Assembly: GCA_012934845.2 (NCBI GenBank)
Contig: WNNJ02003471.1
Location: forward strand, 124,001 to 188,000
Reading direction: 5' to 3'
Source: Pomphorhynchus laevis
Lineage: Eukaryota > Acanthocephala > Palaeacanthocephala > Echinorhynchida > Pomphorhynchidae
Length of the DNA: 64,000 bases
The translations under genes and the position numbers were made by a program. The stretch's first letter is position 1, and each line of letters opens with the position of its first letter. Positions 1 through 64,000 of this stretch are shown one piece after another. The notes beneath the pieces are model-generated. The model was not told where the DNA came from, searched no databases, and saw only the letters and a program-made list of their open reading frames with translations.

Positions 1-469
1 TCATAATCACAATAAAATAAAAGCATTTATTTATCTCATTGCCTCTCCGCATTGGGCATAAAAGATACAATATATACAATAGTCAACGGATCATTACATG
101 AATGTGCATAAAGAAAACATGGGATGTAATAGTTAAAATGAGATTACGCATAAAAAAGTATCACATTTGATCGCATCAACAAATAAGATCGTAAAATGTA
201 ATTCGCCTTATTTAAAATATGATTATTTTGTCATTTTGTAACAGAGGCATTATTGATAAGACTGTACATGCACAGAAGGCATAATACACATCAATTTGAT
301 TTTTTGTAACATAATTTTTACAATGGAATTTATTATGATACCCTTAGATTGAAGCTCTTCAATCTAAACGCCTCTTAGATTCACATGGGTATGACCACTG
401 ACAAGGTATATTAAAAAGGTGTATGATATAGTGGCAGATCAACAGAATCATTTTACTAAAATCATCCAG
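1..469. other. AT-rich intergenic sequence
   Basis: No open frame, RNA gene or clear repeat could be supported here. It lies downstream of the decayed reverse transcriptase that reads on the minus strand from about 1,440. Confidence 0.5.
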
Positions 470-1440
470 ATATTAAGAAAATGCGGGAGTATGCTCGAAA
501 TTTAATGTTTCGCATTTATGAAATGAGCAAGGCCGTAAATTAGCGAGTACTACTGTGGAAGAGCATCTAGACGAAACACCGACAATTCTTTTCACAAATA
601 TCCATAGGCATCTGGCCAGCTGATGTACATTAAAAGAGCTTAATTTAACCATAATACTGATTAAATTATCGGGAGCAGCATTACATGAAAGTAACGAATT
701 GCCTACCAAGTTACAAACATTATCAAATTTCTCGAACAATAAGTTGATATTGTTATCTTTGAAGATTTACGATCTAAATGTTTTGTAAACGACCATTTTG
801 ACTTCAGCAGCCATAACTGTTGAAGAATTCTAAATGTTCGTTTCCTAATTTTAGTTTGTTCCAGCGACGAAGTGGACCACCTAATCGAAATTTCATAACT
901 TTGGATTTATTAATGCTTACCTTTATTTCATTATTCGCAAAAAAACAAAGTGCATTAATGATGATTTGAAGACGACATATTTTTGGATAATAACATAAGA
1001 TCATCAGCGTATATAACGCATTTTATACGATGTCCTGATTGAAGGATAGCTCTAAGAAAATCAAGTACAAAATACCAAAATAACAGTGGACTTAGAAACT
1101 ACATCCACTTGCAAAACACCACGAGCAGCTATAAACGGCACAAAAATGCTTAGACTGTCGGATATTCTCAGACAATTGAGAACCGAGTACAGAAGGTGTA
1201 GAAATCGGCTATTAACAAAAACTTTGTTAAGAAACTTACTGAGTAGAAGATCACGATTTGCTGAATATTAAAGCTTGCTTAAAATTTATGACTATGGGGT
1301 AGAGTGAAATATGCATCCGAAAATAGCCATCGACTTCATCACGCCTAATCTTGATAGCATCTGAAGTATACCACTGTGGCGGAAACCATATTGCTCTTTA
1401 GTTAGACAATATCGACGAAAGCTAATTCACTGAAACCTCT
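470..1440 (-). pseudogene. Decayed LINE reverse transcriptase fragment
   Basis: Read on the minus strand in shifting frames, this is the middle of a non-LTR RT. An EQYGFR motif lies near 1,400. A segment ending GVLQVD follows near 1,100, then LSPLLFWY near 1,080 and the catalytic CVIYADDLMLLSK box near 1,000-1,020. Several stops and frameshifts separate the pieces, so no functional protein is made. Motif order and spacing fit a LINE RT palm domain, but the clade cannot be named. It is unlike the LINE-1a family that recurs later in the window. Confidence 0.72.
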
Positions 1441-1499
1441 TAATATGACTTTAAGAATACATCAAGCTGTGCTGTTTGTAGAAAATTTCTTTTTATTTA

Positions 1500-3479
1500 A
1501 ATACGTTTGCTACTTAATGTATTACTAATAATTAACTTAAAGCTTACAATTAGCCTTGTGTATTTAAGATTTTCCAATAATAGTACTTTTTATAGAACTT
1601 TTTCAGAATTAATTTCAAAACATTGAGCCGATATTGATAGGAAATCTAAAGTTACCTTGTTTGTATATATTAGCCTTTAGTAATTTTGAAACATTCTTAT
1701 CGAGAAGAATATGCCCATCTGCAAAGTGTTCCTGACCGATGTTAACTTTAATTATAATAGTCGAGTTATTCAGCTGAACATAAAAATAAATATTACAGTA
1801 TTGATCAACATTTAATTACATATTTATTAATTGCCTATAAGTATTCAAATATAAGTAAACTATTTCTGTGAAAAATAAAATAACATCTTTTAGGTGGTGT
1901 GTAGTTTAAATATCTGTAATCAAACTGATGTCTACCATTCTTTACTCCCCCATTTGCATTAAAAATTTTAAGATTAAACTGTAAATAAGTTGATTACATT
2001 TACTTCCAGTCAAAATGTCATTCGTAAATTAGCTCAGTAAAATAGAAGAGCATTCAAATATCGAATTAAAACATTACCGATGTATGTTTCTTCGGAATTC
2101 TCAATCCAAATATAGGCTTAGATGCTCTAAATGCAATGGAAACAATTACTTCAGTTTATTTAGGTACTTTAAACACGTCTATTTATTTGATAGCCTATTG
2201 AACGGTTATTTATATGTTATAATTTTCAAACCATTCAATAATTACAATGTTTCGACAGCTAGATTAATTAGTAAATCCAGCAAATTTCAAACTAATTAAA
2301 TCAATTACAAAAATCAATAAACAAAAAATTGATATAAAAATTTTTAATTGCTCAGAAAATATATTTTAATAACTGTAAACCCTAATGAACTTCTTTAACA
2401 ATTTAAAAGGAGAATGGTTGATTTTGATTGAGCAAATAACAACGTACTTAAACAAACAATTCCATAATAGAAACCTTACAAAACTATTTAAACATATTAA
2501 ACTTTTATATACACATATATTATACTATTAAACACAAATATTTAGGTACTTCAAACCCGCATATTTATTTAGTAGTCTATTGATCTGTTTTAGTGACATG
2601 ATCTAATGACATCTGATCTAATTGCATGTTTTTAAACAATTCAATAATTTCAAAAAATAGTATCAGCATTAATTACTTAAATATAATGAGGTAAAAATCA
2701 ATTTAAAACTTTTGTTATATTAAAACTTTTAAAAGAGAACATCGTTCTCAAACGAATACAAAATTCTTGTTTTCATTTGAACTCAAATATTTAATATATT
2801 CTCATTTTTATTACAGATAAATGCAATATTTTTTATTTCACCGTTTAAAAGAACCTCGTTCTCAAACGAAAACAAAATTCGTTAGAAAAATTGTTATATA
2901 TATTAGTTATTAACTATTAAGAAATACTTTGGGAATAAACTTTTTTAAATATTTCAAGTTAAAAAATTTGACATATTCTATCATCTGTAAGTTAGCGTGT
3001 TTGGCATGTAGCTATTAATATTTATAAAGACAGCTGTAAATGTCGAGTATTATGAATCAAATGATAGACAAGCTTCTATGTACACACTTATGATTGGAAT
3101 ATATTTCATTTGATTTCAAATTTTATATATACTCTTTTTCAATGCAGATAAATACAATTTTTTTTATTAGATTATATATATGTTATCGTTATATTATAGC
3201 TTAATAAATAGTTTTAAGCAAACACGTTCCTAAAACTCTAAAATAAGTGAGAGAGATTCAATTTACATCATAATTACCTGTTAATTGATTTATTTGATAG
3301 AATAACAAAGAAGCTAATATTGTCGTAATTAAAAGAACACTGATAATCTGTAAATGCTTCGTTGTCATAAATTTGAATATTGTATATCCAGAGATAAAGA
3401 TCAGTAGATTGTCTTTCCTTAACATAAAATAATATAATTTATTAACATTTTTTACTATAAAAATGAAATCAAACAGAAA
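1500..3479. other. AT-rich desert with short duplicated segments
   Basis: No coding potential was recognised. Some phrases recur at short range, for example a segment containing gaacctcgttctcaaacga near 2,740 and 2,850, which suggests old local duplication. Poly-A/T runs and AATAAA words are common but have no gene attached. Confidence 0.4.
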
Positions 3480-3601
3480 ATCAGAGGAAATAAGTCATTA
3501 GCATGTATTTGACCAAGCTGCTAGGTTGGGTCGAGGAATAGGGGTCGAAACCTTATAAGATAGCAGTTTCTCCTGATTACATCTAATCCTTATTCTTATA
3601 A
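3480..3601 (+). repeat. Dispersed repeat family S, copy 1
   Basis: This unit of about 120-160 bp recurs at about 4,861, 14,915, 16,470 (inverted) and 36,920 (inverted). Its shared core runs from a catta-gcatgtattt phrase through gggtcgaggaata and ggtcgaaac to a CTAAT-rich end. The ggtcgaaacc block resembles a tRNA B box, which would fit a SINE, but no convincing A box is visible. Better copies also carry a 5' tgctttgtattagaataaga segment. Confidence 0.55.
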
Positions 3602-3876
3602 TCATCTGTTATTTATTAGTAAATTCATAAAAATGACTTTTATTTTATATTTTAATAAATTAAATTTTTAATTTCAACTTCATTTAAATATTAATTGTAT
3701 CAAATCTTATATAATTATTTATTATTTATCTTTATTTCTATTCATATGTCGTTAAAATAATTTAAAATAACTTAATATTTTATCTAAGATATATTCCATA
3801 AGAACATATTATTTAACAATGCATATAATATATACTTAAAATTGTATTATGTGAATACAATTTTAAAGGTGAATAC

Positions 3877-4065
3877 TTGCAGTCGCAAACCCCAGTCTTT
3901 GAAAGGGAACAAGGGACTTTCGTTGTTTCAAATCACCATATAGCCTTTCTCCCAACTTCAATCCAGTTGTGGGGAGTACAGGCTACTGATGAGAACCAAC
4001 TAGTTCGAAATGGTGACTTTGTCATTTGCGACAATTTCACTATTGAATTTCTTTCGTGGTGCTGA
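3877..4065 (+). other. Unrecognised short open stretch
   Basis: A 62-codon open frame with more even base composition than its surroundings, ending in TGA. It has no ATG. The preceding ttgcag could be a splice acceptor, so it may be the last exon of a gene or a relic. I recognise no family in it. Chance opening in a less AT-rich patch is also possible. Confidence 0.2.
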
Positions 4066-4860
4066 CACCTGGATATCAAATAATTCCACGAACAACAGTA
4101 TTTCTATTTGAAGAAATTTATTGTAATTTATAGATTTGTTATTTTCTCACTTTATTTCTTATAAATTAATTTGAATAAAAACTTTAATTTTACAAGTACA
4201 TGCAATCAATATTTAAATCACAAGTGAAATTATTTAGTTATATAAATTTTTTTTCTTAAATTTAATTTAAATTATACCAGATTTTCTTTTTGCATCAAAA
4301 TTTATATTTATAAACATTATACATATTCCATAATCATTAAATATTGTAAATTTAAAATAACTAAATATTTTATCTATTTCATAAGAACATATTGTTTAAC
4401 TGTACTCAAAATTGATTATGTAATTTATAGTATATTCCAATAATAATACATATATTTTATTTAGTAATTCCCCACATTTTATTTTGTTTATCGTTTATAT
4501 TGTTTTATTAATTTGAGCAGATGAAAAAGAAATTGCAGTCATTTTTCAATGTGAAAAGCGACTGAAATATATAGTTCAAATTTTTAATTAAACAATTTTT
4601 ATTTAAAAATCTAATTAATATATCAAATTCCGTGGTATTCATTTAGTTGAAAGCATACTTTGACATTTTATATTTTACATTGAATTCTGATAATCGAAAT
4701 TATGCGTTAGAACTGCTTAGAAATAAATTATACTGTCAATAATATTTACTTCAATTTAATTAGATTTAATACCATTTTAGAAATCACAATTGTGATTTCA
4801 ATTAATTGACAATAGTAGCTTATCAATGTCAGATCAAATGCTAGCATTTGAAATATATAT

Positions 4861-5022
4861 GCTTTGTACAAGAATAAGCTACTTGATAATCAATTCTCAT
4901 CCGATGAAATACGTAATTAGCATTTATTTGGCAAAGGTGCTATTGCGACGAGGAATATTCGCCAAAATTTGATAGCAGAGCAGTTCCTCCTGATGGTATC
5001 TAATCATTATTCTGATACAACG
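4861..5022 (+). repeat. Dispersed repeat family S, copy 2
   Basis: A diverged copy of the family at 3,480. It keeps the gctttgtacaagaataag start, the cgatgaaatacgtaattagc core and the gttcctcctgatggtatcta end. It lies just beyond the 3' end of a minus-strand LINE-1a copy. Confidence 0.5.
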
Positions 5023-5104
5023 TCTATTTGACTCTTATTTTAAATTTTACTTTAAATTTTAACTTGACATATTGTAAATAATATACTTTGTATTAGAATA
5101 AGAT

Positions 5105-7108
5105 ATAATAATAAGATTTTCTTACTAATACAAAAACAGCGATTAATAAAGTGATTAAAAAGTCAGTCAAAAAAAAACAAGATTCTCTTTCTTCTCTAAT
5201 TTAAGTCTTCATACCGATATTACGGCCTCAAATTCAGAGGGATCTGAGACCCCCAACCTATCCAACACGCCGCCTTCCGACTGAACCACCCGGGGTCTCT
5301 CACCCCCCGAAGAGTCCAGTCGGTGCGGACTATGCTGGGTAAACGCGAGACGAGGAGCTTAAGAAACCTTAGCGTTTGCTCTGGGGGACGTCTTCTTGAA
5401 AAAAAGACTAATCCTGAGATAGCCCAAGTGCCCCCAAGGCGCACTTGGGTTTTCCCTTTCAACGACAGATGCTGAGCCCGTTTCAAGGCCCACCTAGCTT
5501 TCTTCAGGATACGTTCGAGTCTATCCAGGTCAGCTTTCGCCGACCAGTTCACCGTAACGGTGAACCCCAGGTATTTTACTCGACTTGTGAAGGTGGGAAG
5601 TGGTTCAGAGGCAAATATGGAGGAGAGCGCAGAGAGTGCTAATCTCTTAAGTTTCTGCTTTGTTGCAGGGGTGCCATGAAAGACAACCGCCTGCGATTTG
5701 GCGGAGTTTAAAATAAGATTGGATATGGATAACTGATCTTTTAATCTTAAAATAAACGGCTGATGTCAGAGACTACGTCTTAACATCTGTGTCCAGTAAA
5801 CAGGGCTGTGGTGTCATTAGCGTACACCACTAGACGTTGTTCGCGTTTAAATATTTTGAATAGATTAATAGAGGCAGCAAGATATAAGATAGGAGAAAGT
5901 GAGGAACCTTGAGGTACAACATTAATAGGGTAAAACTAACGTGCATCAGGGTAGTCTTCATAGTAAAATCGCTTGGTATACAGCAGGATCTCCACTATGT
6001 TCACAATTCTCGCTGGCAACCCGAGGGACCTGAGAGAAGAGATAACAAACGGAATGGAGATGCGGTCAAATGCAGCAGAAAAGTCAAGGAAAACAGCCAC
6101 ACCGAGTTAATGACTGTTCTCATGACAAAACCAATGCACTTCACCAACAACTGAATGGACCAAGTGACCTTTGACGAACCCATGGAAACCTCGAGGGATC
6201 AAATTACACGTACTTAAATGATCGCGGATTTTACGCGCAAGCGCTTTTTCGTAGATTGATACGAGGGCATTTTGAATCAAAATGGGTCGCAGATCTTTAA
6301 AGCATGAGCAGGATTTTTTCTAAGGAAGAAAAACACGCTTACTAATATTGATGCCTGCTACATCTTATGCGGAGGCTTTAAGCATTGTGACGGCCAACTC
6401 TCTTCTCTGATCAGCTGTCAAAACCTGATGGACCCGAGAAGAAAGTGGAGCGAAGTATTTTGAGGTGCCCAGGAGTGGACCCCAGGAGTTAAGGATATCC
6501 GTAACAGATAGATCCCTACTCCTGAAGTTACACAAAGGCGGAATAGGTTGAGGTGATTGAGTGGTTCCATAGTTGTGTAGGGCTAGTGACTCCTCCAAAA
6601 CTTTATCAAGGCCTACATTCCCTATCCAACCCAATGCTCTATCCTTCCAGCAAACAAACTTCTCCTTCTTGAAAATCTTCCAAAAGGAAGACTGAAAAGT
6701 ATTAAGACGAGCAATACTCGTCCTATCCCTACTCAACTGGAACCTATATCTAGTGCTCCAGTATTCATTCGAGAGAGTCTGTCTGGCGGAAACAGAGAGA
6801 TTAGGGAGGTTAATCAGTTTCGCTAGGACCTTGAGTTTCGTCGGAGTAGGATTGTATATACGACCTTTATAGGTAGTCGATAAAATCGCGGTAGCTTGCG
6901 AAAAGAGGTAGGTATTAAATTCGGTCAGACTCTCATTTCCTATTCTGGGAAATAGTTGGATAGCCGCTTGAAAGAAAGATACCCTGATCGGATCAAAGTG
7001 AAACCTTCTGCTAAGCAACATATCTTCCTCAATATCTTCCTCACATCCTGTGTGAGGAATATCTTCCTCACACAGGATGAGTGCATTCTTCACGGGCGGT
7101 AAAGATTT
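5105..7108 (-). mobile_element. 5'-truncated LINE-1a copy A (non-LTR retrotransposon)
   Basis: This minus-strand copy covers the ORF2 linker, RT and C-terminal region. The linker reads as one 249-codon frame (6,365-7,114), including SSFWKIFKKEKFVCWKDRA. The RT lies at about 5,640-6,350 and is broken by frameshifts. The C-terminal region lies at 5,220-5,640. The 3' end is a ttaataaaa-like signal followed by a short TTATTATTAT tail near 5,105-5,115. No endonuclease or ORF1 remains. Its 5' end abuts copy B in the opposite orientation, making a giant inverted repeat. The copy is inactive because the RT frame is broken. Confidence 0.85.
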
Positions 7109-7139
7109 GTGCATTTTTCACCGGCGGTGAAAAATGCAC
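7044..7139. repeat. Nested perfect palindromes at the LINE-LINE junction
   Basis: Two perfect hairpins lie between the head-to-head LINE copies. One has 16-bp arms at 7,044-7,059 and 7,064-7,079 around a 4-base loop. The other has 15-bp arms at 7,109-7,123 and 7,125-7,139 around a single base. Imperfect repeats of the same words flank them. Such snap-back structure suggests repair or template switching at the junction. Confidence 0.85.
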
Positions 7140-8900
7140 AAAACTCAAGACAAAACTCCGACAAATGCACAAAACTCAAGGTCTTAGCTAAACTGCTGAA
7201 CATCCCTAATATCTCTGCTTCCGCCAGACAGACCCTCTTGAATGAATACTGGCGCACCAGATATTGGTTCCAGCTGAGTGTGATAGGGCGAGTATTGCTC
7301 GTCTTAACCCTTCTCAGTCTTCCTTTTGGAAGATATTCAAGAAGGAAAAGTTTGTTTGTTGGAAGAATAGGGCTTTAGGTGGGATCGGTAGTATAGGCCT
7401 TGGAAAAGTTTTGGAGGAGTCACTAGCCCAACACAACTATGGAGCCACGCAATCACCTCAACCAATCCCGCCTTGGGGAGACTTCAGGAGTAGAGACTTA
7501 TCTGTCACAGATATTCTCAACGCCTGGGGGCCTCTTCCGGGCACCTCCAAATCCGTCGCTCCTATCTCTTCCCGTGACAGTCAGCTTTTGACAGCCGATC
7601 AAAGAAGGGAGGTGGCCGTCACAATGCTATTAGCCACCCCATCCGATGTGGCCAGGCATCAATATTAGTAGAAGGATTTTTTTACCTAAAAAGTATCCGG
7701 TCTGTTGTCCTAAAGACCTGCGGCCTATTTCGATTCAAAATTCCCTCGTCATGATCTACGAAAAAGCGCTTGCGCGTAGAATCCGCTACCATCTGAGTAG
7801 GCGAAATTTAATACCACCTGGTTTCCATGGGTTTGTCAAAGGTCGCTTGGTCCATTCAGTTGTTGGTGAAGTGCATTGGTTTTGTCAGAGAACAGTCATT
7901 AACTCGTTGTGGCTGTTTTCCTTGACTTTTCTGCTGCATTTGACCGCATCTCCATTCCTTTTGTTATCTCTTCTCTCAGGTCCCTCGGGTTGCCTGCGAG
8001 AATTGTGAACAGAGTGGAGATCCTGCTGTATACCAAGCGATTTTACTATGAAGACGACCCTGATGCACGTCAGTTCTACCCTATTACTGGTGTACCTCAA
8101 GGATCCCCACTTTCTCCTATCTTATATCTTGCTGCCTCTATTAATCTATTCAAAATATTTAAACGCGAACAACGTCTAGTGGTGTACGCTAATGACACCA
8201 CAGCCCTGTTTACTGGACACAGATGTTAAGATGCAGTCTCTGACATCAGCCGTTTATTTTAAGATTAAAAGATCAGTTATCCATATCCAATCTTATTTTA
8301 AACTCCGCCAAATCGCAGGCGGTTGTCTTTCATGGCACCCCTGCAACAAAGCAGAAAACTTAAGAGATTAGCACTCTCTGCGCTCTCCTCCATATTTGCC
8401 TCTGAACCACTTCCCACCTTCACAAGTCGAGTAAAATACCTGGGGTTCACCGTTACGGTGAACTGGTCGGCGAAAGCTGACCTGGATAGACTCAAACGTA
8501 TCCTGTAGGTGAGCCCTGAAACGAGCTCAGCATCTGTCATTGAAAGGGAAAATCCAGGTGGGCCTTTGGGGCAGTTGGTCTATCTCGGGATTAGTTTTAT
8601 TTTCAAGAGGACGTCCCCCAGAGCAAAGGCTAAGGTTTCTTAAGCTCCTCGTATCGCGTTTACCCAGCATAGTCCGCGCCGATTGGACTCTTCGGGGGGG
8701 GTGAAAGACCCCAGGTGGTTTAATCGGAAGGCGGCGTGTTGGATTGGTTGAGGGCTCAGATTCCTATGGATTTAAGGCCGTAAATGGAATAGAAGACTAT
8801 TACAGACTGAAGATAAAGTAGAAGAAGAGTGAACTTATTTTCTGTTTGTCTAACTCTTGTTTATTCCATTTGTTTTTTATTAATAAAATCTTATTATTAT
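7140..8900 (+). mobile_element. 5'-truncated LINE-1a copy B
   Basis: The plus-strand partner of copy A. Linker frame 7,264-7,668 is followed by an RT with fingers at 7,646-7,900, then a frameshift into VFLDFSAAFDRISIPF at about 7,910. GVPQGSPLSPILY lies near 8,090. The catalytic box reads VVYANDTTAL near 8,185, where a working RT would have an Asp-Asp pair, so a catalytic residue is lost. The C-terminal part runs to a GGCCGTAA word near 8,780, then a 3' UTR ending in AATAAAATCTTATTATTAT. It is inactive. Confidence 0.85.
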
Positions 8901-8939
8901 GTTTTTCACTAAATAAATTTAAATTTTTTACCTTTATGA

Positions 8940-9830
8940 ATGAACACCGATCTAACAAACAATATCATTAAAAGTTATAGCGAGAAGCCCAAGATAGCCT
9001 ATAAGGGTTATTTTTGTAATAAAAAAGGGCTTTTGATGAAAAAAGATTTGGATTTGTAATAAGAGAGGGTGTAAGTCTCTTTTAAAAACAAATCTAGCAA
9101 ATTAAATCGAAAATCCATTCCCAACAAAAAGAACGACCGGCACTAAGCAAAACGGAAATAACTGATCATGAATTGGCGACAAAAAATAGATTTCGATAAA
9201 GCTCAGATTTTATGTACAGGACCTAATCTGAATCGCCGACTGTTTTTGATATAATCTGGAATATGTACCCCAGCGTGTCTCGTTCAGATTAAAATCTAGT
9301 AAATATTTTTCAAGAGAGCAACATACATAACAATGTTAGAGAGGACAACAAATACAACAAGGTTGTTGATGTAGATAAAAGTTAAGGATTGATCTCTTGA
9401 TTCTAAACAATCGACTCGAACGTGATTTTAAACGTTTTGAAAGAGAATAAACATCTACGAATTCCCATTGATCTAAAAAACATGAATAGGTTGGTAAATA
9501 CAACAAGAAAAAGATGCGAGGCGAATCTAACACATGCAATAATTTAAAACGTTTCGTGTGACCGACAATCCAGATCATCTAAATGTTCAAGTATTTTGAG
9601 TATAGAAGAAATCATAAAATTGAAAAATCAAGTCGTCGCTAAGCGTAATATGCGGTGTCAATGCAGAACAAGTTTGAAAAAGTGAAGGAAACTTCAATTC
9701 ACAACTGAAGATGAACAATGTCTCTTTTTTGATAGTGGAATGGCTGATATAAACACAACAGAGAAAAATTTTAGACATCTGATGTACTTTTATGTGATGG
9801 GAATATGATGATATGTTCATTCTAAAAAAG
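8940..9830 (+). pseudogene. Penelope-like / GIY-YIG element debris
   Basis: No single frame survives. Pieces on the plus strand resemble the C-terminal part of GIY-YIG-linked RTs, for example ITDHELATKNRF then FDKAQILCTGPNLNRRLFL around 9,150-9,240. They also resemble the N-terminal helix of such elements (ILNNRLERDFKRFERE near 9,380, then IPIDLKNMNRLV near 9,455). Several stops and shifts intervene. The call rests on motif character rather than an alignment, so it is tentative. Confidence 0.4.
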
Positions 9831-10507
9831 AGATATGTTCTTGCCTATGATGTTTGCTTCATGATACATAAGAATGAAATATCTTACAATTACATTTTCG
9901 AAAGAACAAAATTATAGTATTTTATCTAATTCAAAATCTATAATCCTTGATTTTGATATGTGATGGGAAAATGCTATAGTTGCTGGTGAAAATGATAATT
10001 CACTTAGATGCTACAAGTGTAACCCGCAACCTAGCTTAAATTATGACAGTACATTACCAAAAATATATAAATGACCATCAATATGTTTTGTAAATTTCGA
10101 TTGTCCAAACTAGTGTTTCAAATCCTATATTTTAAGTGGCCCTTCTGATATACGCCTTATCCTCCCTTAAAAATGTGTCGTTATGTGTTTTAAACACGCT
10201 CAATCTAATAAATGCATATTTTTATATTCTCATAGATCTGATCGTCAATTTCAGCTTAAATATCGATTTACGTCAATTTGAATTTATTTGAATATCAAGT
10301 ACAGATATGGTACAAAGTTCAAATTACAGTGTTATGTATTATCTTATGTATATTTTAATAAATTACATTAAGTAAAGTTATAAAATTAATTATATTCAAT
10401 GCATTGAGTAAAATTAGCTAGTAATTTGAATAATTTTAAGATTTGAATAATTTATTTAGAAATAACGAGCTTGGAAACAAAGCCCCCTTCATGATCAAGT
10501 TACTTAC
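9830..10507. other. AT-rich spacer with a faint Cys-rich relic
   Basis: Mostly featureless. A plus-strand frame at about 9,995-10,240 reads SLRCYKCN and then further spaced Cys residues, interrupted by three stops. CYKCN recalls the start of Ly6/uPAR-type domains, but the match is too weak for a gene call. Confidence 0.25.
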
Positions 10508-13500
10508 ATTTCTTAACACATTACTACTTGAAGCTACGTAACTATTATCAAATTGATAATCACATATTTTCAGGTCAGCATTCGTTTTGCTATTTGCTGT
10601 ATTAGTTGCCCGATTTAGCTTCTCTCTATCGGGACTTATAGCCTGACAATTATCCATGTTGCGCTTTTGATTTTCGTTACCAGCATCGGTTACGTTTTCA
10701 GCCATTTTTGATTTCAGCAGATTAATTTCATCTTGAAGACAGTTTATCTAAAACATAAAAACCTCCTTGAAATTATCACTTTTAAATTCCCTTAAATTCA
10801 TTTCTAATGATACCAAACTAAGTATATCATTTAAACTTAATGTTGCAGAGCTGAATAATTTGAAACAAATTAGAATACGAATAATAAAAATTTTAAAAGG
10901 TTGTTTCAGAAATGTAGACATCATTTTCTGAATAGCTAAGTGCCTAAATAAGTGTAAAAATATCAGTCGACACACATTTAGATGACTCATAATTATCACG
11001 GCATATTCTTTTATAAATCGAGAAAAAGTTAATTTATAATTTTTCTCTAAAGAAAAATATTTGATCCATATAGAATTGAATTAACACAAACAGCTATTTG
11101 AAGTAATTTATGGTGCTTAAATTTAATTTTATTGTGATAAATCCTCTTTTATTGGTTGATCCTGTTCAATTCGCTCATGTTGTTTAATTAGCTATAAAAG
11201 CAAACTTATCATTGTATTCAAAAACTGTCTAAAATACTTCATTTTAAAAAGTGATTATCTTAGTTCACATTTGACTACGATTTAATTGACCAAAAGTACT
11301 ATTTGCATTTGTAAAAATAATTTTGAGAAATATTGTTTCCCTGTGTAAAAAAAGTAGCAACATGTATTTGCTATAACTTTAAGTGTAAAATTTATAATTA
11401 TTTATAATAATTAATCATAATTAATACTGTCTTCATGTACAAATGCTGTATTTGTTTGTGAAATGAGGCAACATTTGTTTGTTGCTTCTGAAAATTATTT
11501 TTATATTAATGATTATATGATATTATTTAGTATTTACTATCAAAACACTTATTATAGTTTTTTTCTGATTGTGGCGAGATATTATCCTCACAAGTATTGT
11601 TCCTATTCTTGATACAGCAAGACGCTACTAATCAGTCTGGGTGTGTCTCATCAGTTGCTACATTTATTACCCAGACCTACATTATTTGCTACACTACCCA
11701 GACCTACATTTTATTTTCCGACCCTCATTAGCTGCTTTCGCCATACACTGGTGCTGATCGAATGGGAACTCAGGACGTCTGTGTACTGACTGTTACTTAT
11801 GAATTTTCTGCTTGACCACTTCTATTATTTCATCAACTTATTCTGTTTTAAGATTGTTGAATAAAACCATTTGCGTGGAGATTCTCATAACAATTCATTC
11901 AGCAATTGTTTCGAATGGATTCGATGCTGCGTCCTGCGAAATTCGAAGGTAAATCGGATACCACTCCGGCTCAATTCAAACACTGGTGCTGATCGGATTT
12001 GAACTCAGTACGTCTGTATCGCGGTTCGAACGTTACATTTACTAGACTGGCTGCCTCAGTGGTGTAGATATACATTTATGTATATTACTTTTATTCGGAA
12101 CTAATAATGATTTGTTTTCAAAAACGAGCTATATATCAATGACCACTGCTGCATCATTAGATATAAACTATTTTCAACGAAAAAATAACTAGTTTTTCCA
12201 TTTAAAAAATTGTTAAATTCTTCTTGCTTGTAGAACATAAATTTCTTTGTTCGATTTAAGTGACCGCTGTCGCAATCATCAAGGGTATAAATTCTTTAAG
12301 CGAAAAATATTTAAGTTACAATATGTGAGTATCTTTTATAGTAGCTATTTATTTTTTGAAAAGCGAATTAACTAATAATTTTAAAAATTATGAAAATAAC
12401 GCTTTTAGGCGTTTTGCGAAATTTAGCTTATTTTTACCGACACTAGAAAGATAACTTATTCTTGCTTAGCTTTCGACAGTCCTGATCACAACGTTGTGAT
12501 CAGGACTAGAAAAAAAGCAACATGTATTTGCTATAACTTGAAGTGACTTGACTTATAATTTATTTAAAATTAATCAATAATTAAAATGCAGCAACATTTG
12601 TTTGTTGCTGCTTAAAATTGTTTTAATTTTAATGTTTTCATATTAAATTTTCATATTTAAAGATAACTTTTGAAAAATGCTGTCTTCCAGTGTAAATAGC
12701 ATCAACTGGATAAACAATTTTTTATATTTATTTTTTTATTTTTATTTTTTTTGCACTTTCTAATTCTTTTGCACTAATTCTTTAGACCCTGAAGATGACG
12801 TGCCGTTGTGCCGTCGAAATATTGGATTTTTCTAATCAAATTAATACTCCTGTTTCCTCGCCTTCTTGTAAATGGCATCAACATCTGTTTGTTAAAATTT
12901 AAAAATAAATATTATTTATTCACCCGTATGCCTTGATTTTTGTTGATTAACAATTGTGCCTCCAACAGTTTCTCAGTCTTTAGCAAATCGTCGTTGACAT
13001 CGTTAAGCAATAGCTTCAAGTCTTCATTTTTAGCATCATCCTTTGACGTCCTCGAGTTATATTCTTCTTTCAACTGCAATAGCTGCATGCTAATGTGCGC
13101 AAACTTCTGTGACAGCAAAATACAGCGTAATAAATAAATTAAATAGCTGATTTATTGAAATAAAAATAAAATAAAGTTTGATAAATAGAAGAAATATAAA
13201 ACTCGATTTAGTACAAAATATATAAATTTTAATTTAAAGTTAATCATTATAAATTACACATTTTTAGATTACGATTTAGCAGTAAATCATGAAACTTTGA
13301 ATATGAATATTAATGCCCAATTATACGTTCGATGTGCTATTCAATTCTTCAGGGCGTTAAAGCATCGAGAGGAATAGAAAAAAATTATTGTTCACAAATT
13401 TTCGACTATTGCAATATAGTATTTTCTATAGTCTTTTTTATGTTTTTAAAAACATAACAATTAAATTTGACAATCATAACAATTAAGCATAAATTACTTT

Positions 13501-16500
13501 AGGTAATTTTCTGAAGATGCTAACAAAGATTAGCGAAATATCAATAATACATTTCTTCTTTTTTTGATCCAGCTCCAATAATTCTGTATCAATAATGGAT
13601 CATTATCAACTATTTTAAAATGATGTGTTTATACTATAAACACGGAAGAAACCAACGATGAAAACTCTACTTGAAGTCTATTAGTAGGGATAATTAACTT
13701 CCAATTGTCCTTATTATCATTCACATGAAAAAAGGACTATTGCAATAGTCGAAAATTTGTGAACAATAATTTTTTTATTCCTTTCGATGTTTAAATGCTT
13801 CTGAATAATTCAGATTGATATTTGTAATATTAACACGAATATTTAAATCATGCTTGCATCCAATGTTGATATTTTCTGTCAAAGTAGTTGTAAACTTGAG
13901 AATGTTATACCCTGCATGATCAGAAGGAAGCTGAAAATGAGCATTTGATGTACAACTATCTAAGAGCTTTTGTTGAATTTCATATCGTGGCGTCCGCAGA
14001 CAAATTTGGAAATCACATGAGTACATCATATTGTGCAGTTTCATCTATTATTCACCAAAGCAATATCAATCGTAAATAAATAATTTCAATGTTTATTTAG
14101 CTTTACAATTAACTTTACACCGCAAGTCAGCGATAGCAAGATTCAGTTTATTTCTAAATATGAATTGTGTGTTTAAGTCGTTCAACAAAACCAGTACTCA
14201 CATCGTTTAACATTGTATATTCAGTTCTGCATTTTGATAGATCACATTTACATTTGTCTAATTCACTTTTAGTCAATTCCAATTTTAATCTTTCTTCAAC
14301 AATGCATCTATACAAAGAACATATACAAATATAATAAAAAAAATCTTGAATTTACTCCTACCGTTTTTCCTCTTTTAACTGTTTAGCAGACAATTCTTTA
14401 AATGCATTCAATTTGCGCTGGACTGAATAAAGCTAAAAAATTAGCGAATTAACAAAATTACTGCTAAAATTTAATTTTTATCTTCAAACCTGCTCTTTAT
14501 AAATTAAGAGTGACTTTGACAGGCGACAGTTAGATTGGCGGTAATGACCCAATGTACCCTTGCTAGAAATTTAAGATAATTCTTTAAGTCAAATATTAAT
14601 TAATTGTTTGTGTTGAGTTGTCAATCTAAAGCGAAATTTATCTGACTTACCAATTATGGTCTTCCTGTAATTAAAATGCAAGTGAAATTGATTGTAGCGA
14701 TTGATATTATTGTTTAATTTACAAATTATATTTTATTCACAATATTGAACTCTTAATCGCTAGTGACCAAATAAAGCAAAAAATAACGGAACGAATAAAA
14801 TAATGAACGAAAATTTATTTCTGATTTATGTTATTACGGAACGATCAGGTGAAATTGAAAGGCCATATTCTTTTGTATTAGAATAAGCGGAAAATATTTA
14901 TGGATAATAAACGATGTGCTTTGTGTTAGAATAAGATACGAATAATAAATTCGGATAAAAAAATTGTATTAAAATAAAGTAGTTAATCAAATTTTATCAG
15001 AGAAAATACGTCATTAGCATGTATTCGGCTCTCTTCTATTTTGGGTCGAGGAATAGAGGTCGAAACATGATAACATATCAGTTCCTCATGATGACCTCTA
15101 ATTCTTATTGTTATACATAGTTTGCTATTTAGTCAATTCATCATAAATTTGACTTTATTTTAAATTTTAAATTCCTACTTTATACAAATATAAATTGTAT
15201 AAAATATAATATAATTATTTATCTTTATTTTTGATTTTACATATTATAAAATAGGTAGACTTACCCATTATGGTCTTCCTTTAATTAAAATGCGAGTGAA
15301 ATTGATTGTAGCGGTCAATATTATTATAATTCTGTATCAATAACGAATAATTATTAACTATTTAAAAATGATGTATTTATACAATAAACAGGGAAGAAAC
15401 CAACGATGAAAACTCTACCGATTTCGACGTGTGATAGTAGGAATAACTAACTTCCAATTGTCCTTATTTCATTCACTTAAAAAAGAAAAAATGAGGTATT
15501 TATACAATAAACAGGGAAGAAACCAACGATGAAAACTCTACCAATTTCGACGTGTGATAGTAGGGATAACTAAATTCCAATTGTCCTTATTTCATTCACT
15601 TGAAAAAGAAAAAATGATGTATTTATACAATAAACAGGGAAGAAACCAACGATGAAAACTCTACCGATTTCGACGTGTGATAGTAGGAATAACTAACTTC
15701 CAATTGTCCTTATTTCATTCACTTAAAAAAGAAAAAATGAGGTATTTATACAATAAACAGGGAAGAAACCAACGATGAAAACTCTACCAATTTCGACGTG
15801 TGATAGTAGGGATAACTAAATTCCAATTGTCCTTATTTCATTCACTTGAAAAAGAAAAAATGATGTATTTATACAATAAACAGGGAAGAAACCAACGATG
15901 AAAACTCAACCAATTTCGACGTGTGATAGTAGGGATAACTAAATTCCAATTGTCATTATTTCATTCACTTGAAAAAGAAAAAAAATGATGTATTTATACA
16001 ATAAACACGGAAGATACTAACGATGAAAACTCTACCGATTTTGACATGTGATAGTAGGGATAACTAACTTCCAATTGTCCTTATTTCATTCACTTAAAAA
16101 AGAAAAAATAAGGTATTTATATAAATTCCCTCGAAAAAAATTAATTTAATTTAAAGCGAATACTACGTTGCATTTATGTGTTTGAATTCGACATACCAAA
16201 GGAAAGCGAAACTCGATTGTATAACCGAGCAATTTTAACAACAATCCATTTACCAATTAGCTCCATAAATTTTGCATTGTGCATGTAAAGAGATTTAATA
16301 ATTAGATCACATCACTGAGTCGACGTATTTTACACGATATATAAAAAATAAAGAAAAATAATAAGTAATTATATAATATTTTATACAATGTATGTTTATA
16401 TCAAGTAAAAATAAAAAATTGAAATTTAAAATCAAAGTCAATTTTTATAAATGGACATATAAATAACAGGCGAAGTATAGGAGTAAGGATTATATGTCAT

Positions 16501-18284
16501 CAAGAGGAACTGCTATGTTATCAGGTTTCGACCCCTGCTTATTGACCCAATTAGCAGTGGGGCCAAATGCATACTAATGACTTAATTCCTTTGATGGAAT
16601 TGGATTATCAGCGGTATCTTATTCTAATACAAAGCATATTGTTTTTCAAAACAATATTTTTTCAAAAACATATTTTTTAAATATAGTAGCCCAATTATAG
16701 CTGACTTATATAATTTTTATTCAAAAAGCAAACAAATTTATCCAGAAAGCCTTATTCTTAACAAATTCAATATTGATGATAAAGAAGGTGTATATCTAGA
16801 TATGAACATTAAATTAACATTAACTAAAACTACTATTAATTTATATTGTAAAGATGACATATTTAAATTTACAAGAAACATATTTTTGCATGAGCTTTCA
16901 TGCATGCCATATAATATAAAATATAATACATTAAATAATGAAATTTCAACAATTACTATTTAGATTAGTGAGCAGATTTATCCAGAAAGCCTTATTCTTA
17001 ACAAAACCAATATTAATGATAAAGAAGGTGTATATCTAGATATGAACATTAAATTAACATCAATTAAAACTACTTTTAATTTATATCGTAAAGATGACAT
17101 ATTTAAATTTACAAGAAACACATTCTTGCATGAGCATTCATGCAAACCATATAATATGTTTCTATATGTTTCGATACATTGATGATATATGCGTATTTAA
17201 TTCTAATAATTTGTATTCAATTAGTGAACAAATTTATCCAGAAAGCCTTATTCTTAACAAAACCAATATTAATGATAACGAAGGTATATATCTAGATATG
17301 AACATTAAATTAACATCAATTAAAACTACTTTTAAATTATATCGTAAAGATGACATATTTAAATTTACAAGAAACATATTTTTGCATGAGCATTCATGCA
17401 TACCATATAATATAAAATATAATACATTAAATAATGAAATTTTAAGAATTGCAACAATTTGTAATGATATTGGCTTTCTTCAAAATCATTTAAATAATTT
17501 AATTGATTCATATTTTAAACTAACTTACTATAAAAAACATCAAGCAGAAAATAGTAAATATTGACATATTTATTCAATATTGAAATATTAATCGCTGGTG
17601 ACTAAACAATCGAAAAGTAAAGAAAAAATAATGAACGAAAATTTAATTCGATGTGATGTTTCGAGATGAAGTTAATTACACAAAGTCTTACAAGTTTTCG
17701 ATGTATATATATTTTAATATATGCATATTTTAAACAAGTTACTATAAAGATAACATCAAAGAGAAAATAGTAAATATCGACATATTTATCAAAAAAGCGA
17801 AAAATTAAGTAAAGAAAAAATAACGATCGAAAATCCCTTTACCAATTAGCTTCTTGAATTTTGCATTGTACTCGTGAGGATATTTAATAAAATTGAATTT
17901 TATTCAATTTTGTTAAATATTCGATTGTGATGTTTCAATTGAAGTTAATTACACAAAGTCTTACAAGTTTTCGATGTATTGCTTTGCTTCGTCTATGACA
18001 TTAGCCACCTCCTTTTGTCGTCGGAGCTCCTCCAAAACTGCAGGCTTACGATTTTCAACATTTTCGGTGTTTTCATAAAAGTCACCTGAGCCGGCTTCAT
18101 ATAGATAGTCGTCACCTTCCCACCTTCCATACCTTTGAGTATCATTGTTGTGCTTGTTATTTCTTCTTGAGTCTTTTATACTTGAAGGCTTGTCAGTTTT
18201 TAGTAAAACAATTTCACTATTAAATGGAAATTATATGATAGAAATCATCATTTAGTACCCTTCGCTGTCACTCGTTGACTGCAT
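10508..18284 (-). CDS. Multi-exon coiled-coil protein gene
   Basis: Exons were assembled from splice sites on the minus strand. Exon 1 is 18,259-18,284, starting at ATG (MQSTSDSEG). Exon 2 is 17,965-18,216: an acidic, Asn-rich head, then LEELRRQKEVANVIDEAKQ, with donor GTAAGA. Then come 14,490-14,562 (KGTLGHYRQ), 14,362-14,432 (LYSVQRKLNAF), 14,202-14,307 (LKLELTKSELDKCKCDLSK), 12,924-13,106 (FAHISMQLLQLKEEYNS) and 10,508-10,747 (INCLQDEINLLKSKMAENV). All have AG acceptors and GT donors, and the phases agree from 14,562 down to 10,508. The product is a long heptad-rich coiled coil of unknown role. The join between exon 2 and 14,562 is unresolved. A 27-28-nt candidate exon at about 17,832 fits in frame only if its acceptor is shifted by one base. 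A 14-nt microexon at 14,651-14,664 matches the next exon's phase but not exon 2's. No 3' terminal exon was found, so the gene may be partial or decayed. Confidence 0.62.
11575..12075 (+). mobile_element. LTR-retrotransposon or tRNA-derived repeat fragment
   Basis: The word TGGTGCTGATCG occurs at 11,751 and 11,984. The second copy continues GGATTTGAACTC, which is the complement of a typical tRNA 3' part ending in CCA and therefore looks like a primer-binding site. Just before it a short frame reads MLRPAKFEGKSDTTPAQFK, like the start of a Gypsy-type Gag. An AATAAA at about 11,858 precedes it. Further tRNA-like words (GGTTCGAACG, CCTCAGTGGTGTAG) follow to 12,065. It may be a decayed LTR junction or a tRNA-derived SINE. 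Confidence 0.4.
12478..12507. repeat. Perfect 30-bp palindrome
   Basis: Two 15-bp arms with no loop, centred on AACGTT. It is markedly more GC-rich than its surroundings and lies just before the second copy of the duplicated segment. Confidence 0.85.
12789..12819 (+). ncRNA. Hammerhead-like motif 1
   Basis: Core CTGAAGA, one extra T, stem GACG/CGTC with a loop, then GAAA. It follows the CUGANGA...GAAA pattern of type I hammerhead ribozymes, which PLEs are known to carry. The unpaired base before stem II departs from the classic fold. Confidence 0.4.
13266..13378 (+). pseudogene. Inverted, diverged copy of an exon end
   Basis: After a ttttag acceptor-like word, a plus-strand frame reads to a stop, ending FRALKHREE. 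The minus-strand frame at 13,775-14,044 ends SEAFKHRKE. The two ends form an inverted repeat: 13,355-13,414 against 13,738-13,800. Either this is an inverted duplication of a terminal exon, or the pair are terminal inverted repeats of a small element that overlap coding-like sequence. Confidence 0.4.
13511..13538 (+). ncRNA. Hammerhead-like motif 2
   Basis: CTGAAGA, a T, stem GCTAA/TTAGC, then GAAATATC. Near-identical sequence is found at 61,725, and both continue into a shared tail that contains gatccagctc or atccagctc. It lies between the inverted exon copies. Confidence 0.42.
13775..14044 (-). CDS. Uncharacterised 89-codon open frame
   Basis: ATG-initiated minus-strand frame preceded by AATAATAG, so it could also be an exon with an AG acceptor. 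The segment YSCDFQICLRTPRYEIQQKL has a faint look of a HECT-ligase C-terminal tail, but the catalytic-Cys context is not convincing. It sits in an intron of the coiled-coil gene, and its phase does not suit inclusion. Its 3' end is part of a 60-bp inverted repeat. Confidence 0.3.
   Translation of the reverse strand: MKLHNMMYSCDFQICLRTPRYEIQQKLLDSCTSNAHFQLPSDHAGYNILKFTTTLTENINIGCKHDLNIRVNITNINLNYSEAFKHRKE
14915..15115 (+). repeat. Dispersed repeat family S, copy 3
   Basis: The best plus-strand copy: tgctttgtgttagaataaga, a spacer, then atcagagaaaatacgtcatt, gggtcgaggaatagaggtcg and gttcctcatgatgacctcta. It lies upstream of a duplicated microexon-like word at 15,265-15,278. Confidence 0.55.
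15265..15278 (-). pseudogene. Duplicate of a 14-nt microexon
   Basis: GAAGACCATAATGG between an AAAG acceptor-like word and GTAAGTC. The copy at 14,651-14,664 is GAAGACCATAATTG between TTACAG and GTAAGTC. About 50 bases upstream of each are also shared. The acceptor CAG to AAG change makes this the weaker copy. Confidence 0.45.
15364..16122. repeat. 123-bp tandem array, six units plus a partial
   Basis: Unit starts are spaced 123, 123, 123, 123, 125 and 123 bases apart. Units 1 and 3 match closely, as do units 2 and 4 (actaacttcc...gaggta versus actaaattcc...gatgta). This implies a two-unit higher-order repeat of about 246 bp. A lone diverged monomer lies at 13,618-13,735. Confidence 0.9.
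16470..16640 (-). repeat. Dispersed repeat family S, copy 4 (inverted)
   Basis: Reverse-oriented copy with gtcatcaagaggaactgc, ggtttcgacccctg, ccaattagcagtgg and the terminal tcttattctaatacaaagc. It directly precedes RT debris of the YIDD family. Confidence 0.55.
16680..17570 (+). pseudogene. RT fragment of a YIDD-type element, internally triplicated
   Basis: Frames carry SPIIADLYNFYSK near 16,685 and then three partial repeats of one block: IYPESLILNK, YLDMNIKLT, KDDIFKFTRNIFLH. The last, longest copy (17,094-17,564) includes RYIDDICVF, an RT catalytic box, and runs on to TICNDIGFLQNH. The order is RT motif 4, then the YIDD box, then the thumb, as in PLE-like RTs of invertebrates. There is no complete RT, so it is inactive. 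The same family appears inverted at 37,080-37,850. Confidence 0.6.
17680..17730 (-). pseudogene. Duplicate of the exon 2 donor region
   Basis: The last bases of exon 2 of the coiled-coil gene with their donor (ATCGAAAACTTGTAAGACTT) recur here as they do at 17,955-17,975. Related copies of the following candidate exon lie at 17,832 and 16,240. This shows local duplication of a gene segment. Confidence 0.5.
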
Positions 18285-18739
18285 TTAAATAGCGCTCTAG
18301 ATTAGATACATCATAATCAAATTAAATTTGACTGCAAATTGAATATTTATTATCTTCAGTAAACTACAGCTGAAATAGATTTTATCTAATAAAATCATGA
18401 TAATGAAAATTAAAAAAGTTGTATATAGTAATCTTATCTAATTAATTAAAATCATTTACAGCAGATTTATCAGCAACTCTAATTACATAATATTCTGTTT
18501 TCCAAAAAATTAAAAGATTATCTAATTGCACTTTATCGATTATTAAAAATTAGGTTTTGAATACTTTCTATCAATAAATATTTTAAATATTAAAAATTAG
18601 ACGTCATCTATTGAACTTTAAACTAATCAAAAATAGTATTTTCTTGATCATATTGAAAATAATAAATCAAATTTCTCATAAAAGTGTATTTAACGTCCAT
18701 TTTAAGATGCAGTTATGAATTACTAATTGGCGAAGATTT
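18285..18739. other. Upstream flank of the coiled-coil gene
   Basis: AT-rich. This is where the promoter would be expected, but no convincing TATA plus initiator pair was seen. Confidence 0.3.
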
Positions 18740-19195
18740 AATCAACAGGTGACGATATTTAAATAAGATCATTAGATAAGATTAAGATCATTAGATCATT
18801 AATCTTATTTTATGTAAAAATAAAATTTGTATTTTGCCTTTTGTTTTCAATTAAAAGTTTTATCTCTTTGTCTTAAATTTAATAATAAAATATATTTCCC
18901 GTTAATTCCTTAATAAAAAATATTGAATATATTTTCTGTTAATTACCTATTGCAGACAATTAAAATAATCCAATTACAATCTTATCTTTCAATATTTAAA
19001 GAATATATCGATCTTATCAGATAAGATTATTAGATAAGGTATTAACAATATTTTAATTTGACGATATTAAAATAAGATCATTAGATAAGATACTGATTTT
19101 ATCGTATTATTAATAAGCTGTGTTTATTTAAAATAAGATTTAAATTTTTGCTAACGTTTTTAATTAAAAGTTTTTATTTCTTTGTCTTTAAATTA

Positions 19196-19273
<78 letters not shown>

Positions 19274-19640
19274 TATTACTTATTGTAAACAATTAAAATA
19301 ATCCAATTACAATCTTATCTTCCAACATTTAAAGAATATATCGGTATTTAGATAATATTATTAGATAAGATATTTACAATATTTTAAATATTATAATATT
19401 CTTATCATATTATTAATAAGTTGTGTTTATGTTAAAATAAGATTTGTACTTTGCTTAACGTTTTGAAGTAAAAGTTTGATCTCTTTGTCTTAAAATTTAA
19501 CATACAAAATATTTAATATATTTCATGTTAAGTACTTGCAGACAATGGATAAGATTATTTAGATAAGATTATTAGATAATATATTAACAATATTTTATAA
19601 AAAAATATTTTAATATTTTCATCTTATCATTTATCTGGAA
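18740..19640. repeat. Tandem repeat of about 300 bp with an (AT)35 microsatellite
   Basis: Three diverged units share aagttttatctctttgtctt-type words (near 18,856, 19,168 and 19,468) and attagataagata words. At 19,201-19,270 lies an uninterrupted (AT)35 run. No gene is visible. Confidence 0.65.
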
Positions 19641-19759
19641 GAATTTGAGAACATTGCATGTTGTACATTATGCTGAATATATATCATATAACACTATATT
19701 ATAATATTGCTATCATACAAATTTAAAATTTTGTCAACGTCTTTTTAATCTGGTTATAT

Positions 19760-20215
19760 ATAGGTAAAGGGCTTACGCTTTTTATCAGATCGAATTGCTG
19801 TGCGGACCATCCTTAAACACTAGGCAGAAGTTGTTACTAAATTGTCGCTGCACTCGTTGGATCCTTAATGGATACGGCATGTATAATGGTGGTGCACGGA
19901 TATGCTGAGTAAACAACGGTTTAAGATTTTAAGAAATACGGCATTCATACTAAATGGTGTTGCTTGATAGATTAGACTTCGATTCACGACTTTCAGTCAC
20001 CATGTCACTTGGATACAACGAGTGCAGAGATGTCAGAGAAGACCGACAGCGCTTATATATAAGGATTTTTTTGTGATTTCTAAACTGTGTGGAGGATTCC
20101 TGAACACTTTTAAAATCTGGACCTTTCTGATGAAGCTTAATAAGCAGAAACTAATCTAGGGATTGGATTGCTGATGGACTGTGATGGTTTCCAATACCCA
20201 GTTTTGTCCGTTTTC
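19760..20215. other. Less AT-rich island without a clear gene
   Basis: Base composition rises towards 42% GC with no long frame on either strand. The sequence is non-repetitive within this window. It could be a non-coding RNA, an old SINE or gene relic. I recognise nothing in it. Confidence 0.3.
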
Positions 20216-20393
20216 CCCGTTTACTTATTAGTAACAACTATATATAAAAACGAGCTAACATATATATATTGAATATCAAATCTAGCAAATTTGAATATAT
20301 ATATATTGAAAATCAAATCTAGCAAATTTGAATAACCATATGGCTGCAATAACTGGATGTAATAACTGAACTTGCATTTATTGCTAAAGATCC

Positions 20394-20669
20394 ATGAAAA
20401 AGAGAACAGATGCAGAGCAGAAACCACAGATGAAATTTCTTAATGTAAGCTTGCCACAATTAAACCTCGCAAAAGATACCAAATCCAAACGTTACAGCTG
20501 TCACAATCACATCCAACTTGACGTGATAACTATAAAGATATTTCAGTTTGCTTTCTGCGGTCCATGTCTATTTGAAATAACTTTCGTAAAGGTCCGTAAA
20601 TCTGAAATGACCGTGAATTGTAAGTTTTTTTGTCCTCGTTCATCGTTGTTTTCCAGTTGTTTTGTATGA
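20394..20669 (+). CDS. Uncharacterised 91-codon open frame
   Basis: ATG-initiated, Lys-rich at the start, with scattered Cys (RYSCHN, FCGPC, CKFFCPRSS). A GTAAGC donor-like word occurs after codon 18, so the frame may be a short first exon rather than a whole gene. No family was recognised, and no TATA box or polyA signal clearly belongs to it. Confidence 0.25.
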   Translation: MKKRTDAEQKPQMKFLNVSLPQLNLAKDTKSKRYSCHNHIQLDVITIKIFQFAFCGPCLFEITFVKVRKSEMTVNCKFFCPRSSLFSSCFV

Positions 20670-20689
20670 TATTTTGTGTATATTATCTC

Positions 20690-21640
20690 TCAAATGTAAT
20701 TATAAATAAAATTGTGTGTAGAATGTAAAATTTTACTTTGTAGATACTGTACAAAAGTACAAGATATCAGAAACGACAATTTTTAATTAAACAAATGTAC
20801 TTAAAATATGATATATTTAATACTACCATGCTGTATATTAATTTGATTTACGCTTTGGTTACATTTAATAAATATTTTAATTAAAAAATACTTTAAATAA
20901 GTATGTGTTTAAATACATTAGCAACTATTGACTTTTGTCGTCTGTCATGTTCTTACTTTATGACGTCTTTCCGTTTTGTATTTAATATTGAAACATTTAT
21001 AATTTTTATTAAAAATGTACTAATAATAATTATTTTTGGAAATTAAAAACATTTTTATAAAGATAATATTAATATTTACGATAAACATGTTAGACTACCG
21101 CCACCTAGATTAAATAAAATAATTTTAAATAGGAATTTGGTGCACTATATCTACAATTATATGTAGAAAACAATAATTTACGAAACCATTGATTTTAAAC
21201 AAAATATAAATATTCTGAATATTGAACTTAACTGCAATAATGCTGGATGCACATTACATTGAAAATTAAATTTTTACTTTGAATGAACACATCAACATGT
21301 TAGTTATGTATATCTTTTAATTAAATATTTAATTGAAATATATACTTTTCAGTAAATAAATAATAATTTATCACACTGCACTACGAAATATTCAAGATTT
21401 TTTATAAAACAAAACATTAGTGGGTGAAAAACAAGAATGAATTTAATAAACGTCAATTATCAAAACATAAAACTTAAAAACTTGTTTTGCCATTGAAATG
21501 AAAAACTGCATTTAAAAATGCATTTAAATTTTTCAAATTTAAAAACATTTTCATAAAATGCTGCAAGTTGTAGCTTAAATTAAATGTCCGCTTATCTCCC
21601 AGTTTCATGTTGTTAAGATGTAAAAGCTGACCAGATCAAA
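20690..21640. other. AT-rich spacer
   Basis: No coding or structured feature could be supported. Confidence 0.4.
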
Positions 21641-21671
21641 GGCTGAGTTAGTTATTATATATTGCCAAAGC

Positions 21672-21696
21672 TTTCGCCGCGTGGCGGCTTCGACAG
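21672..21696 (-). ncRNA. Hammerhead-like motif in the left PLE tail
   Basis: On the minus strand: CTGTCGA, A, stem GCCGC/GCGGC, then GAAAGCTTTGG. The core has a T where CUGANGA needs A, while the GAAA side is intact. Confidence 0.4.
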
Positions 21697-22326
21697 TGGC
21701 TCATCTGAAACGTGGAGCACCTATAAGCATCGCCACAAATACATTATCTATTAATAACATAATTAATATTTATCATTGCATCGAATCATGCCTGCCCATC
21801 GCCTCGTCTTTATTGTTGAGGATCTTGTCTCTATCTGCACACGATATTAAGATTGACTCCATTAGTTTTTACGTTATCTGGTCTGTAGAGTACCTCTGCG
21901 CTGCACTTTGGTTGCTCATTTGGATGTTTCTGTGAATAATGCGCGGCCTAAGAAGGTTAGGTAAGAAGGTTATAGGAGAAACACAACGTCCGGTTTCTGA
22001 ACGTATCAAGGAACATTTAAGAGGAGCACGAAACCCTTCAGCGCCTTCTTACGCCAGCAATACATGGGTCGCGAATTATTCACAGAAACATCCAAATGAG
22101 CAACCAAAGTGCAGCGCAAAGGTACTCTACCGAGCAGGTAACGTTGTGTCGCGAAAACTAATGGAGGCAATCTTAAAATTGATTTCAGATAGAGACAAGA
22201 GCCTCAAGAATAAAGACAATACGATGGGCTGGCTTAATTCGATGCAATGATAAATATTAATTATGTTTTTAATAGTTAATGTATTTGTGACGATGTTTAT
22301 ATGTGATCCACGTTTTAGATGAGCCA

Positions 22327-22351
22327 CTGACGAAGCCGTAAAGCGGCGCAA
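22327..22351 (+). ncRNA. Hammerhead-like motif in the right PLE tail
   Basis: CTGACGA, A, stem GCCG/CGGC, then GCAAGC. Here the core is intact but GAAA has become GCAA. The two tails are complementary losses of one ancestral motif. Confidence 0.4.
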
Positions 22352-22532
22352 GCTTTGGCAATATATAATAACTAACTCAGCCTTTGATCTAATTAACTTT
22401 TGCATTTTAACTTAAATTGTCATGGATTTTAAGTTCGCAATAAAAATTTCATTTTATTAATAACAATTACTACAAAGTAATAAAGTTCCAAGTTAAGATC
22501 AAAATTGTGGTTATAGGAAATACCGCAGTCTG

Positions 22533-22775
22533 TTATCTACGCATAATGAACTCGAGTAAATGACATGCGTTAAGTATTCGCTGATCATAAAAATACTGTT
22601 GAAGAATACCCTTAAGTGTGTCTAGTAAATCAGATTTAAAGGCATCAGTAAATTTTTTAATTGCAAGAGACAAGCATCCCAATGCGACAAGCATCATTTC
22701 GCTATCTTTATAATAACCATTTTTATATTTATAATCGCCATTCAGTCCACCCAGATTTGCCCAGATTGCAGAGTC
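22533..22775 (-). pseudogene. Unassigned helical exon or gene relic
   Basis: An 81-codon minus-strand frame to a stop, with no ATG near its start. It reads AIWANLGGLNGDYKYKNGYY, then MLVALGCLSLAIKKFTDAF and LLEFIMRR at the end. Composition is protein-like, amphipathic and HEAT-like, and clearly better than chance for this AT content. No clean acceptor in the right frame was found, because a TAA lies two codons upstream. It may be a last exon with an unseen acceptor or a pseudogene piece. Confidence 0.4.
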
Positions 22776-23262
22776 ATGTTAAGCTAGAGAGTACATGGCT
22801 GTTGTTTAAATTTTGAGAATAAATCCGCGGCATGCATATAATTATTACTGTCTCTTTACTGTTCAACAGAATTTATGCTTTAGATTATGATATGCAGAAC
22901 ACATATTTTTAATATAATTGTTCTATGTTATAAATTATTGAGTCTCGCCCGAGCTTACTATCGATCTCACTATCGAATATACACTACAACGTTATATATT
23001 TTAATATATTTTAATTGAAGTCAAATTTGAAATTAAAAAATGTGACTTTCTAATTAATTTATTTGTTTTGACTTTAAGTTTATATTTATTTAGTTTACTC
23101 AATAAATATTTTTTAATGTTAATGGTTTTATAATTAAAAATATTTTTCTACTTTTTAATATAATAAATAGATTTTTAAATGAAGTCAAATATAAGATATT
23201 TAAAATACACTTATTTATATTTAAGGAGAGTGAGAACATTCCGCGTGAATTTCTTATAAAAC

Positions 23263-23326
23263 ATGTAAGCCCGACGCGAAAGAATGACGAATGCCGTTTT
23301 GTCATTCTTTCGCGTCGGGCTTACAT
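23263..23326. repeat. Perfect 26-bp inverted repeat
   Basis: Arms at 23,263-23,288 and 23,301-23,326 around a 12-base loop. The arms contain GCCCGACGCGAAAG, far more GC-rich than the surrounding sequence. It could be a remnant of a small foldback insertion or a repair product. Confidence 0.85.
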
Positions 23327-23971
23327 TTTTACTTATTTATATATAAGTTAAGTATGGTTGTACGCTAATTATTTTAAATAGTTTCTAGATTAAGCAAAAT
23401 GCTGATCGCAAGTAGGTTTACATTTAATTTTTACTGGATACCTTAATTTTTAATTATATATAACGCCATTATGCATGGCAGTATTGTTCTTTACGGAATA
23501 AATAGTTTTTAATATAATAAATAGTTACATTTAATACTGTTCATCTATTTTGTATGTCTAAAATTGTATTAAATATGTATATTAATTTACTTACATTTTT
23601 ATTAATTTAATTAATTAATTTAATATTAATTTAAAGATGTATATTAATTTATTTAAATTATTATTAATGTAACTTATTAATTTTATTAATTTACGATAAT
23701 TTTAATATTTTTCGATTGTAATATAAATTTAAGACTAAGTTATATATTTTAGCTTTAAAAAAATACTAAAACGTTTTAATTATAATATGAATTTATTATT
23801 ATATAATTTAACTTATATAACATTAAAATTATATAATTTGTAATTATAATATTAATTTAAATATAATTTAATATCAAAGGTACTCTGTCCGAAAATTGCT
23901 ACAATAAAGTTTTTATTTTAGCAGAATCAAAAAGGGGGTTTATTCAAATTTTTAAATACTACAACTGTGTT

Positions 23972-24016
23972 CATCATCAGGAATTACATCAGTAATGATA
24001 CAATTCCTGATGATGA
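23972..24016. repeat. Inverted pair of CCTGATGATG words
   Basis: Fourteen-base arms catcatcaggaatt / aattcctgatgatg around a 16-17-base loop. The right arm starts a CTGATGA-type motif followed by a weak stem and TGAAA. It looks like two PLE ends facing each other. Confidence 0.5.
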
Positions 24017-24625
24017 ATACAGTTATGTTTGAAATTTTAAAAATTTTGATTGTCCAGCTGTTTTTCATATAATTTAATAATAATTAAATAATTCTTTCGA
24101 TTGTAATATAAATTTAAGAATAAGTTATATATTTTAGCTTTAAAAAATATTAAAACGTTTTAATTGAACGCAAATATGTTTCCATTTTATGAAAAGATAT
24201 CATCTAAACTATTAGATAATTTAATAAATCAAATCTAAACAAAATAAATACAAAACTTATAAGTGAATATTTTGCTCGTTAATATTTTAAACGGAATGCA
24301 GTTATATCGAGTATTTATAATGCCACTAACATGCTTCATATATGATTCAACTTAAATAATTAGGATACGCATGTATTTTTATTTAAACTATATCTTTTTT
24401 GTCATTCGTGAATTGTCTGTTCTTATATGAAATACCAGCACTTGTAGAGCCAAACCTATATTTGCTATGCAGAAATGTTGAAAAAATTTCAGTGGGTTAT
24501 AATGACCACACACCATTAACAGAGCCTTTTTGTGGATTTGAGAATATTAAATAAATGTGCAGCGATGCCGTTCGAATGTACCTGAATTTCAGAAATCACA
24601 TTTTTGTGTTAAATGCACGAACATT

Positions 24626-24634
24626 TATATAAAA
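24626..24634 (+). promoter_or_regulatory. Possible TATA box
   Basis: TATATAAAA lies 140 bases before the ATG of the Cys-rich gene at 24,774. This is a plausible distance for a short 5' UTR. AT content makes chance matches common. Confidence 0.35.
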
Positions 24635-24773
24635 CTCACAAATCACGTAATCTCAGACCAAGATATTTAATGGCACAGTGACAAAAAAGGGACACTGCAG
24701 CTTTAAAAACGGAACTATCAAACATTGTGAAGAGCTTAATTCTGATTTGTAATACAAAAGTTCACATTCCCTA

Positions 24774-25082
24774 ATGGTATTCAATAGTGGTTGCTGTCCC
24801 CCACCATGTTGTCCTGCTCCAGCTTGTTGTCCAAGTCAATGCTCCTTCAACAACAGAAATTGCCGTAGTCAATGCTGCAATCAGTGCAATAATAACCAAC
24901 ATCACAACTCTCGTAATAATAAGAAATCTTCAAACTATTATTATCATACAACCACAACTTGTTCGAATTCAGATTGTTCCAACTGCTGCCAAGACTGTGG
25001 ATACAGCAATTGCTCAAACAATAACAATTGCTCAAACTGCTCATGTTGTAATAATCAAAACTGTGGAGGCTGCTTCTGTTAA
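24774..25082 (+). CDS. Small Cys/Asn-rich protein 1
   Basis: An intronless 102-codon frame from ATG (MVFNSGCCPPPCCPAPACC) to TAA. The N-terminus is CCP-rich. The middle is Asn/Gln/His-rich and ends in YYYHTTTTCSNSDCSNC. The C-terminus has CC and NC repeats ending GGCFC. There is no signal peptide, so it is likely an intracellular or structural cross-linked protein. An ATTAAA lies at 25,097. The YYHTTT core and following DCG are shared with the gene at 49,054, so the two are paralogues. Small Cys-rich structural proteins of sperm, cuticle or eggshell are possible roles. I cannot choose among them. Confidence 0.68.
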   Translation: MVFNSGCCPPPCCPAPACCPSQCSFNNRNCRSQCCNQCNNNQHHNSRNNKKSSNYYYHTTTTCSNSDCSNCCQDCGYSNCSNNNNCSNCSCCNNQNCGGCFC

Positions 25083-25149
25083 TCGATAAGAAATCAATTA
25101 AACATTTTAGATATTAAACAGTTACTCAGTGTTAATGGACATAGTTAAC

Positions 25150-25449
25150 ACTGAATTGTAAAGAGCATAATTAAAAAACAATTTCGTTATTTCTTGTTTA
25201 ATTTAAATAATTAATTAGCCCATGACGTAACATCATCCGTCTTTGTTGAGTTTCAGGCTACGAGGTTCTATTGATAAGTAAAGGGTTTCATTAGTTCGCT
25301 TTTATCGACACGCACCAAGTAATAATTCGTTTATTATTTGAAAAGTAAGCAACATGTCAAAAAATATGGATTTATCTATATCTATCTTAATATTAATAAT
25401 TTTATATAATTTATACTTAAACTATTATAATTTTAATAGTTTAAAATTG
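25150..25449. other. Spacer with an old copy of the inverted-repeat terminal unit
   Basis: Around 25,300-25,400 the words tttattatttgaaaagtaag and atgtcaaaaaatatggattt match, with divergence, the terminal unit of the adjacent long repeat. Confidence 0.45.
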
Positions 25450-28135
25450 ACAAACAGAAAACGTGACCAATAAAACAATTTTTTATCAAAACCATTACTT
25501 CAGTTTACTTCAGACAATAGCAAAGGCTGGTGATTGAGATGCAAATTTTAAGAGAACATAACACCAAACTGCTAAGTTTCAAAACATAAGTTTTCATTAA
25601 TACGTTTTTACGACAGACACAATTTATAATAAATCGTTAATTATTTGAAACGTAAGCAGAATGTCAAAAAATATGGATTTATCTTTATATTATCTTAATA
25701 TTTTGGATTATATTTATACTATTTATGGTTTACAAAATATCTGAAACAAATCATTTGGTCGGCTTCATAAATTATCCTCGTGTGAATTCTTTAATCCTAG
25801 ATGCAGCACTGTACACTACAATCAGCGTAGGTGGACCTCATCAGCAGTGAGCCTACGCCTACCTTTCGTGTTTCGGTCCTTTAATGATCTGCTAAAATTT
25901 TCCTCTGCTGCCTTTCTGTAAAAACAAACGATACAGTTTGTAAGGAAACATTTCCACTTGTGCAAACTGTACGTTGTTTCCGTCTTTTGTAACAAAAAGA
26001 CGGAGATAGCACTACAGTTGCCGGAAACAACCGACAATCTGTCTTTTGAATTTTCTTGACAGGAAAACGGAATCTGCCAGGTTAATAGAATGAATAATTG
26101 CATACACGAGCGAGTATCATCATTTGGTCGGCTTCATAAATTATCCTCGTGTGAATTCTTTAATCCTAGATGCAGCACTGTACACTACAGGCAACTGTAG
26201 TGCTATCTCCGTCTTTTTGTTACAAAAGACGGAAACAACGTACAGTTTGCACAATAGGAAATGTTTTCCTTACAAACTGTATCGTTCGTTTTTACAGAAA
26301 GGCAGCAGAGGAAAATTTCAGCAGATCATTAAAGGACCGAAACACGGAAGGTAGGCGTAGGCTCACTGCTGATGAGGTCCACCTACGCTGATTGTAGTGT
26401 ACAGTGCTGCATCTAGGATTAAAGAATTCACACGAGGATAATTATTGAAGCCGACCAAATGATGATACTCGCTCGTGTATGCAATTATTCATTCTATTTG
26501 AAACAAATATTTGAAACCAAATTAATTTTAAGAGAACATAACACCAAACTGCTAAGTTTCAAAAGATAAGTTTTTATTAATACGTTTTTACGACAGACAC
26601 AATTTATAATAAATCGTTAATTATTTGAAACGTAAGCAGAATGTCAAAAAATATGGATTTATCTTTATATTATCTTAATATTTTGGATTATATTTATACT
26701 ATTTATAGTTTACAAAATATTTGAAACAAATATTTGAAACCAAATTAATTTTAAGAGAACATAACACCAAACTGCTAAATTTCAAATATTTTTTGAATAC
26801 TCAATGAGATGCTTAAACTTGCACTAATATTTCCCTAAATATTGCAAGGCATTTATAGAAAGCATTGAGAATACGGTATTTGTCGAAGCGATATATCAAA
26901 TAATATTTACAAAGAAGTTAAAAATATTAATAATTTTAATTAATAAATAAAATAATACAATATTTTAGTTGAATTCTTTGGAATCCAGATGATATTAATT
27001 AAAATACAATTGTAAATACAACTTGGTATTATTGTACAAACGCATAACAATTTATCAAAATTGACAATTAATCTAACATCAAAATACAAATGCCACAATA
27101 TGGATATATTTTATAGATAAAATATGTTAAAATATTTGGAAAATTTTAAAAATATCAATGTAGCACTATTAAATTAACAGCAATGAAGAACAAAATGTGT
27201 TCATGTTTATCTACATTACACGTGGACTATCTGTACCACTTATGTGTCAGAGCGAATCTATCACCCGTCATGGTACTTGCACGAACTAGACAATCATCCC
27301 AGGCGACCAAAAAGTGTTCATGCGTGTAAGCTCATTCAAAACAAAGGATAAAGTTTATAATTTCAAAATTATATATTATTACTAATTTTGATAGGACTAA
27401 TCCTTGTATGACACAATTTCAATTGCATTTACATCAACGATTTTAAAAATGCTATTACATATTTTAAACACTCGTTTAGATATCAAAATTGAATTTAATT
27501 TAAAATATACTACCAATGTTTAAACGATAAACCATTGATAAATTTTATAAAAATGAATGAAAACAAAGTATTTACTAGTGATCGAGTAATCACTATGCAT
27601 ATTTGGCTGAAAGATAAGACTACCGTATGATATTATGTTCGCAAAATTATAAATTTCAATTTTAAGTTTTGTTTAAAACGACAATAATTTTAAATCTTCA
27701 AAACAAAGCACTTCGACCGATAACTTTTGTAGTTAGGTAATGTAGATATTAGCCGCTTACCAGTGTCTCTAACAATTCAATCATTAAGATTCACACTTTA
27801 AATGTCCACATTAAAAGTTACATTTGCATAGCTGAACAAAATAAGATTCGAACATGATTCCAGTGAGTATTAAAAACGGTTTTGTTCTGTATCAAACTTA
27901 AAAATTGAGCTTAAGAAAGAGCAATACTTTATAGTAATTGCTAAGGTTAGTGTTTTATCTAAATGTGTTGAGCAAATAATAATTACAAAAATCAAAACGA
28001 CAAAATCACATATTGGATAGAAGATATTTCTTTGCACATACTATATAATGAAAAATGACGTTTTTATCTATAATTGGTGCATACGTTCTAAAATTATTTC
28101 AAATTATTTAAATCAATTTGAAATTATTTTAAATG
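25450..28135 (+). repeat. Long inverted repeat, left arm
   Basis: Reverse complement of 62,150-63,885, 34 kb away, with very high visible identity over about 1.7 kb. The left arm differs by one extra tandem unit of about 220 bp (R unit, at about 25,546 and again at about 26,525) and by the 747-bp foldback insertion. No protein is encoded. Subterminal inverted words (27,762-27,815 against 28,665-28,722) suggest a non-autonomous DNA element. Confidence 0.8.
25752..26498. mobile_element. Foldback element insertion, 747 bp
   Basis: The order is b (25,752-25,820), c (25,821-26,022), spacer, a (26,084-26,120), b (26,121-26,189), then c inverted (26,190-26,392), b inverted (26,393-26,461) and a inverted (26,462-26,498). 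It is flanked by the 10-bp duplication TGAAACAAAT (25,742-25,751 and 26,499-26,508). The arms are nearly identical. Short frames in the c arms are by-products of the symmetry, and no transposase is present. It sits inside an R unit of the long repeat, so it inserted after that duplication. Confidence 0.85.
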
Positions 28136-28139
28136 AAAA

Positions 28140-28973
28140 ACTTACATTTGCATAGCTGAACAAAATAATATTTAAACATTATTCCAGAGTGAATTTAAAA
28201 CGATTTTGTTCTTTTTAATTTTCATAGTACTCTATTTTACAATTTTTAAAACTTTAAAAAATTTGTAACTAAATCTGTTTGACTTACACTTTCTTTTCAA
28301 AGATAGGAACGATAAAGTCATTTTTAGTGGCCATTCCTCTTTGTACAAGAGTATAGTTTTTTTATCTCAAAATACTCTGCTTCATAAAGTCAACGCTACA
28401 ATGACGTATACTTTTATCATACACTTCGATGCTAAAAATTTCGAATTGTTAACTTCTTTCTCCGTGTCAAAAAAATCTTTCTGTTTAAAATTAAATGTAA
28501 TTAATAAAATATTTATAAATTTAAGTAAACTTATTGTATTTCGTTCTTGTTAGCATTTGCCAACAAATGCAGCTTATAAATGATTAATCATGTTACAATT
28601 AGTTAGAATGTACGTTCACTTTTAATGTGAACGTACACATTAAAATTAAATTTTAATTGTTCACTTTTAATGTGAACATATAAAGTGTGAATCTTAATGA
28701 TTGAATTATTAGAGACACTGTGTTCATGTTTATGTTCATTCTAACTAATTGTAATTAATTTTAAATTAATTTAAATAATAAATAATAATTTAATAATATA
28801 ATTTGACAGCCAATTAATTAGCAAAATATACACAACTGGAGTTCAATCATGTACATATAAAACAATTAAACGCACTCAATTATAAAATATAATTTATAAA
28901 ACAAAAAATTATAAAATGTTCAGAGCCGTTTAATTGCTAGCTAATCAATATTTTTCAACAATTCAGTCACCAC
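28140..28973. other. AT-rich flank with TTCAC/GTGAA palindromes
   Basis: A palindrome with arms TGTACGTTCAC / GTGAACGTACA lies at about 28,608-28,636. A related shorter one follows near 28,660-28,680. Words shared with 27,762-27,815 in inverse order may mark an element end. No gene is visible. Confidence 0.45.
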
Positions 28974-29333
28974 TCAGCCGTGATTCTCATTCTGGCAGAT
29001 ATTACATTTGCATTGATCGCATTTGCATCTATCAACCAGTTCGCCACAGCAAGCACAGTAATCTTCGTATTCCTCCTCAACGCAGCATACAATCTGTTTG
29101 TAAAAATATTTTTTAACTCGTTTCTTGCGGATAATCTGTTTTGTTTTGTTACACTTTTCACATTCGTTTGAACGATGGCTCCTGTCGCATTGACAACACT
29201 GTTGATTACAATCACAGCAGCAGTTTTGCGTAGGGCCATTACAGTTGCATTGAGGTGCTCTATAATTGTTGCATTTGCTACAAAATGCATGTGAATTTGG
29301 AGCACAACAGGCAGGATATCTTATGTTGTTCAT
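28974..29333 (-). CDS. Small Cys-rich protein 2
   Basis: An intronless 119-codon frame from ATG (MNNIRYPACCAPNSHAFCSK) to TGA. Cys is spread as CxxC, CCC and CC groups, then a Lys-rich link (IRKKRVKKYFYKQ) and a C-terminal half with EYEDYCACCGELVDRCKC. It has no signal peptide or YYHTTT core, so it is not a close paralogue of the genes at 24,774 and 49,054. The CxxC spacing might bind zinc, or the Cys may cross-link. An ATTAAA lies about 40 bases past the stop on the minus strand. Confidence 0.6.
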   Translation of the reverse strand: MNNIRYPACCAPNSHAFCSKCNNYRAPQCNCNGPTQNCCCDCNQQCCQCDRSHRSNECEKCNKTKQIIRKKRVKKYFYKQIVCCVEEEYEDYCACCGELVDRCKCDQCKCNICQNENHG

Positions 29334-29376
29334 TGTTTTGTAATAAATTGGTTAAATATTTTAAAAATTGACTTGT

Positions 29377-29604
29377 TTATAGAGTTACCACTAATTTTGT
29401 AAAACAATTGTAAAAAAATCTGGAGAATGAAATAGTAGCCTGCTCTGTAACGTTACACTGTACATTCCCTAAAAATGGTAAAACTATTTCCATGTTACTT
29501 CCTGGTCGTGGTGGCGAATTGGAATTCCATTGACGACAAGAAATGCGACTCGCATATATTAATTTGCAAGGAAATAGTCCGTTTTGACTAATAAATGTGA
29601 ACAA
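29377..29604 (-). other. Open frame of uncertain status
   Basis: A 75-codon minus-strand frame beginning inside a repeated segment. Its middle (NSPPRPGSNMEIVLPF, then GNVQCNVTEQATIS) is less AT-rich than its flanks. It lies between the Cys-rich gene and the CCT8 exon, on the same strand as both. No family was recognised. Confidence 0.25.
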
Positions 29605-29830
29605 TACTGATAAACAAACTACAAGTAACTTTATTTAGTAATAAGCTGCTTTATAAAAATGCTTTAAAAATAAAATTTGATAATTTTTACTGTAACTAAT
29701 GTATCACAACTTGGTTTACGATAAAATTGTGATAGATTAAGCTCATGACACTTTTATTGGATGCATTCAATAAAGGTACATTATAAATTGTCATCTTTAA
29801 TAAAACGATAATAATAAAAACGAACAATGA
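29587..29830. repeat. Diverged partial copy of the 1-kb direct repeat
   Basis: Matches the distal part of the repeats at 31,635-32,130 and 36,008-36,450: gtgaacaatactgataaaca, agtaataagctgctttataa, acacttttattggatgcatt. Confidence 0.6.
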
Positions 29831-29975
29831 CGCAATCATTGCTACACAAAATTATAAATTTTTATATTGACAGAGAGATTAACATGAAATAAAGTTTTAA
29901 AAAAAATTAAGTTTTAAAAAAATTAAATTAAATTTTTAATTTAATTTGAAGAAAATCCGATCCCAGTAAAATTAC

Positions 29976-30213
29976 CAGATTTGTACTGTCTCCCACTTCC
30001 CGATCTTGTTGTTCGCTAGCCATTGATAAAAGTTTCGCCGCCGGATGTTGAACTTCAAGTTCATGGATTATTGCTGCGGCATCACTTGTCGTGTATAGCT
30101 TATTAAAGTGATTGATAACAAACTTTGTTAAACCACATGGACCAAAACTTGAGTTAGTAAGCTTCGAAAGTTCAATACAGGCGTCAATGTTACGGTAAAC
30201 AACGTCATCAATT
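29976..30213 (-). CDS. CCT8: Single exon of T-complex chaperonin subunit theta
   Basis: A 238-nt exon with an AG acceptor (ATACTAAG) and GTAATT donor. It encodes residues of the N-terminal equatorial domain of CCT theta, part of the cytosolic TRiC/CCT ring that folds actin and tubulin. Diagnostic stretches are VYRNIDACIELSK, KFVINHFNKLYTTSDAA, ELEVQHPAAKLLSMAS and EVGDSTN. Two conserved nucleotide-site motifs are altered: the usual GDGT reads GDST, and NDAAT reads SDAAA. I found no further CCT8 exon nearby. It is either one exon of a gene with large introns, a diverged paralogue or an orphan copy. Confidence 0.75.
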
Positions 30214-30229
30214 CTTAGTATAAAAATAA

Positions 30230-31070
30230 TTAATAATAAGTGATAATAATTTATATTAATTAATAATTCCTATGTAACAATAATACTAAAAACGAACAAT
30301 AACGTAATACCCACTACACAAGATTATAAATTTTTATTTGACAGAGAGATTAATATTAAATAATTAAAGTTTTAAAAAATGTTAAAGTTTTAAAAAAATT
30401 TAATTAAATTTTGTTTTGACGTAAAATTATTACAAAACCAAAAATTATATCAATTATTTGTATGCCGAGATGTAATATATTGTACATTATAAATAATAGA
30501 AACATTATGAAGAAAAGGGTACGACCTTTTTCGAATTTTCGAATGTTCATGCATTCATTAGTTATAATTCTCAATTAAAATAAAAAAATTACTTATCAAA
30601 TTTTTAGTAGATTGCTTTTAGCAAATCAAATATTTACAAAGATATTCAAATAGATCAATAAATGTAAAGATGTTTTGCAACTGTGCCCGATTTCAAAATT
30701 CGTGCATTAATAAATCAGATCAGATATCTCAATCTACGTATTTTATAACATATAAATTAAAAATAAAGATAAATAATAAATAATTATTTAAGACTTTATG
30801 CAAATTATATTAAGTTAAAATTTAAAATTGAAATTTTCAATTGAAATATAAAATTTAAATCTTGAATCATATTAGATATAAGAGGGACATTGCAAGGAAC
30901 AATGTTCTTTGTTAATATATGTTCCTTAATAAAAATGTTGATAAAATGTTAATATCAATGTTCCTTGGTATATGAAAGGAACATTGATACATACAGGTAT
31001 AAAAATGATATCAATTGATCACGCGAATGTAAACGTCACATTATAGTTCGACAAAATATAATACAAGCAT
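30230..31070. other. AT-rich spacer
   Basis: No gene. Around 30,890-30,990 the word ggaacattg/caatgttcc is repeated in both orientations. Confidence 0.4.
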
Positions 31071-31074
31071 ATTT

Positions 31075-32130
31075 ATTATCCATCCAAAATTAAAAGTTGC
31101 AAAAAATATATTGTAATAACAGTATATATTAAATATTATTTTTGATATTATATTTATAAAAAAAAGTGTTGCAAAAACATTCGAAAATAATAAAAAATGT
31201 ACTCTCTTTATTGTAATATTTCTATTAATTCTGGTATATAGACATTTAGAGAACAAATAACGATATGAATTCGTAATTCATTACCAGATATTCTAACCAT
31301 CAGATTGCATAATAATCTGCTGATTATTATTTTACGTAAATCCCTGTGACGTACAACTTAATTGACTTACTCAATTAAGCAGATCAGCTAACTGAGTATT
31401 CGTTTTTATACTTAATAAATAATATATAAATTAAACATAATGATAAAAAATATACAATTTTTAATATTAGATAATTGTATAAGATTTTACAATTTAAAAT
31501 TAACTGAGTCTTCGTATTTTATAGTTAATAAATAAAATATAAATTAAAAATATTATAAATAAAAAATAAATAATTTTAAAAATATTAGATAATTATCTAA
31601 GATTTTATAATTAAAAAAATATTATTGTTCACATAAATGTGAACAATACTGATAAACAAATTATAAGTAACTTTATTTAGTAATAAGCTGCATTATAAAA
31701 ATGTTTTAAAATAAATTTTAATCAATAGTTCAAAATTTATAAATTAATCATTAAAACACAAAAATTAAGAATTTACATCTTGAATATTATAGAGTACATT
31801 ATAGCTTTAAGAGTAATGTTAATATTTGCATTATTTATTTATAAAATAACATAACCATTTATTTTTATTTATATATTTTTAATATCACACAATACTTAAA
31901 TTCAATTTATTTGAAAACAATATCAAATGCAGTAATTCGTTATTTGTTTAATGTGGAAAATACACTAAGGCATTATTAAAATTTCATGGTAATTTATAAT
32001 TACTTTACAACTTGTTTTCGTTTAAATTGTGATAGATTAAACACTTGACACTTTTATTGGATGCATTCAACATCCAAACATTAGAAATTGCCATCTTTTA
32101 GAAAACATAAGTAAACTATTCTAAGTTTAC
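31075..32130 (+). repeat. Direct repeat of about 1.05 kb, left copy
   Basis: Matches 35,370-36,450 in the same orientation with small indels. Shared marks are ttctggtatatagacattta, aacgatatgaattcgtaatt and the terminal cttttagaaaacataagtaa. Together the two bracket a PLE and an RT-linked relic. No LTR-type TG...CA ends were confirmed. Confidence 0.78.
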
Positions 32131-32399
32131 TTATGTAAACTTAGAAATATTCTTGTTCTTTATAAATAAAATACTCTTCTTGAATAATGCGAGATAACAA
32201 GTTACTTTCAAATGATAAAATATGCATTTTCAAAATCAACGGAATGATTCAAACTCACAAAATGCGGAGCAACAGCGCATGTAATTAATTTGATTTTAAA
32301 ATTTGCAATTTCTTATGAATTTCGTTTAATTACTTCTCTTAAATATCATTATATTTTTCTTTTCCAAAAATTGTTTTTTTTCCATATAATGATTTTTTA

Positions 32400-34620
32400 T
32401 ATAAATAGAATAATGCTATAAATAACAAATGTAAACTTTATACATTGAATATTGGTTTTAAACATTTATACAAATTCTTTAAACTATATAATGAAAAAAG
32501 TTATTGTATTTCTTACAAATCAATAGATAACCTAAAGTTTGTAAATTCATTGAAGCCAGTCACTAAGGCTCCATTAAACATTACAAATTGGACTGATAAA
32601 TCATTAACTATTGAACAACGTAATATAATTGAATTAGGTCCTTACTTTACTCCACCATGTCGTTTACGTGCACACAAATTATCTTCAAAGTTAGACAAGA
32701 CTTTTATTTTCTCAGAAAACATTATTTATAATTTAGACAATTTCCTTAATTTAAACTTTAAATTAATGAGTAAAGATGCTGATGTTCCCAATGTTTTGAA
32801 CAAAACCATCATTAGTGTTAAAAAAGGATTTGATGAAGAGGGTTTGGTCGTATCCAAGGCTGATAAACAGAACAAGTTTGTTGTTTTGTATAAAGAAGAA
32901 TATACGCAAATGGGTCTTTCATTACTAAATTGCCACAAATTTTTTCGAAGTGAGTTTAATAGATTCCTACGGCAGTTGTTTTCTAAATAAAAAATTTCTG
33001 ATAAGTTTCTTAAATCTTATCTTTCAAAAACGCTAAACCAGGATTTTTATACTTATTCCTAAAACCTTACAAAGTTTAACACAGTGCAAGACCAATTGTT
33101 GCTTCATATTCTACTTTTTCTTGTAAAATTTCAAAGTTTATTGCTACCACTTTACGATTTTATATATCTGATAGTCATTTCTCATACATTAAAGATGGAC
33201 ATCAATCTTTTCGTTTAATCCGTTGACATAACTCTCTCGAACATTCATTGTTTACAGCTGACATCACCTCCCTCTACACTAACGTTCCGCTCTCTGATGC
33301 TATAAACATTGCAGCTGATATATTAGCTCTTAACCCACCTTGTGATATTCTTCTTAATCATGAAGATTGACATACTCTCCTCACAATGTGTACCAGTCGT
33401 TGTAATTTTGTTTTTGAATCTGTAATGTGGGATCAGATCGATGGATTGGCAATGGGCAACCCTCGTGCTCCTGTATTGTCCGAGTTATACATGAATAATT
33501 GGGAAAATTATTTTGTCAATAGTATTTATGGAGTTGTCAAGTGGTTTCGTTATGTTGACGACGTATTTTTGCTTGCTCAGAATTGCGTTACACAGGATTT
33601 CCTTACCCACACGCTAAATTCTAAGGATTCTCGAATTCAATGGTGCGTTTCTTCTGAATCTAATGTGACCTTTTCTCGATGTTTTGGTTAAGCGGGTTAA
33701 TTCTATACTTCAAACATGTGCTTATCAAAAATTTGGTACAGAGCCAGATATTGTTTCTTGGACTTCAAACGTTCCAACTAATTGGCTGATTTCCGCTGCT
33801 ACATCACATTACCTACGTTGCAGGCTTATCTATTCTAACTATCACCATTTTGTTAGTAACAAGTGGAATTTAGTATTTTAAAAGTTTATTAATAATAACA
33901 TAAAAAATAGTTGTATTAACAAAGTGCACATTTTTAACAGAAAATTACATCAACTTCACAACATTTTTAAGCGTAATCCAGATTTTATCAAAATGCCATT
34001 GTTTATAAAATACCTTGTAAAGAATGTGATCAGGTATATGTTGGTCAAACGGGTCAAGGTTTGGTTAAGCGTATTAAACAACATAATTATAATGTACGTA
34101 AAGGGACCAATTCTAGTGCTGTTGCTCAGCATTTTGTGAGTTTGAACCATTTCGTTGATTTTGAAAATGTATCTATTTTATCATTTGAAAGTAACTTGTT
34201 ATCTCGCATTATTCAAGAAGCGTACTTTATTAAAAAACTTTAATTTTTTCAATTCGTTTGTTTTTTCTAATTGTATTATTATTTTGTTTTGGTTTAGATT
34301 AAATTATAATTTATTACTCTACTTTTACATTATTTTTATTATTAAATTCGTATTTTTTTGTCAATTATTTTATGATTTTAATTTTATTCTGTTTTTTCTT
34401 TCTTTTGATGTTTTTTAAATGTGTGTAAAATTTTAGTGTATGATTGTTTTGTTTCTCGGTATTTTCTTTTTCTTTTAAGTAGAAATGCGGGGCACATAAA
34501 TGATTGAATTTTTATAAATGTTGGAAACACGGGGAAAAATTGTGAAACATTTTTTTGTAATCCTGATGATGATAGCAGGAGCTATCGAAATATAGTATTT
34601 TTATCAAATAAAGGATATTT
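32400..34620 (+). mobile_element. Penelope-like element PLE-1
   Basis: Nearly the whole protein is legible across several frames. The N-terminal part (32,445-32,990) includes EEGLVVSKADKQNKFVVLY. The RT fingers follow near 33,250 (TADITSLYTNVPLSDAI). The RT palm is at 33,386-33,691, with DGLAMGNPRAPVLSELYM and the catalytic WFRYVDDVFLLAQ. The GIY-YIG nuclease runs from about 33,990 to 34,243 (IPCKECDQVYVGQTGQG, KRIKQH, IIQEAYF). The order N-RT-GIY-YIG defines PLEs. Frameshifts at about 33,000, 33,680 and 33,900 and a stop at 33,368 make it inactive. A hammerhead-like hairpin lies at 34,563. Confidence 0.88.
34563..34590 (+). ncRNA. Hammerhead-like motif at the PLE-1 3' end
   Basis: CTGATGA, T, stem GATAGC/GCTATC around AGGA, then GAAA. 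This is the cleanest copy in the window and lies about 320 bases after the GIY-YIG stop. Known PLEs carry hammerhead ribozymes in their terminal regions. The single base between core and stem should be tested. Confidence 0.5.
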
Positions 34621-34659
34621 TATTCTTCGTTCCTATAATAACTATACAAAAATAATATA

Positions 34660-35064
34660 GTAGTCGATGAAATTATCAAACCGTTAAACGGGATCTGTAA
34701 ACTGGTGACGAAGGAACCTATATCCAGCCAGTTCCGCATTCTATAAATTTTGACAGATCGACTACTACGAAAGATAGAGGCCAGAGCTGACATTTGTTGC
34801 AATGGGCTATATGGGAATATCTGGGGGCGGTCCTATATGGACGTGTGTGTCTTCAACAATTTAGCACCTTCATATTCTTTAGAGCGCATGACTGATCCAT
34901 TTAAATACATGAAACTCGAAAAAAACGCAAAGTACGCAGAAAGAATTACAAGAATTGAGCAAGCGGCATTCCACCAGATGATTTTCTTGACAGTTAGAGG
35001 AATAGGTCCTGTAGCGAACAGTGTGATTAAGCGGATTGCCACTAGACAGGCAGAAAAGACGTAG
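34660..35064 (+). pseudogene. C-terminal module of an RT-bearing element, relic 1
   Basis: A plus-strand reading gives EIIKPLNG near 34,670, then after a stop a frame (34,750-35,064) with EARADICCNGLYG, YMDVCVFNNLAPSY, then EQAAFHQMIFLTVRGIGPVA and IKRIATRQAEK. This D...(V)FN...GG/GIGP pattern is the module that follows RT domains in many uncharacterised animal element proteins. It recalls a PD-(D/E)XK fold. The frame has no RT in reach and is presumed dead. Confidence 0.55.
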
Positions 35065-35369
35065 ATAGCTATGATGACTGTATAAGAAGAATAAGAACAA
35101 ACATTTCGATATCTATTGCAAAATCAGTGTCTATGACGCTAAGTAGGAGAAATTACAAAAGTATCAATCACAACTGAGTAATAAGGATCATAACGAAGAT
35201 ATAGGGACAAAGATATTATATTGTGACATTTATAAGACCCATTTGAGGGTGACTATTAATTTGTTAATAATATTTTGAATTGAAAAAATAAAATTAAAAA
35301 AATACAAAAATTAAGATTAATTTACATCTTGAATATTAAAAATAATGATAAAAATAAAGATAAATAAAG

Positions 35370-36450
35370 ATAAATAATTAAAAGTTGCAAAAAAATATAT
35401 TGTAATAACAGTATATATTAAATATTATTTTTGACATTATATTTATAAAAATAAATATATTTATAATATTTATATATTTTATATAGTGTTTAATATTAAA
35501 AAAATAATTTTAGATATTAGATAATTATAACGGGATTTTATAATTTAAAATAAAAAATATTATTATTGATATTATATTTATAAAAATAAATATATTTATA
35601 TATTTTATATGTAAAAATATATTTATTAAAAATAAACATTATTTAAAAATGTGAAGATGAATGCAAGAACATTCGAAAATATTTAAAAAATGAACTCTCT
35701 GCAGTCTGATATTTCTATTAATTCTGGTATATAGACATTTAGAGAACAAATAACGATATGAATTCGTAATTCATTACCAGATATTCTAACCATCAGATTG
35801 CATAATAATCTGCTGATTATTATTTTACGTAAATCCCTGTGACGTACAACTTAATTGACTTACTCAATTAAGCAGATCAGCTAACTGAGTATTCGTTTTT
35901 ATACTTAATAAATAATATATAAATTAAAAAGAATGATAAAAAAATATACAATTTTTAATATTAGATAATTGTATAAGATTTTACAATTTAAAATTAACTA
36001 AGTTTTCGTGAACAATACTGATAAACAAATTACAAGTAACTTTATTTAGTAATAAGCTGCATTATAAAAATGTTTTAAAATAAATTTTAATCAATAGTTC
36101 AAAATTTATAAATTAATCATTAAAACAGAAAAATTAAATTGAATATTATAGAGTACATTATAGCTTTAAGAGTAATGTTAATATTTGCATTATTTATTTA
36201 TATATTTTTAATATCACACAATACTTAAATTAAATTTATTTGAAAACAATATCAAATGCAGTAATTCGTTATTTGTTTAATGTGGAAAATACACTAAGGC
36301 ATTATTAAAATTTCATGGTAATTTATAATTACTTCACAACTTGTTTTCGTTTAAATTGTGATAGATTAAACACATGACACTTTTATTGGATGCATTCAGC
36401 ATCCAAACATTAGAAATTGCCATCTTTTAGAAAACATAAGTAAACTATTT
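35370..36450 (+). repeat. Direct repeat of about 1.05 kb, right copy
   Basis: Partner of 31,075-32,130. It has an extra AT-rich insertion at about 35,450-35,640 and lacks a piece near 36,000, where the flank reads acta-agttttcgtgaacaat. The part from 36,008 on is the better conserved. Confidence 0.78.
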
Positions 36451-36742
36451 AGATCAGTTATCTGAGTCAACGTATTTTGTACCATACATAAATTAAAAAA
36501 ATTGTAAATGTCATAATATTAAATTTTATTTAATTCAGATATTTTATAACTTTATATTTTTTACGAATACCCTAATAGATAGTATAACATAACAGATAAT
36601 CCCCTAGTAGAAAATAAAATTAAGATTAAAAGTAATCAGAAAGCATTGCTATAAATCGATCGTTCACTTATGATGAAATTATTGATTTTACATAGAGAAT
36701 GAAATAAATTTGAAAATTTACTGAAATTGTAAAATTTTGGTC

Positions 36743-36770
36743 CTGACGATGAGACAGTCAGCTATCAAAA
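36743..36770 (+). ncRNA. Degenerate hammerhead-like motif
   Basis: CTGACGA, T, then a broken stem ending GCTATC and AAAA. It resembles the PLE-1 motif after mutation. Confidence 0.25.
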
Positions 36771-36919
36771 ACCTGGTTTATTTTATATAAAATATTTCAC
36801 ACTTTCTTATCAAATTAATAAGGAATTGCTATGTTATAAGTTTACTGCACCTTATTTGATAAAGTTAAAATAAAAATTGAAATTTAAAATAAAAGTCAAT
36901 TTTTATGAATTGACTAATA

Positions 36920-37085
36920 AATAACAGACGTTGTATCATAATAAGGATTAAGGGTCATCAAGAGGAACTGCTATGTTATCAGGTTTCGGCCCATATTCTT
37001 CGACCCAACTTAGCAGGGGGCCAAACACGTGCTAATGACGTATTTCCTCTGATAAAATTAGATTATCTAGTATCTTATTCATGAA
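36920..37085 (-). repeat. Dispersed repeat family S, copy 5 (inverted)
   Basis: Close to copy 4: gtcatcaagaggaactgctat, ggtttcggccc, cttagcagggggcc, atgacgtatttcctctgat. As at 16,470, it is directly followed by YIDD-family RT sequence. Confidence 0.6.
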
Positions 37086-37850
37086 TGCTCATACAAAAAT
37101 ATGTTATTTTTGTAAATTTAAATATGTCATCTTTACGATATAAATTAAAAGTAGTTTTTATTGATGTTAATTTAATGTTCATATCTAGATATATACCTTT
37201 ATCACGCGTATTGGTTTTATTAAGAATAAAACTACATGGATAATGTTGTTCGCTTATTCAATAAAAATTATATATTTCATATATTTTACATATATTTCAT
37301 ATATTTATATAGTTTAGATTTTTTACACAGTTATGAACAAATTCATATCCTCTAAAGCTTAAAAATAAGTCAGCTATAATTGGGCTAATATTACCTCCCA
37401 TTGGAACACCTTTTATTTGTCTAAATATAGATGTTCCTACCTTTAAATATTTTTGATTTATTAAAATATTTAAGGATTATTGATATATGCCTTTACCATC
37501 AATTTAATTACATATTATGGCAAATATTATTAAATTATTTAAATGATTTTGAAGCAATTCTTAAAATTATAGCAATTCTTAAAATTTCAATATTAAATGT
37601 ATTATATTTAATATAACATGAATGCTCATGAATACTTTTTATATGAATGCTCATGTAAAAATATTTTTCTTGTTAATTAAAATATGTTATCTTTATATAA
37701 ATTAAAAGTAGTTTTAATTAATGTTAATTTAATGCTCATATCAAGATATATACCTTCTTTATCATCAATATTGGTTTTGTTAGGAATAAGGCTTTCTGGA
37801 TAAATTTGTTCTGTAATTGAATAAAAATTATTAGTCTTAATACACAGATA
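37080..37850 (-). pseudogene. YIDD-type element RT fragments
   Basis: Minus-strand reading near 37,330-37,450 gives GVPMGGNISPIIADLFLSF, an RT motif with the GxPMG...SP signature. The block with YLDMNIKLT and KDDIFKF occurs at about 37,110-37,250 and again at 37,630-37,800. It is the same family as 16,680-17,570, here in the opposite orientation, and is similarly duplicated and dead. Confidence 0.6.
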
Positions 37851-37859
37851 TTATTTATA

Positions 37860-38480
37860 AAGAGCTAAACTCTATCTAGCGTCATTTCTTACTATCAATT
37901 AAAAATTTTCACTTCAGAGTTTAAATTTATTTTAAACTTTCATCACTTGGAAAATATTGAAAACATTAGATAAACTGCGAAGTACTTAATTCTCTACACT
38001 TCATTTTCCATCATAAAAATATCGCGATACAACTTTGAATTTGGTTGTGACATTGTATATAACCCACAAGGTTGAGTCTCCTAGGTCACCTACTTTTCTC
38101 TCTTCTGCTTGACGATATCTCTTCGTTTATCAAAACTTGCTCCTTTAACGTCATGCAATACTTACATCATTACATTAACTTTGCAAAATATACAAAATAT
38201 AATAATATTATATTTTAAGAATATTATATTTTATATTTAATATCATATTTTTAAGAAGGATAATTATTTGATCACATGTAAAATATTGAACAAACTGCAA
38301 ACCACTTCATTTACATTTTAATCATAAACATCTTGCAATACAACTTTGAATTTGGTTGTGGCATTTGGTACATTAACTTTGCAAAATATATGAAAATATA
38401 ATTATCAATATAATTATTATAATTATTTGAAAGTACAAACCACATAAACTGAGTATTTTTCAGGTGCTACTATTAGCTCA
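37860..38480. other. Spacer with a duplicated segment
   Basis: A block with atacaactttgaatttggttgtg occurs at about 37,945-38,065 and again at 38,265-38,375, which indicates a tandem duplication. No gene is visible. Confidence 0.5.
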
Positions 38481-38489
38481 AACGCAATT

Positions 38490-41400
38490 TCAGTCAACAA
38501 ATCGATGATCAAGTTGCCAACAGTGATAGAGACGGATAGCTTAATCGATTCTTCTACAACTATGCACCTTAGCAGCTTTCAGCCGAGCACCAATTTTCCT
38601 TTGCACCCAACTAATCTTAGTACGTATGCTACGAGAGAACTAGATACGGCTAATTTCGTTACCCTTGATATAAAATGCTCAAGGCCTGGTTGCACTCTGA
38701 AAACCTATGTGAATGCTACTAGTAGCGTCGATAGAGATTTCTTACTGCGGGAGTTCCACTGTGGATAGTTCAGCAAAACGCTTATCATCAATAGAAGTTG
38801 TTGAGCGATCACGAATCGAAATCGCTGAAAATAATTTCATCTGATGGTGGATAATCCAGTGTAACTAGATTGCGTACTTTTGCAGGTGCGGTTCGACAGG
38901 AGGTTGTAAGATCTGTTTTCACGGCCAATCATTTAAACAAAGATCTGACCCCGCTTAAATTCTTGCAAGTGTGATAAACAAGCAAACCGTTCATGTAACG
39001 TAATCATTAGAGGGTTACCTGTTTCATCAAATAGGCAAGACCTTGTCAAGAACATTTTTTCTTTGATCGGGAAAAATCTATCAACATGTCGGTATCTTCG
39101 ACTCAAACGATTTTCAGCTGAACGAACTGATATTCATCCATGGTTGGTAGTTTCAACTGACAAATCGATATCACGTCGAGCACTTTCCTATTGTAGTAAG
39201 CTACGATATTCACCTAGCATTTTCCAGAGTCTATATCATTCCTGATCTGTCACCAGTAGAACATAATGCCTACAAAACTCACCGTGCCAAACTTAACGAG
39301 AAACAAAACACTGAATGTTCCTCTACTTTCATTATACGTAATAATAGGGCTATAAGATCTAGTAAACTGAAAAAACCTAGACAATAACAACACTGCGAGT
39401 TTATCCAGCTTCCACATTTGATTATTGATGCCTTCAAATTCAGCATATATTCCAGTAAATCCTTCAGTAATTCTTCCAGTAATTCCTCCATTAAATCATC
39501 CAGTTAATCCTTTAACAAATCATCAAGTAAATCATCTAATAAATCTTCCAGTATATACTCCAGTCAATTCTCAAGTAAACACTCAAATAAATTATCTAGT
39601 TAATCATCCAGTTAATCCTTCATGAAACTCTATAGTAAATCCTTCAATAAATCCACAAGAAAATTCTAAAGTAAAGCCTTCAGCAAATCCTCCAGCAAAT
39701 CTTCCAATAAATCATCCTTTGTATCCTCTAATTGATTCGACTCAGGAGATTCCCAAATATTTCTGGAAATTAGCCGTCTTAAATATCCGCTCTCTTAGTA
39801 ATAAGGTTGATTCAGTATATAATCTTTTCGTTCATAAATCTTTGGATATTTTGTGTTTGACCGAATCTTGGCACGTTGATCAGAATGATTACTCTATTAA
39901 ACAACTCTGCTCTTTAAACCTCTCTGTGAGTGACAAGGCTCGGTAATTACTTTTCAGTTCAAATAGATTAATTAACCACGGCTTTCTTATAGCTTTATCT
40001 CACCATTATTCTTCTTTGCAATCGTTATCGTGGCCATTTGTTCCTCTTATTTTCGAACTAATTGGATTCCGTGTAAAAAACCGGCTCGTTGTTTCTCAAT
40101 ATTTACTTATTCTATCGATCTGGATAATGTCATCCGTCAGACACTTTTTTCTGTGAACTGTCAAACTTACTTTCTTTCATCTTACTCTTGTGTTTACCTT
40201 GAGTTGTACTAGATGACATAAATGTTCGCTACCACCGTCCTTGTAATTTCAATACCCTAAAGACTATTTCTACATTTAATGATCATGGTTCTCGAATCAT
40301 GTCCCTTCATTATTCTTCTGCTACCCATATTCTTGACGGTACCCTTGATTCGTTTGCCCTACCTTTGCGTCTTGCATTGTCTTCTTCCTTGTACAAATTT
40401 GATCTAACAGGTTTCCGCTAATGACACTCGGACTAAATGGATAAATCTAAATTCTATACTTTCTCGTTACTCTGCCATCTTCACTCTTGATCCTTCTCAA
40501 TTCTCCGATTACCTAATTTAAAAAACAATTCCTGTTATCGATTCGATCATCGTCTTTCCATAAACTTCTCGTATCCCGTCTATTCGTATCCCTTAGCTCT
40601 TTTACCTACTTGTGGTATCTGAAGATGAAGTATATTGGATTCTTATTTCTTCAACCTATAATTTATCTCTTGCCAATTCCATCCCTACTCGAATTCTCAA
40701 ATTGTTGTCCACATATTTCACACCTTTCTTTAACAGCCTCTTCAACTCGTAAATCCGGAATGGAATATTTCCTGATATTTAGATTGCGGCCAGTGTTCGT
40801 CCCCTACTTAAAAAGACCACTTTTGACCTAACTCTTCCTTCACGTAATCGCCCAAAAAATACTTTACTAACCTTATCTAAAATTCTTGAACACATTTTCT
40901 TAGATCAGATCAGCAGGTATATCAATTCATCGCAACTCTACCCTCTTTTCAATCTTATTTCCGCTCCAATCATTCCACAGAACATGTCGTAAAAAATTTT
41001 CTGATATGCTCTCTACTCGTGACAAAGGACTTTGTAGTGTGATAATATCGCTCGATCTTCCATTGGCATTCGACATTGTCGATCACAAAATCCTTATTTT
41101 TCGTTTTCGCTATCACTATGGTTTCTCTTCGTCCACCTTGGCTTGGTTCTCTTCGTATCTCTCCGATCGATTATTTTCCGTCAATTCTAATTCAATGTGT
41201 TCTCCCTTATCTTATCTATTTTGTGGTGTACCTCAAGGTTCAGTATTTTTCAGTATTCTCCGTTATATTTTCCCTCTTGTGTGCATCTCCAGGTTCGAGT
41301 ATATGGCCCTATTCTTTTTACGCTTATTTTTGGATATTTATATTTTATAACTAATAAATTCTGCTTCAGAGTAATGCAGTACGCTGATGAAATACTTCTT

Positions 41401-42190
41401 TATTCTCACACCTCTCTTTATTCCATCGGCTAACTTTTCATATCTTCGTGGATTTGTCTTCGCGCTATATCAGAACATCTAATTGTTTTGCGCATGTCAC
41501 TCAATTTTACAAAATCGAAATGAATTTTACCCTTCTCCATTTCTGTATCTCATCATTCTCTATATCTTCAGACTACAATAATTCCTGCTGTTGATAAACT
41601 AGTATTTTTAAGTTTTCACTTAGATAATCATTTGCATCTCAATCCCTTCAGTCGTGCTAAAACTAGATCTTCAAATATTCTTCTCCGTAATATTCGTCTC
41701 GTTAGAAATTCTCTATTTTAGTTCATGTAAATCTCTTATTTCCTCCCTTCTTTTCCCACGTATTGATTACTGTCTTGGCCTTCTTGTCTTCTCTTCAATG
41801 TCACCCCTAAATACTCTTCAGCGTCTCATCAACACTGCTTCGTAAATACGATCATATCTTCTCATATTTATCAAAACTTGGATGATTAAGTATTAAACAT
41901 CGCATTTGCGTTCATCCCCTTTGTCTAACTTATCGGCTTCTTCATTGTAATTCTTTGTCTTATCTTTGTCTGCAAAATCTAAGTGAATTTCACTCTCTTT
42001 CTACTCACCTACGTTCCTATGTTTCTCCTCCGCTACACGTACCTCTTTACTTAACCGACTTCGGACGTTGCTCTCAACACTTCAAACGCTGCTCCTCTAC
42101 TTTGGAATTCCCTACCTGATCACATGCGATCTGCATCCTCAACCGTGTTCAATGCTTCTAAACTACGTTCAATGCTCAACTACGGTAACT
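38490..42190 (+). mobile_element. Decayed CR1/L2-like LINE
   Basis: ORF1 remnants lie at 38,505-38,768 and 39,063-39,390 (SPVEHNAYKTHRAKLNEKQN, then FIIRNNRAIRS). A low-complexity stretch encoding Asn-Pro-Val-Asn repeats follows (39,428-39,735). An AP-type endonuclease start comes next (LAVLNIRSLSNKVDSVYNLF, CLTESWH at about 39,767-39,890). The RT (about 40,860-41,430) has SLDLPLAFDIVDHKIL, GVPQGSVF and the catalytic-box relic QYADEILLYS, where the second Asp is Glu. A C-terminal block with a WNSLP-type motif lies near 42,100. Many stops and frameshifts make it a fossil. Confidence 0.75.
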
Positions 42191-42289
42191 ACAATCAATG
42201 CTACCAAACGAGTAACTTTTTTCAATCTGTTTCGCTTTCGTGGGCTTGTAAGCACACAGTCTGTATGCATTCGCCACATTAATACTTCA

Positions 42290-42325
42290 TTTTTCAACTG
42301 CCATCATCAGGAAAAGAAAATTGTT
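42290..42325 (-). ncRNA. Hammerhead-like motif, minus strand
   Basis: On the minus strand: CCTGATGATGGCAGTTGAAAA, matching the CTGATGA...GGCAGTTGCC motif found at 48,660 in the PLE array. The stem's second half is eroded. Confidence 0.25.
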
Positions 42326-42369
42326 ACATATTGTAAATTGCTTTGGTAATAATAATTGCAAGATAACTT

Positions 42370-43250
42370 ATTAAAGCATAAAACTTTATCTAGTAGAGAG
42401 TCAATTGTTTATAAAATACCTTGCTCTGATTGTGACTGTCTACATTGACCAGACTGGGCAATGTTTATTTAAAAGAATCAAACAGCACGTCTATGATCTA
42501 CAAAAATGTACTGTTTCCAGTGCCATTTCTCAACATTGTACATTACTTAATAATACAGTTGATTTTCAGAACGCTACTGTGTTGTCTTACGAAAACAATT
42601 ATTTAGCATGTATAATAGAAAAGGCGTTTTTTATGACTCGTGGATCTAACCTAATGGCTAATAATAAACAGGACAATAATCTTAAGTTAATTTATGCATT
42701 TTTTGACTATGCATAGTAATATCCGAGATGTTATTTGTTTGTGTTTAAGTCTGTTTACATTCACGATTTTGTGTTTTAATCTTACATTCAATCTTACATT
42801 AAATCTTACATTAAATCTTACATTCAAGATTTAATGATTTGTTTTGCTTTATTATGTGATGTTTTACTGTTTGATCGCTTTATTTTGTTGTGAATATTTT
42901 CTTTTATCAATTTTATCGTGATGCACAACATATAAATACATGTTTATGTTATTTAGTGTTGGATCGGTTGGGGGCTCAGATCCCCCTGGATTTGAGGCCG
43001 TAAGTGCAGGGAAGACAAAGAAGAAGATGCAAAGAAGATATTGTCTAAACTCGGATTGTGTCTTATACTATTTTATTTAATTTTTGATGTTTTTCTGTGT
43101 TAGTTAATAAAGTCTTTATTTATTTATTATGTTATTTTAATGTACACAACTGTAAAAAAAATTGATGACGGCAGTTGCCATTGAAATATTGGATTAGGCT
43201 TTTATTTTCATTTGTTCCTATAAATTAACATTTACTAAATTCGATAAAAT
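42370..43250 (+). mobile_element. PLE-2 GIY-YIG end and 3' tail, split by a LINE
   Basis: The GIY-YIG region reads IVYKIPCSDCD near 42,410, then after a frameshift VYIDQTGQCLFKRIKQHVYD and AFFMTRG to the stop at 42,716. The 3' tail contains gatcgctttattttgttgtg and, at 43,162, a TTGATGA...GAAATATTGG hairpin. A 172-bp LINE-1a 3' fragment (42,955-43,126) splits the tail. No RT lies upstream on this strand, so it is a truncated copy. Confidence 0.75.
42955..43126 (+). mobile_element. Dead-on-arrival LINE-1a 3' fragment with target duplication
   Basis: Only the last bases of LINE-1a are present: GGATCGGTTGGGGGCTCAG, GAGGCCGTAA, a 3' UTR and AATAAAGTCTTTATTTATTTA. The flanking TTATGTTATTT at 42,944-42,954 and 43,127-43,137 is an 11-bp target-site duplication, and the PLE tail resumes directly after it. 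This fixes the element's 3' terminus. Confidence 0.9.
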
Positions 43251-43464
43251 GGATGACTTAAATATCTTCAATTATTTCAAAGTTTACAGTGAAATTGTTT
43301 ATATTTTAAAGAAAATTTTGAACATTAATAATGAAGAATACCTTTAACATTTAAACTTATTTTACATTTTTGAATGATTGGTTAATGTTAATGTTTTGCA
43401 TTACTATATGATGTTTTTACTGTTTGATCGCTTTATTTTGTTGTGTATTTTTTCTTTTATCAAT

Positions 43465-43760
43465 TTAGACAGTTGTGATGTCGTAATGATATTCTAACAT
43501 ATCTAAACCACATTACAACCATCTCTATCTGGCATACAATCATTTTCAAATATTCTAATGCATAGTTATGCCGAAACCCGTGTAAGAGAATTTCCCATAT
43601 CAAGGCCATCGATTTGGTCTCACATTTCGTCGTTAAAGACAAAATTGCACCTACTTGTGCATATCAGTATCAGCTGCATCCAGTTTTCCTTACAACGTAG
43701 TAAACCATCATCTTAGCTGTATATCCCAGTAAATCAGCACTATGCTAATAGCCTTCACAA
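43465..43760 (-). pseudogene. PLE RT palm fragment
   Basis: Minus-strand reading gives CTSRCNFVF, DQIDGLDMGN and, near the end, a degraded RYV box. This matches the PLE-1 palm (DQIDGLAMGNP). It lies between the PLE-2 tail and the LINE-1a copy C, in inverse orientation to PLE-2. Confidence 0.6.
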
Positions 43761-43904
43761 GTATAACATTTTTATGGTTAATTTTATTATCATAATAATA
43801 AGATTTTGTTAAAAACAAAAATAAGGGTTAATGGAAGACATTACATAACCAATTCAAATCATCTTCATCTTCACCATGTACCATGTAGTCTTCATGGCAC
43901 ACCT

Positions 43905-46230
43905 TTACGGCCACAGATCCAGGGGGATCTGAGCCCCCAACCGATCCAACACGCTGCTTTCCGACTTAACCTCCCGTGGTCTTTAACCCCCCCCCGAAGA
44001 ATCCAATCGGTGCAGACTATGCTGGGTAAACGAGAGACGAGGAGCTTAAGAAATCTTAGCTTTTTCTCTGGGGGACGTCCTCTCAAAAAGAAGACTAATC
44101 CCGAGATATCCCAAGTGCCCCAAAGGCCAACTTGGGTTTTCCCTTTCAATGACAGATGCTGGGCCCGTTTCAGGGCCCACCCAACTTTTTTCAGGATACG
44201 TTTAAGTCTATCCAGGTCGGCTTTCGCCAACCAGTTCACCGTAACGGTGACCCCCAAGTATTTTACACGACTTTTGAATGTGGGGAGTGGTTTAAAGGCA
44301 AATATGGAGGAGAGCGCAGAGAGTGCTGATCTCTTAAGTTATTGCTTTGTAGCAGGGGTGCCAGTAAAAACGACCATCTGCAATTTTGAGGAGTTTAAAA
44401 CAAGATTGGATTTGGGTAATTGGTCTTTTAATCTTAAAAAGAAGCGGCTGATGTTAGAGACTACGTCTTTACACCTGTGTCCAGTGAACAGGGCCGTAGT
44501 GTCATCAGCATACACCACTAGACGTTGTTCGCGTATAAATGTTTTGAATAGGTTAATGGAGGCAGCAAGATATAAGATAGGAGAGAGAGGTGAACCTTGA
44601 GGAACACACATAATAGGGTAGAACTGACGTGCATCAGGGTCGTCTTCATAATAAAATCTCTTGGTGTACAGCATGATGTCCACCCTGTTCACAATTCTCG
44701 CAAGCAACCCGAGGGACCTGAGAGAAGTGATCACAAAAGGAATGGAGGTGCAGTCAAATGCAGCAGAAAAGTCAAGGAAAACAGTTACAACTAGACGATG
44801 GCTATTCTTCCGACATAATTGCTCTACCTCACCTACTGCTGAATGAACCGAGCGACCTTTGACGAACTGATGAAAACCTGGAGCGGTCACATTACGCCTA
44901 CTACTTAAATGGCCGCAGATTTTACGCGCAAGTGCTTTTTCGTAAATCCACACGAGGGCATTTTGAATCGAAATGGGTCGCAGGCCTTTGGGACATGATC
45001 AGGATTTAACCTTAGGAATAAAAACTCTCTTACTAATATTGATGCCTGCTACATCGGACGGCAAGGCTAAAAGCATTGTGACGGCTACCTCCCTTCTATG
45101 ATCGGCTGTCAAAAGCTGACAGACCTGAGAAGAAAGTGGAGCGAAGGATTTGGAGGTGCCCGGAATTTGACCCCAGGAGTTAATGATATCCGTAACAGAT
45201 AAATCCCTACTCCTGAAGTCCCCCAAAGCGGGATTGGTTGAGGTGATTGCGTGGCTCCATAGTTGTGTAGGGCTAGTGACTCCTCTAAAATGTTTTCAAT
45301 GTCTATCTTACCTATCCAACCCAATGCCTTATCCTTCCAACACACAAACTTCTCCTTCTTGAAAATCTTCCAAAAGGAAGTCTGAGAAGGGTTAAGACGA
45401 GCAATACTCGCCCTATCCATACCAGCTTGAACCTATATCTAGTGCTTCAGTATTCATTCGAGAGGGCCTATCTGGCGGAAGCAGAGAGATTAGGAAGGTT
45501 TAGCAATTTAGCTAGGACCTTGAGTTTTGTCGGAGTGGGATTGTAAATGCGACCTTTATAGGTCGTCGATAGAATTGCGGTAGCTTGCGAAAAGAGGAAG
45601 GTATTACATTCGGTTAAGCTCTCATTTCCTATTTGGGGAAAGAGTTGGATAGCCGCCTGAAAGAAGGCCACTCTGATCGGATCAAAATGAAACCTCCTTC
45701 TAAGCAACGTATCCTCCTCTATCTGCCAACGAATAAGGTCATGATATGTTGACAATTGTTGACGCGACTACTCTGTGCAGAGGGGTTTAAGCAACCACCT
45801 CGAGTGGAGCAGTAAAATGTCGAGGATAAAATTTGTAGAAGTGCAATGAAAGGTGGGGGAAGGTGGTTTGTGAATAAAATAACCGTTCCTAGCTCTGCGA
45901 AGTGCTGCGTTGATCCAACGACCAGTTCTGTTGTTGAAGTCCCCAAGTATCATGTCATAGCCGCTGTCGATAATACCATCCAGGATGTCACGGTTCTTGT
46001 GAATCTCCCCTGGACGAATGTAGACATTGGCTAGACTGAGGCGTTTACCGTTTTTACAGAGTGAAACTACCAAACAAGACAGGGCTGGACACGAGAAATT
46101 TAATAGGACAGAGGACCTTAAGGAGCACTTAACTAAGGTCAAGTGTCCTTGAGATGAAGAGGAGTGAGGAGGAGTTATATACGGAGTGAAGTGGGTGGAT
46201 ATATGCTGGGAATAAATCAAGTAATGTCAT
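43905..46230 (-). pseudogene. LINE-1a copy C ORF2 (endonuclease and RT)
   Basis: The AP endonuclease at 45,768-46,220 has SLANVYIRPGEIHKN and YDMILGDFNNRTGRW, carrying the catalytic Asp and Asn. The linker is at 44,999-45,755. The RT at 44,339-44,953 has VFLDFSAAFDCTSIPF, the PQGSPLSPILY motif and an intact VVYADDTTALFTG box. The C-terminal part with FSRKAACWIGWG runs to about 43,905. Frameshifts at about 45,760 and 44,960 and near 44,330 break it, although the RT palm alone is intact over 204 codons. Confidence 0.82.
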
Positions 46231-46499
46231 GGGGGATACGGATAGATCGCGTTTCCTGAAGGACTATAACATCTGCATCTTTACCAGATAGAAGTCTAAG
46301 GGTAGAGGCACCTCCCGAATTCCACCGAAGGATATTCAGTGAAAAAGGCTCACGAGTACTCTGCATATTGATGGATTAGTTGGATTGAGGAATTGCCTAC
46401 CAAGACAGAGCTAGTGCAGGAAGGTTTCCCTTCCCGCCACCAGCTCCGTCCAGAGTAGGTACTTGCCCCTAGGCAGCATCTTCATTTCCCCTTCTAGCT

Positions 46500-47633
46500 T
46501 TAGCTTTCAATAGTTTCCCAATATTTAAAGGGGGATGGAATTGGCCAAAGCCCCCTTTTCTTTGAAGACGGTATTACTGCATTAACCGGAACAACCGGTG
46601 CCGTACGCAGGGCACCGAGCAGATTCTTGACTAACTCCTGTCTTTTCTTATTCACAGCGGCACGGATGTACATGACTCTAAAGATGTCGGCGGCCGTAAT
46701 TCTTGACCCGACTTTAGAAGGCAAGGCAGCTGCTTCGGAAAAAGTGGCCGGCTTCTTGGCACCTGTTGAATAAAATTTGTTGGTATAATCTTTACAGATG
46801 TTACACCTCCTGATCCAGGCAGGGTGACACCCCTGCCTGGATCAGGATGGGGGACCAAGCATTTACAGCCGTCCATTAGGGCCAGGCAGAATGAGGAGCT
46901 ACACACCCCACATGTAGTCGGTAGGATGCAGCTGGAAGCCCATTGCCCCAAATTATGGCACCGACTACAGTGGTGGTATGTAAACTCCTCCCTGCCAACA
47001 ATTTTAAATGATAAATTGAAGCCTAAAAAGGGATTATTAACGAGTATCTCAGCATGATCAATCGCCGCAGAACCGAAAGCAATCGTTTATGGGAAGCCAT
47101 TCTTTCTCTTAAGTTGGCGAAGACTGGAAATATTATACATACTTTTTAGTAATGCAATATCAGCCTCTTCTAGGTGGGCCGGGAGATTCGATATCTTGAC
47201 CGAGGCCATGATTGGTTTTTGTTTAAAAGATCTAAATTCAGACAAATTTGACTTAAAAAATTCAGAATAGCTTTTAAGATACTTAGGTGAAACGAAAGAA
47301 ATTTTTATTTCGGATTCAATGTATCAAACAGAGTTAAAAACAACTCTATTTTTAAATTCCGTGGAATATTTCCTGGGAAAAATATTGAACAATAAATGTC
47401 TCTCAACGGGCATTGAAATCTTTATAATATTCAAATTTGTAAGTTTGGGAATGGGGGGAAGTAACCCCATAGTCACAACCAATAGAAACTGTACTAACCT
47501 TTTGCTTGCAGTGTGAATCATCTGAGAATACATGATATTGTTCTTTTTCGTTGACTTTTGACATTTCGTAAGCAGAAATTTTGCTGGAATTGTAATTGCT
47601 TTGAACCTCCGACATGTTCGTTTCACCACCCAA
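46500..47633 (-). pseudogene. LINE-1a copy C ORF1 (Gag-like, zinc knuckle)
   Basis: The minus-strand frame opens near 47,633 with MGGETNMSEVQ and shifts frame near 47,405. It continues SPKYLKSYSEFFKSN, then MASVKISNLPAHLEEADIAL, which resembles the start of an RRM-like fold. A Cys-rich knuckle follows (CSRCHNLGQWASSC, then CGVCSS), and a basic tail ends about 46,500. Two stops and one frameshift inactivate it. ORF1 proteins of this kind bind the element RNA. This is the only ORF1 of the family in the window. Confidence 0.65.
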
Positions 47634-47689
47634 ATTATTTTTATTATCTAATTGTTATAATTTTGTGTTTTTCTGTTTTATTTTGTTTT

Positions 47690-48700
47690 TGTTCTTTGGT
47701 TGATAATTTTAATGTTAATGTTTTGCTTTATTATGTGATGTTTCACTATTTGATCGCTTTATTTTGTTGTGAATATTTTCTTTTATCAATTGTGTAGCAA
47801 GGCACAACATATAAATACATGTTTATGTTATTTTAATAGAAATTCCATAAGTGAAGTTGATTTTTTTTATTTCTCAACATTATACATTACTTAATCATAC
47901 AGTTGATTTTCAGTTGATTTTGCCATTTATTTATCGCTTTATTTGAGAATATTTTCTTTTATGAATATTTTCTTTTATCAATTGTGTAGCAAGGCACAAC
48001 ATATAAATACATGTTTATATTATTTTAATAGAAAATTCATAAGTGAAGTTGATTTTTTTCATTTCTCAACATTATACATTACTTAATCATACAGTTGATT
48101 TTCAGTTGATTTTGCCATTTATTTATCGCTTTATTTGAAAATATTTTCTTGTAGGAATATTTTCTTTTATCAATTGTGTAGCAAGGCACATGTTTATGTG
48201 ATAAATACATGTTTATGTAATTTTTATGTACAAAACAGTTGTGAATCTTTTATCAATTGTGTAGCAAGGCACAGTAAATAATTACATGTTTATGTTATTT
48301 TAATGTACAAAGCTATAGCAATTTTTCCTGATGATGGCAGTTGCAATTTATTTATCGCTTTATTTTGTTGTGAATATTTTCTTTTATCAATTTTATAGCG
48401 AGGCACATCATATAAATACATGTTTATATTATTTTAATAGAAAATTCATAAGTGAAGTTGATTTTTTTCATTTCTCAACATTATACATTACTTAATCATA
48501 CAGTTGATTTTCAGTTGATTTTGCCATTTATTTATCGCTTTATTTGAGAATATTTTCTTTTATTAATATTTTCTTTTATCAATTGTGTAGCGAGGCACAT
48601 GTTTATGTGATAAATACTTGTTTATGTAATTTTAATGTACAAAACTGTAACAATTTTCCCTGATGATGATGGCAGTTGCCATTTATTTATTGAATAATCA
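47690..48700 (+). repeat. PLE-derived tandem array
   Basis: Three to four units of about 190 bp repeat gcaaggcacaacatataaat, aattcataagtgaagttgat and tttctcaacattatacatta. The last phrase is part of the GIY-YIG coding sequence of PLE-2 (ISQHCTLLNN at about 42,520). So the array fuses a coding scrap to 3' tail sequence. It ends at a CTGATGATGATGGCAGTTGCC motif (48,660). Confidence 0.75.
48660..48690 (+). ncRNA. Hammerhead-like motif closing the PLE array
   Basis: CTGATGA, TG, stem ATGGCA/TGCCAT, but GAAA is replaced by TTAT. It is a decayed copy of the motif at 43,162. Confidence 0.25.
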
Positions 48701-49053
48701 TTCGTGCTTTTATTTACCTTTGTACCTATAAATTATGTGTTCATTAAATTTAAGTTAACACTAATGTAATCACTTGAAAAATGTAAACTTAGATATTTTA
48801 TATACATATTTCGCTAATTAAATGCTGAACATTTTCCATTCAGGCATCGGGCTGACTGGAAGAAGTAGCAAACATCGCGTGACAATTCTGGAATTCGAAA
48901 ATAATGTTACAGTTTATAATCGTGTTATAAACAGTTATGCGTAAGGTTTTTTTTCAGGTCATTGTGTGAATAAAGTGAGTTTACTCACCTTGTTCAAGCT
49001 AAACTTTACAACATTATCAATTTCTGCAAACGGAAACAGTTGTTTGAACAATA

Positions 49054-49413
49054 ATGCACGGGTTTGGAGGGGGCTTCGGAGGAGGAGGTGGTGGCTTCGG
49101 AGGATGTGGATGCGGCGGATGCTGTTGTAAGCCAACATGCTGTCAAAATCAATGCTGCAATAATAATTGTTGTCAACAGAACAACCAGCAAAACTGTTGC
49201 AATCAGAACCAATGCCAGCAATGTCACAATAAGCAACACAAAAATAATAGCTGTTGCAAAAGGTATTATCACACGACAACTTGTTGTTCAAGTAACTGCT
49301 GTGATAATTGTTGTTGTGACTGTGGACAATGCTGTCAAGGATGTTGCCATAACCAAAACTGCTGTAACAATTGCTGCAATAATTGCTGCAATAGTAATTG
49401 CTGTTGCGGATAG
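49054..49413 (+). CDS. Small Cys/Gly-rich protein 3
   Basis: An intronless 119-codon frame from ATG (MHGFGGGFGGGGGGFGGCGC) to TAG, with AATAAA at 49,467-49,472. The Gly-rich head is followed by CCCKPTCC and CCQQNN-type repeats, then the shared core RYYHTTTCCSSNCCDNCCC-DCG, and a tail of CCNN repeats. The core matches the gene at 24,774, so the two belong to one family despite different heads. There is no signal peptide. Low-complexity Cys/Gly proteins often become disulphide-linked structural material. Its cell type cannot be told from sequence. Confidence 0.72.
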   Translation: MHGFGGGFGGGGGGFGGCGCGGCCCKPTCCQNQCCNNNCCQQNNQQNCCNQNQCQQCHNKQHKNNSCCKRYYHTTTCCSSNCCDNCCCDCGQCCQGCCHNQNCCNNCCNNCCNSNCCCG

Positions 49414-49685
49414 ACATATTAATGTAAACAACAAAATACAGCTTGTAGATTGTAGTTCAATTTTTAAATAAAGTTTCTTATTTTTATTGCTTTTTGAAAG
49501 CTTACATGATAGATAAAAATCATTAGTTTATAAATATAAGAATTATTATTCAAAGTTAACTTCTAATTAAAACAATTTTTGAAAGCGAACTATTTCAAAT
49601 TCACAAACTCTAAATAATAAAAGCTTCTGAATAATAAACGTTTGCAATTCAAACGACAAGATCACTTATACATAATAGAATTACT

Positions 49686-50420
49686 GTCTGTACGCTGATG
49701 GTACCACATCCTTGTTCACTGGACACAGGTGCAAAGACGTAGTCTCTGACATCAGCCGTTTCTTTTTAAGATTAAAAGATCAGTTACCCAAATCCAATCT
49801 TGTTTTAAACTCCGCCAAATCGCAGGTGGTAGTCTTCCATGGCATCCCTGCAACAAAGCAGAAACTTAAGAGATTAGCACTATCTGCCCTCTCATCAATT
49901 TTGACTAATCAACAACTCTCTACCTTCACGAGTTTAGTAAAATAAATGGGGTTCACCGTTACGGTGAACTGGTCGGCGAAAGCTGACTGGATATACTTAA
50001 ACGTATCATGAAGAGAGCTAGATGGGCGCTGAAACGGGCTCAGCATCTGTCATTGAATGGATTAACTGAGGTGCCCCTCTGGGGCATTTGGGATATCTCG
50101 GGATTAGTCTTCTTTTCGAGAGGACGTCCCCCAGAGCAAAGGCTAAGGTTTCTCAAGCTGCTCATCTTTCGTTTACCCAGCATAGTCTGCCTTGACTGGG
50201 CTCTTCGGGGAGTGAAAGACCCAGGGTGGTTCAGTCGAAGAGCGGCATGTTGGATTGGATGGATGGCTCAGATCCTACCGGACCTGAGGCCGTAATGAAG
50301 AAGACGATAAGAAGATGATAAATAAAGAATTTAGACTAAGTTCTTTATTTTTCTTGTTTAACTGAACTTATTATTTATTTATCCTGTATATTTTATATTC
50401 TTAAGAAAGTCTATTATTAT
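49686..50420 (+). mobile_element. 5'-truncated LINE-1a copy D
   Basis: Starts abruptly at the RT catalytic region (VYADGTTSLFTGHRCKD, with the second Asp mutated to Gly). It then covers the RT thumb and C-terminal region (49,712-50,295) with two frame breaks. It ends in GAGGCCGTAATG, a 3' UTR and a CTATTATTAT tail. Confidence 0.82.
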
Positions 50421-51489
50421 TTAATTACCGTATGTATTAAAACAAATTGATTGATGTACGTTCTTAATATTAAATTTAATACTATTTATAGAAAGAAATT
50501 CATAAACCACAATTACCACATCTAGTTCCTAGGATTTTGTGATTAACGTATTGATTTTCAAGTTTATGAATAACATAAGTCTTTTAGATCAGTTTTATAT
50601 GATCAATTAATTTTTCCTGTGCTAATTTAATTTCATTTAAATTTTCCCGGATATATGTAACGTTAAAAGTTTCCATGAATAAATTGTTTTCGGTCAATTT
50701 TCAAATTCTCTAAATTATGTACCATTTAATCGTCTTACGAAGCCTAATTTAAGCTTAATTCCTTACTCAATTCAAGCTTAATTCATAAGCCTAATTAAGC
50801 TTACTTCTGATCATCATAAGACTTCAACATGTTTATTGACAGTTCATTTAAAAGATCAAAATATTTACATTTTGCATTATGAAGTATATTAAACATTTCT
50901 ATTGACAGTCCATTTAAAAGATCAAAATATTTACATTTTGCATTATGAAGTATATTCGAGTATAGTATTTCGACATTCAAAGTTTGTCAGTGTCTATTAA
51001 ATGCGTTAAATAATAAACTTGCACCTGTATATTTAATAAAACAGATTATCTGTTTTATTAAATAAAAATAATCTTTTATTTAATAAATAATCTTTATCTG
51101 TTGCAATTTCTGAAACAGGTAAAGATTTTGTAGGGGTTATGAATCAGATCAGCTAACAAAGTATATGCATTTTATACTACATAAAAATTAAAATAATGAT
51201 AAATAATTTTAAATATTAAATAATTATATAATATCTTATATAATTTTTATTCAAATCAATCAGATCTGATAACTTAGTCTACGTATTTTATACTATTTAT
51301 AAATAAAAATAATGAAAAAATAAAATAAATAATTTTAAATAATTAATAATTTGTGTAATTTATTAATTATAAAAAATAATTAAATAATTAATAATTTATT
51401 ACCGGGAAAACAAAGTGCACAGGTCAATAATGAAATATTGGTAGAACAAGTCAAATCAGTTAACTGAGTCTACGTATATTAAACTATAT
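50420..51489. other. AT-rich spacer
   Basis: A segment with ttaaaagatcaaaatatttac is duplicated at 50,850 and 50,912. Words near 51,140-51,480 (gatcagctaac-aaagtat, acgtattttatact) recur elsewhere in the window as low-level repeats. No gene is visible. Confidence 0.4.
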
Positions 51490-52790
51490 GTAAATCAAAA
51501 AAGATAAATACTAAATAATAAGTAATTATATAAATACCGCACTACACCTGCAGTGTTGCAGTTACAATTATTATTAATATTTAATGAAAAACATTTGTTT
51601 GTCGTATTACTTACGATACAATTATTATTTATAACATCACAAACTATACAATTTTTTCTGTTACATTTAAAAGATCTAAAATTGAAATCATTAGTACTTA
51701 CGTATTTTTCCAATCTGGTAGAGTACATGTAACTTTTAAGTCATAATTTTAACGTTGCTTTTTCGGTGTCGCCACCTAGTTTAGTTGACTCAGACTAAAC
51801 TTACAACGGGCCATCCAGCAGCATGTGACAGGGGGTTGCCCTGCTTAAGTCGTTTGCAGGCTGGAAAAAGATTTATAAAGATCTACCACCTTCACTCCAT
51901 GCTCTACGCGACTCACCCATTGGCTATTACCTGGTCTCTTAAACGTGATCACATAATATTGAATATAAATAATATTGTAATAATATAATAATATATTATA
52001 ATATTGTTTATTATGTACTATACTACTTCTGCCAATTCCTTATACCACGACATTCAATCCTAATGGGTACATGGAATTAAGCATTTTTATCTATACATTT
52101 ATTAATGAATTTTATGGTCAGTTATTGTTTTCTTGGTCAGTTTATATTTTTTTATTGTTATTATTAACATTTATTGTACGATTATAGTATTTTATATTAC
52201 AATAATTGTCTATTATACAACTTAACCTATCATACTCGCTAATTAATCTTTGATTTATTGAACATATGATATCTTTAGAAAAACTTCTTATATTTACATA
52301 AAGATCTTTTAGCTTATTATCCCTTAAAAGTTCTTTTATGACGGTAGCAACATATACCTTATTTTAGTAATATATTTACTTAAATCTGATCCTATTATTT
52401 CTTTACTTTTAGAATTATTTAAAAGTCCGGCTATATTTATGTTATCTATACATTTATTAATGAATTTTATGGTCAGTGTATATTTTCTATTGTTATTATT
52501 AACATTTATTGTACGATTATAGTATTTTGTGTTACAATAACTGTCTATTTTACAACTTAGCCTATTATATTCGTTAATAAATTTTTGATTTATTGAACAT
52601 ATGATATCTTTAAAAAAACTTCTTATATTTACATAAAGATCTTTCAGATTATTATCTCTTAAAAGTTGTTTTAATATTTCTAATTGTTCATTTATATACA
52701 TATCTTTTTTAATATTTTTAACTCTATTTTTCCTATTCCTTTTATCACCATGACTTCTTGGCTTGCGTTTAACCGGATTATTATAATATA
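51490..52790 (-). pseudogene. Internally deleted GIY-YIG/RT element, minus strand
   Basis: Minus-strand pieces follow element order: a basic N-terminal part KRKPRSHGDKRNRKN (about 52,770), then a helical region (52,336-52,701, with KFINKCIDNINIAGLL). A second tandem copy of that region lies at about 52,075-52,330. A Cys-containing stretch (51,495-51,728) reads FKCNRKNCIVCDVI, resembling the zinc-binding link before GIY-YIG domains. The RT itself is missing. It may be the same family as the YIDD fragments. Confidence 0.45.
51785..51960. other. GC-richer island
   Basis: About 175 bases close to 50% GC, with acaacgggccatccagcagc and caggctggaaaaag. The 67-codon frame across it is not recognisable. 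It is an unexplained unique segment. Confidence 0.3.
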
Positions 52791-52799
52791 GTTATTTAT

Positions 52800-53735
52800 T
52801 ATTTACTATACTACTTCTGCCAATTTATTAATTAATGAAGTAAAATTATTAAAAACTAAAAGAACTATTATTATCATTAAATTGCAATAAACTTTATAAT
52901 CAACAAGAATATAATGCTACTCATATTTCTAACTTGCTAACCTGGTAAAATTCCTACAAAATATGTGTCTTAAACTTTAATTGGTTAAATCATACAATTC
53001 ATTAATAATTATATTACAATCATTAATAATTATATTACAATTCATTTGTAATTATAGTTAATGTAAACGAAATAACTTTACTGAATTGTTGATATGCATA
53101 ACACACACTTATCTATTTAAACAAATCCGTTAATGTAATGGCTAGTGTAAAATAATGAATCGTGGAATTGCTCTCGCAAATAATATGAAATAAAGAAGAT
53201 AAATTTTATTTTTGAATTACAAATAATTACAAAAGAGAGCAAGTACTAATTTAAATATGATTAATAAAATAATTTAGTTGTCTTTCCCTGATCATAGAAA
53301 ACACTGAATTACTTTTGGAAATATTTTTAAAAGATAATTCTTTTAAATTACAATATGCTAATTCCTATATAGTGTTTTTTTTGAGAATTTTACTATTAGT
53401 AAATCGACCTCAGAAATGACAAAAAAATTAACTTATATGATTTTTTAAATGGAATTTTTTAATAAAAATGATTTATTTTATATAATTACTTATTCTAATT
53501 TTACTTTTAACATATGTATATGAATATACAAATGTATATGTCAATATGATATCATGTACGAAAATTACTTGACTGCACATTTCATAGGTCACTAAAACAA
53601 GGTAATTGAACATTGAGTAAAATCACGTAACTAAAATAAACTAAAATATTTTAAGAAACAATTTCAGTCTATATTGTATGGGAAATTTAAGGTAGAGTAG
53701 TATTCAATTGAGTGGAATGTGAAACATTGTTCGCG
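52800..53735. other. AT-rich spacer before the Gly-Cys gene
   Basis: No gene or strong repeat was recognised apart from a short duplicated attaataattatattacaat near 53,000. Confidence 0.4.
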
Positions 53736-53739
53736 GACC

Positions 53740-53748
53740 TATAAATTT
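53740..53748 (+). promoter_or_regulatory. Likely TATA box of the Gly-Cys gene
   Basis: TATAAATTT lies in a slightly GC-richer patch. About 23 bases on, GCAGTT could be the initiator. That gives a 5' UTR of about 60 bases before ATG 53,826. Confidence 0.45.
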
Positions 53749-53825
53749 TAAATTTTATTGTAGCAGTTATTCAAAGCAAAAAATATAGAAAACAAAACGT
53801 CTTACTTAATTTTAACTATTTCAAA

Positions 53826-54128
53826 ATGACAGCAGGCTGTTGTGGATGTGGCTGCGGCTGCGGGTGTAACTTCGGATGCGGTTGTGGCTGCGGATGTGGC
53901 TGCGGTTGTGGTAGCGGTTGTGGCTGCGGATGTGGCTGCGGATGTGGCTGCGGATGTGGCTGCGGATGTGGCTGCGGATGTGGCTGCGGATGTGGCTGCG
54001 GATGTGGCTGCGGATGTGGCTGCGGTTGTGGCAGCGGTTGTGGATGCGGATGCGGTTGTGGATGCGGATGTGGATGCGGATGCGGTTGTGGATGCGGTTG
54101 TGGATGCGGATGTGGATGCGGATGCTGA
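53826..54128 (+). CDS. Gly-Cys dipeptide repeat protein
   Basis: An intronless 100-codon frame: MTAGCCGCGCGCGCNFG, then almost pure Gly-Cys with two Ser and one Asn-Phe interruption, ending at TGA. The coding DNA is a 12-bp tandem repeat GGATGTGGCTGC (best between 53,925 and 54,020), so unit number is likely polymorphic. Other reading frames of the repeat are long only because of the repeat. AATAAA lies at about 54,257. Gly-Cys repeats are known from insect high-cysteine chorion arms and from male-germline Cys-rich proteins. Here the role is unknown, but heavy disulphide cross-linking is expected. Confidence 0.7.
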   Translation: MTAGCCGCGCGCGCNFGCGCGCGCGCGCGSGCGCGCGCGCGCGCGCGCGCGCGCGCGCGCGCGCGCGCGSGCGCGCGCGCGCGCGCGCGCGCGCGCGCGC

Positions 54129-54139
54129 TGTGGCGGTGG

Positions 54140-54690
54140 ATTTTAAAGACCATGGACATCTCTTTAAAGCATAAATTTAAATTATACTCAACTTAACTTT
54201 TAAAATAGTTTTCCATTAGAGTTGTATTTTTACCTTCGGTGTATAAACTATGCGCAAATAAACAAATTATAATGTGCAAATTTGCTATTAATAATTTTAT
54301 TATAATTTTAATTAATAAAATAGTAATTATTATAAATATCACAAGATTTTTCCAATCATAAAATAGCAAAAAGAAAAGCCGAAACAAATATTCATTATTG
54401 TAATATATCATCGAGAGATTGTAACTTAATTAAGTACAAGGAGTTACTTATAAAACGCCTTAAGCGCATATGATAATAATGTGAGAGTAAATCACTAGAG
54501 TTTACTGAGATTAGAGTAAGCCTAAATAAATTTTCCAATTATAAATTAGCAATAATTTAAATTATTTTTAATTTAACCTTTTAATATAAAATTTATTGTA
54601 ATTTGTCACCTAAAGAGACATTGTTTAATTCACTGAAAAATTATGAAACTTTGGCATTGGTTGCAATGATCAGTCATTTTCACTGATCAA
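54140..54690. other. AT-rich spacer
   Basis: Contains the polyA signal of the Gly-Cys gene; otherwise empty. Confidence 0.4.
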
Positions 54691-54691
54691 A

Positions 54692-55049
54692 AATTGGGAA
54701 TGAGAGTTTGACCAAATTTAATACCTACCTCTCATCGCAAGCCACCGTGATACTATCGACTACCTATAAAGGTCACATATACAATCCCACTCCAACAAAA
54801 CTCAAAGTCCTAGCTAAAATGCTTCACCTTCCTAATCTCTCTGTTTCAGCCAGACACGCCCTCTCGAATGAATACTGGAGCACTATATATATGCTCCAGC
54901 TGAGTATGGATAATGCAAGCATTTCTTGCCTTAGCCCTTCTCAGTCTTCCTTCTGGAAGATATTCAAGAAGGAGAAGTTTGTCTGTTGGAAAGATAGAGC
55001 ATTAGGTTGGATTGGTAAAATAGGCTTTAATATAGTTTTGAAGGAGTCA
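54692..55049 (+). mobile_element. LINE-1a copy E, internal linker fragment
   Basis: Only the ORF2 linker region remains (NPTPTKLKVLAKMLHLPNLS, SSFWKIFKKEKFVCWKDRA), in one open frame that runs on into unrelated sequence after GGAGTCA at about 55,049. It has no 3' end. It abuts an RNase H remnant from another element. Confidence 0.75.
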
Positions 55050-55126
55050 AAAATGTGGCAGTTCTGGTTTTTGGAGTGGATCATTGATAAGGAGCCCTTA
55101 ATACTACTCGTTTAACATAAGGCATG

Positions 55127-55438
55127 TAATAAACAAGTCTTTGTGGATGCCACCCGGAATCAAATTGGAATTGTTGGAGCGGAAGGGGAGATACACATAT
55201 GTATTACCATATGATCTTCTGATCTGTGAGGCTGAACTACTTGCCGCCTGATGTGGTCATAAGCTATACCCAGACGCAGAAATATACACCGACAATAAAG
55301 GAGTATATTATTCAGTTCTCAAAGGGAGGGCAAAAACGGTGCCTATGGGTAACCATTTCTTGCAGGACATGTATGGTACGTCTATACGATGGATACCCAC
55401 TGATACTAATCTGGCTGACATACCCAGTCGCTGGTAAA
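55127..55438 (+). pseudogene. RNase H domain remnant of an RT element
   Basis: Two frames carry a retroelement RNase H in catalytic order. VFVDAT lies near 55,140. After a frameshift, EAELLAA (followed by a stop) is near 55,228, YTDNKGVYY near 55,275 and NLADIPSR near 55,415. These supply the D-E-D-D residues. The style, with a TDN box and a terminal (A)DxPSR, is that of DIRS-like or pararetroviral RTs rather than of LINEs. The frameshift and one stop show it is dead. Confidence 0.55.
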
Positions 55439-55439
55439 A

Positions 55440-55882
55440 ACTGTCCCCTCCTTTTTGCTTGTTTTTTACCACACAACAATACAGCTATTTCCCACGTAGC
55501 TACGTGTCTTCCGTGTCGATACTATATAACTAGAATCACACGCATTGTCCTTTCGTCTGACAGCGAAAGCAGTTTCGATGAAACTGCTTTAATAAAACTG
55601 CAAGAAACAGCAGTTTATTAAAAATTACTGATGTCTTGCTTCCTGCTACTGGCTATGCTTGCACAAGGTTTTAGGAGCATATTTCGAGGTATTTATACAC
55701 TTTGAAAAATACACGTGATTTCGTGTGGGAAGTAAGCTGTGCTCCGTGCAAGTATTTTGGTAGAAGACAGTTGATAGAGTTATGAATATAGCTGCTTATC
55801 AAAGATATCATTCCCAATATTTTTAAATATTTTTAAAAATTATCTATCAATTGTTAAATTACAAAATTTAATTGCAAAATTA
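55440..55882. other. Linker between RNase H remnant and chimeric frame
   Basis: One frame continues to 55,621, ending SSDSESSFDETALIKLQE, of unknown nature. The frame of the downstream chimera is open from 55,778 (after a TAG at 55,775), but that 35-codon lead is AT-rich, lacks ATG and looks non-coding. Confidence 0.35.
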
Positions 55883-58030
55883 TTGAGGGATACAGTCTTT
55901 CAAGCAGCGGTTTCTGCTGGATTGAGGGTGGCAAAGGAGGTACCCAACCTTATTCGTGGTTTGCGAGAGAGACCGGCGGACATTCTATTTTATAAGGACC
56001 CTCCTTTAGCAGTTGATTTTGCCGTAACTAACCCTCAACAAAATGCTTATATTTCCATGGCTTCTGAGATCCCTGGCTATGCCGCAAGCAAGTATGCCAC
56101 CTGTGTCAAGGAAAGGAAATATAAACGCAAATTAGAGGAGAATGGATACAGTTTTACGGCAGCAGTTGTTGAAACTTACGGAGGATGGAACCCCCAAGGG
56201 GAAAAGCTAATTCGTTTCATTGCTCGTTCTATGTCATGTAGAAACGGTACCCCGTATTGTAGCACAGCGGGTCAGTTATTTCAGCGCTTGTCCGTCGCAC
56301 TGATGAGAGGAAATGCTAAAGCGATCCTCAAAAGTCTTGACGAGATGGGCCAACCCTTACTAGAGAAAAGTCTTGGATTTTGTGACGACCCATCTCCGCG
56401 ACTCTTTTCTTTGAGCAACCTTGCACAGCCCGAGGCCCAGTCAGTTGAGATAGTTCATGACTCCAATATTCGGTCAGCTTCCGTCGTCAAAGGCGACCAT
56501 TCTGAGGTTGACATGCCTGTCCTGCAACTCATGTCTCCACGACGACCTTCGGCATATCACTCAACATCTAAACAATCAAATAATGCTTCTTTGTCACTTC
56601 AGCAATCACCAACAATTAAGGAGGGGTTGATATCGCTTCAACCGAATATTGATCAACATACCTATGGAACTGCAACATTATCCAGATTAACACTTGCACC
56701 ATTTTTGAACCTTCCATTTGGAAATTCAAATTGTACTGAAATACAACAAAATATTTTTGGCACTATTCAGACAAATCCACATGCAGTTCAAAACCTTCTA
56801 AGTAATAATTTGGCTCAAAGACTTATGAGTAATCCTGCATTGCTTAGTTCAATTAAGCTTAACAATCCACAAATGCAAAGAGTGAGGGAGCAGAACCACG
56901 AGGTTTCACAATTCGTTAACAATCCGGATTTAATGTGTCAAACAATGGAAATGATTCGTATTCCTACAACTATACAGGAAATTACGAGAAACCATGACAG
57001 AGCCCTGATTAACCTTGAGAGATTACCGAGCGGATATAAAGTTCGACAGAGAATTTATCGCGATTTTCAAGAACCAATGCTTAATGTGGCACATGAGCAG
57101 TTTGGCGATAACCCTCTGAATACTTATTCTAGTTCATCTGGTACAGCTAACACTAGTCAAGTAGGAACTGAAAATACAAACCTCCTGCCAAACCCGGTGG
57201 CATCTCAGAATACTACATTTCAAATCGATTCGTCTAGTTCATATGTATCTAATTCAAACCGTTTAGAGTCGCCTTTGCAATCTACGTCAAGCGAAAACAC
57301 TAATCGGTATTCTACGATGAACCCTCAACAATTATTAGTAGTCGATGCTGAAAATCCTCTCATGTTATTCGACATGTTGCGGGCATCCAGTTTTAACCCA
57401 AATATGAATAATTCTCTTTGCGATCCTGGTATTCTACTTAATCTGCTTAAGATTCTTCTTAATCTGCTGCGTACATATGAATTTATACAGGACGAAGGAC
57501 AAAGAGAACAAGTACATCGTGTAATTCATGAGTTTATGAGTCAGTGGCCAATACCTGAAATTTGTGCTCTATGCACAAATACTCGAGCATTGAGGACGAT
57601 TGTACAAATTCTAAAGAATCTAATTCGTCTTAGGGACACATCCCCACAAGTATATTCACAGTTGATATCTTCAAATATAAGCGGTCTAGTCGATAATCAA
57701 ATGAATAGTCAACCTACTTCATCTGATGTGGATTCTTTTCGATCACCAAGCAATAGACAAACAGCTTATGCAACAACAGTATTTCAAAATTTACAATACT
57801 CAAATCAAGATTATACTGCTTCGTTGTTTCAACCATTAGATCGTCTTCATCTCCAGCAACATCGGCCGACAAATCAACAACCAAACCAAACTCAAGAACA
57901 TCTTTATGCATCCGAACTTGTACAAATGCAGACATTGGGATTCCATAGCCGTGATACTAATCTGGAAGAGCTTGCTGCATCTATGGGGGACGCAAAAATG
58001 GCTGTGGAACGTAATGAAGATTTTGATTGA
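55883..58030 (+). CDS. Chimeric frame: retroelement C-terminal module fused to a ubiquilin
   Basis: 715 uninterrupted codons. Residues 1-150 resemble the module that follows RT in many animal elements: RERPADILFY, LAVDFAVTNP, AAVVETYGGWNP, QRLSVALMRGNAKAIL, with PD-(D/E)XK-like Asp positions. Residues 280-410 are ubiquilin STI1 repeats (NPDLMCQTMEM, RNHDRALINLERLPSGY, FQEPMLNVAHEQFGDNP). Residues 505-590 match the second STI1 pair. Residues 675-712 are a UBA domain (LGFHSRDTNLEELAASMGD). The N-terminal UBL domain of true ubiquilins is absent. Ubiquilins carry ubiquitinated clients to the proteasome. There is no intron, so the ubiquilin part is probably a retrocopy. The first in-frame ATG is codon 59 (56,057), so either translation starts there, an upstream exon exists, or the N-terminal part is only 5' relic. 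GC content drops at about 56,570, near the likely junction. Confidence 0.72.
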   Translation: MRDTVFQAAVSAGLRVAKEVPNLIRGLRERPADILFYKDPPLAVDFAVTNPQQNAYISMASEIPGYAASKYATCVKERKYKRKLEENGYSFTAAVVETYGGWNPQGEKLIRFIARSMSCRNGTPYCSTAGQLFQRLSVALMRGNAKAILKSLDEMGQPLLEKSLGFCDDPSPRLFSLSNLAQPEAQSVEIVHDSNIRSASVVKGDHSEVDMPVLQLMSPRRPSAYHSTSKQSNNASLSLQQSPTIKEGLISLQPNIDQHTYGTATLSRLTLAPFLNLPFGNSNCTEIQQNIFGTIQTNPHAVQNLLSNNLAQRLMSNPALLSSIKLNNPQMQRVREQNHEVSQFVNNPDLMCQTMEMIRIPTTIQEITRNHDRALINLERLPSGYKVRQRIYRDFQEPMLNVAHEQFGDNPLNTYSSSSGTANTSQVGTENTNLLPNPVASQNTTFQIDSSSSYVSNSNRLESPLQSTSSENTNRYSTMNPQQLLVVDAENPLMLFDMLRASSFNPNMNNSLCDPGILLNLLKILLNLLRTYEFIQDEGQREQVHRVIHEFMSQWPIPEICALCTNTRALRTIVQILKNLIRLRDTSPQVYSQLISSNISGLVDNQMNSQPTSSDVDSFRSPSNRQTAYATTVFQNLQYSNQDYTASLFQPLDRLHLQQHRPTNQQPNQTQEHLYASELVQMQTLGFHSRDTNLEELAASMGDAKMAVERNEDFD

Positions 58031-58039
58031 TTTTTTTAT

Positions 58040-58195
58040 ATTATTTTTTATAATTGTAATCGTCAAAATTCAATTACATGTTATATTGCGATTACTGCGT
58101 AAAATTAATACGAATGTAATATCGGAACCTTATGTATGACTCACAAAGTTATTAACAAACGTTAATTAAAAATGTCTGATAAATACAAATAGAAA
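58040..58195. other. 3' flank of the chimeric frame
   Basis: AT-rich. No canonical AATAAA close to the stop; a possible ATTAAA lies near 58,164. Confidence 0.3.
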
Positions 58196-58378
58196 TTTTT
58201 AAATTTCCGGGAACTATCATGTATAGTTGAAGGACAAGAAAAATCATTTTGATATTTCGATAGTTACTACTAGCATTTTCAGAAATTTTTTGAAGATGCT
58301 AGCAACTAGCGAAATATCAAAATGATTTTTCTTGTCGTTCAACTATAACTGATTGATCCTGGAAATTAAAAAATTTAA
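58196..58378. repeat. Inverted repeat of PLE-type ends
   Basis: Arms of about 85 bp (58,196-58,283 and 58,284-58,378) share aggacaagaaaaatcatttt and gatatttcg with few mismatches. The right arm contains the hammerhead-like motif, so two element ends face each other. Confidence 0.75.
58290..58314 (+). ncRNA. Hammerhead-like motif in the inverted pair
   Basis: TTGAAGA (first base C to T), T, stem GCTAG/CTAGC, then GAAATATC. Close relatives are at 13,511 and 61,725. Confidence 0.38.
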
Positions 58379-58379
58379 A

Positions 58380-59390
58380 TACAGATCAGAATGGATATAT
58401 TTTTAACATTATATAATGATTATTAATAATTAGATATATAATTATATATAATAATTATTATAAAATAATCAATTTATTTAAAAATATAACAAACATAAAT
58501 AATTTAGACGATTGAAACAATAAAATTACCTTTTGACATTAATCAACAGCTTAAATTGTGTTTTTATATTCGAATTATTTATCATTTGCTAATTGTCAAC
58601 AAAAATACGATAATTTATTGATTTCCACCGATAAATAATGTTGAATTGTTGTATTTATATCTGAATAGTAATTAGATATAAAGTTGATACAACTTTATTT
58701 TTTTACAACGAAGAGTTAAGATTTTTTTATCAAATGATTGATTAAAACTGTTAGTTTATGGATATTTATTATAATTAGTATCTATTGGTACGACATTATT
58801 TTTGTTTGCTAGATTTAGTGTAATAAAACGTTTTTCTTTGTCTTGTAGTTTAGGATAAAATATTGTTAAAATATTAAATTTACAATTTGCAAATCAACAA
58901 AATATTATTAAAAATAAATTTGAACTAATAAGCGAACAAATTTCTATCAGTAATAAACAATATGTCTTTGAAACAAGACACACTAGATAATCACATTACT
59001 TTGTTTTAGCGGTAATATAATTTATGTCAGAAATAATGAAACTTCGTTTATTAATAATCTACTAAATACGACTATTTTTCTGCAAATTTTCAAATTATGA
59101 ATATTTGTAAATATTATATTGATGATGAAAAGTTAAATCTTTTCAAATATCTTCAGAATATCAAAAAGTAAGAAAAAACTACAAACAGCAATTTATCCAA
59201 TTTAATTTTTATTTAATTAAAAGATGTATTTACAAAATAATCTAAGCGAAAAATATTGTGCTAAAAAATAAAGAAATATAAAAAATAAAATAAAATAAAA
59301 ATAAAAATAAAAGTCAAATAAAAAATAAAAAATAAAGCAATAAAATATATTAGCATTAGTAATAAAACAATTCGTTTCAATATTACGAAT
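58380..59390. other. AT-rich spacer
   Basis: No gene. Near 59,147 an element-end word (atcttcagaatatcaaaaag) recurs in the form seen at about 60,043. Confidence 0.4.
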
Positions 59391-59392
59391 TA

Positions 59393-59662
59393 AGGAAGGT
59401 AGACAAATACGAAGAACGTGTACGCAGAATCGAACGCGGATCATTCATTCCGTTAATATTTTCGATAGTGGGAGGTTTTGGCAGTGATGCTGGAAGATGT
59501 ATCAAGACGATTGCTACGGCGATGTCACAGAGAAACACTTTAACTTACTCGGACAATATTACGAAGATAAAGAGGAGTTTGTCTGTTAAACTTGCGCGTA
59601 CATCATCTGCTTGCATGCGCGCGGCACGGTCGACCCTTGGAAGGGCGACTTTTTCAACTTAA
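59393..59662 (+). pseudogene. C-terminal module of an RT-bearing element, relic 2
   Basis: One open frame to TAA reads KYEERVRRIERGSFIPLIFS, IVGGFGSDAGRCIKTIATAM, LSVKLARTSSACMRAARS. It matches relic 1 (34,660) in the order: basic Tyr-Glu-Arg helix, SFxPLIFS strand, GG-G loop, then a helix. It lacks the upstream Asp-containing part and any RT. Confidence 0.6.
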
Positions 59663-59669
59663 GAAAAAA

Positions 59670-62149
59670 CTGACTAACTTAATCAGATTTTCGTGTAATA
59701 TTTACCATGATATTATACATTACGGCCCATTTGATGGTAACGATTTTTGTACATTCTTCAATAGATAAGTCTCATTAATAATAAAATATTAAAATTAAAA
59801 TATTAAAATATTAAAACATTTTAATATTAAAATATTTAAATTATTAATATTTAAATTAATAATAAAATATATTATTTTATAAAAAAATGAAATAAACAAA
59901 TAAACAAATAAATCAATTCAATTATTGCCAGCTAACCGATTTGATTGACATTAGTAAGTACAAAAATAGTAAATAGAATTACTCAAACACATGTTATAAT
60001 AATCTTTGATCCAGCTTTAATAATTTTTTAACAAAAATGGATCTTCGGAATATCAAAAAAGTGAGCTAAAACTAAAAACAGAAATTTCTCCAATTAAATT
60101 TTTATTTAATTAAAAAATTTATTTTAACACCGAGTTACAAGATTATAATCAATAATAGATTATTATAAATAATAGATAATTATAATATTATAATTATCTA
60201 ATATTATTTGACAATAATATCGCTATTATTGTCAGCTAAGCGATTTGATCGACATTAGTAAGTACAAAAATAGTAAATATCACTACTTCAAGCACATGCA
60301 GCGCAATAACAAATTAAAACGTTAATGAACGTCAAAGTGGATGATGAAAAGCTAAATTGTGAATAGGTAGTAAATGCATAAAAATATGATTCCAGAGAAA
60401 ATACATAATTTTAAACAAGCTAAATGAAATATAATTCAATATATAAACCAACAACATTTTATTATTTAAACTATAAAGTATAAATTATGGATAGATGGTA
60501 AATCGTATATTGACAACTGGTTTAAATGAAACTAATATCAAAAATTCAAAATAAATTTACTGGTATTTTTAATCACAGAGTGTGGACTATATCCAAACCA
60601 TTGTAAAATAGCTTTTTCTTAATTTATGATTAAGTTAATTTCGGAAGTGAGCTAAAAGTTCAAAAATAAATTTAACAAAATGTGGACAGAGCAAACCTAT
60701 TGTTAGGTCAAATAAGCAATGTCACACCGCAGTGTAATAGCTGATGTTGTGCTGAGTCAAGGAACGGAAAAATTTCACAGCACAAATTAATCCACAAATT
60801 GATCTTCAATAGTTCCTTTTCAAAAATAATTTTGTTAATAATTAATATTAACTATCGCTCTTCTGGAGCATTATGATTCCTGGGAAGTTACTATAAAAAT
60901 AAAATAAAATTTGAATTCTTAGAAATAAAATATAAAATAACTTTTTTTATTTTAATGTTCGGAATATCCAATTCAACAGCATTGACAAAAAATGTCTTCA
61001 AAATGCCTTGATAATCATTTATCATTTATAATTATTTATTTTCATTTTTAATTTATAAATAATTTAATTTATTATTATTTATAAAATACGTAGACTCAGT
61101 TATCTGATATGATTATGCTGTTTGAAATCTCGTGATAAAACAAATCGAATTCTTTGTATTTACGTTATTTTTAAAATTCTTTTCTCATTACCAACCTCAA
61201 AGTTATTAAGATTTTTGTCCATTCTATCCAAATAAAATTGCGATGATACCAAAGTCATAAGTTACTGGCAGAATTATTTCACAATTATAATCGCGATTTG
61301 TTTATTTTTAATATAGTAAATTATATAAAGTCTTATATAATCATTTATTATTTATCTTTATTTTTAATTTATTAATAGTATAAAATCAGTTATCCGATAT
61401 GACTCCTGATATCATATAATGAGATAAATTCGCTAAACATTAATATAATAGCGTACTTTAATATTTTTATATATTATCTATAAGTATAAGTCCAACCAAT
61501 AACCTTTATAATAGAAATATTGAAACCTCACAAATATTAATTACCGAACATTTATCACCGACCGATAAAATATAAATTGTAAAAATAAATTGTATTTGTA
61601 TTTTGAAAAATAAAAATAATCTGCATTTTTAAATTTAATTTATTCACTCTTTTCAAAACATAATCTTACTATCATTGATACAAAATTGAAATCATTTATC
61701 TTAGAAAATTACCTAGGTAATTTTCTGAAGATGCTAACACAGGTTAGCAAAATATCAAATAAAATTTTCCTATTTTTTATCCAGCTCTGATAATTAGATA
61801 TGTCATTATTTATAGAAATTCTATCAAGTCAGTTTTTATTAATAGGCCAAGCATAATTTCATAAATTCATTATGAAATAAAACCAATTTTTCATTTATGA
61901 TGATATTATTACAAGACAATTATAATAAGAAAAACAGAGTACATAGACATTCAGAATAAGGAACATGATAGTAAAATGAGTGATTTTATATACTCTGTAC
62001 TTTAAACAAAGCGACAATTACTATGCCAATTTTCAATATGCTTTAAATATGCATACTTTAATATTTAGTATTTATTTAATGGTATTTTTATTATTTCCCT
62101 AATGCAATAAATTTACATTATATTTTATGTTCCTATCAGTTAAAATTAC
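59670..62149. other. AT-rich desert
   Basis: No gene recognised. It contains repeated PLE-tail words (gatccagctttaataatt near 60,009 and atccagctctgataatt near 61,778) and short duplicated tracts such as cgatttgat-gacattagtaagtac at 59,938 and 60,240. Confidence 0.4.
61725..61752 (+). ncRNA. Hammerhead-like motif 3
   Basis: CTGAAGA, T, stem GCTAAC/GTTAGC, then AAAATATC (G of GAAA lost). The flanks match 13,495-13,575. Confidence 0.38.
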
Positions 62150-63885
62150 TTAAAATAATTTAAAAAAATTTCAAATTGATTTAAATAATTTGAAATAATT
62201 TTAGAACGTATGCACCAATTATAGATAAAAACGTCATTTTTCATTATATAGTATGTGCAAAGAAATATCTTCTATCCAATATGTGATTTTGTCGTTTTGA
62301 TTTTTGTAATTATTATTTGCTCAACACATTTAGATAAAACACTAACCTTAGCAATTACTATAAAGTATTGCTCTTTCTTAAGCTCAATTTTTAAGTTTGA
62401 TACAGAACAAAACCGTTTTTAATACTCACTGGAATCATGTTCGAATCTTATTTTGTTCAGCTATGCAAATGTAACTTTTAATGTGGACATTTAAAGTGTG
62501 AATCTTAATGATTGAATTGTTAGAGACACTGGTAAGCGGCTAATATCTACATTACCTAACTACAAAAGTTATCGGTCGAAGTGCTTTGTTTTGAAGATTT
62601 AAAATTATTGTCGTTTTAAACAAAACTTAAAATTGAAATTTATAATTTTGCGAACATAATATCATACGGTAGTCTTATCTTTCAGCCAAATATGCATAGT
62701 GATTACTCGATCACTAGTAAATACTTTGTTTTCATTCATTTTTATAAAATTTATCAATGGTTTATCGTTTAAACATTGGTAGTATATTTTAAATTAAATT
62801 CAATTTTGATATCTAAACGAGTGTTTAAAATATGTAATAGCATTTTTAAAATCGTTGATGTAAATGCAATTGAAATTGTGTCATACAAGGATTAGTCCTA
62901 TCAAAATTAGTAATAATATATAATTTTGAAATTATAAACTTTATCCTTTGTTTTGAATGAGCTTACACGCATGAACACTTTTTGGTCGCCTGGGATGATT
63001 GTCTAGTTCGTGCAAGTACCATGACGGGTGATAGATTCGCTCTGACACATAAGTGGTACAGATAGTCCACGTGTAATGTAGATAAACATGAACACATTTT
63101 GTTCTTCATTGCTGTTAATTTAATAGTGCTACATTGATATTTTTAAAATTTTCCAAATATTTTAACATATTTTATCTATAAAATATATCCATATTGTGGC
63201 ATTTGTATTTTGATGTTAGATTAATTGTCAATTTTGATAAATTGTTATGCGTTTGTACAATAATACCAAGTTGTATTTACAATTGTATTTTAATTAATAT
63301 CATCTGGATTCCAAAGAATTCAACTAAAATATTGTATTATTTTATTTATTAATTAAAATTATTAATATTTTTTACTTCTTTGTAAATATTATTTGATATA
63401 TCGCTTCGACAAATACCGTATTCTCAATGCTTTCTATAAATGCCTTGCAATATTTAGGAAAATATTAGTGCAAGTTTAAGCATCTCATTGAGTATTCAAA
63501 AAATATTTGAAATTTAGCAGTTTGGTGTTATGTTCTCTTAAAATTAATTTGGTTTCAAATATTTGTTTCAAATATTTTGTAAACTATAAATAGTATAAAT
63601 ATAATCCAAAATATTAAGATAATATAAAGATAAATCCATATTTTTTGACATTCTGCTTACGTTTCAAATAATTAACGATTTATTAGAACTTGTGTCTGTC
63701 GTAAAAACGTATTAACGAAACCTTATGTTTTAAAACTTAGCAGTTTGGTGTTATGTTCTCTTAAAATTTGCATCTCAATCACCAGCCTTGCTGATTTTGT
63801 ATAATACTACGATAATTTCATAATTGAAGTAAAGGTTTTGATTAAAAGTTGTTTTGTTGGTCACGTTTTCTGTTTGTCATCGAAA
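62150..63885 (-). repeat. Long inverted repeat, right arm
   Basis: Reverse complement of the arm at 25,450-28,135, with one R unit and no foldback insertion, so it shows the simpler ancestral form. It has no coding frame. The copy appears complete within the window, about 115 bases before its end. Confidence 0.8.
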
Positions 63886-64000
63886 ATATTATATGGTCTT
63901 CATCAAGTAAAAATCTTTCAACGTTAAATCCTTGTCTAGTAGTAAATGCTAATCTGTTATATCAGCCGTATCGTTCATATTTTGTTTAATGTCAGTATAC

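Follow-up and report, generated by a model that had tools for sequence, protein, structure and literature searches.

Why does a long open reading frame in the genome of the acanthocephalan Pomphorhynchus laevis run from an RT-associated module straight into ubiquilin? The window (the whole stretch of DNA that was analysed, 64,000 nucleotides) has no stop in this frame of the + strand from 55778 to 58030, which is 750 codons from stop to stop, or the 715 codons of the original prediction if counted from 55883. The frame is real and lies far beyond the shuffled controls: the other five frames across the open stretch have 37–61 stops each, and 500 base-shuffled versions had a mean of 46 stops and a longest open run of at most 164 codons. 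The 97 codons before the border between the two halves (56,629/56,630) are LINE and not ubiquilin, and this border, which is placed to within a few bases, lies in the interval where the junction had been sought (56,500–56,650). The parts of the frame are:

55778..55882, + strand: AT-rich flank (17% GC), open by chance and not part of the LINE; full-length copies have RT, knuckle, and RHDS here
55883..56338, + strand: RLE domain, 5'-truncated (LINE ORF residues ~814–965), with PAD..D, KERKY (KX2KY), and GGW (GXW)
56339..56629, + strand: C-terminal linker of the LINE (residues ~966–1062), common to LINE copies without ubiquilin up to the junction
56629..56630, + strand: fusion point of the LINE's donor-like site and the first base of the ubiquilin exon, with a placement that may be off by up to 3 nt, as GTA follows in the LINE and in the exon alike
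56630..58030, + strand: ubiquilin tail with stop codon, intronless and UBL-less, 61% to the parent ubiquilin P0001 (BLASTP, gapped)
56786..56992, + strand: STI1-type domain, PF23195 "UBQLN1" (Pfam, E = 5.2e-18)
57893..58009, + strand: degenerate UBA-like segment (PDB 1vej, E = 0.0067; 2jy5, E = 0.022; no Pfam UBA)
58031..58038, + strand: 3' end of the window copy; identity with other young copies ends a few bases past the stop codon

The sequence identifies this frame as a 5'-truncated copy of a P. laevis LINE family, RLE-type and R2-group-like, with one ORF that closes with a UBL-less ubiquilin of host origin. The full-length ORF has 1,528 codons and consists of a zinc finger, RT, knuckle, RLE, LINE linker, and UBL-less ubiquilin. 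In one copy (L009, 1,528 aa), RVT_1 (PF00078, E = 1.5e-18) and UBQLN1 (E = 1.3e-17) lie in one frame; the RT has a YLDD motif and its best PDB matches are R2 proteins, and a zinc finger can be recognized by eye near the N terminus (CAVC-X10-HLRVH, residues 8–26). So, the predicted fusion is real: an endonuclease module associated with RT is joined in frame to a ubiquilin that lacks its UBL, and in full-length copies the RT and the knuckle belong to the same ORF. The UBL was indeed replaced: Pfam finds none in the window's frame, where LINE sequence takes its place, and the parent P0001 has one.

The RT-associated half is homologous to the C terminus of RT (PF00078) proteins (E = 1.9e-13). Its RLE segment (55883..56338) is 34–36% identical to the RT proteins P0010–P0013, and a profile of the window and these relatives aligns to the RLE of R2. 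The reference motifs in the available part of PMC5678591 are PD..D, KX2KY, GXW, and an upstream RH; the window has RPAD..VDF, KERKY, and GGW, and L009 has the RH as IRHDS. Window and relatives alike have P-A-D where P-D is expected. The same source describes the knuckle, which precedes the RLE, as CX2-3CX7-8HX4C; the knuckle of L009 (CRRC-X9-H-X3-C, with the same spacing in P0011–P0013) has an equal total length with the H displaced. We call the family R2-like from its domain order, motifs, and best PDB match, rather than from a clade in an RT tree. The C-terminal linker is partly shared with a sister LINE, as far as about residue 1001.

The original prediction treated the frame as a single fusion gene, and it turns out to be one of many copies of a LINE family. 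The suggested search for other genomic copies shows that the same junction is found elsewhere in the genome: 62 scored places, the window included, all span the join between LINE and ubiquilin, and 49 of these cover at least residues 2–709. At 98% identity or more there are 48 places (43 free of stops, 5 with a stop); the other 14 are at 88–96% identity, and 13 of them have stops. Open frames among the scored places reach 1,538 aa, and all 1,528 codons are intact in 6 of the 10 young copies with the longest frames that were fetched. The element is presumably still active. In older copies (L029, L030, and L031, at 84–87% nucleotide identity), LINE and ubiquilin are still contiguous, and the copies in gene models share changes in successive layers. 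We conclude that the fused element has been amplified in successive subfamilies of different age. From the gene models alone, the repeat seemed to comprise only about 150 ubiquilin residues, which was overturned by the 62 places that span the join. Besides P0001, 17 P. laevis gene models include part of the LINE-carried ubiquilin tail, and this is a warning for annotation. Several gene models also seem to make use of donors within the tail, for example CCG|GTGGCA.

With so many copies, two readings of the window locus can be set aside. One is that a host fusion gene arose here and was selected as a new link between a retroelement and the proteasome. Its frame is open, as a selected gene's would be, but this is scarcely credible, and we rejected it, because the element is truncated at its 5' end and has many near-identical copies elsewhere; the UBL is also lost. 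The upstream border of LINE sequence in the window is at ~55,883 and the earliest in-frame ATG is at 56,057, so the window copy alone could not encode the full endonuclease. Nor is the open frame evidence of selection at this locus. At 28 of 40 scored places, the window included, the junction DNA is identical over 481 bp, so openness needs only recency. Thus, of the two options in the original prediction, a recent insertion or a maintained fusion, the recency stands and the argument from openness does not; the fusion persists in the lineage of the element, with no visible sign that the host maintains it. The other reading is a nested insertion, in which the end of an unrelated LINE came by chance to lie next to a processed pseudogene of ubiquilin, in the same frame. 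GC content does fall from about 50% to 38% near 56,540, but the same junction recurs at dozens of places (at least 98% identity) and in old copies, which refutes a chance event and leaves its probability negligible.

The flanks differ between copies. A long repeat (17 nt) was present at both flanks in only 1 of the 12 copies with readable ends, and chance repeats of up to 14 nt occur between mismatched flanks, so target-site duplications are not established for this family. Between the flanks of the window copy, no shared stretch reaches 8 nt as far as 58,195, and there is one chance-like 9-mer at 58,370.

Where did the ubiquilin come from? The intron-containing parent with a UBL that the original prediction called for is the gene for P0001, on contig C1375. 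It consists of the UBL exons, an 8.2 kb intron, the exon VSQQPN..RVIE, a 7.4 kb intron, the exon QNPE..NLE, a 41 bp intron, and the next exon. Homology to the element begins at the first base of the first exon after the UBL (tatcttag|GTATCGCAACAACCG). Over the fetched exons, the tail is identical to the parent at 124/168 residues and 441/504 nt. The parental introns are missing from the tail; two of these were sequenced through, and the far side of the third was not reached. Later parental exons were not found in 3.5 kb of additional sequence, so this comparison leaves out the parental stop, UBA exon, and 3' UTR. The old copies are the closest to the parent at the join: the parent's acceptor is ..tcttag|GTATCGC.., L030 and L031 read GTATCG, and the join in L030 is GTCG|GTATCG.

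On the element's side, the sequence of LINE copies without ubiquilin continues across this point and has a GT there that resembles a donor (GTCG|GTAAAT). In four of them, the match to the element ends at reference nt 3184 and is followed by GTAAAT; the join is at 3186. A GT is present at the uncaptured join in 9 of 10 places, a count that leans toward GT because the search pattern itself contained it. As a splice donor, GTAAAT fits only moderately well. A separation of the two halves, which the original prediction weighed against a fusion, is thus observed in part, but as the LINE copies without ubiquilin continue beyond the join, they account for how the fusion arose and do not refute it.

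The sister LINE provides a second join. One of its copies passes at the donor (CG|GTGAGA) directly into an internal exon of a gene for carbonyl reductase, with the two frames in register. Uncaptured sister copies read CCGATCG|GTGAGA in two cases and CCGATCA|GTGAGG in a third; the chimeric copy (C1375) reads CCGATCG|CAAGAAATG, and the carbonyl reductase gene reads gattttttag|CAAGAAATG. Two host introns are absent from the chimera. The 21-mer that holds the sister donor has 124 occurrences at up to 2 mismatches, versus 0 for the reversed control. This chimera is a single broken copy, with a stop inside the reductase and a broken RT frame. Both cases have the hallmarks of exon capture: the host side is at the first base of an exon (within 1–3 nt), the element side is at a GT, and the introns are gone. 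As 1–3 nt are common to both sides at the ubiquilin and reductase joins, the exact placement was chosen rather than forced.

The best explanation of the whole, and the most likely one, is the capture of host exons by splicing onto the LINE's ORF followed by retrotransposition, which we consider highly probable. It builds on what can be read directly from the DNA: the family and its full ORF, cargo that starts at an exon boundary, the missing introns, the GT-bearing uncaptured copies, subfamilies of graded age, and the second join. We propose that splicing of a LINE transcript linked a donor in the sequence coding for the LINE's C terminus (..GTCG|GTAAAT..) with the acceptor that precedes the first exon after the UBL in the host's ubiquilin gene (..tcttag|GTATCGC..). 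With the host introns spliced out, the in-frame chimeric RNA would have been reverse transcribed, presumably by the LINE's own protein, and inserted elsewhere. The new element, with its own C-terminal tail swapped for the STI1–UBA part of ubiquilin, would then have amplified in successive subfamilies.

Could the joins have formed without splicing? LINE RTs switch templates, and a jump between ubiquilin mRNA and LINE RNA during target-primed reverse transcription would account for the missing introns and, as microhomology, for the 1–3 nt shared at the joins. It gives no reason, however, for a host exon boundary to meet a GT of the LINE, in frame, in both captures, and we consider it very improbable. 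That the joins were created by splicing is what we infer instead.

A related question is whether the splicing was in cis, from a LINE copy within a ubiquilin intron. In the 8.2 kb intron that precedes the trapped exon, we found no LINE of the ubiquilin-bearing family, which implies that the progenitor insertion was lost, has decayed, or never existed. The last case would be trans-splicing of LINE RNA onto the acceptor of the ubiquilin pre-mRNA, and spliced-leader trans-splicing is present in the rotifer/acanthocephalan group. This seems unlikely, as sense-oriented LINEs do occupy introns of the parent gene (the sister LINE lies in the following intron), and these are ready substrates for splicing in cis. 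We therefore favor splicing in cis as the probable route.

What, if anything, does the tail do? The predicted STI1 domain is well recognized by PF23195, and the predicted UBA is only weakly recognizable: similarity is to five solved chains (E = 0.0067–0.066), of which the best is 1vej (deposited as RIKEN cDNA 4931431F19), with ubiquilin-1 (2jy5) at E = 0.022, and the Pfam UBA is not reached. PF17830 is not reached in the tail either, though the parent P0001 reaches it. The two halves, for which a comparison of dN/dS had been suggested, differ: it is about 0.3 in the enzymatic domains, which are constrained, and about 0.8–1.0 in the ubiquilin tail, where residues change almost freely (0.79–0.86 for the tail against its parent, over 504 nt). 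Thus, the link between retroelement and proteasome is not borne out, with the UBL lost and ubiquilin residues changing at a near-neutral rate. Without the UBL, which docks at the proteasome, the tail would not bring the RNP there; at most it could act as a chaperone for the RNP or protect it.

The tail might even be a pure passenger that is open merely from the youth of active copies. This is a serious possibility, if somewhat short of even. Fixed differences between subfamilies in the tail (N25:S7, dN/dS of 1.0) are no different from private ones (115:46; Fisher P = 0.52), and replacements on the lineage to the window copy are as radical as random ones; the dN/dS against the parent fits as well. 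On the other hand, the LINE branch should have gathered about 5.8–10.2 stops in 489 codons (extrapolated from 168 aligned codons, with a LINE-branch share of 35/46 changes that were polarized with P0003), and the six intact copies have 0 (P from about 0.003 to 4e-5). The sister family likewise retains a tail of ~420 aa, with four stop-free matches in open frames of over 1,500 aa, which should by length alone hold RT and RLE. Hence the reading frame of the tail seems to be kept. A deficit of frameshifts (0 in the ubiquilin half of 10 old copies versus 16 in the enzymatic part) was discarded as a sign of constraint because the old copies were chosen by protein match over the ubiquilin half, which biases the count. 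A young copy (L017) has a frameshift in the ubiquilin half.

Another possibility, which requires no constraint on the protein, is action at the RNA level: small RNAs from the LINE would repress the ubiquilin of the host, in the way suggested for TART-A and nxf2 (PMC7785250, in the part available). The sense orientation of the tail within an ORF and its identity to the parent exons at only 441 of the 504 nt argue against this, and we think it quite improbable. Our least certain conclusion is that the segment probably serves the LINE protein as a C-terminal tail that tolerates change and may bind clients or ubiquitin. If it is functional, this retroelement carries its own UBL-less ubiquitin-receptor segment.

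More tentatively, an in-frame donor near the end of the ORF might make this LINE clade a device for acquiring domains. Any sense insertion of such a LINE in an intron could add host exons to the LINE protein by splicing, and mobile chimeras could then found new families with swapped tails (ubiquilin here, and carbonyl reductase in a single copy of another); the UBL-less tail might be a decoy or chaperone that shields the LINE RNP from clearance by ubiquilin and the proteasome. To our knowledge, the gain of new protein domains by LINEs is usually known only from the end products. With the host donor gene and its introns, GT-bearing uncaptured copies, captured copies of a range of ages, and another capture, in a single copy, all in one genome, the mechanism is directly testable.

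Among the literature matches listed, as judged by title and start of abstract (subscription papers and Repbase lay outside the search), there was no ubiquilin-bearing retroelement, and no match joined ubiquilin with acanthocephala. The comparisons that follow draw on the available parts of the cited papers. Like the P. laevis element, RLE LINEs of the R2 group (R2, R4, Hero, NeSL, Utopia, and CRE) have a single ORF with zinc finger, RT, Cys-His knuckle, and RLE with KX2KY and GXW (PMC5678591). In contrast, the P. laevis ORF runs ~560 aa past the RLE (linker and host ubiquilin), and its knuckle is CX2CX9HX3C. NeSL and Utopia-1_TSP, with a Ulp1-like protease, are also RLE LINEs that bear a domain of a ubiquitin-like pathway (PMC4640811), but their protease is N-terminal, whereas in the P. 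laevis LINE a ubiquitin-receptor/chaperone tail, whose host parent is identified, lies at the C terminus. SVA_F1 (MAST2) and the chimpanzee SVA_D-STK40 likewise contain a host exon that was joined by splicing and later amplified (PMC6139936). SVA is non-autonomous, with a first exon joined to the Alu-like region; in P. laevis, the element is an autonomous LINE, and several host exons lengthen its own ORF, in frame, on the 3' side. TART-A of Drosophila is also a LINE with a captured fragment of a host gene, part of nxf2; what is described there is piRNA-mediated repression (PMC7785250), rather than a protein extended in frame at its C terminus across a splice junction. Penelope elements of bdelloid rotifers, a related animal group, have long extra N-rich segments in the retroelement ORF, but these elements are of the GIY-YIG type and mobilize intron-containing genes (PMC3846280), whereas the introns were removed in the P. 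laevis LINE. Finally, ubiquilin and retroelements are already linked by the control of PEG10 by UBQLN2 (PMC10076021). In that case a host ubiquilin restrains a domesticated gag-pol element; in P. laevis, the element itself encodes the ubiquilin.

The frame at 55883–58030 (+) runs for 750 codons from stop to stop without interruption, which is far beyond chance and bears out the long chimeric frame of the original prediction. Its ubiquilin half contains an STI1-type domain (PF23195, E = 5.2e-18), as had been claimed, and its top protein match is P0001, a UBL-containing ubiquilin of the acanthocephalan P. laevis. The UBA domain that had also been claimed is seen only weakly (PDB 1vej, E = 0.0067; ubiquilin-1, E = 0.022). 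The upstream half is similar to the C-terminus of RT proteins P0010–P0013 and carries the motifs that mark the RLE in R2-type LINEs (PAD..D, KERKY, GGW); a profile built from the window and its relatives also aligns with the RLE in solved R2 structures. The LINE starts abruptly at about 55,883, adjoining a 17%-GC flank, and the frame has no ATG upstream of 56,057.

Other genomic copies with the same junction, which the original prediction had proposed to look for, were found. With the 715-residue protein as query, 62 places in the assembly, which totals 249.4 Mb in 3,242 contigs, were scored, including the window's own; as these are the best of 2,516 first-look candidates, the copy number is a lower bound, and some of the counted contigs could be duplicate haplotypes (the stops in C5 and C1873 are the same). 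Every one of the 62 matches crosses the LINE/ubiquilin join, and 49 extend over residues 2–709 or more. At 48 places the identity is 98% or higher (5 of these have a stop), and at the other 14 it is 88–96% (13 have stops). A 481-bp DNA query across the join was identical at 28 of 40 scored places (from 230 candidates; window included).

From the 48 young copies we retrieved the 10 whose frames are longest, and from the 14 older ones another 10, so these sets are chosen and not random. Six young copies (L009–L014) keep an ORF of 1,528 codons. (L017 has 1,529 codons after a late frameshift, a single stop interrupts L015, and 5' truncation has shortened L016 and L018.) The L009 protein consists of a C2H2-like finger, RT (PF00078, E = 1.5e-18, YLDD), a knuckle (CX2CX9HX3C), RHDS, RLE, a LINE linker, and ubiquilin (PF23195, E = 1.3e-17), and its top PDB matches are R2 proteins. 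By this predicted domain order, the element is an RLE LINE. About 100 nt of 5' leader are common to the full-length copies, similarity at the 3' side ends within a few tens of nucleotides past the stop codon, and long repeats at both flanks were seen in 1 of 12 copies. The first ~1.9 kb of L016 hold a further related LINE beside the ubiquilin-LINE copy; its frame is broken, and over RT its protein is 44% identical. To judge by this relative, the clade is apparently diverse in P. laevis.

Two protein searches turned up 17 P. laevis gene models, P0001 not counted, that include part of the tail. The changes that these copies share suggest a succession of subfamilies and place the window in the youngest group. 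A 17-row tree unites the copies in a single clade (support 100) and gives the youngest group a clade of its own (99); the order among the remaining copies is weakly supported (15–70). In these models (P0002, P0004–P0009, P0014–P0023), LINE-borne ubiquilin is fused to unrelated exons, with methyltransferase, PI3/4-kinase-type, and tetraspanin Pfam domains and, by eye, an Hsp90-like stretch. Six of the 17 break off the ubiquilin stretch at one common residue, after which the window DNA reads GTGGCA. The models may be either prediction artefacts or real exonisation.

The original prediction also suggested a search for an intron-containing parent ubiquilin with a UBL domain, and we found one on contig C1375, with matches to the UBL exons from 75559 to 68394. 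Past them, the order is:

8.2-kb intron; exon VSQQPN..QRVIE; 7.4-kb intron; exon QNPE..NLE; 41-bp intron; exon SLPGG..TNSS

No exon beyond SLPGG..TNSS, including the last ubiquilin exons, was located in the C1375 DNA examined. (Elsewhere, C725:37261–45059 has tandem ubiquitin-like repeats, with 11 matches at 34–37% to the ubiquilin UBL; this is perhaps a polyubiquitin locus.) Ubiquilin in the LINE starts where the VSQQPN exon does, at its first base, and the parental introns after QRVIE, NLE, and TNSS are missing from the LINE copies. At the join, old copies L030 and L031 read GTATCG, as in the parent, and L038 reads GTATCC.

With the LINE end plus a donor as search pattern, at least four places were found that do not run into ubiquilin (about 100 of 142 matches listed). 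These copies, L048–L051, match the element at 81–88% identity for 162, 257, 536, and 687 nt; the match ends at reference nucleotide 3184, two bases before the join (3186). (For L049 and L050, the alignment is limited to the last part of the LINE.) Past the join, marked by a slash, they read ..GTCG/GTAAATTTG.. (GTAG/GTAAATTTG in L051) and then have a common, different tail. All four copies are old: this tail, as read, has stops in three of them (L048, L049, and L051). Allowing up to 3 mismatches, the uncaptured join had 10 genome matches, 9 of them with GT at the join, with a search pattern that itself had GT. Because GTA continues both the LINE and the exon, the position of the join is uncertain by up to 3 nt; we chose the placement that fits GT and AG.

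A sister LINE (41% identity to the element over LINE residues 8–1001) gives a second case:

L042 reverse complement 2333–7530, C1375: in-frame fusion of the sister LINE with an intronless carbonyl reductase, inside a host ubiquilin intron

It lies in the next ubiquilin intron (7.4 kb), in the same orientation as the ubiquilin gene, and its frame is broken. The C-terminal tail of the sister LINE (~420 aa) has no Pfam match above the cut-off and is common to 73 other scored places. In L042 this tail is cut, at CCGATCG, and followed in frame by carbonyl reductase, which matches the carbonyl reductase 1 structure 1wma (E = 4.9e-31) and has an internal stop. Three other sister-LINE copies read CCGATCG/GTGAGA, CCGATCG/GTGAGA, and CCGATCA/GTGAGG, and at the acceptor the sequence of the carbonyl reductase gene is gattttttag/CAAGAAATG, with one G common to both sides of the join. 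A 21-mer with the donor occurs 124 times at up to 2 mismatches, versus 0 for the reversed control, and the ~100 matches listed are exact. The search found no second contiguous copy of the reductase stretch. The captured reductase lacks its first segment (the match begins at profile position 30) and two introns, just as the captured ubiquilin lacks the UBL and introns. Taken together, the ubiquilin and carbonyl reductase joins argue strongly, at the sequence level, for splicing-mediated capture.

As to whether the tail is under selection, we counted fixed differences between the young group (L009–L018) and the oldest fetched group (L025–L028). The enzymatic domains have 17 nonsynonymous and 18 synonymous differences (dN/dS ~0.29; four rows summed, leaving out the linker, 3 to 0), versus 25 to 7 in the tail (dN/dS 1.0; Fisher P = 0.022). 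Private changes of the old copies, which are mostly neutral, are 144:61 in the enzymes (RT, knuckle linker, and RLE; none in the N-terminal row) and 115:46 in the tail. Fixed and private changes differ in the enzymes (P = 0.018) and show no difference in the tail (P = 0.52), as for a pure passenger. This reading is a serious contender, although we lean slightly against it: over 489 codons, 5.8 (codon table) to 10.2 (private-stop rate) stops are expected on the LINE branch, but no stop is seen in any of the six intact copies (P = 0.003 to 4e-5 when extrapolated from 168 codons, which alone give P = 0.14 to 0.03). When the tail is compared with the parent exons (441 of 504 nt identical), dN/dS comes to 0.79 (NG86) or 0.86 (YN00), and amino acid replacements along the branch leading to the window copy are not milder than random ones. 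Because stops are expected yet absent, while replacements are near-neutral, the tail's frame seems to be needed, or at least screened, with its residues drifting. A tolerant tail fits this pattern better than would a shuttle factor under conservation.

Other features were noted elsewhere in the window:

59390–59662 (+): distinct second RLE fragment (KVDKYEER..), 1.4 kb downstream of the chimera, which has a stop of its own and lacks ubiquilin; 26% identity to the first RLE over 77 aa
58193–58376: long MITE-like palindrome directly 3' of the chimera (77-nt arms, 88% complementary, 30-nt loop), with a partial relative at 13505–13557
55252–55434 (+): fragment reading IYTDNKGVYYSVLKGRAKTVPMGNHFLQDMYGTSIRWIPTDTNLADIPSRW, flanked by two LINE fragments
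53745–54128 (+) and 49048–49413 (+): Cys/Gly-rich repetitive open frames (CGCGCG..., 12-nt period; FGGCGCGGCCC...)
5204–8798, 43892–45727, 49689–50420, and 54692–55049: several copies of a different LINE, ~81–89% alike
43.9–46.2 kb: RVT_1 match and a weak endonuclease/exonuclease/phosphatase-type match below the cut-off
26524–28134 and 63768–62158: 1.6-kb inverted repeat pair, 99.4% identical

The first of these is probably another 5'-truncated RLE LINE end, and the third, by eye, looks like the end of an LTR-type element that encodes RNase H. The inverted repeat pair is, by its identity, apparently a very recent duplication or transposition.

In the literature searched, we found no LINE described as having a ubiquilin tail, and among the titles listed none on an autonomous LINE that captures exons in frame at its C-terminus (subscription papers and Repbase were outside the scope of both). 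Related arrangements have been described: the RLE LINEs NeSL and Utopia can have an N-terminal Ulp1-like protease (PMC4640811), in SVA host exons were spliced onto a retroelement that was then amplified (PMC6139936), and TART-A is a LINE with captured host sequence (PMC7785250). The known link between ubiquilin and a retroelement is that host UBQLN2 restrains PEG10 (PMC10076021). There, the host restrains the element, which is the opposite direction to a LINE that has its own ubiquilin tail.
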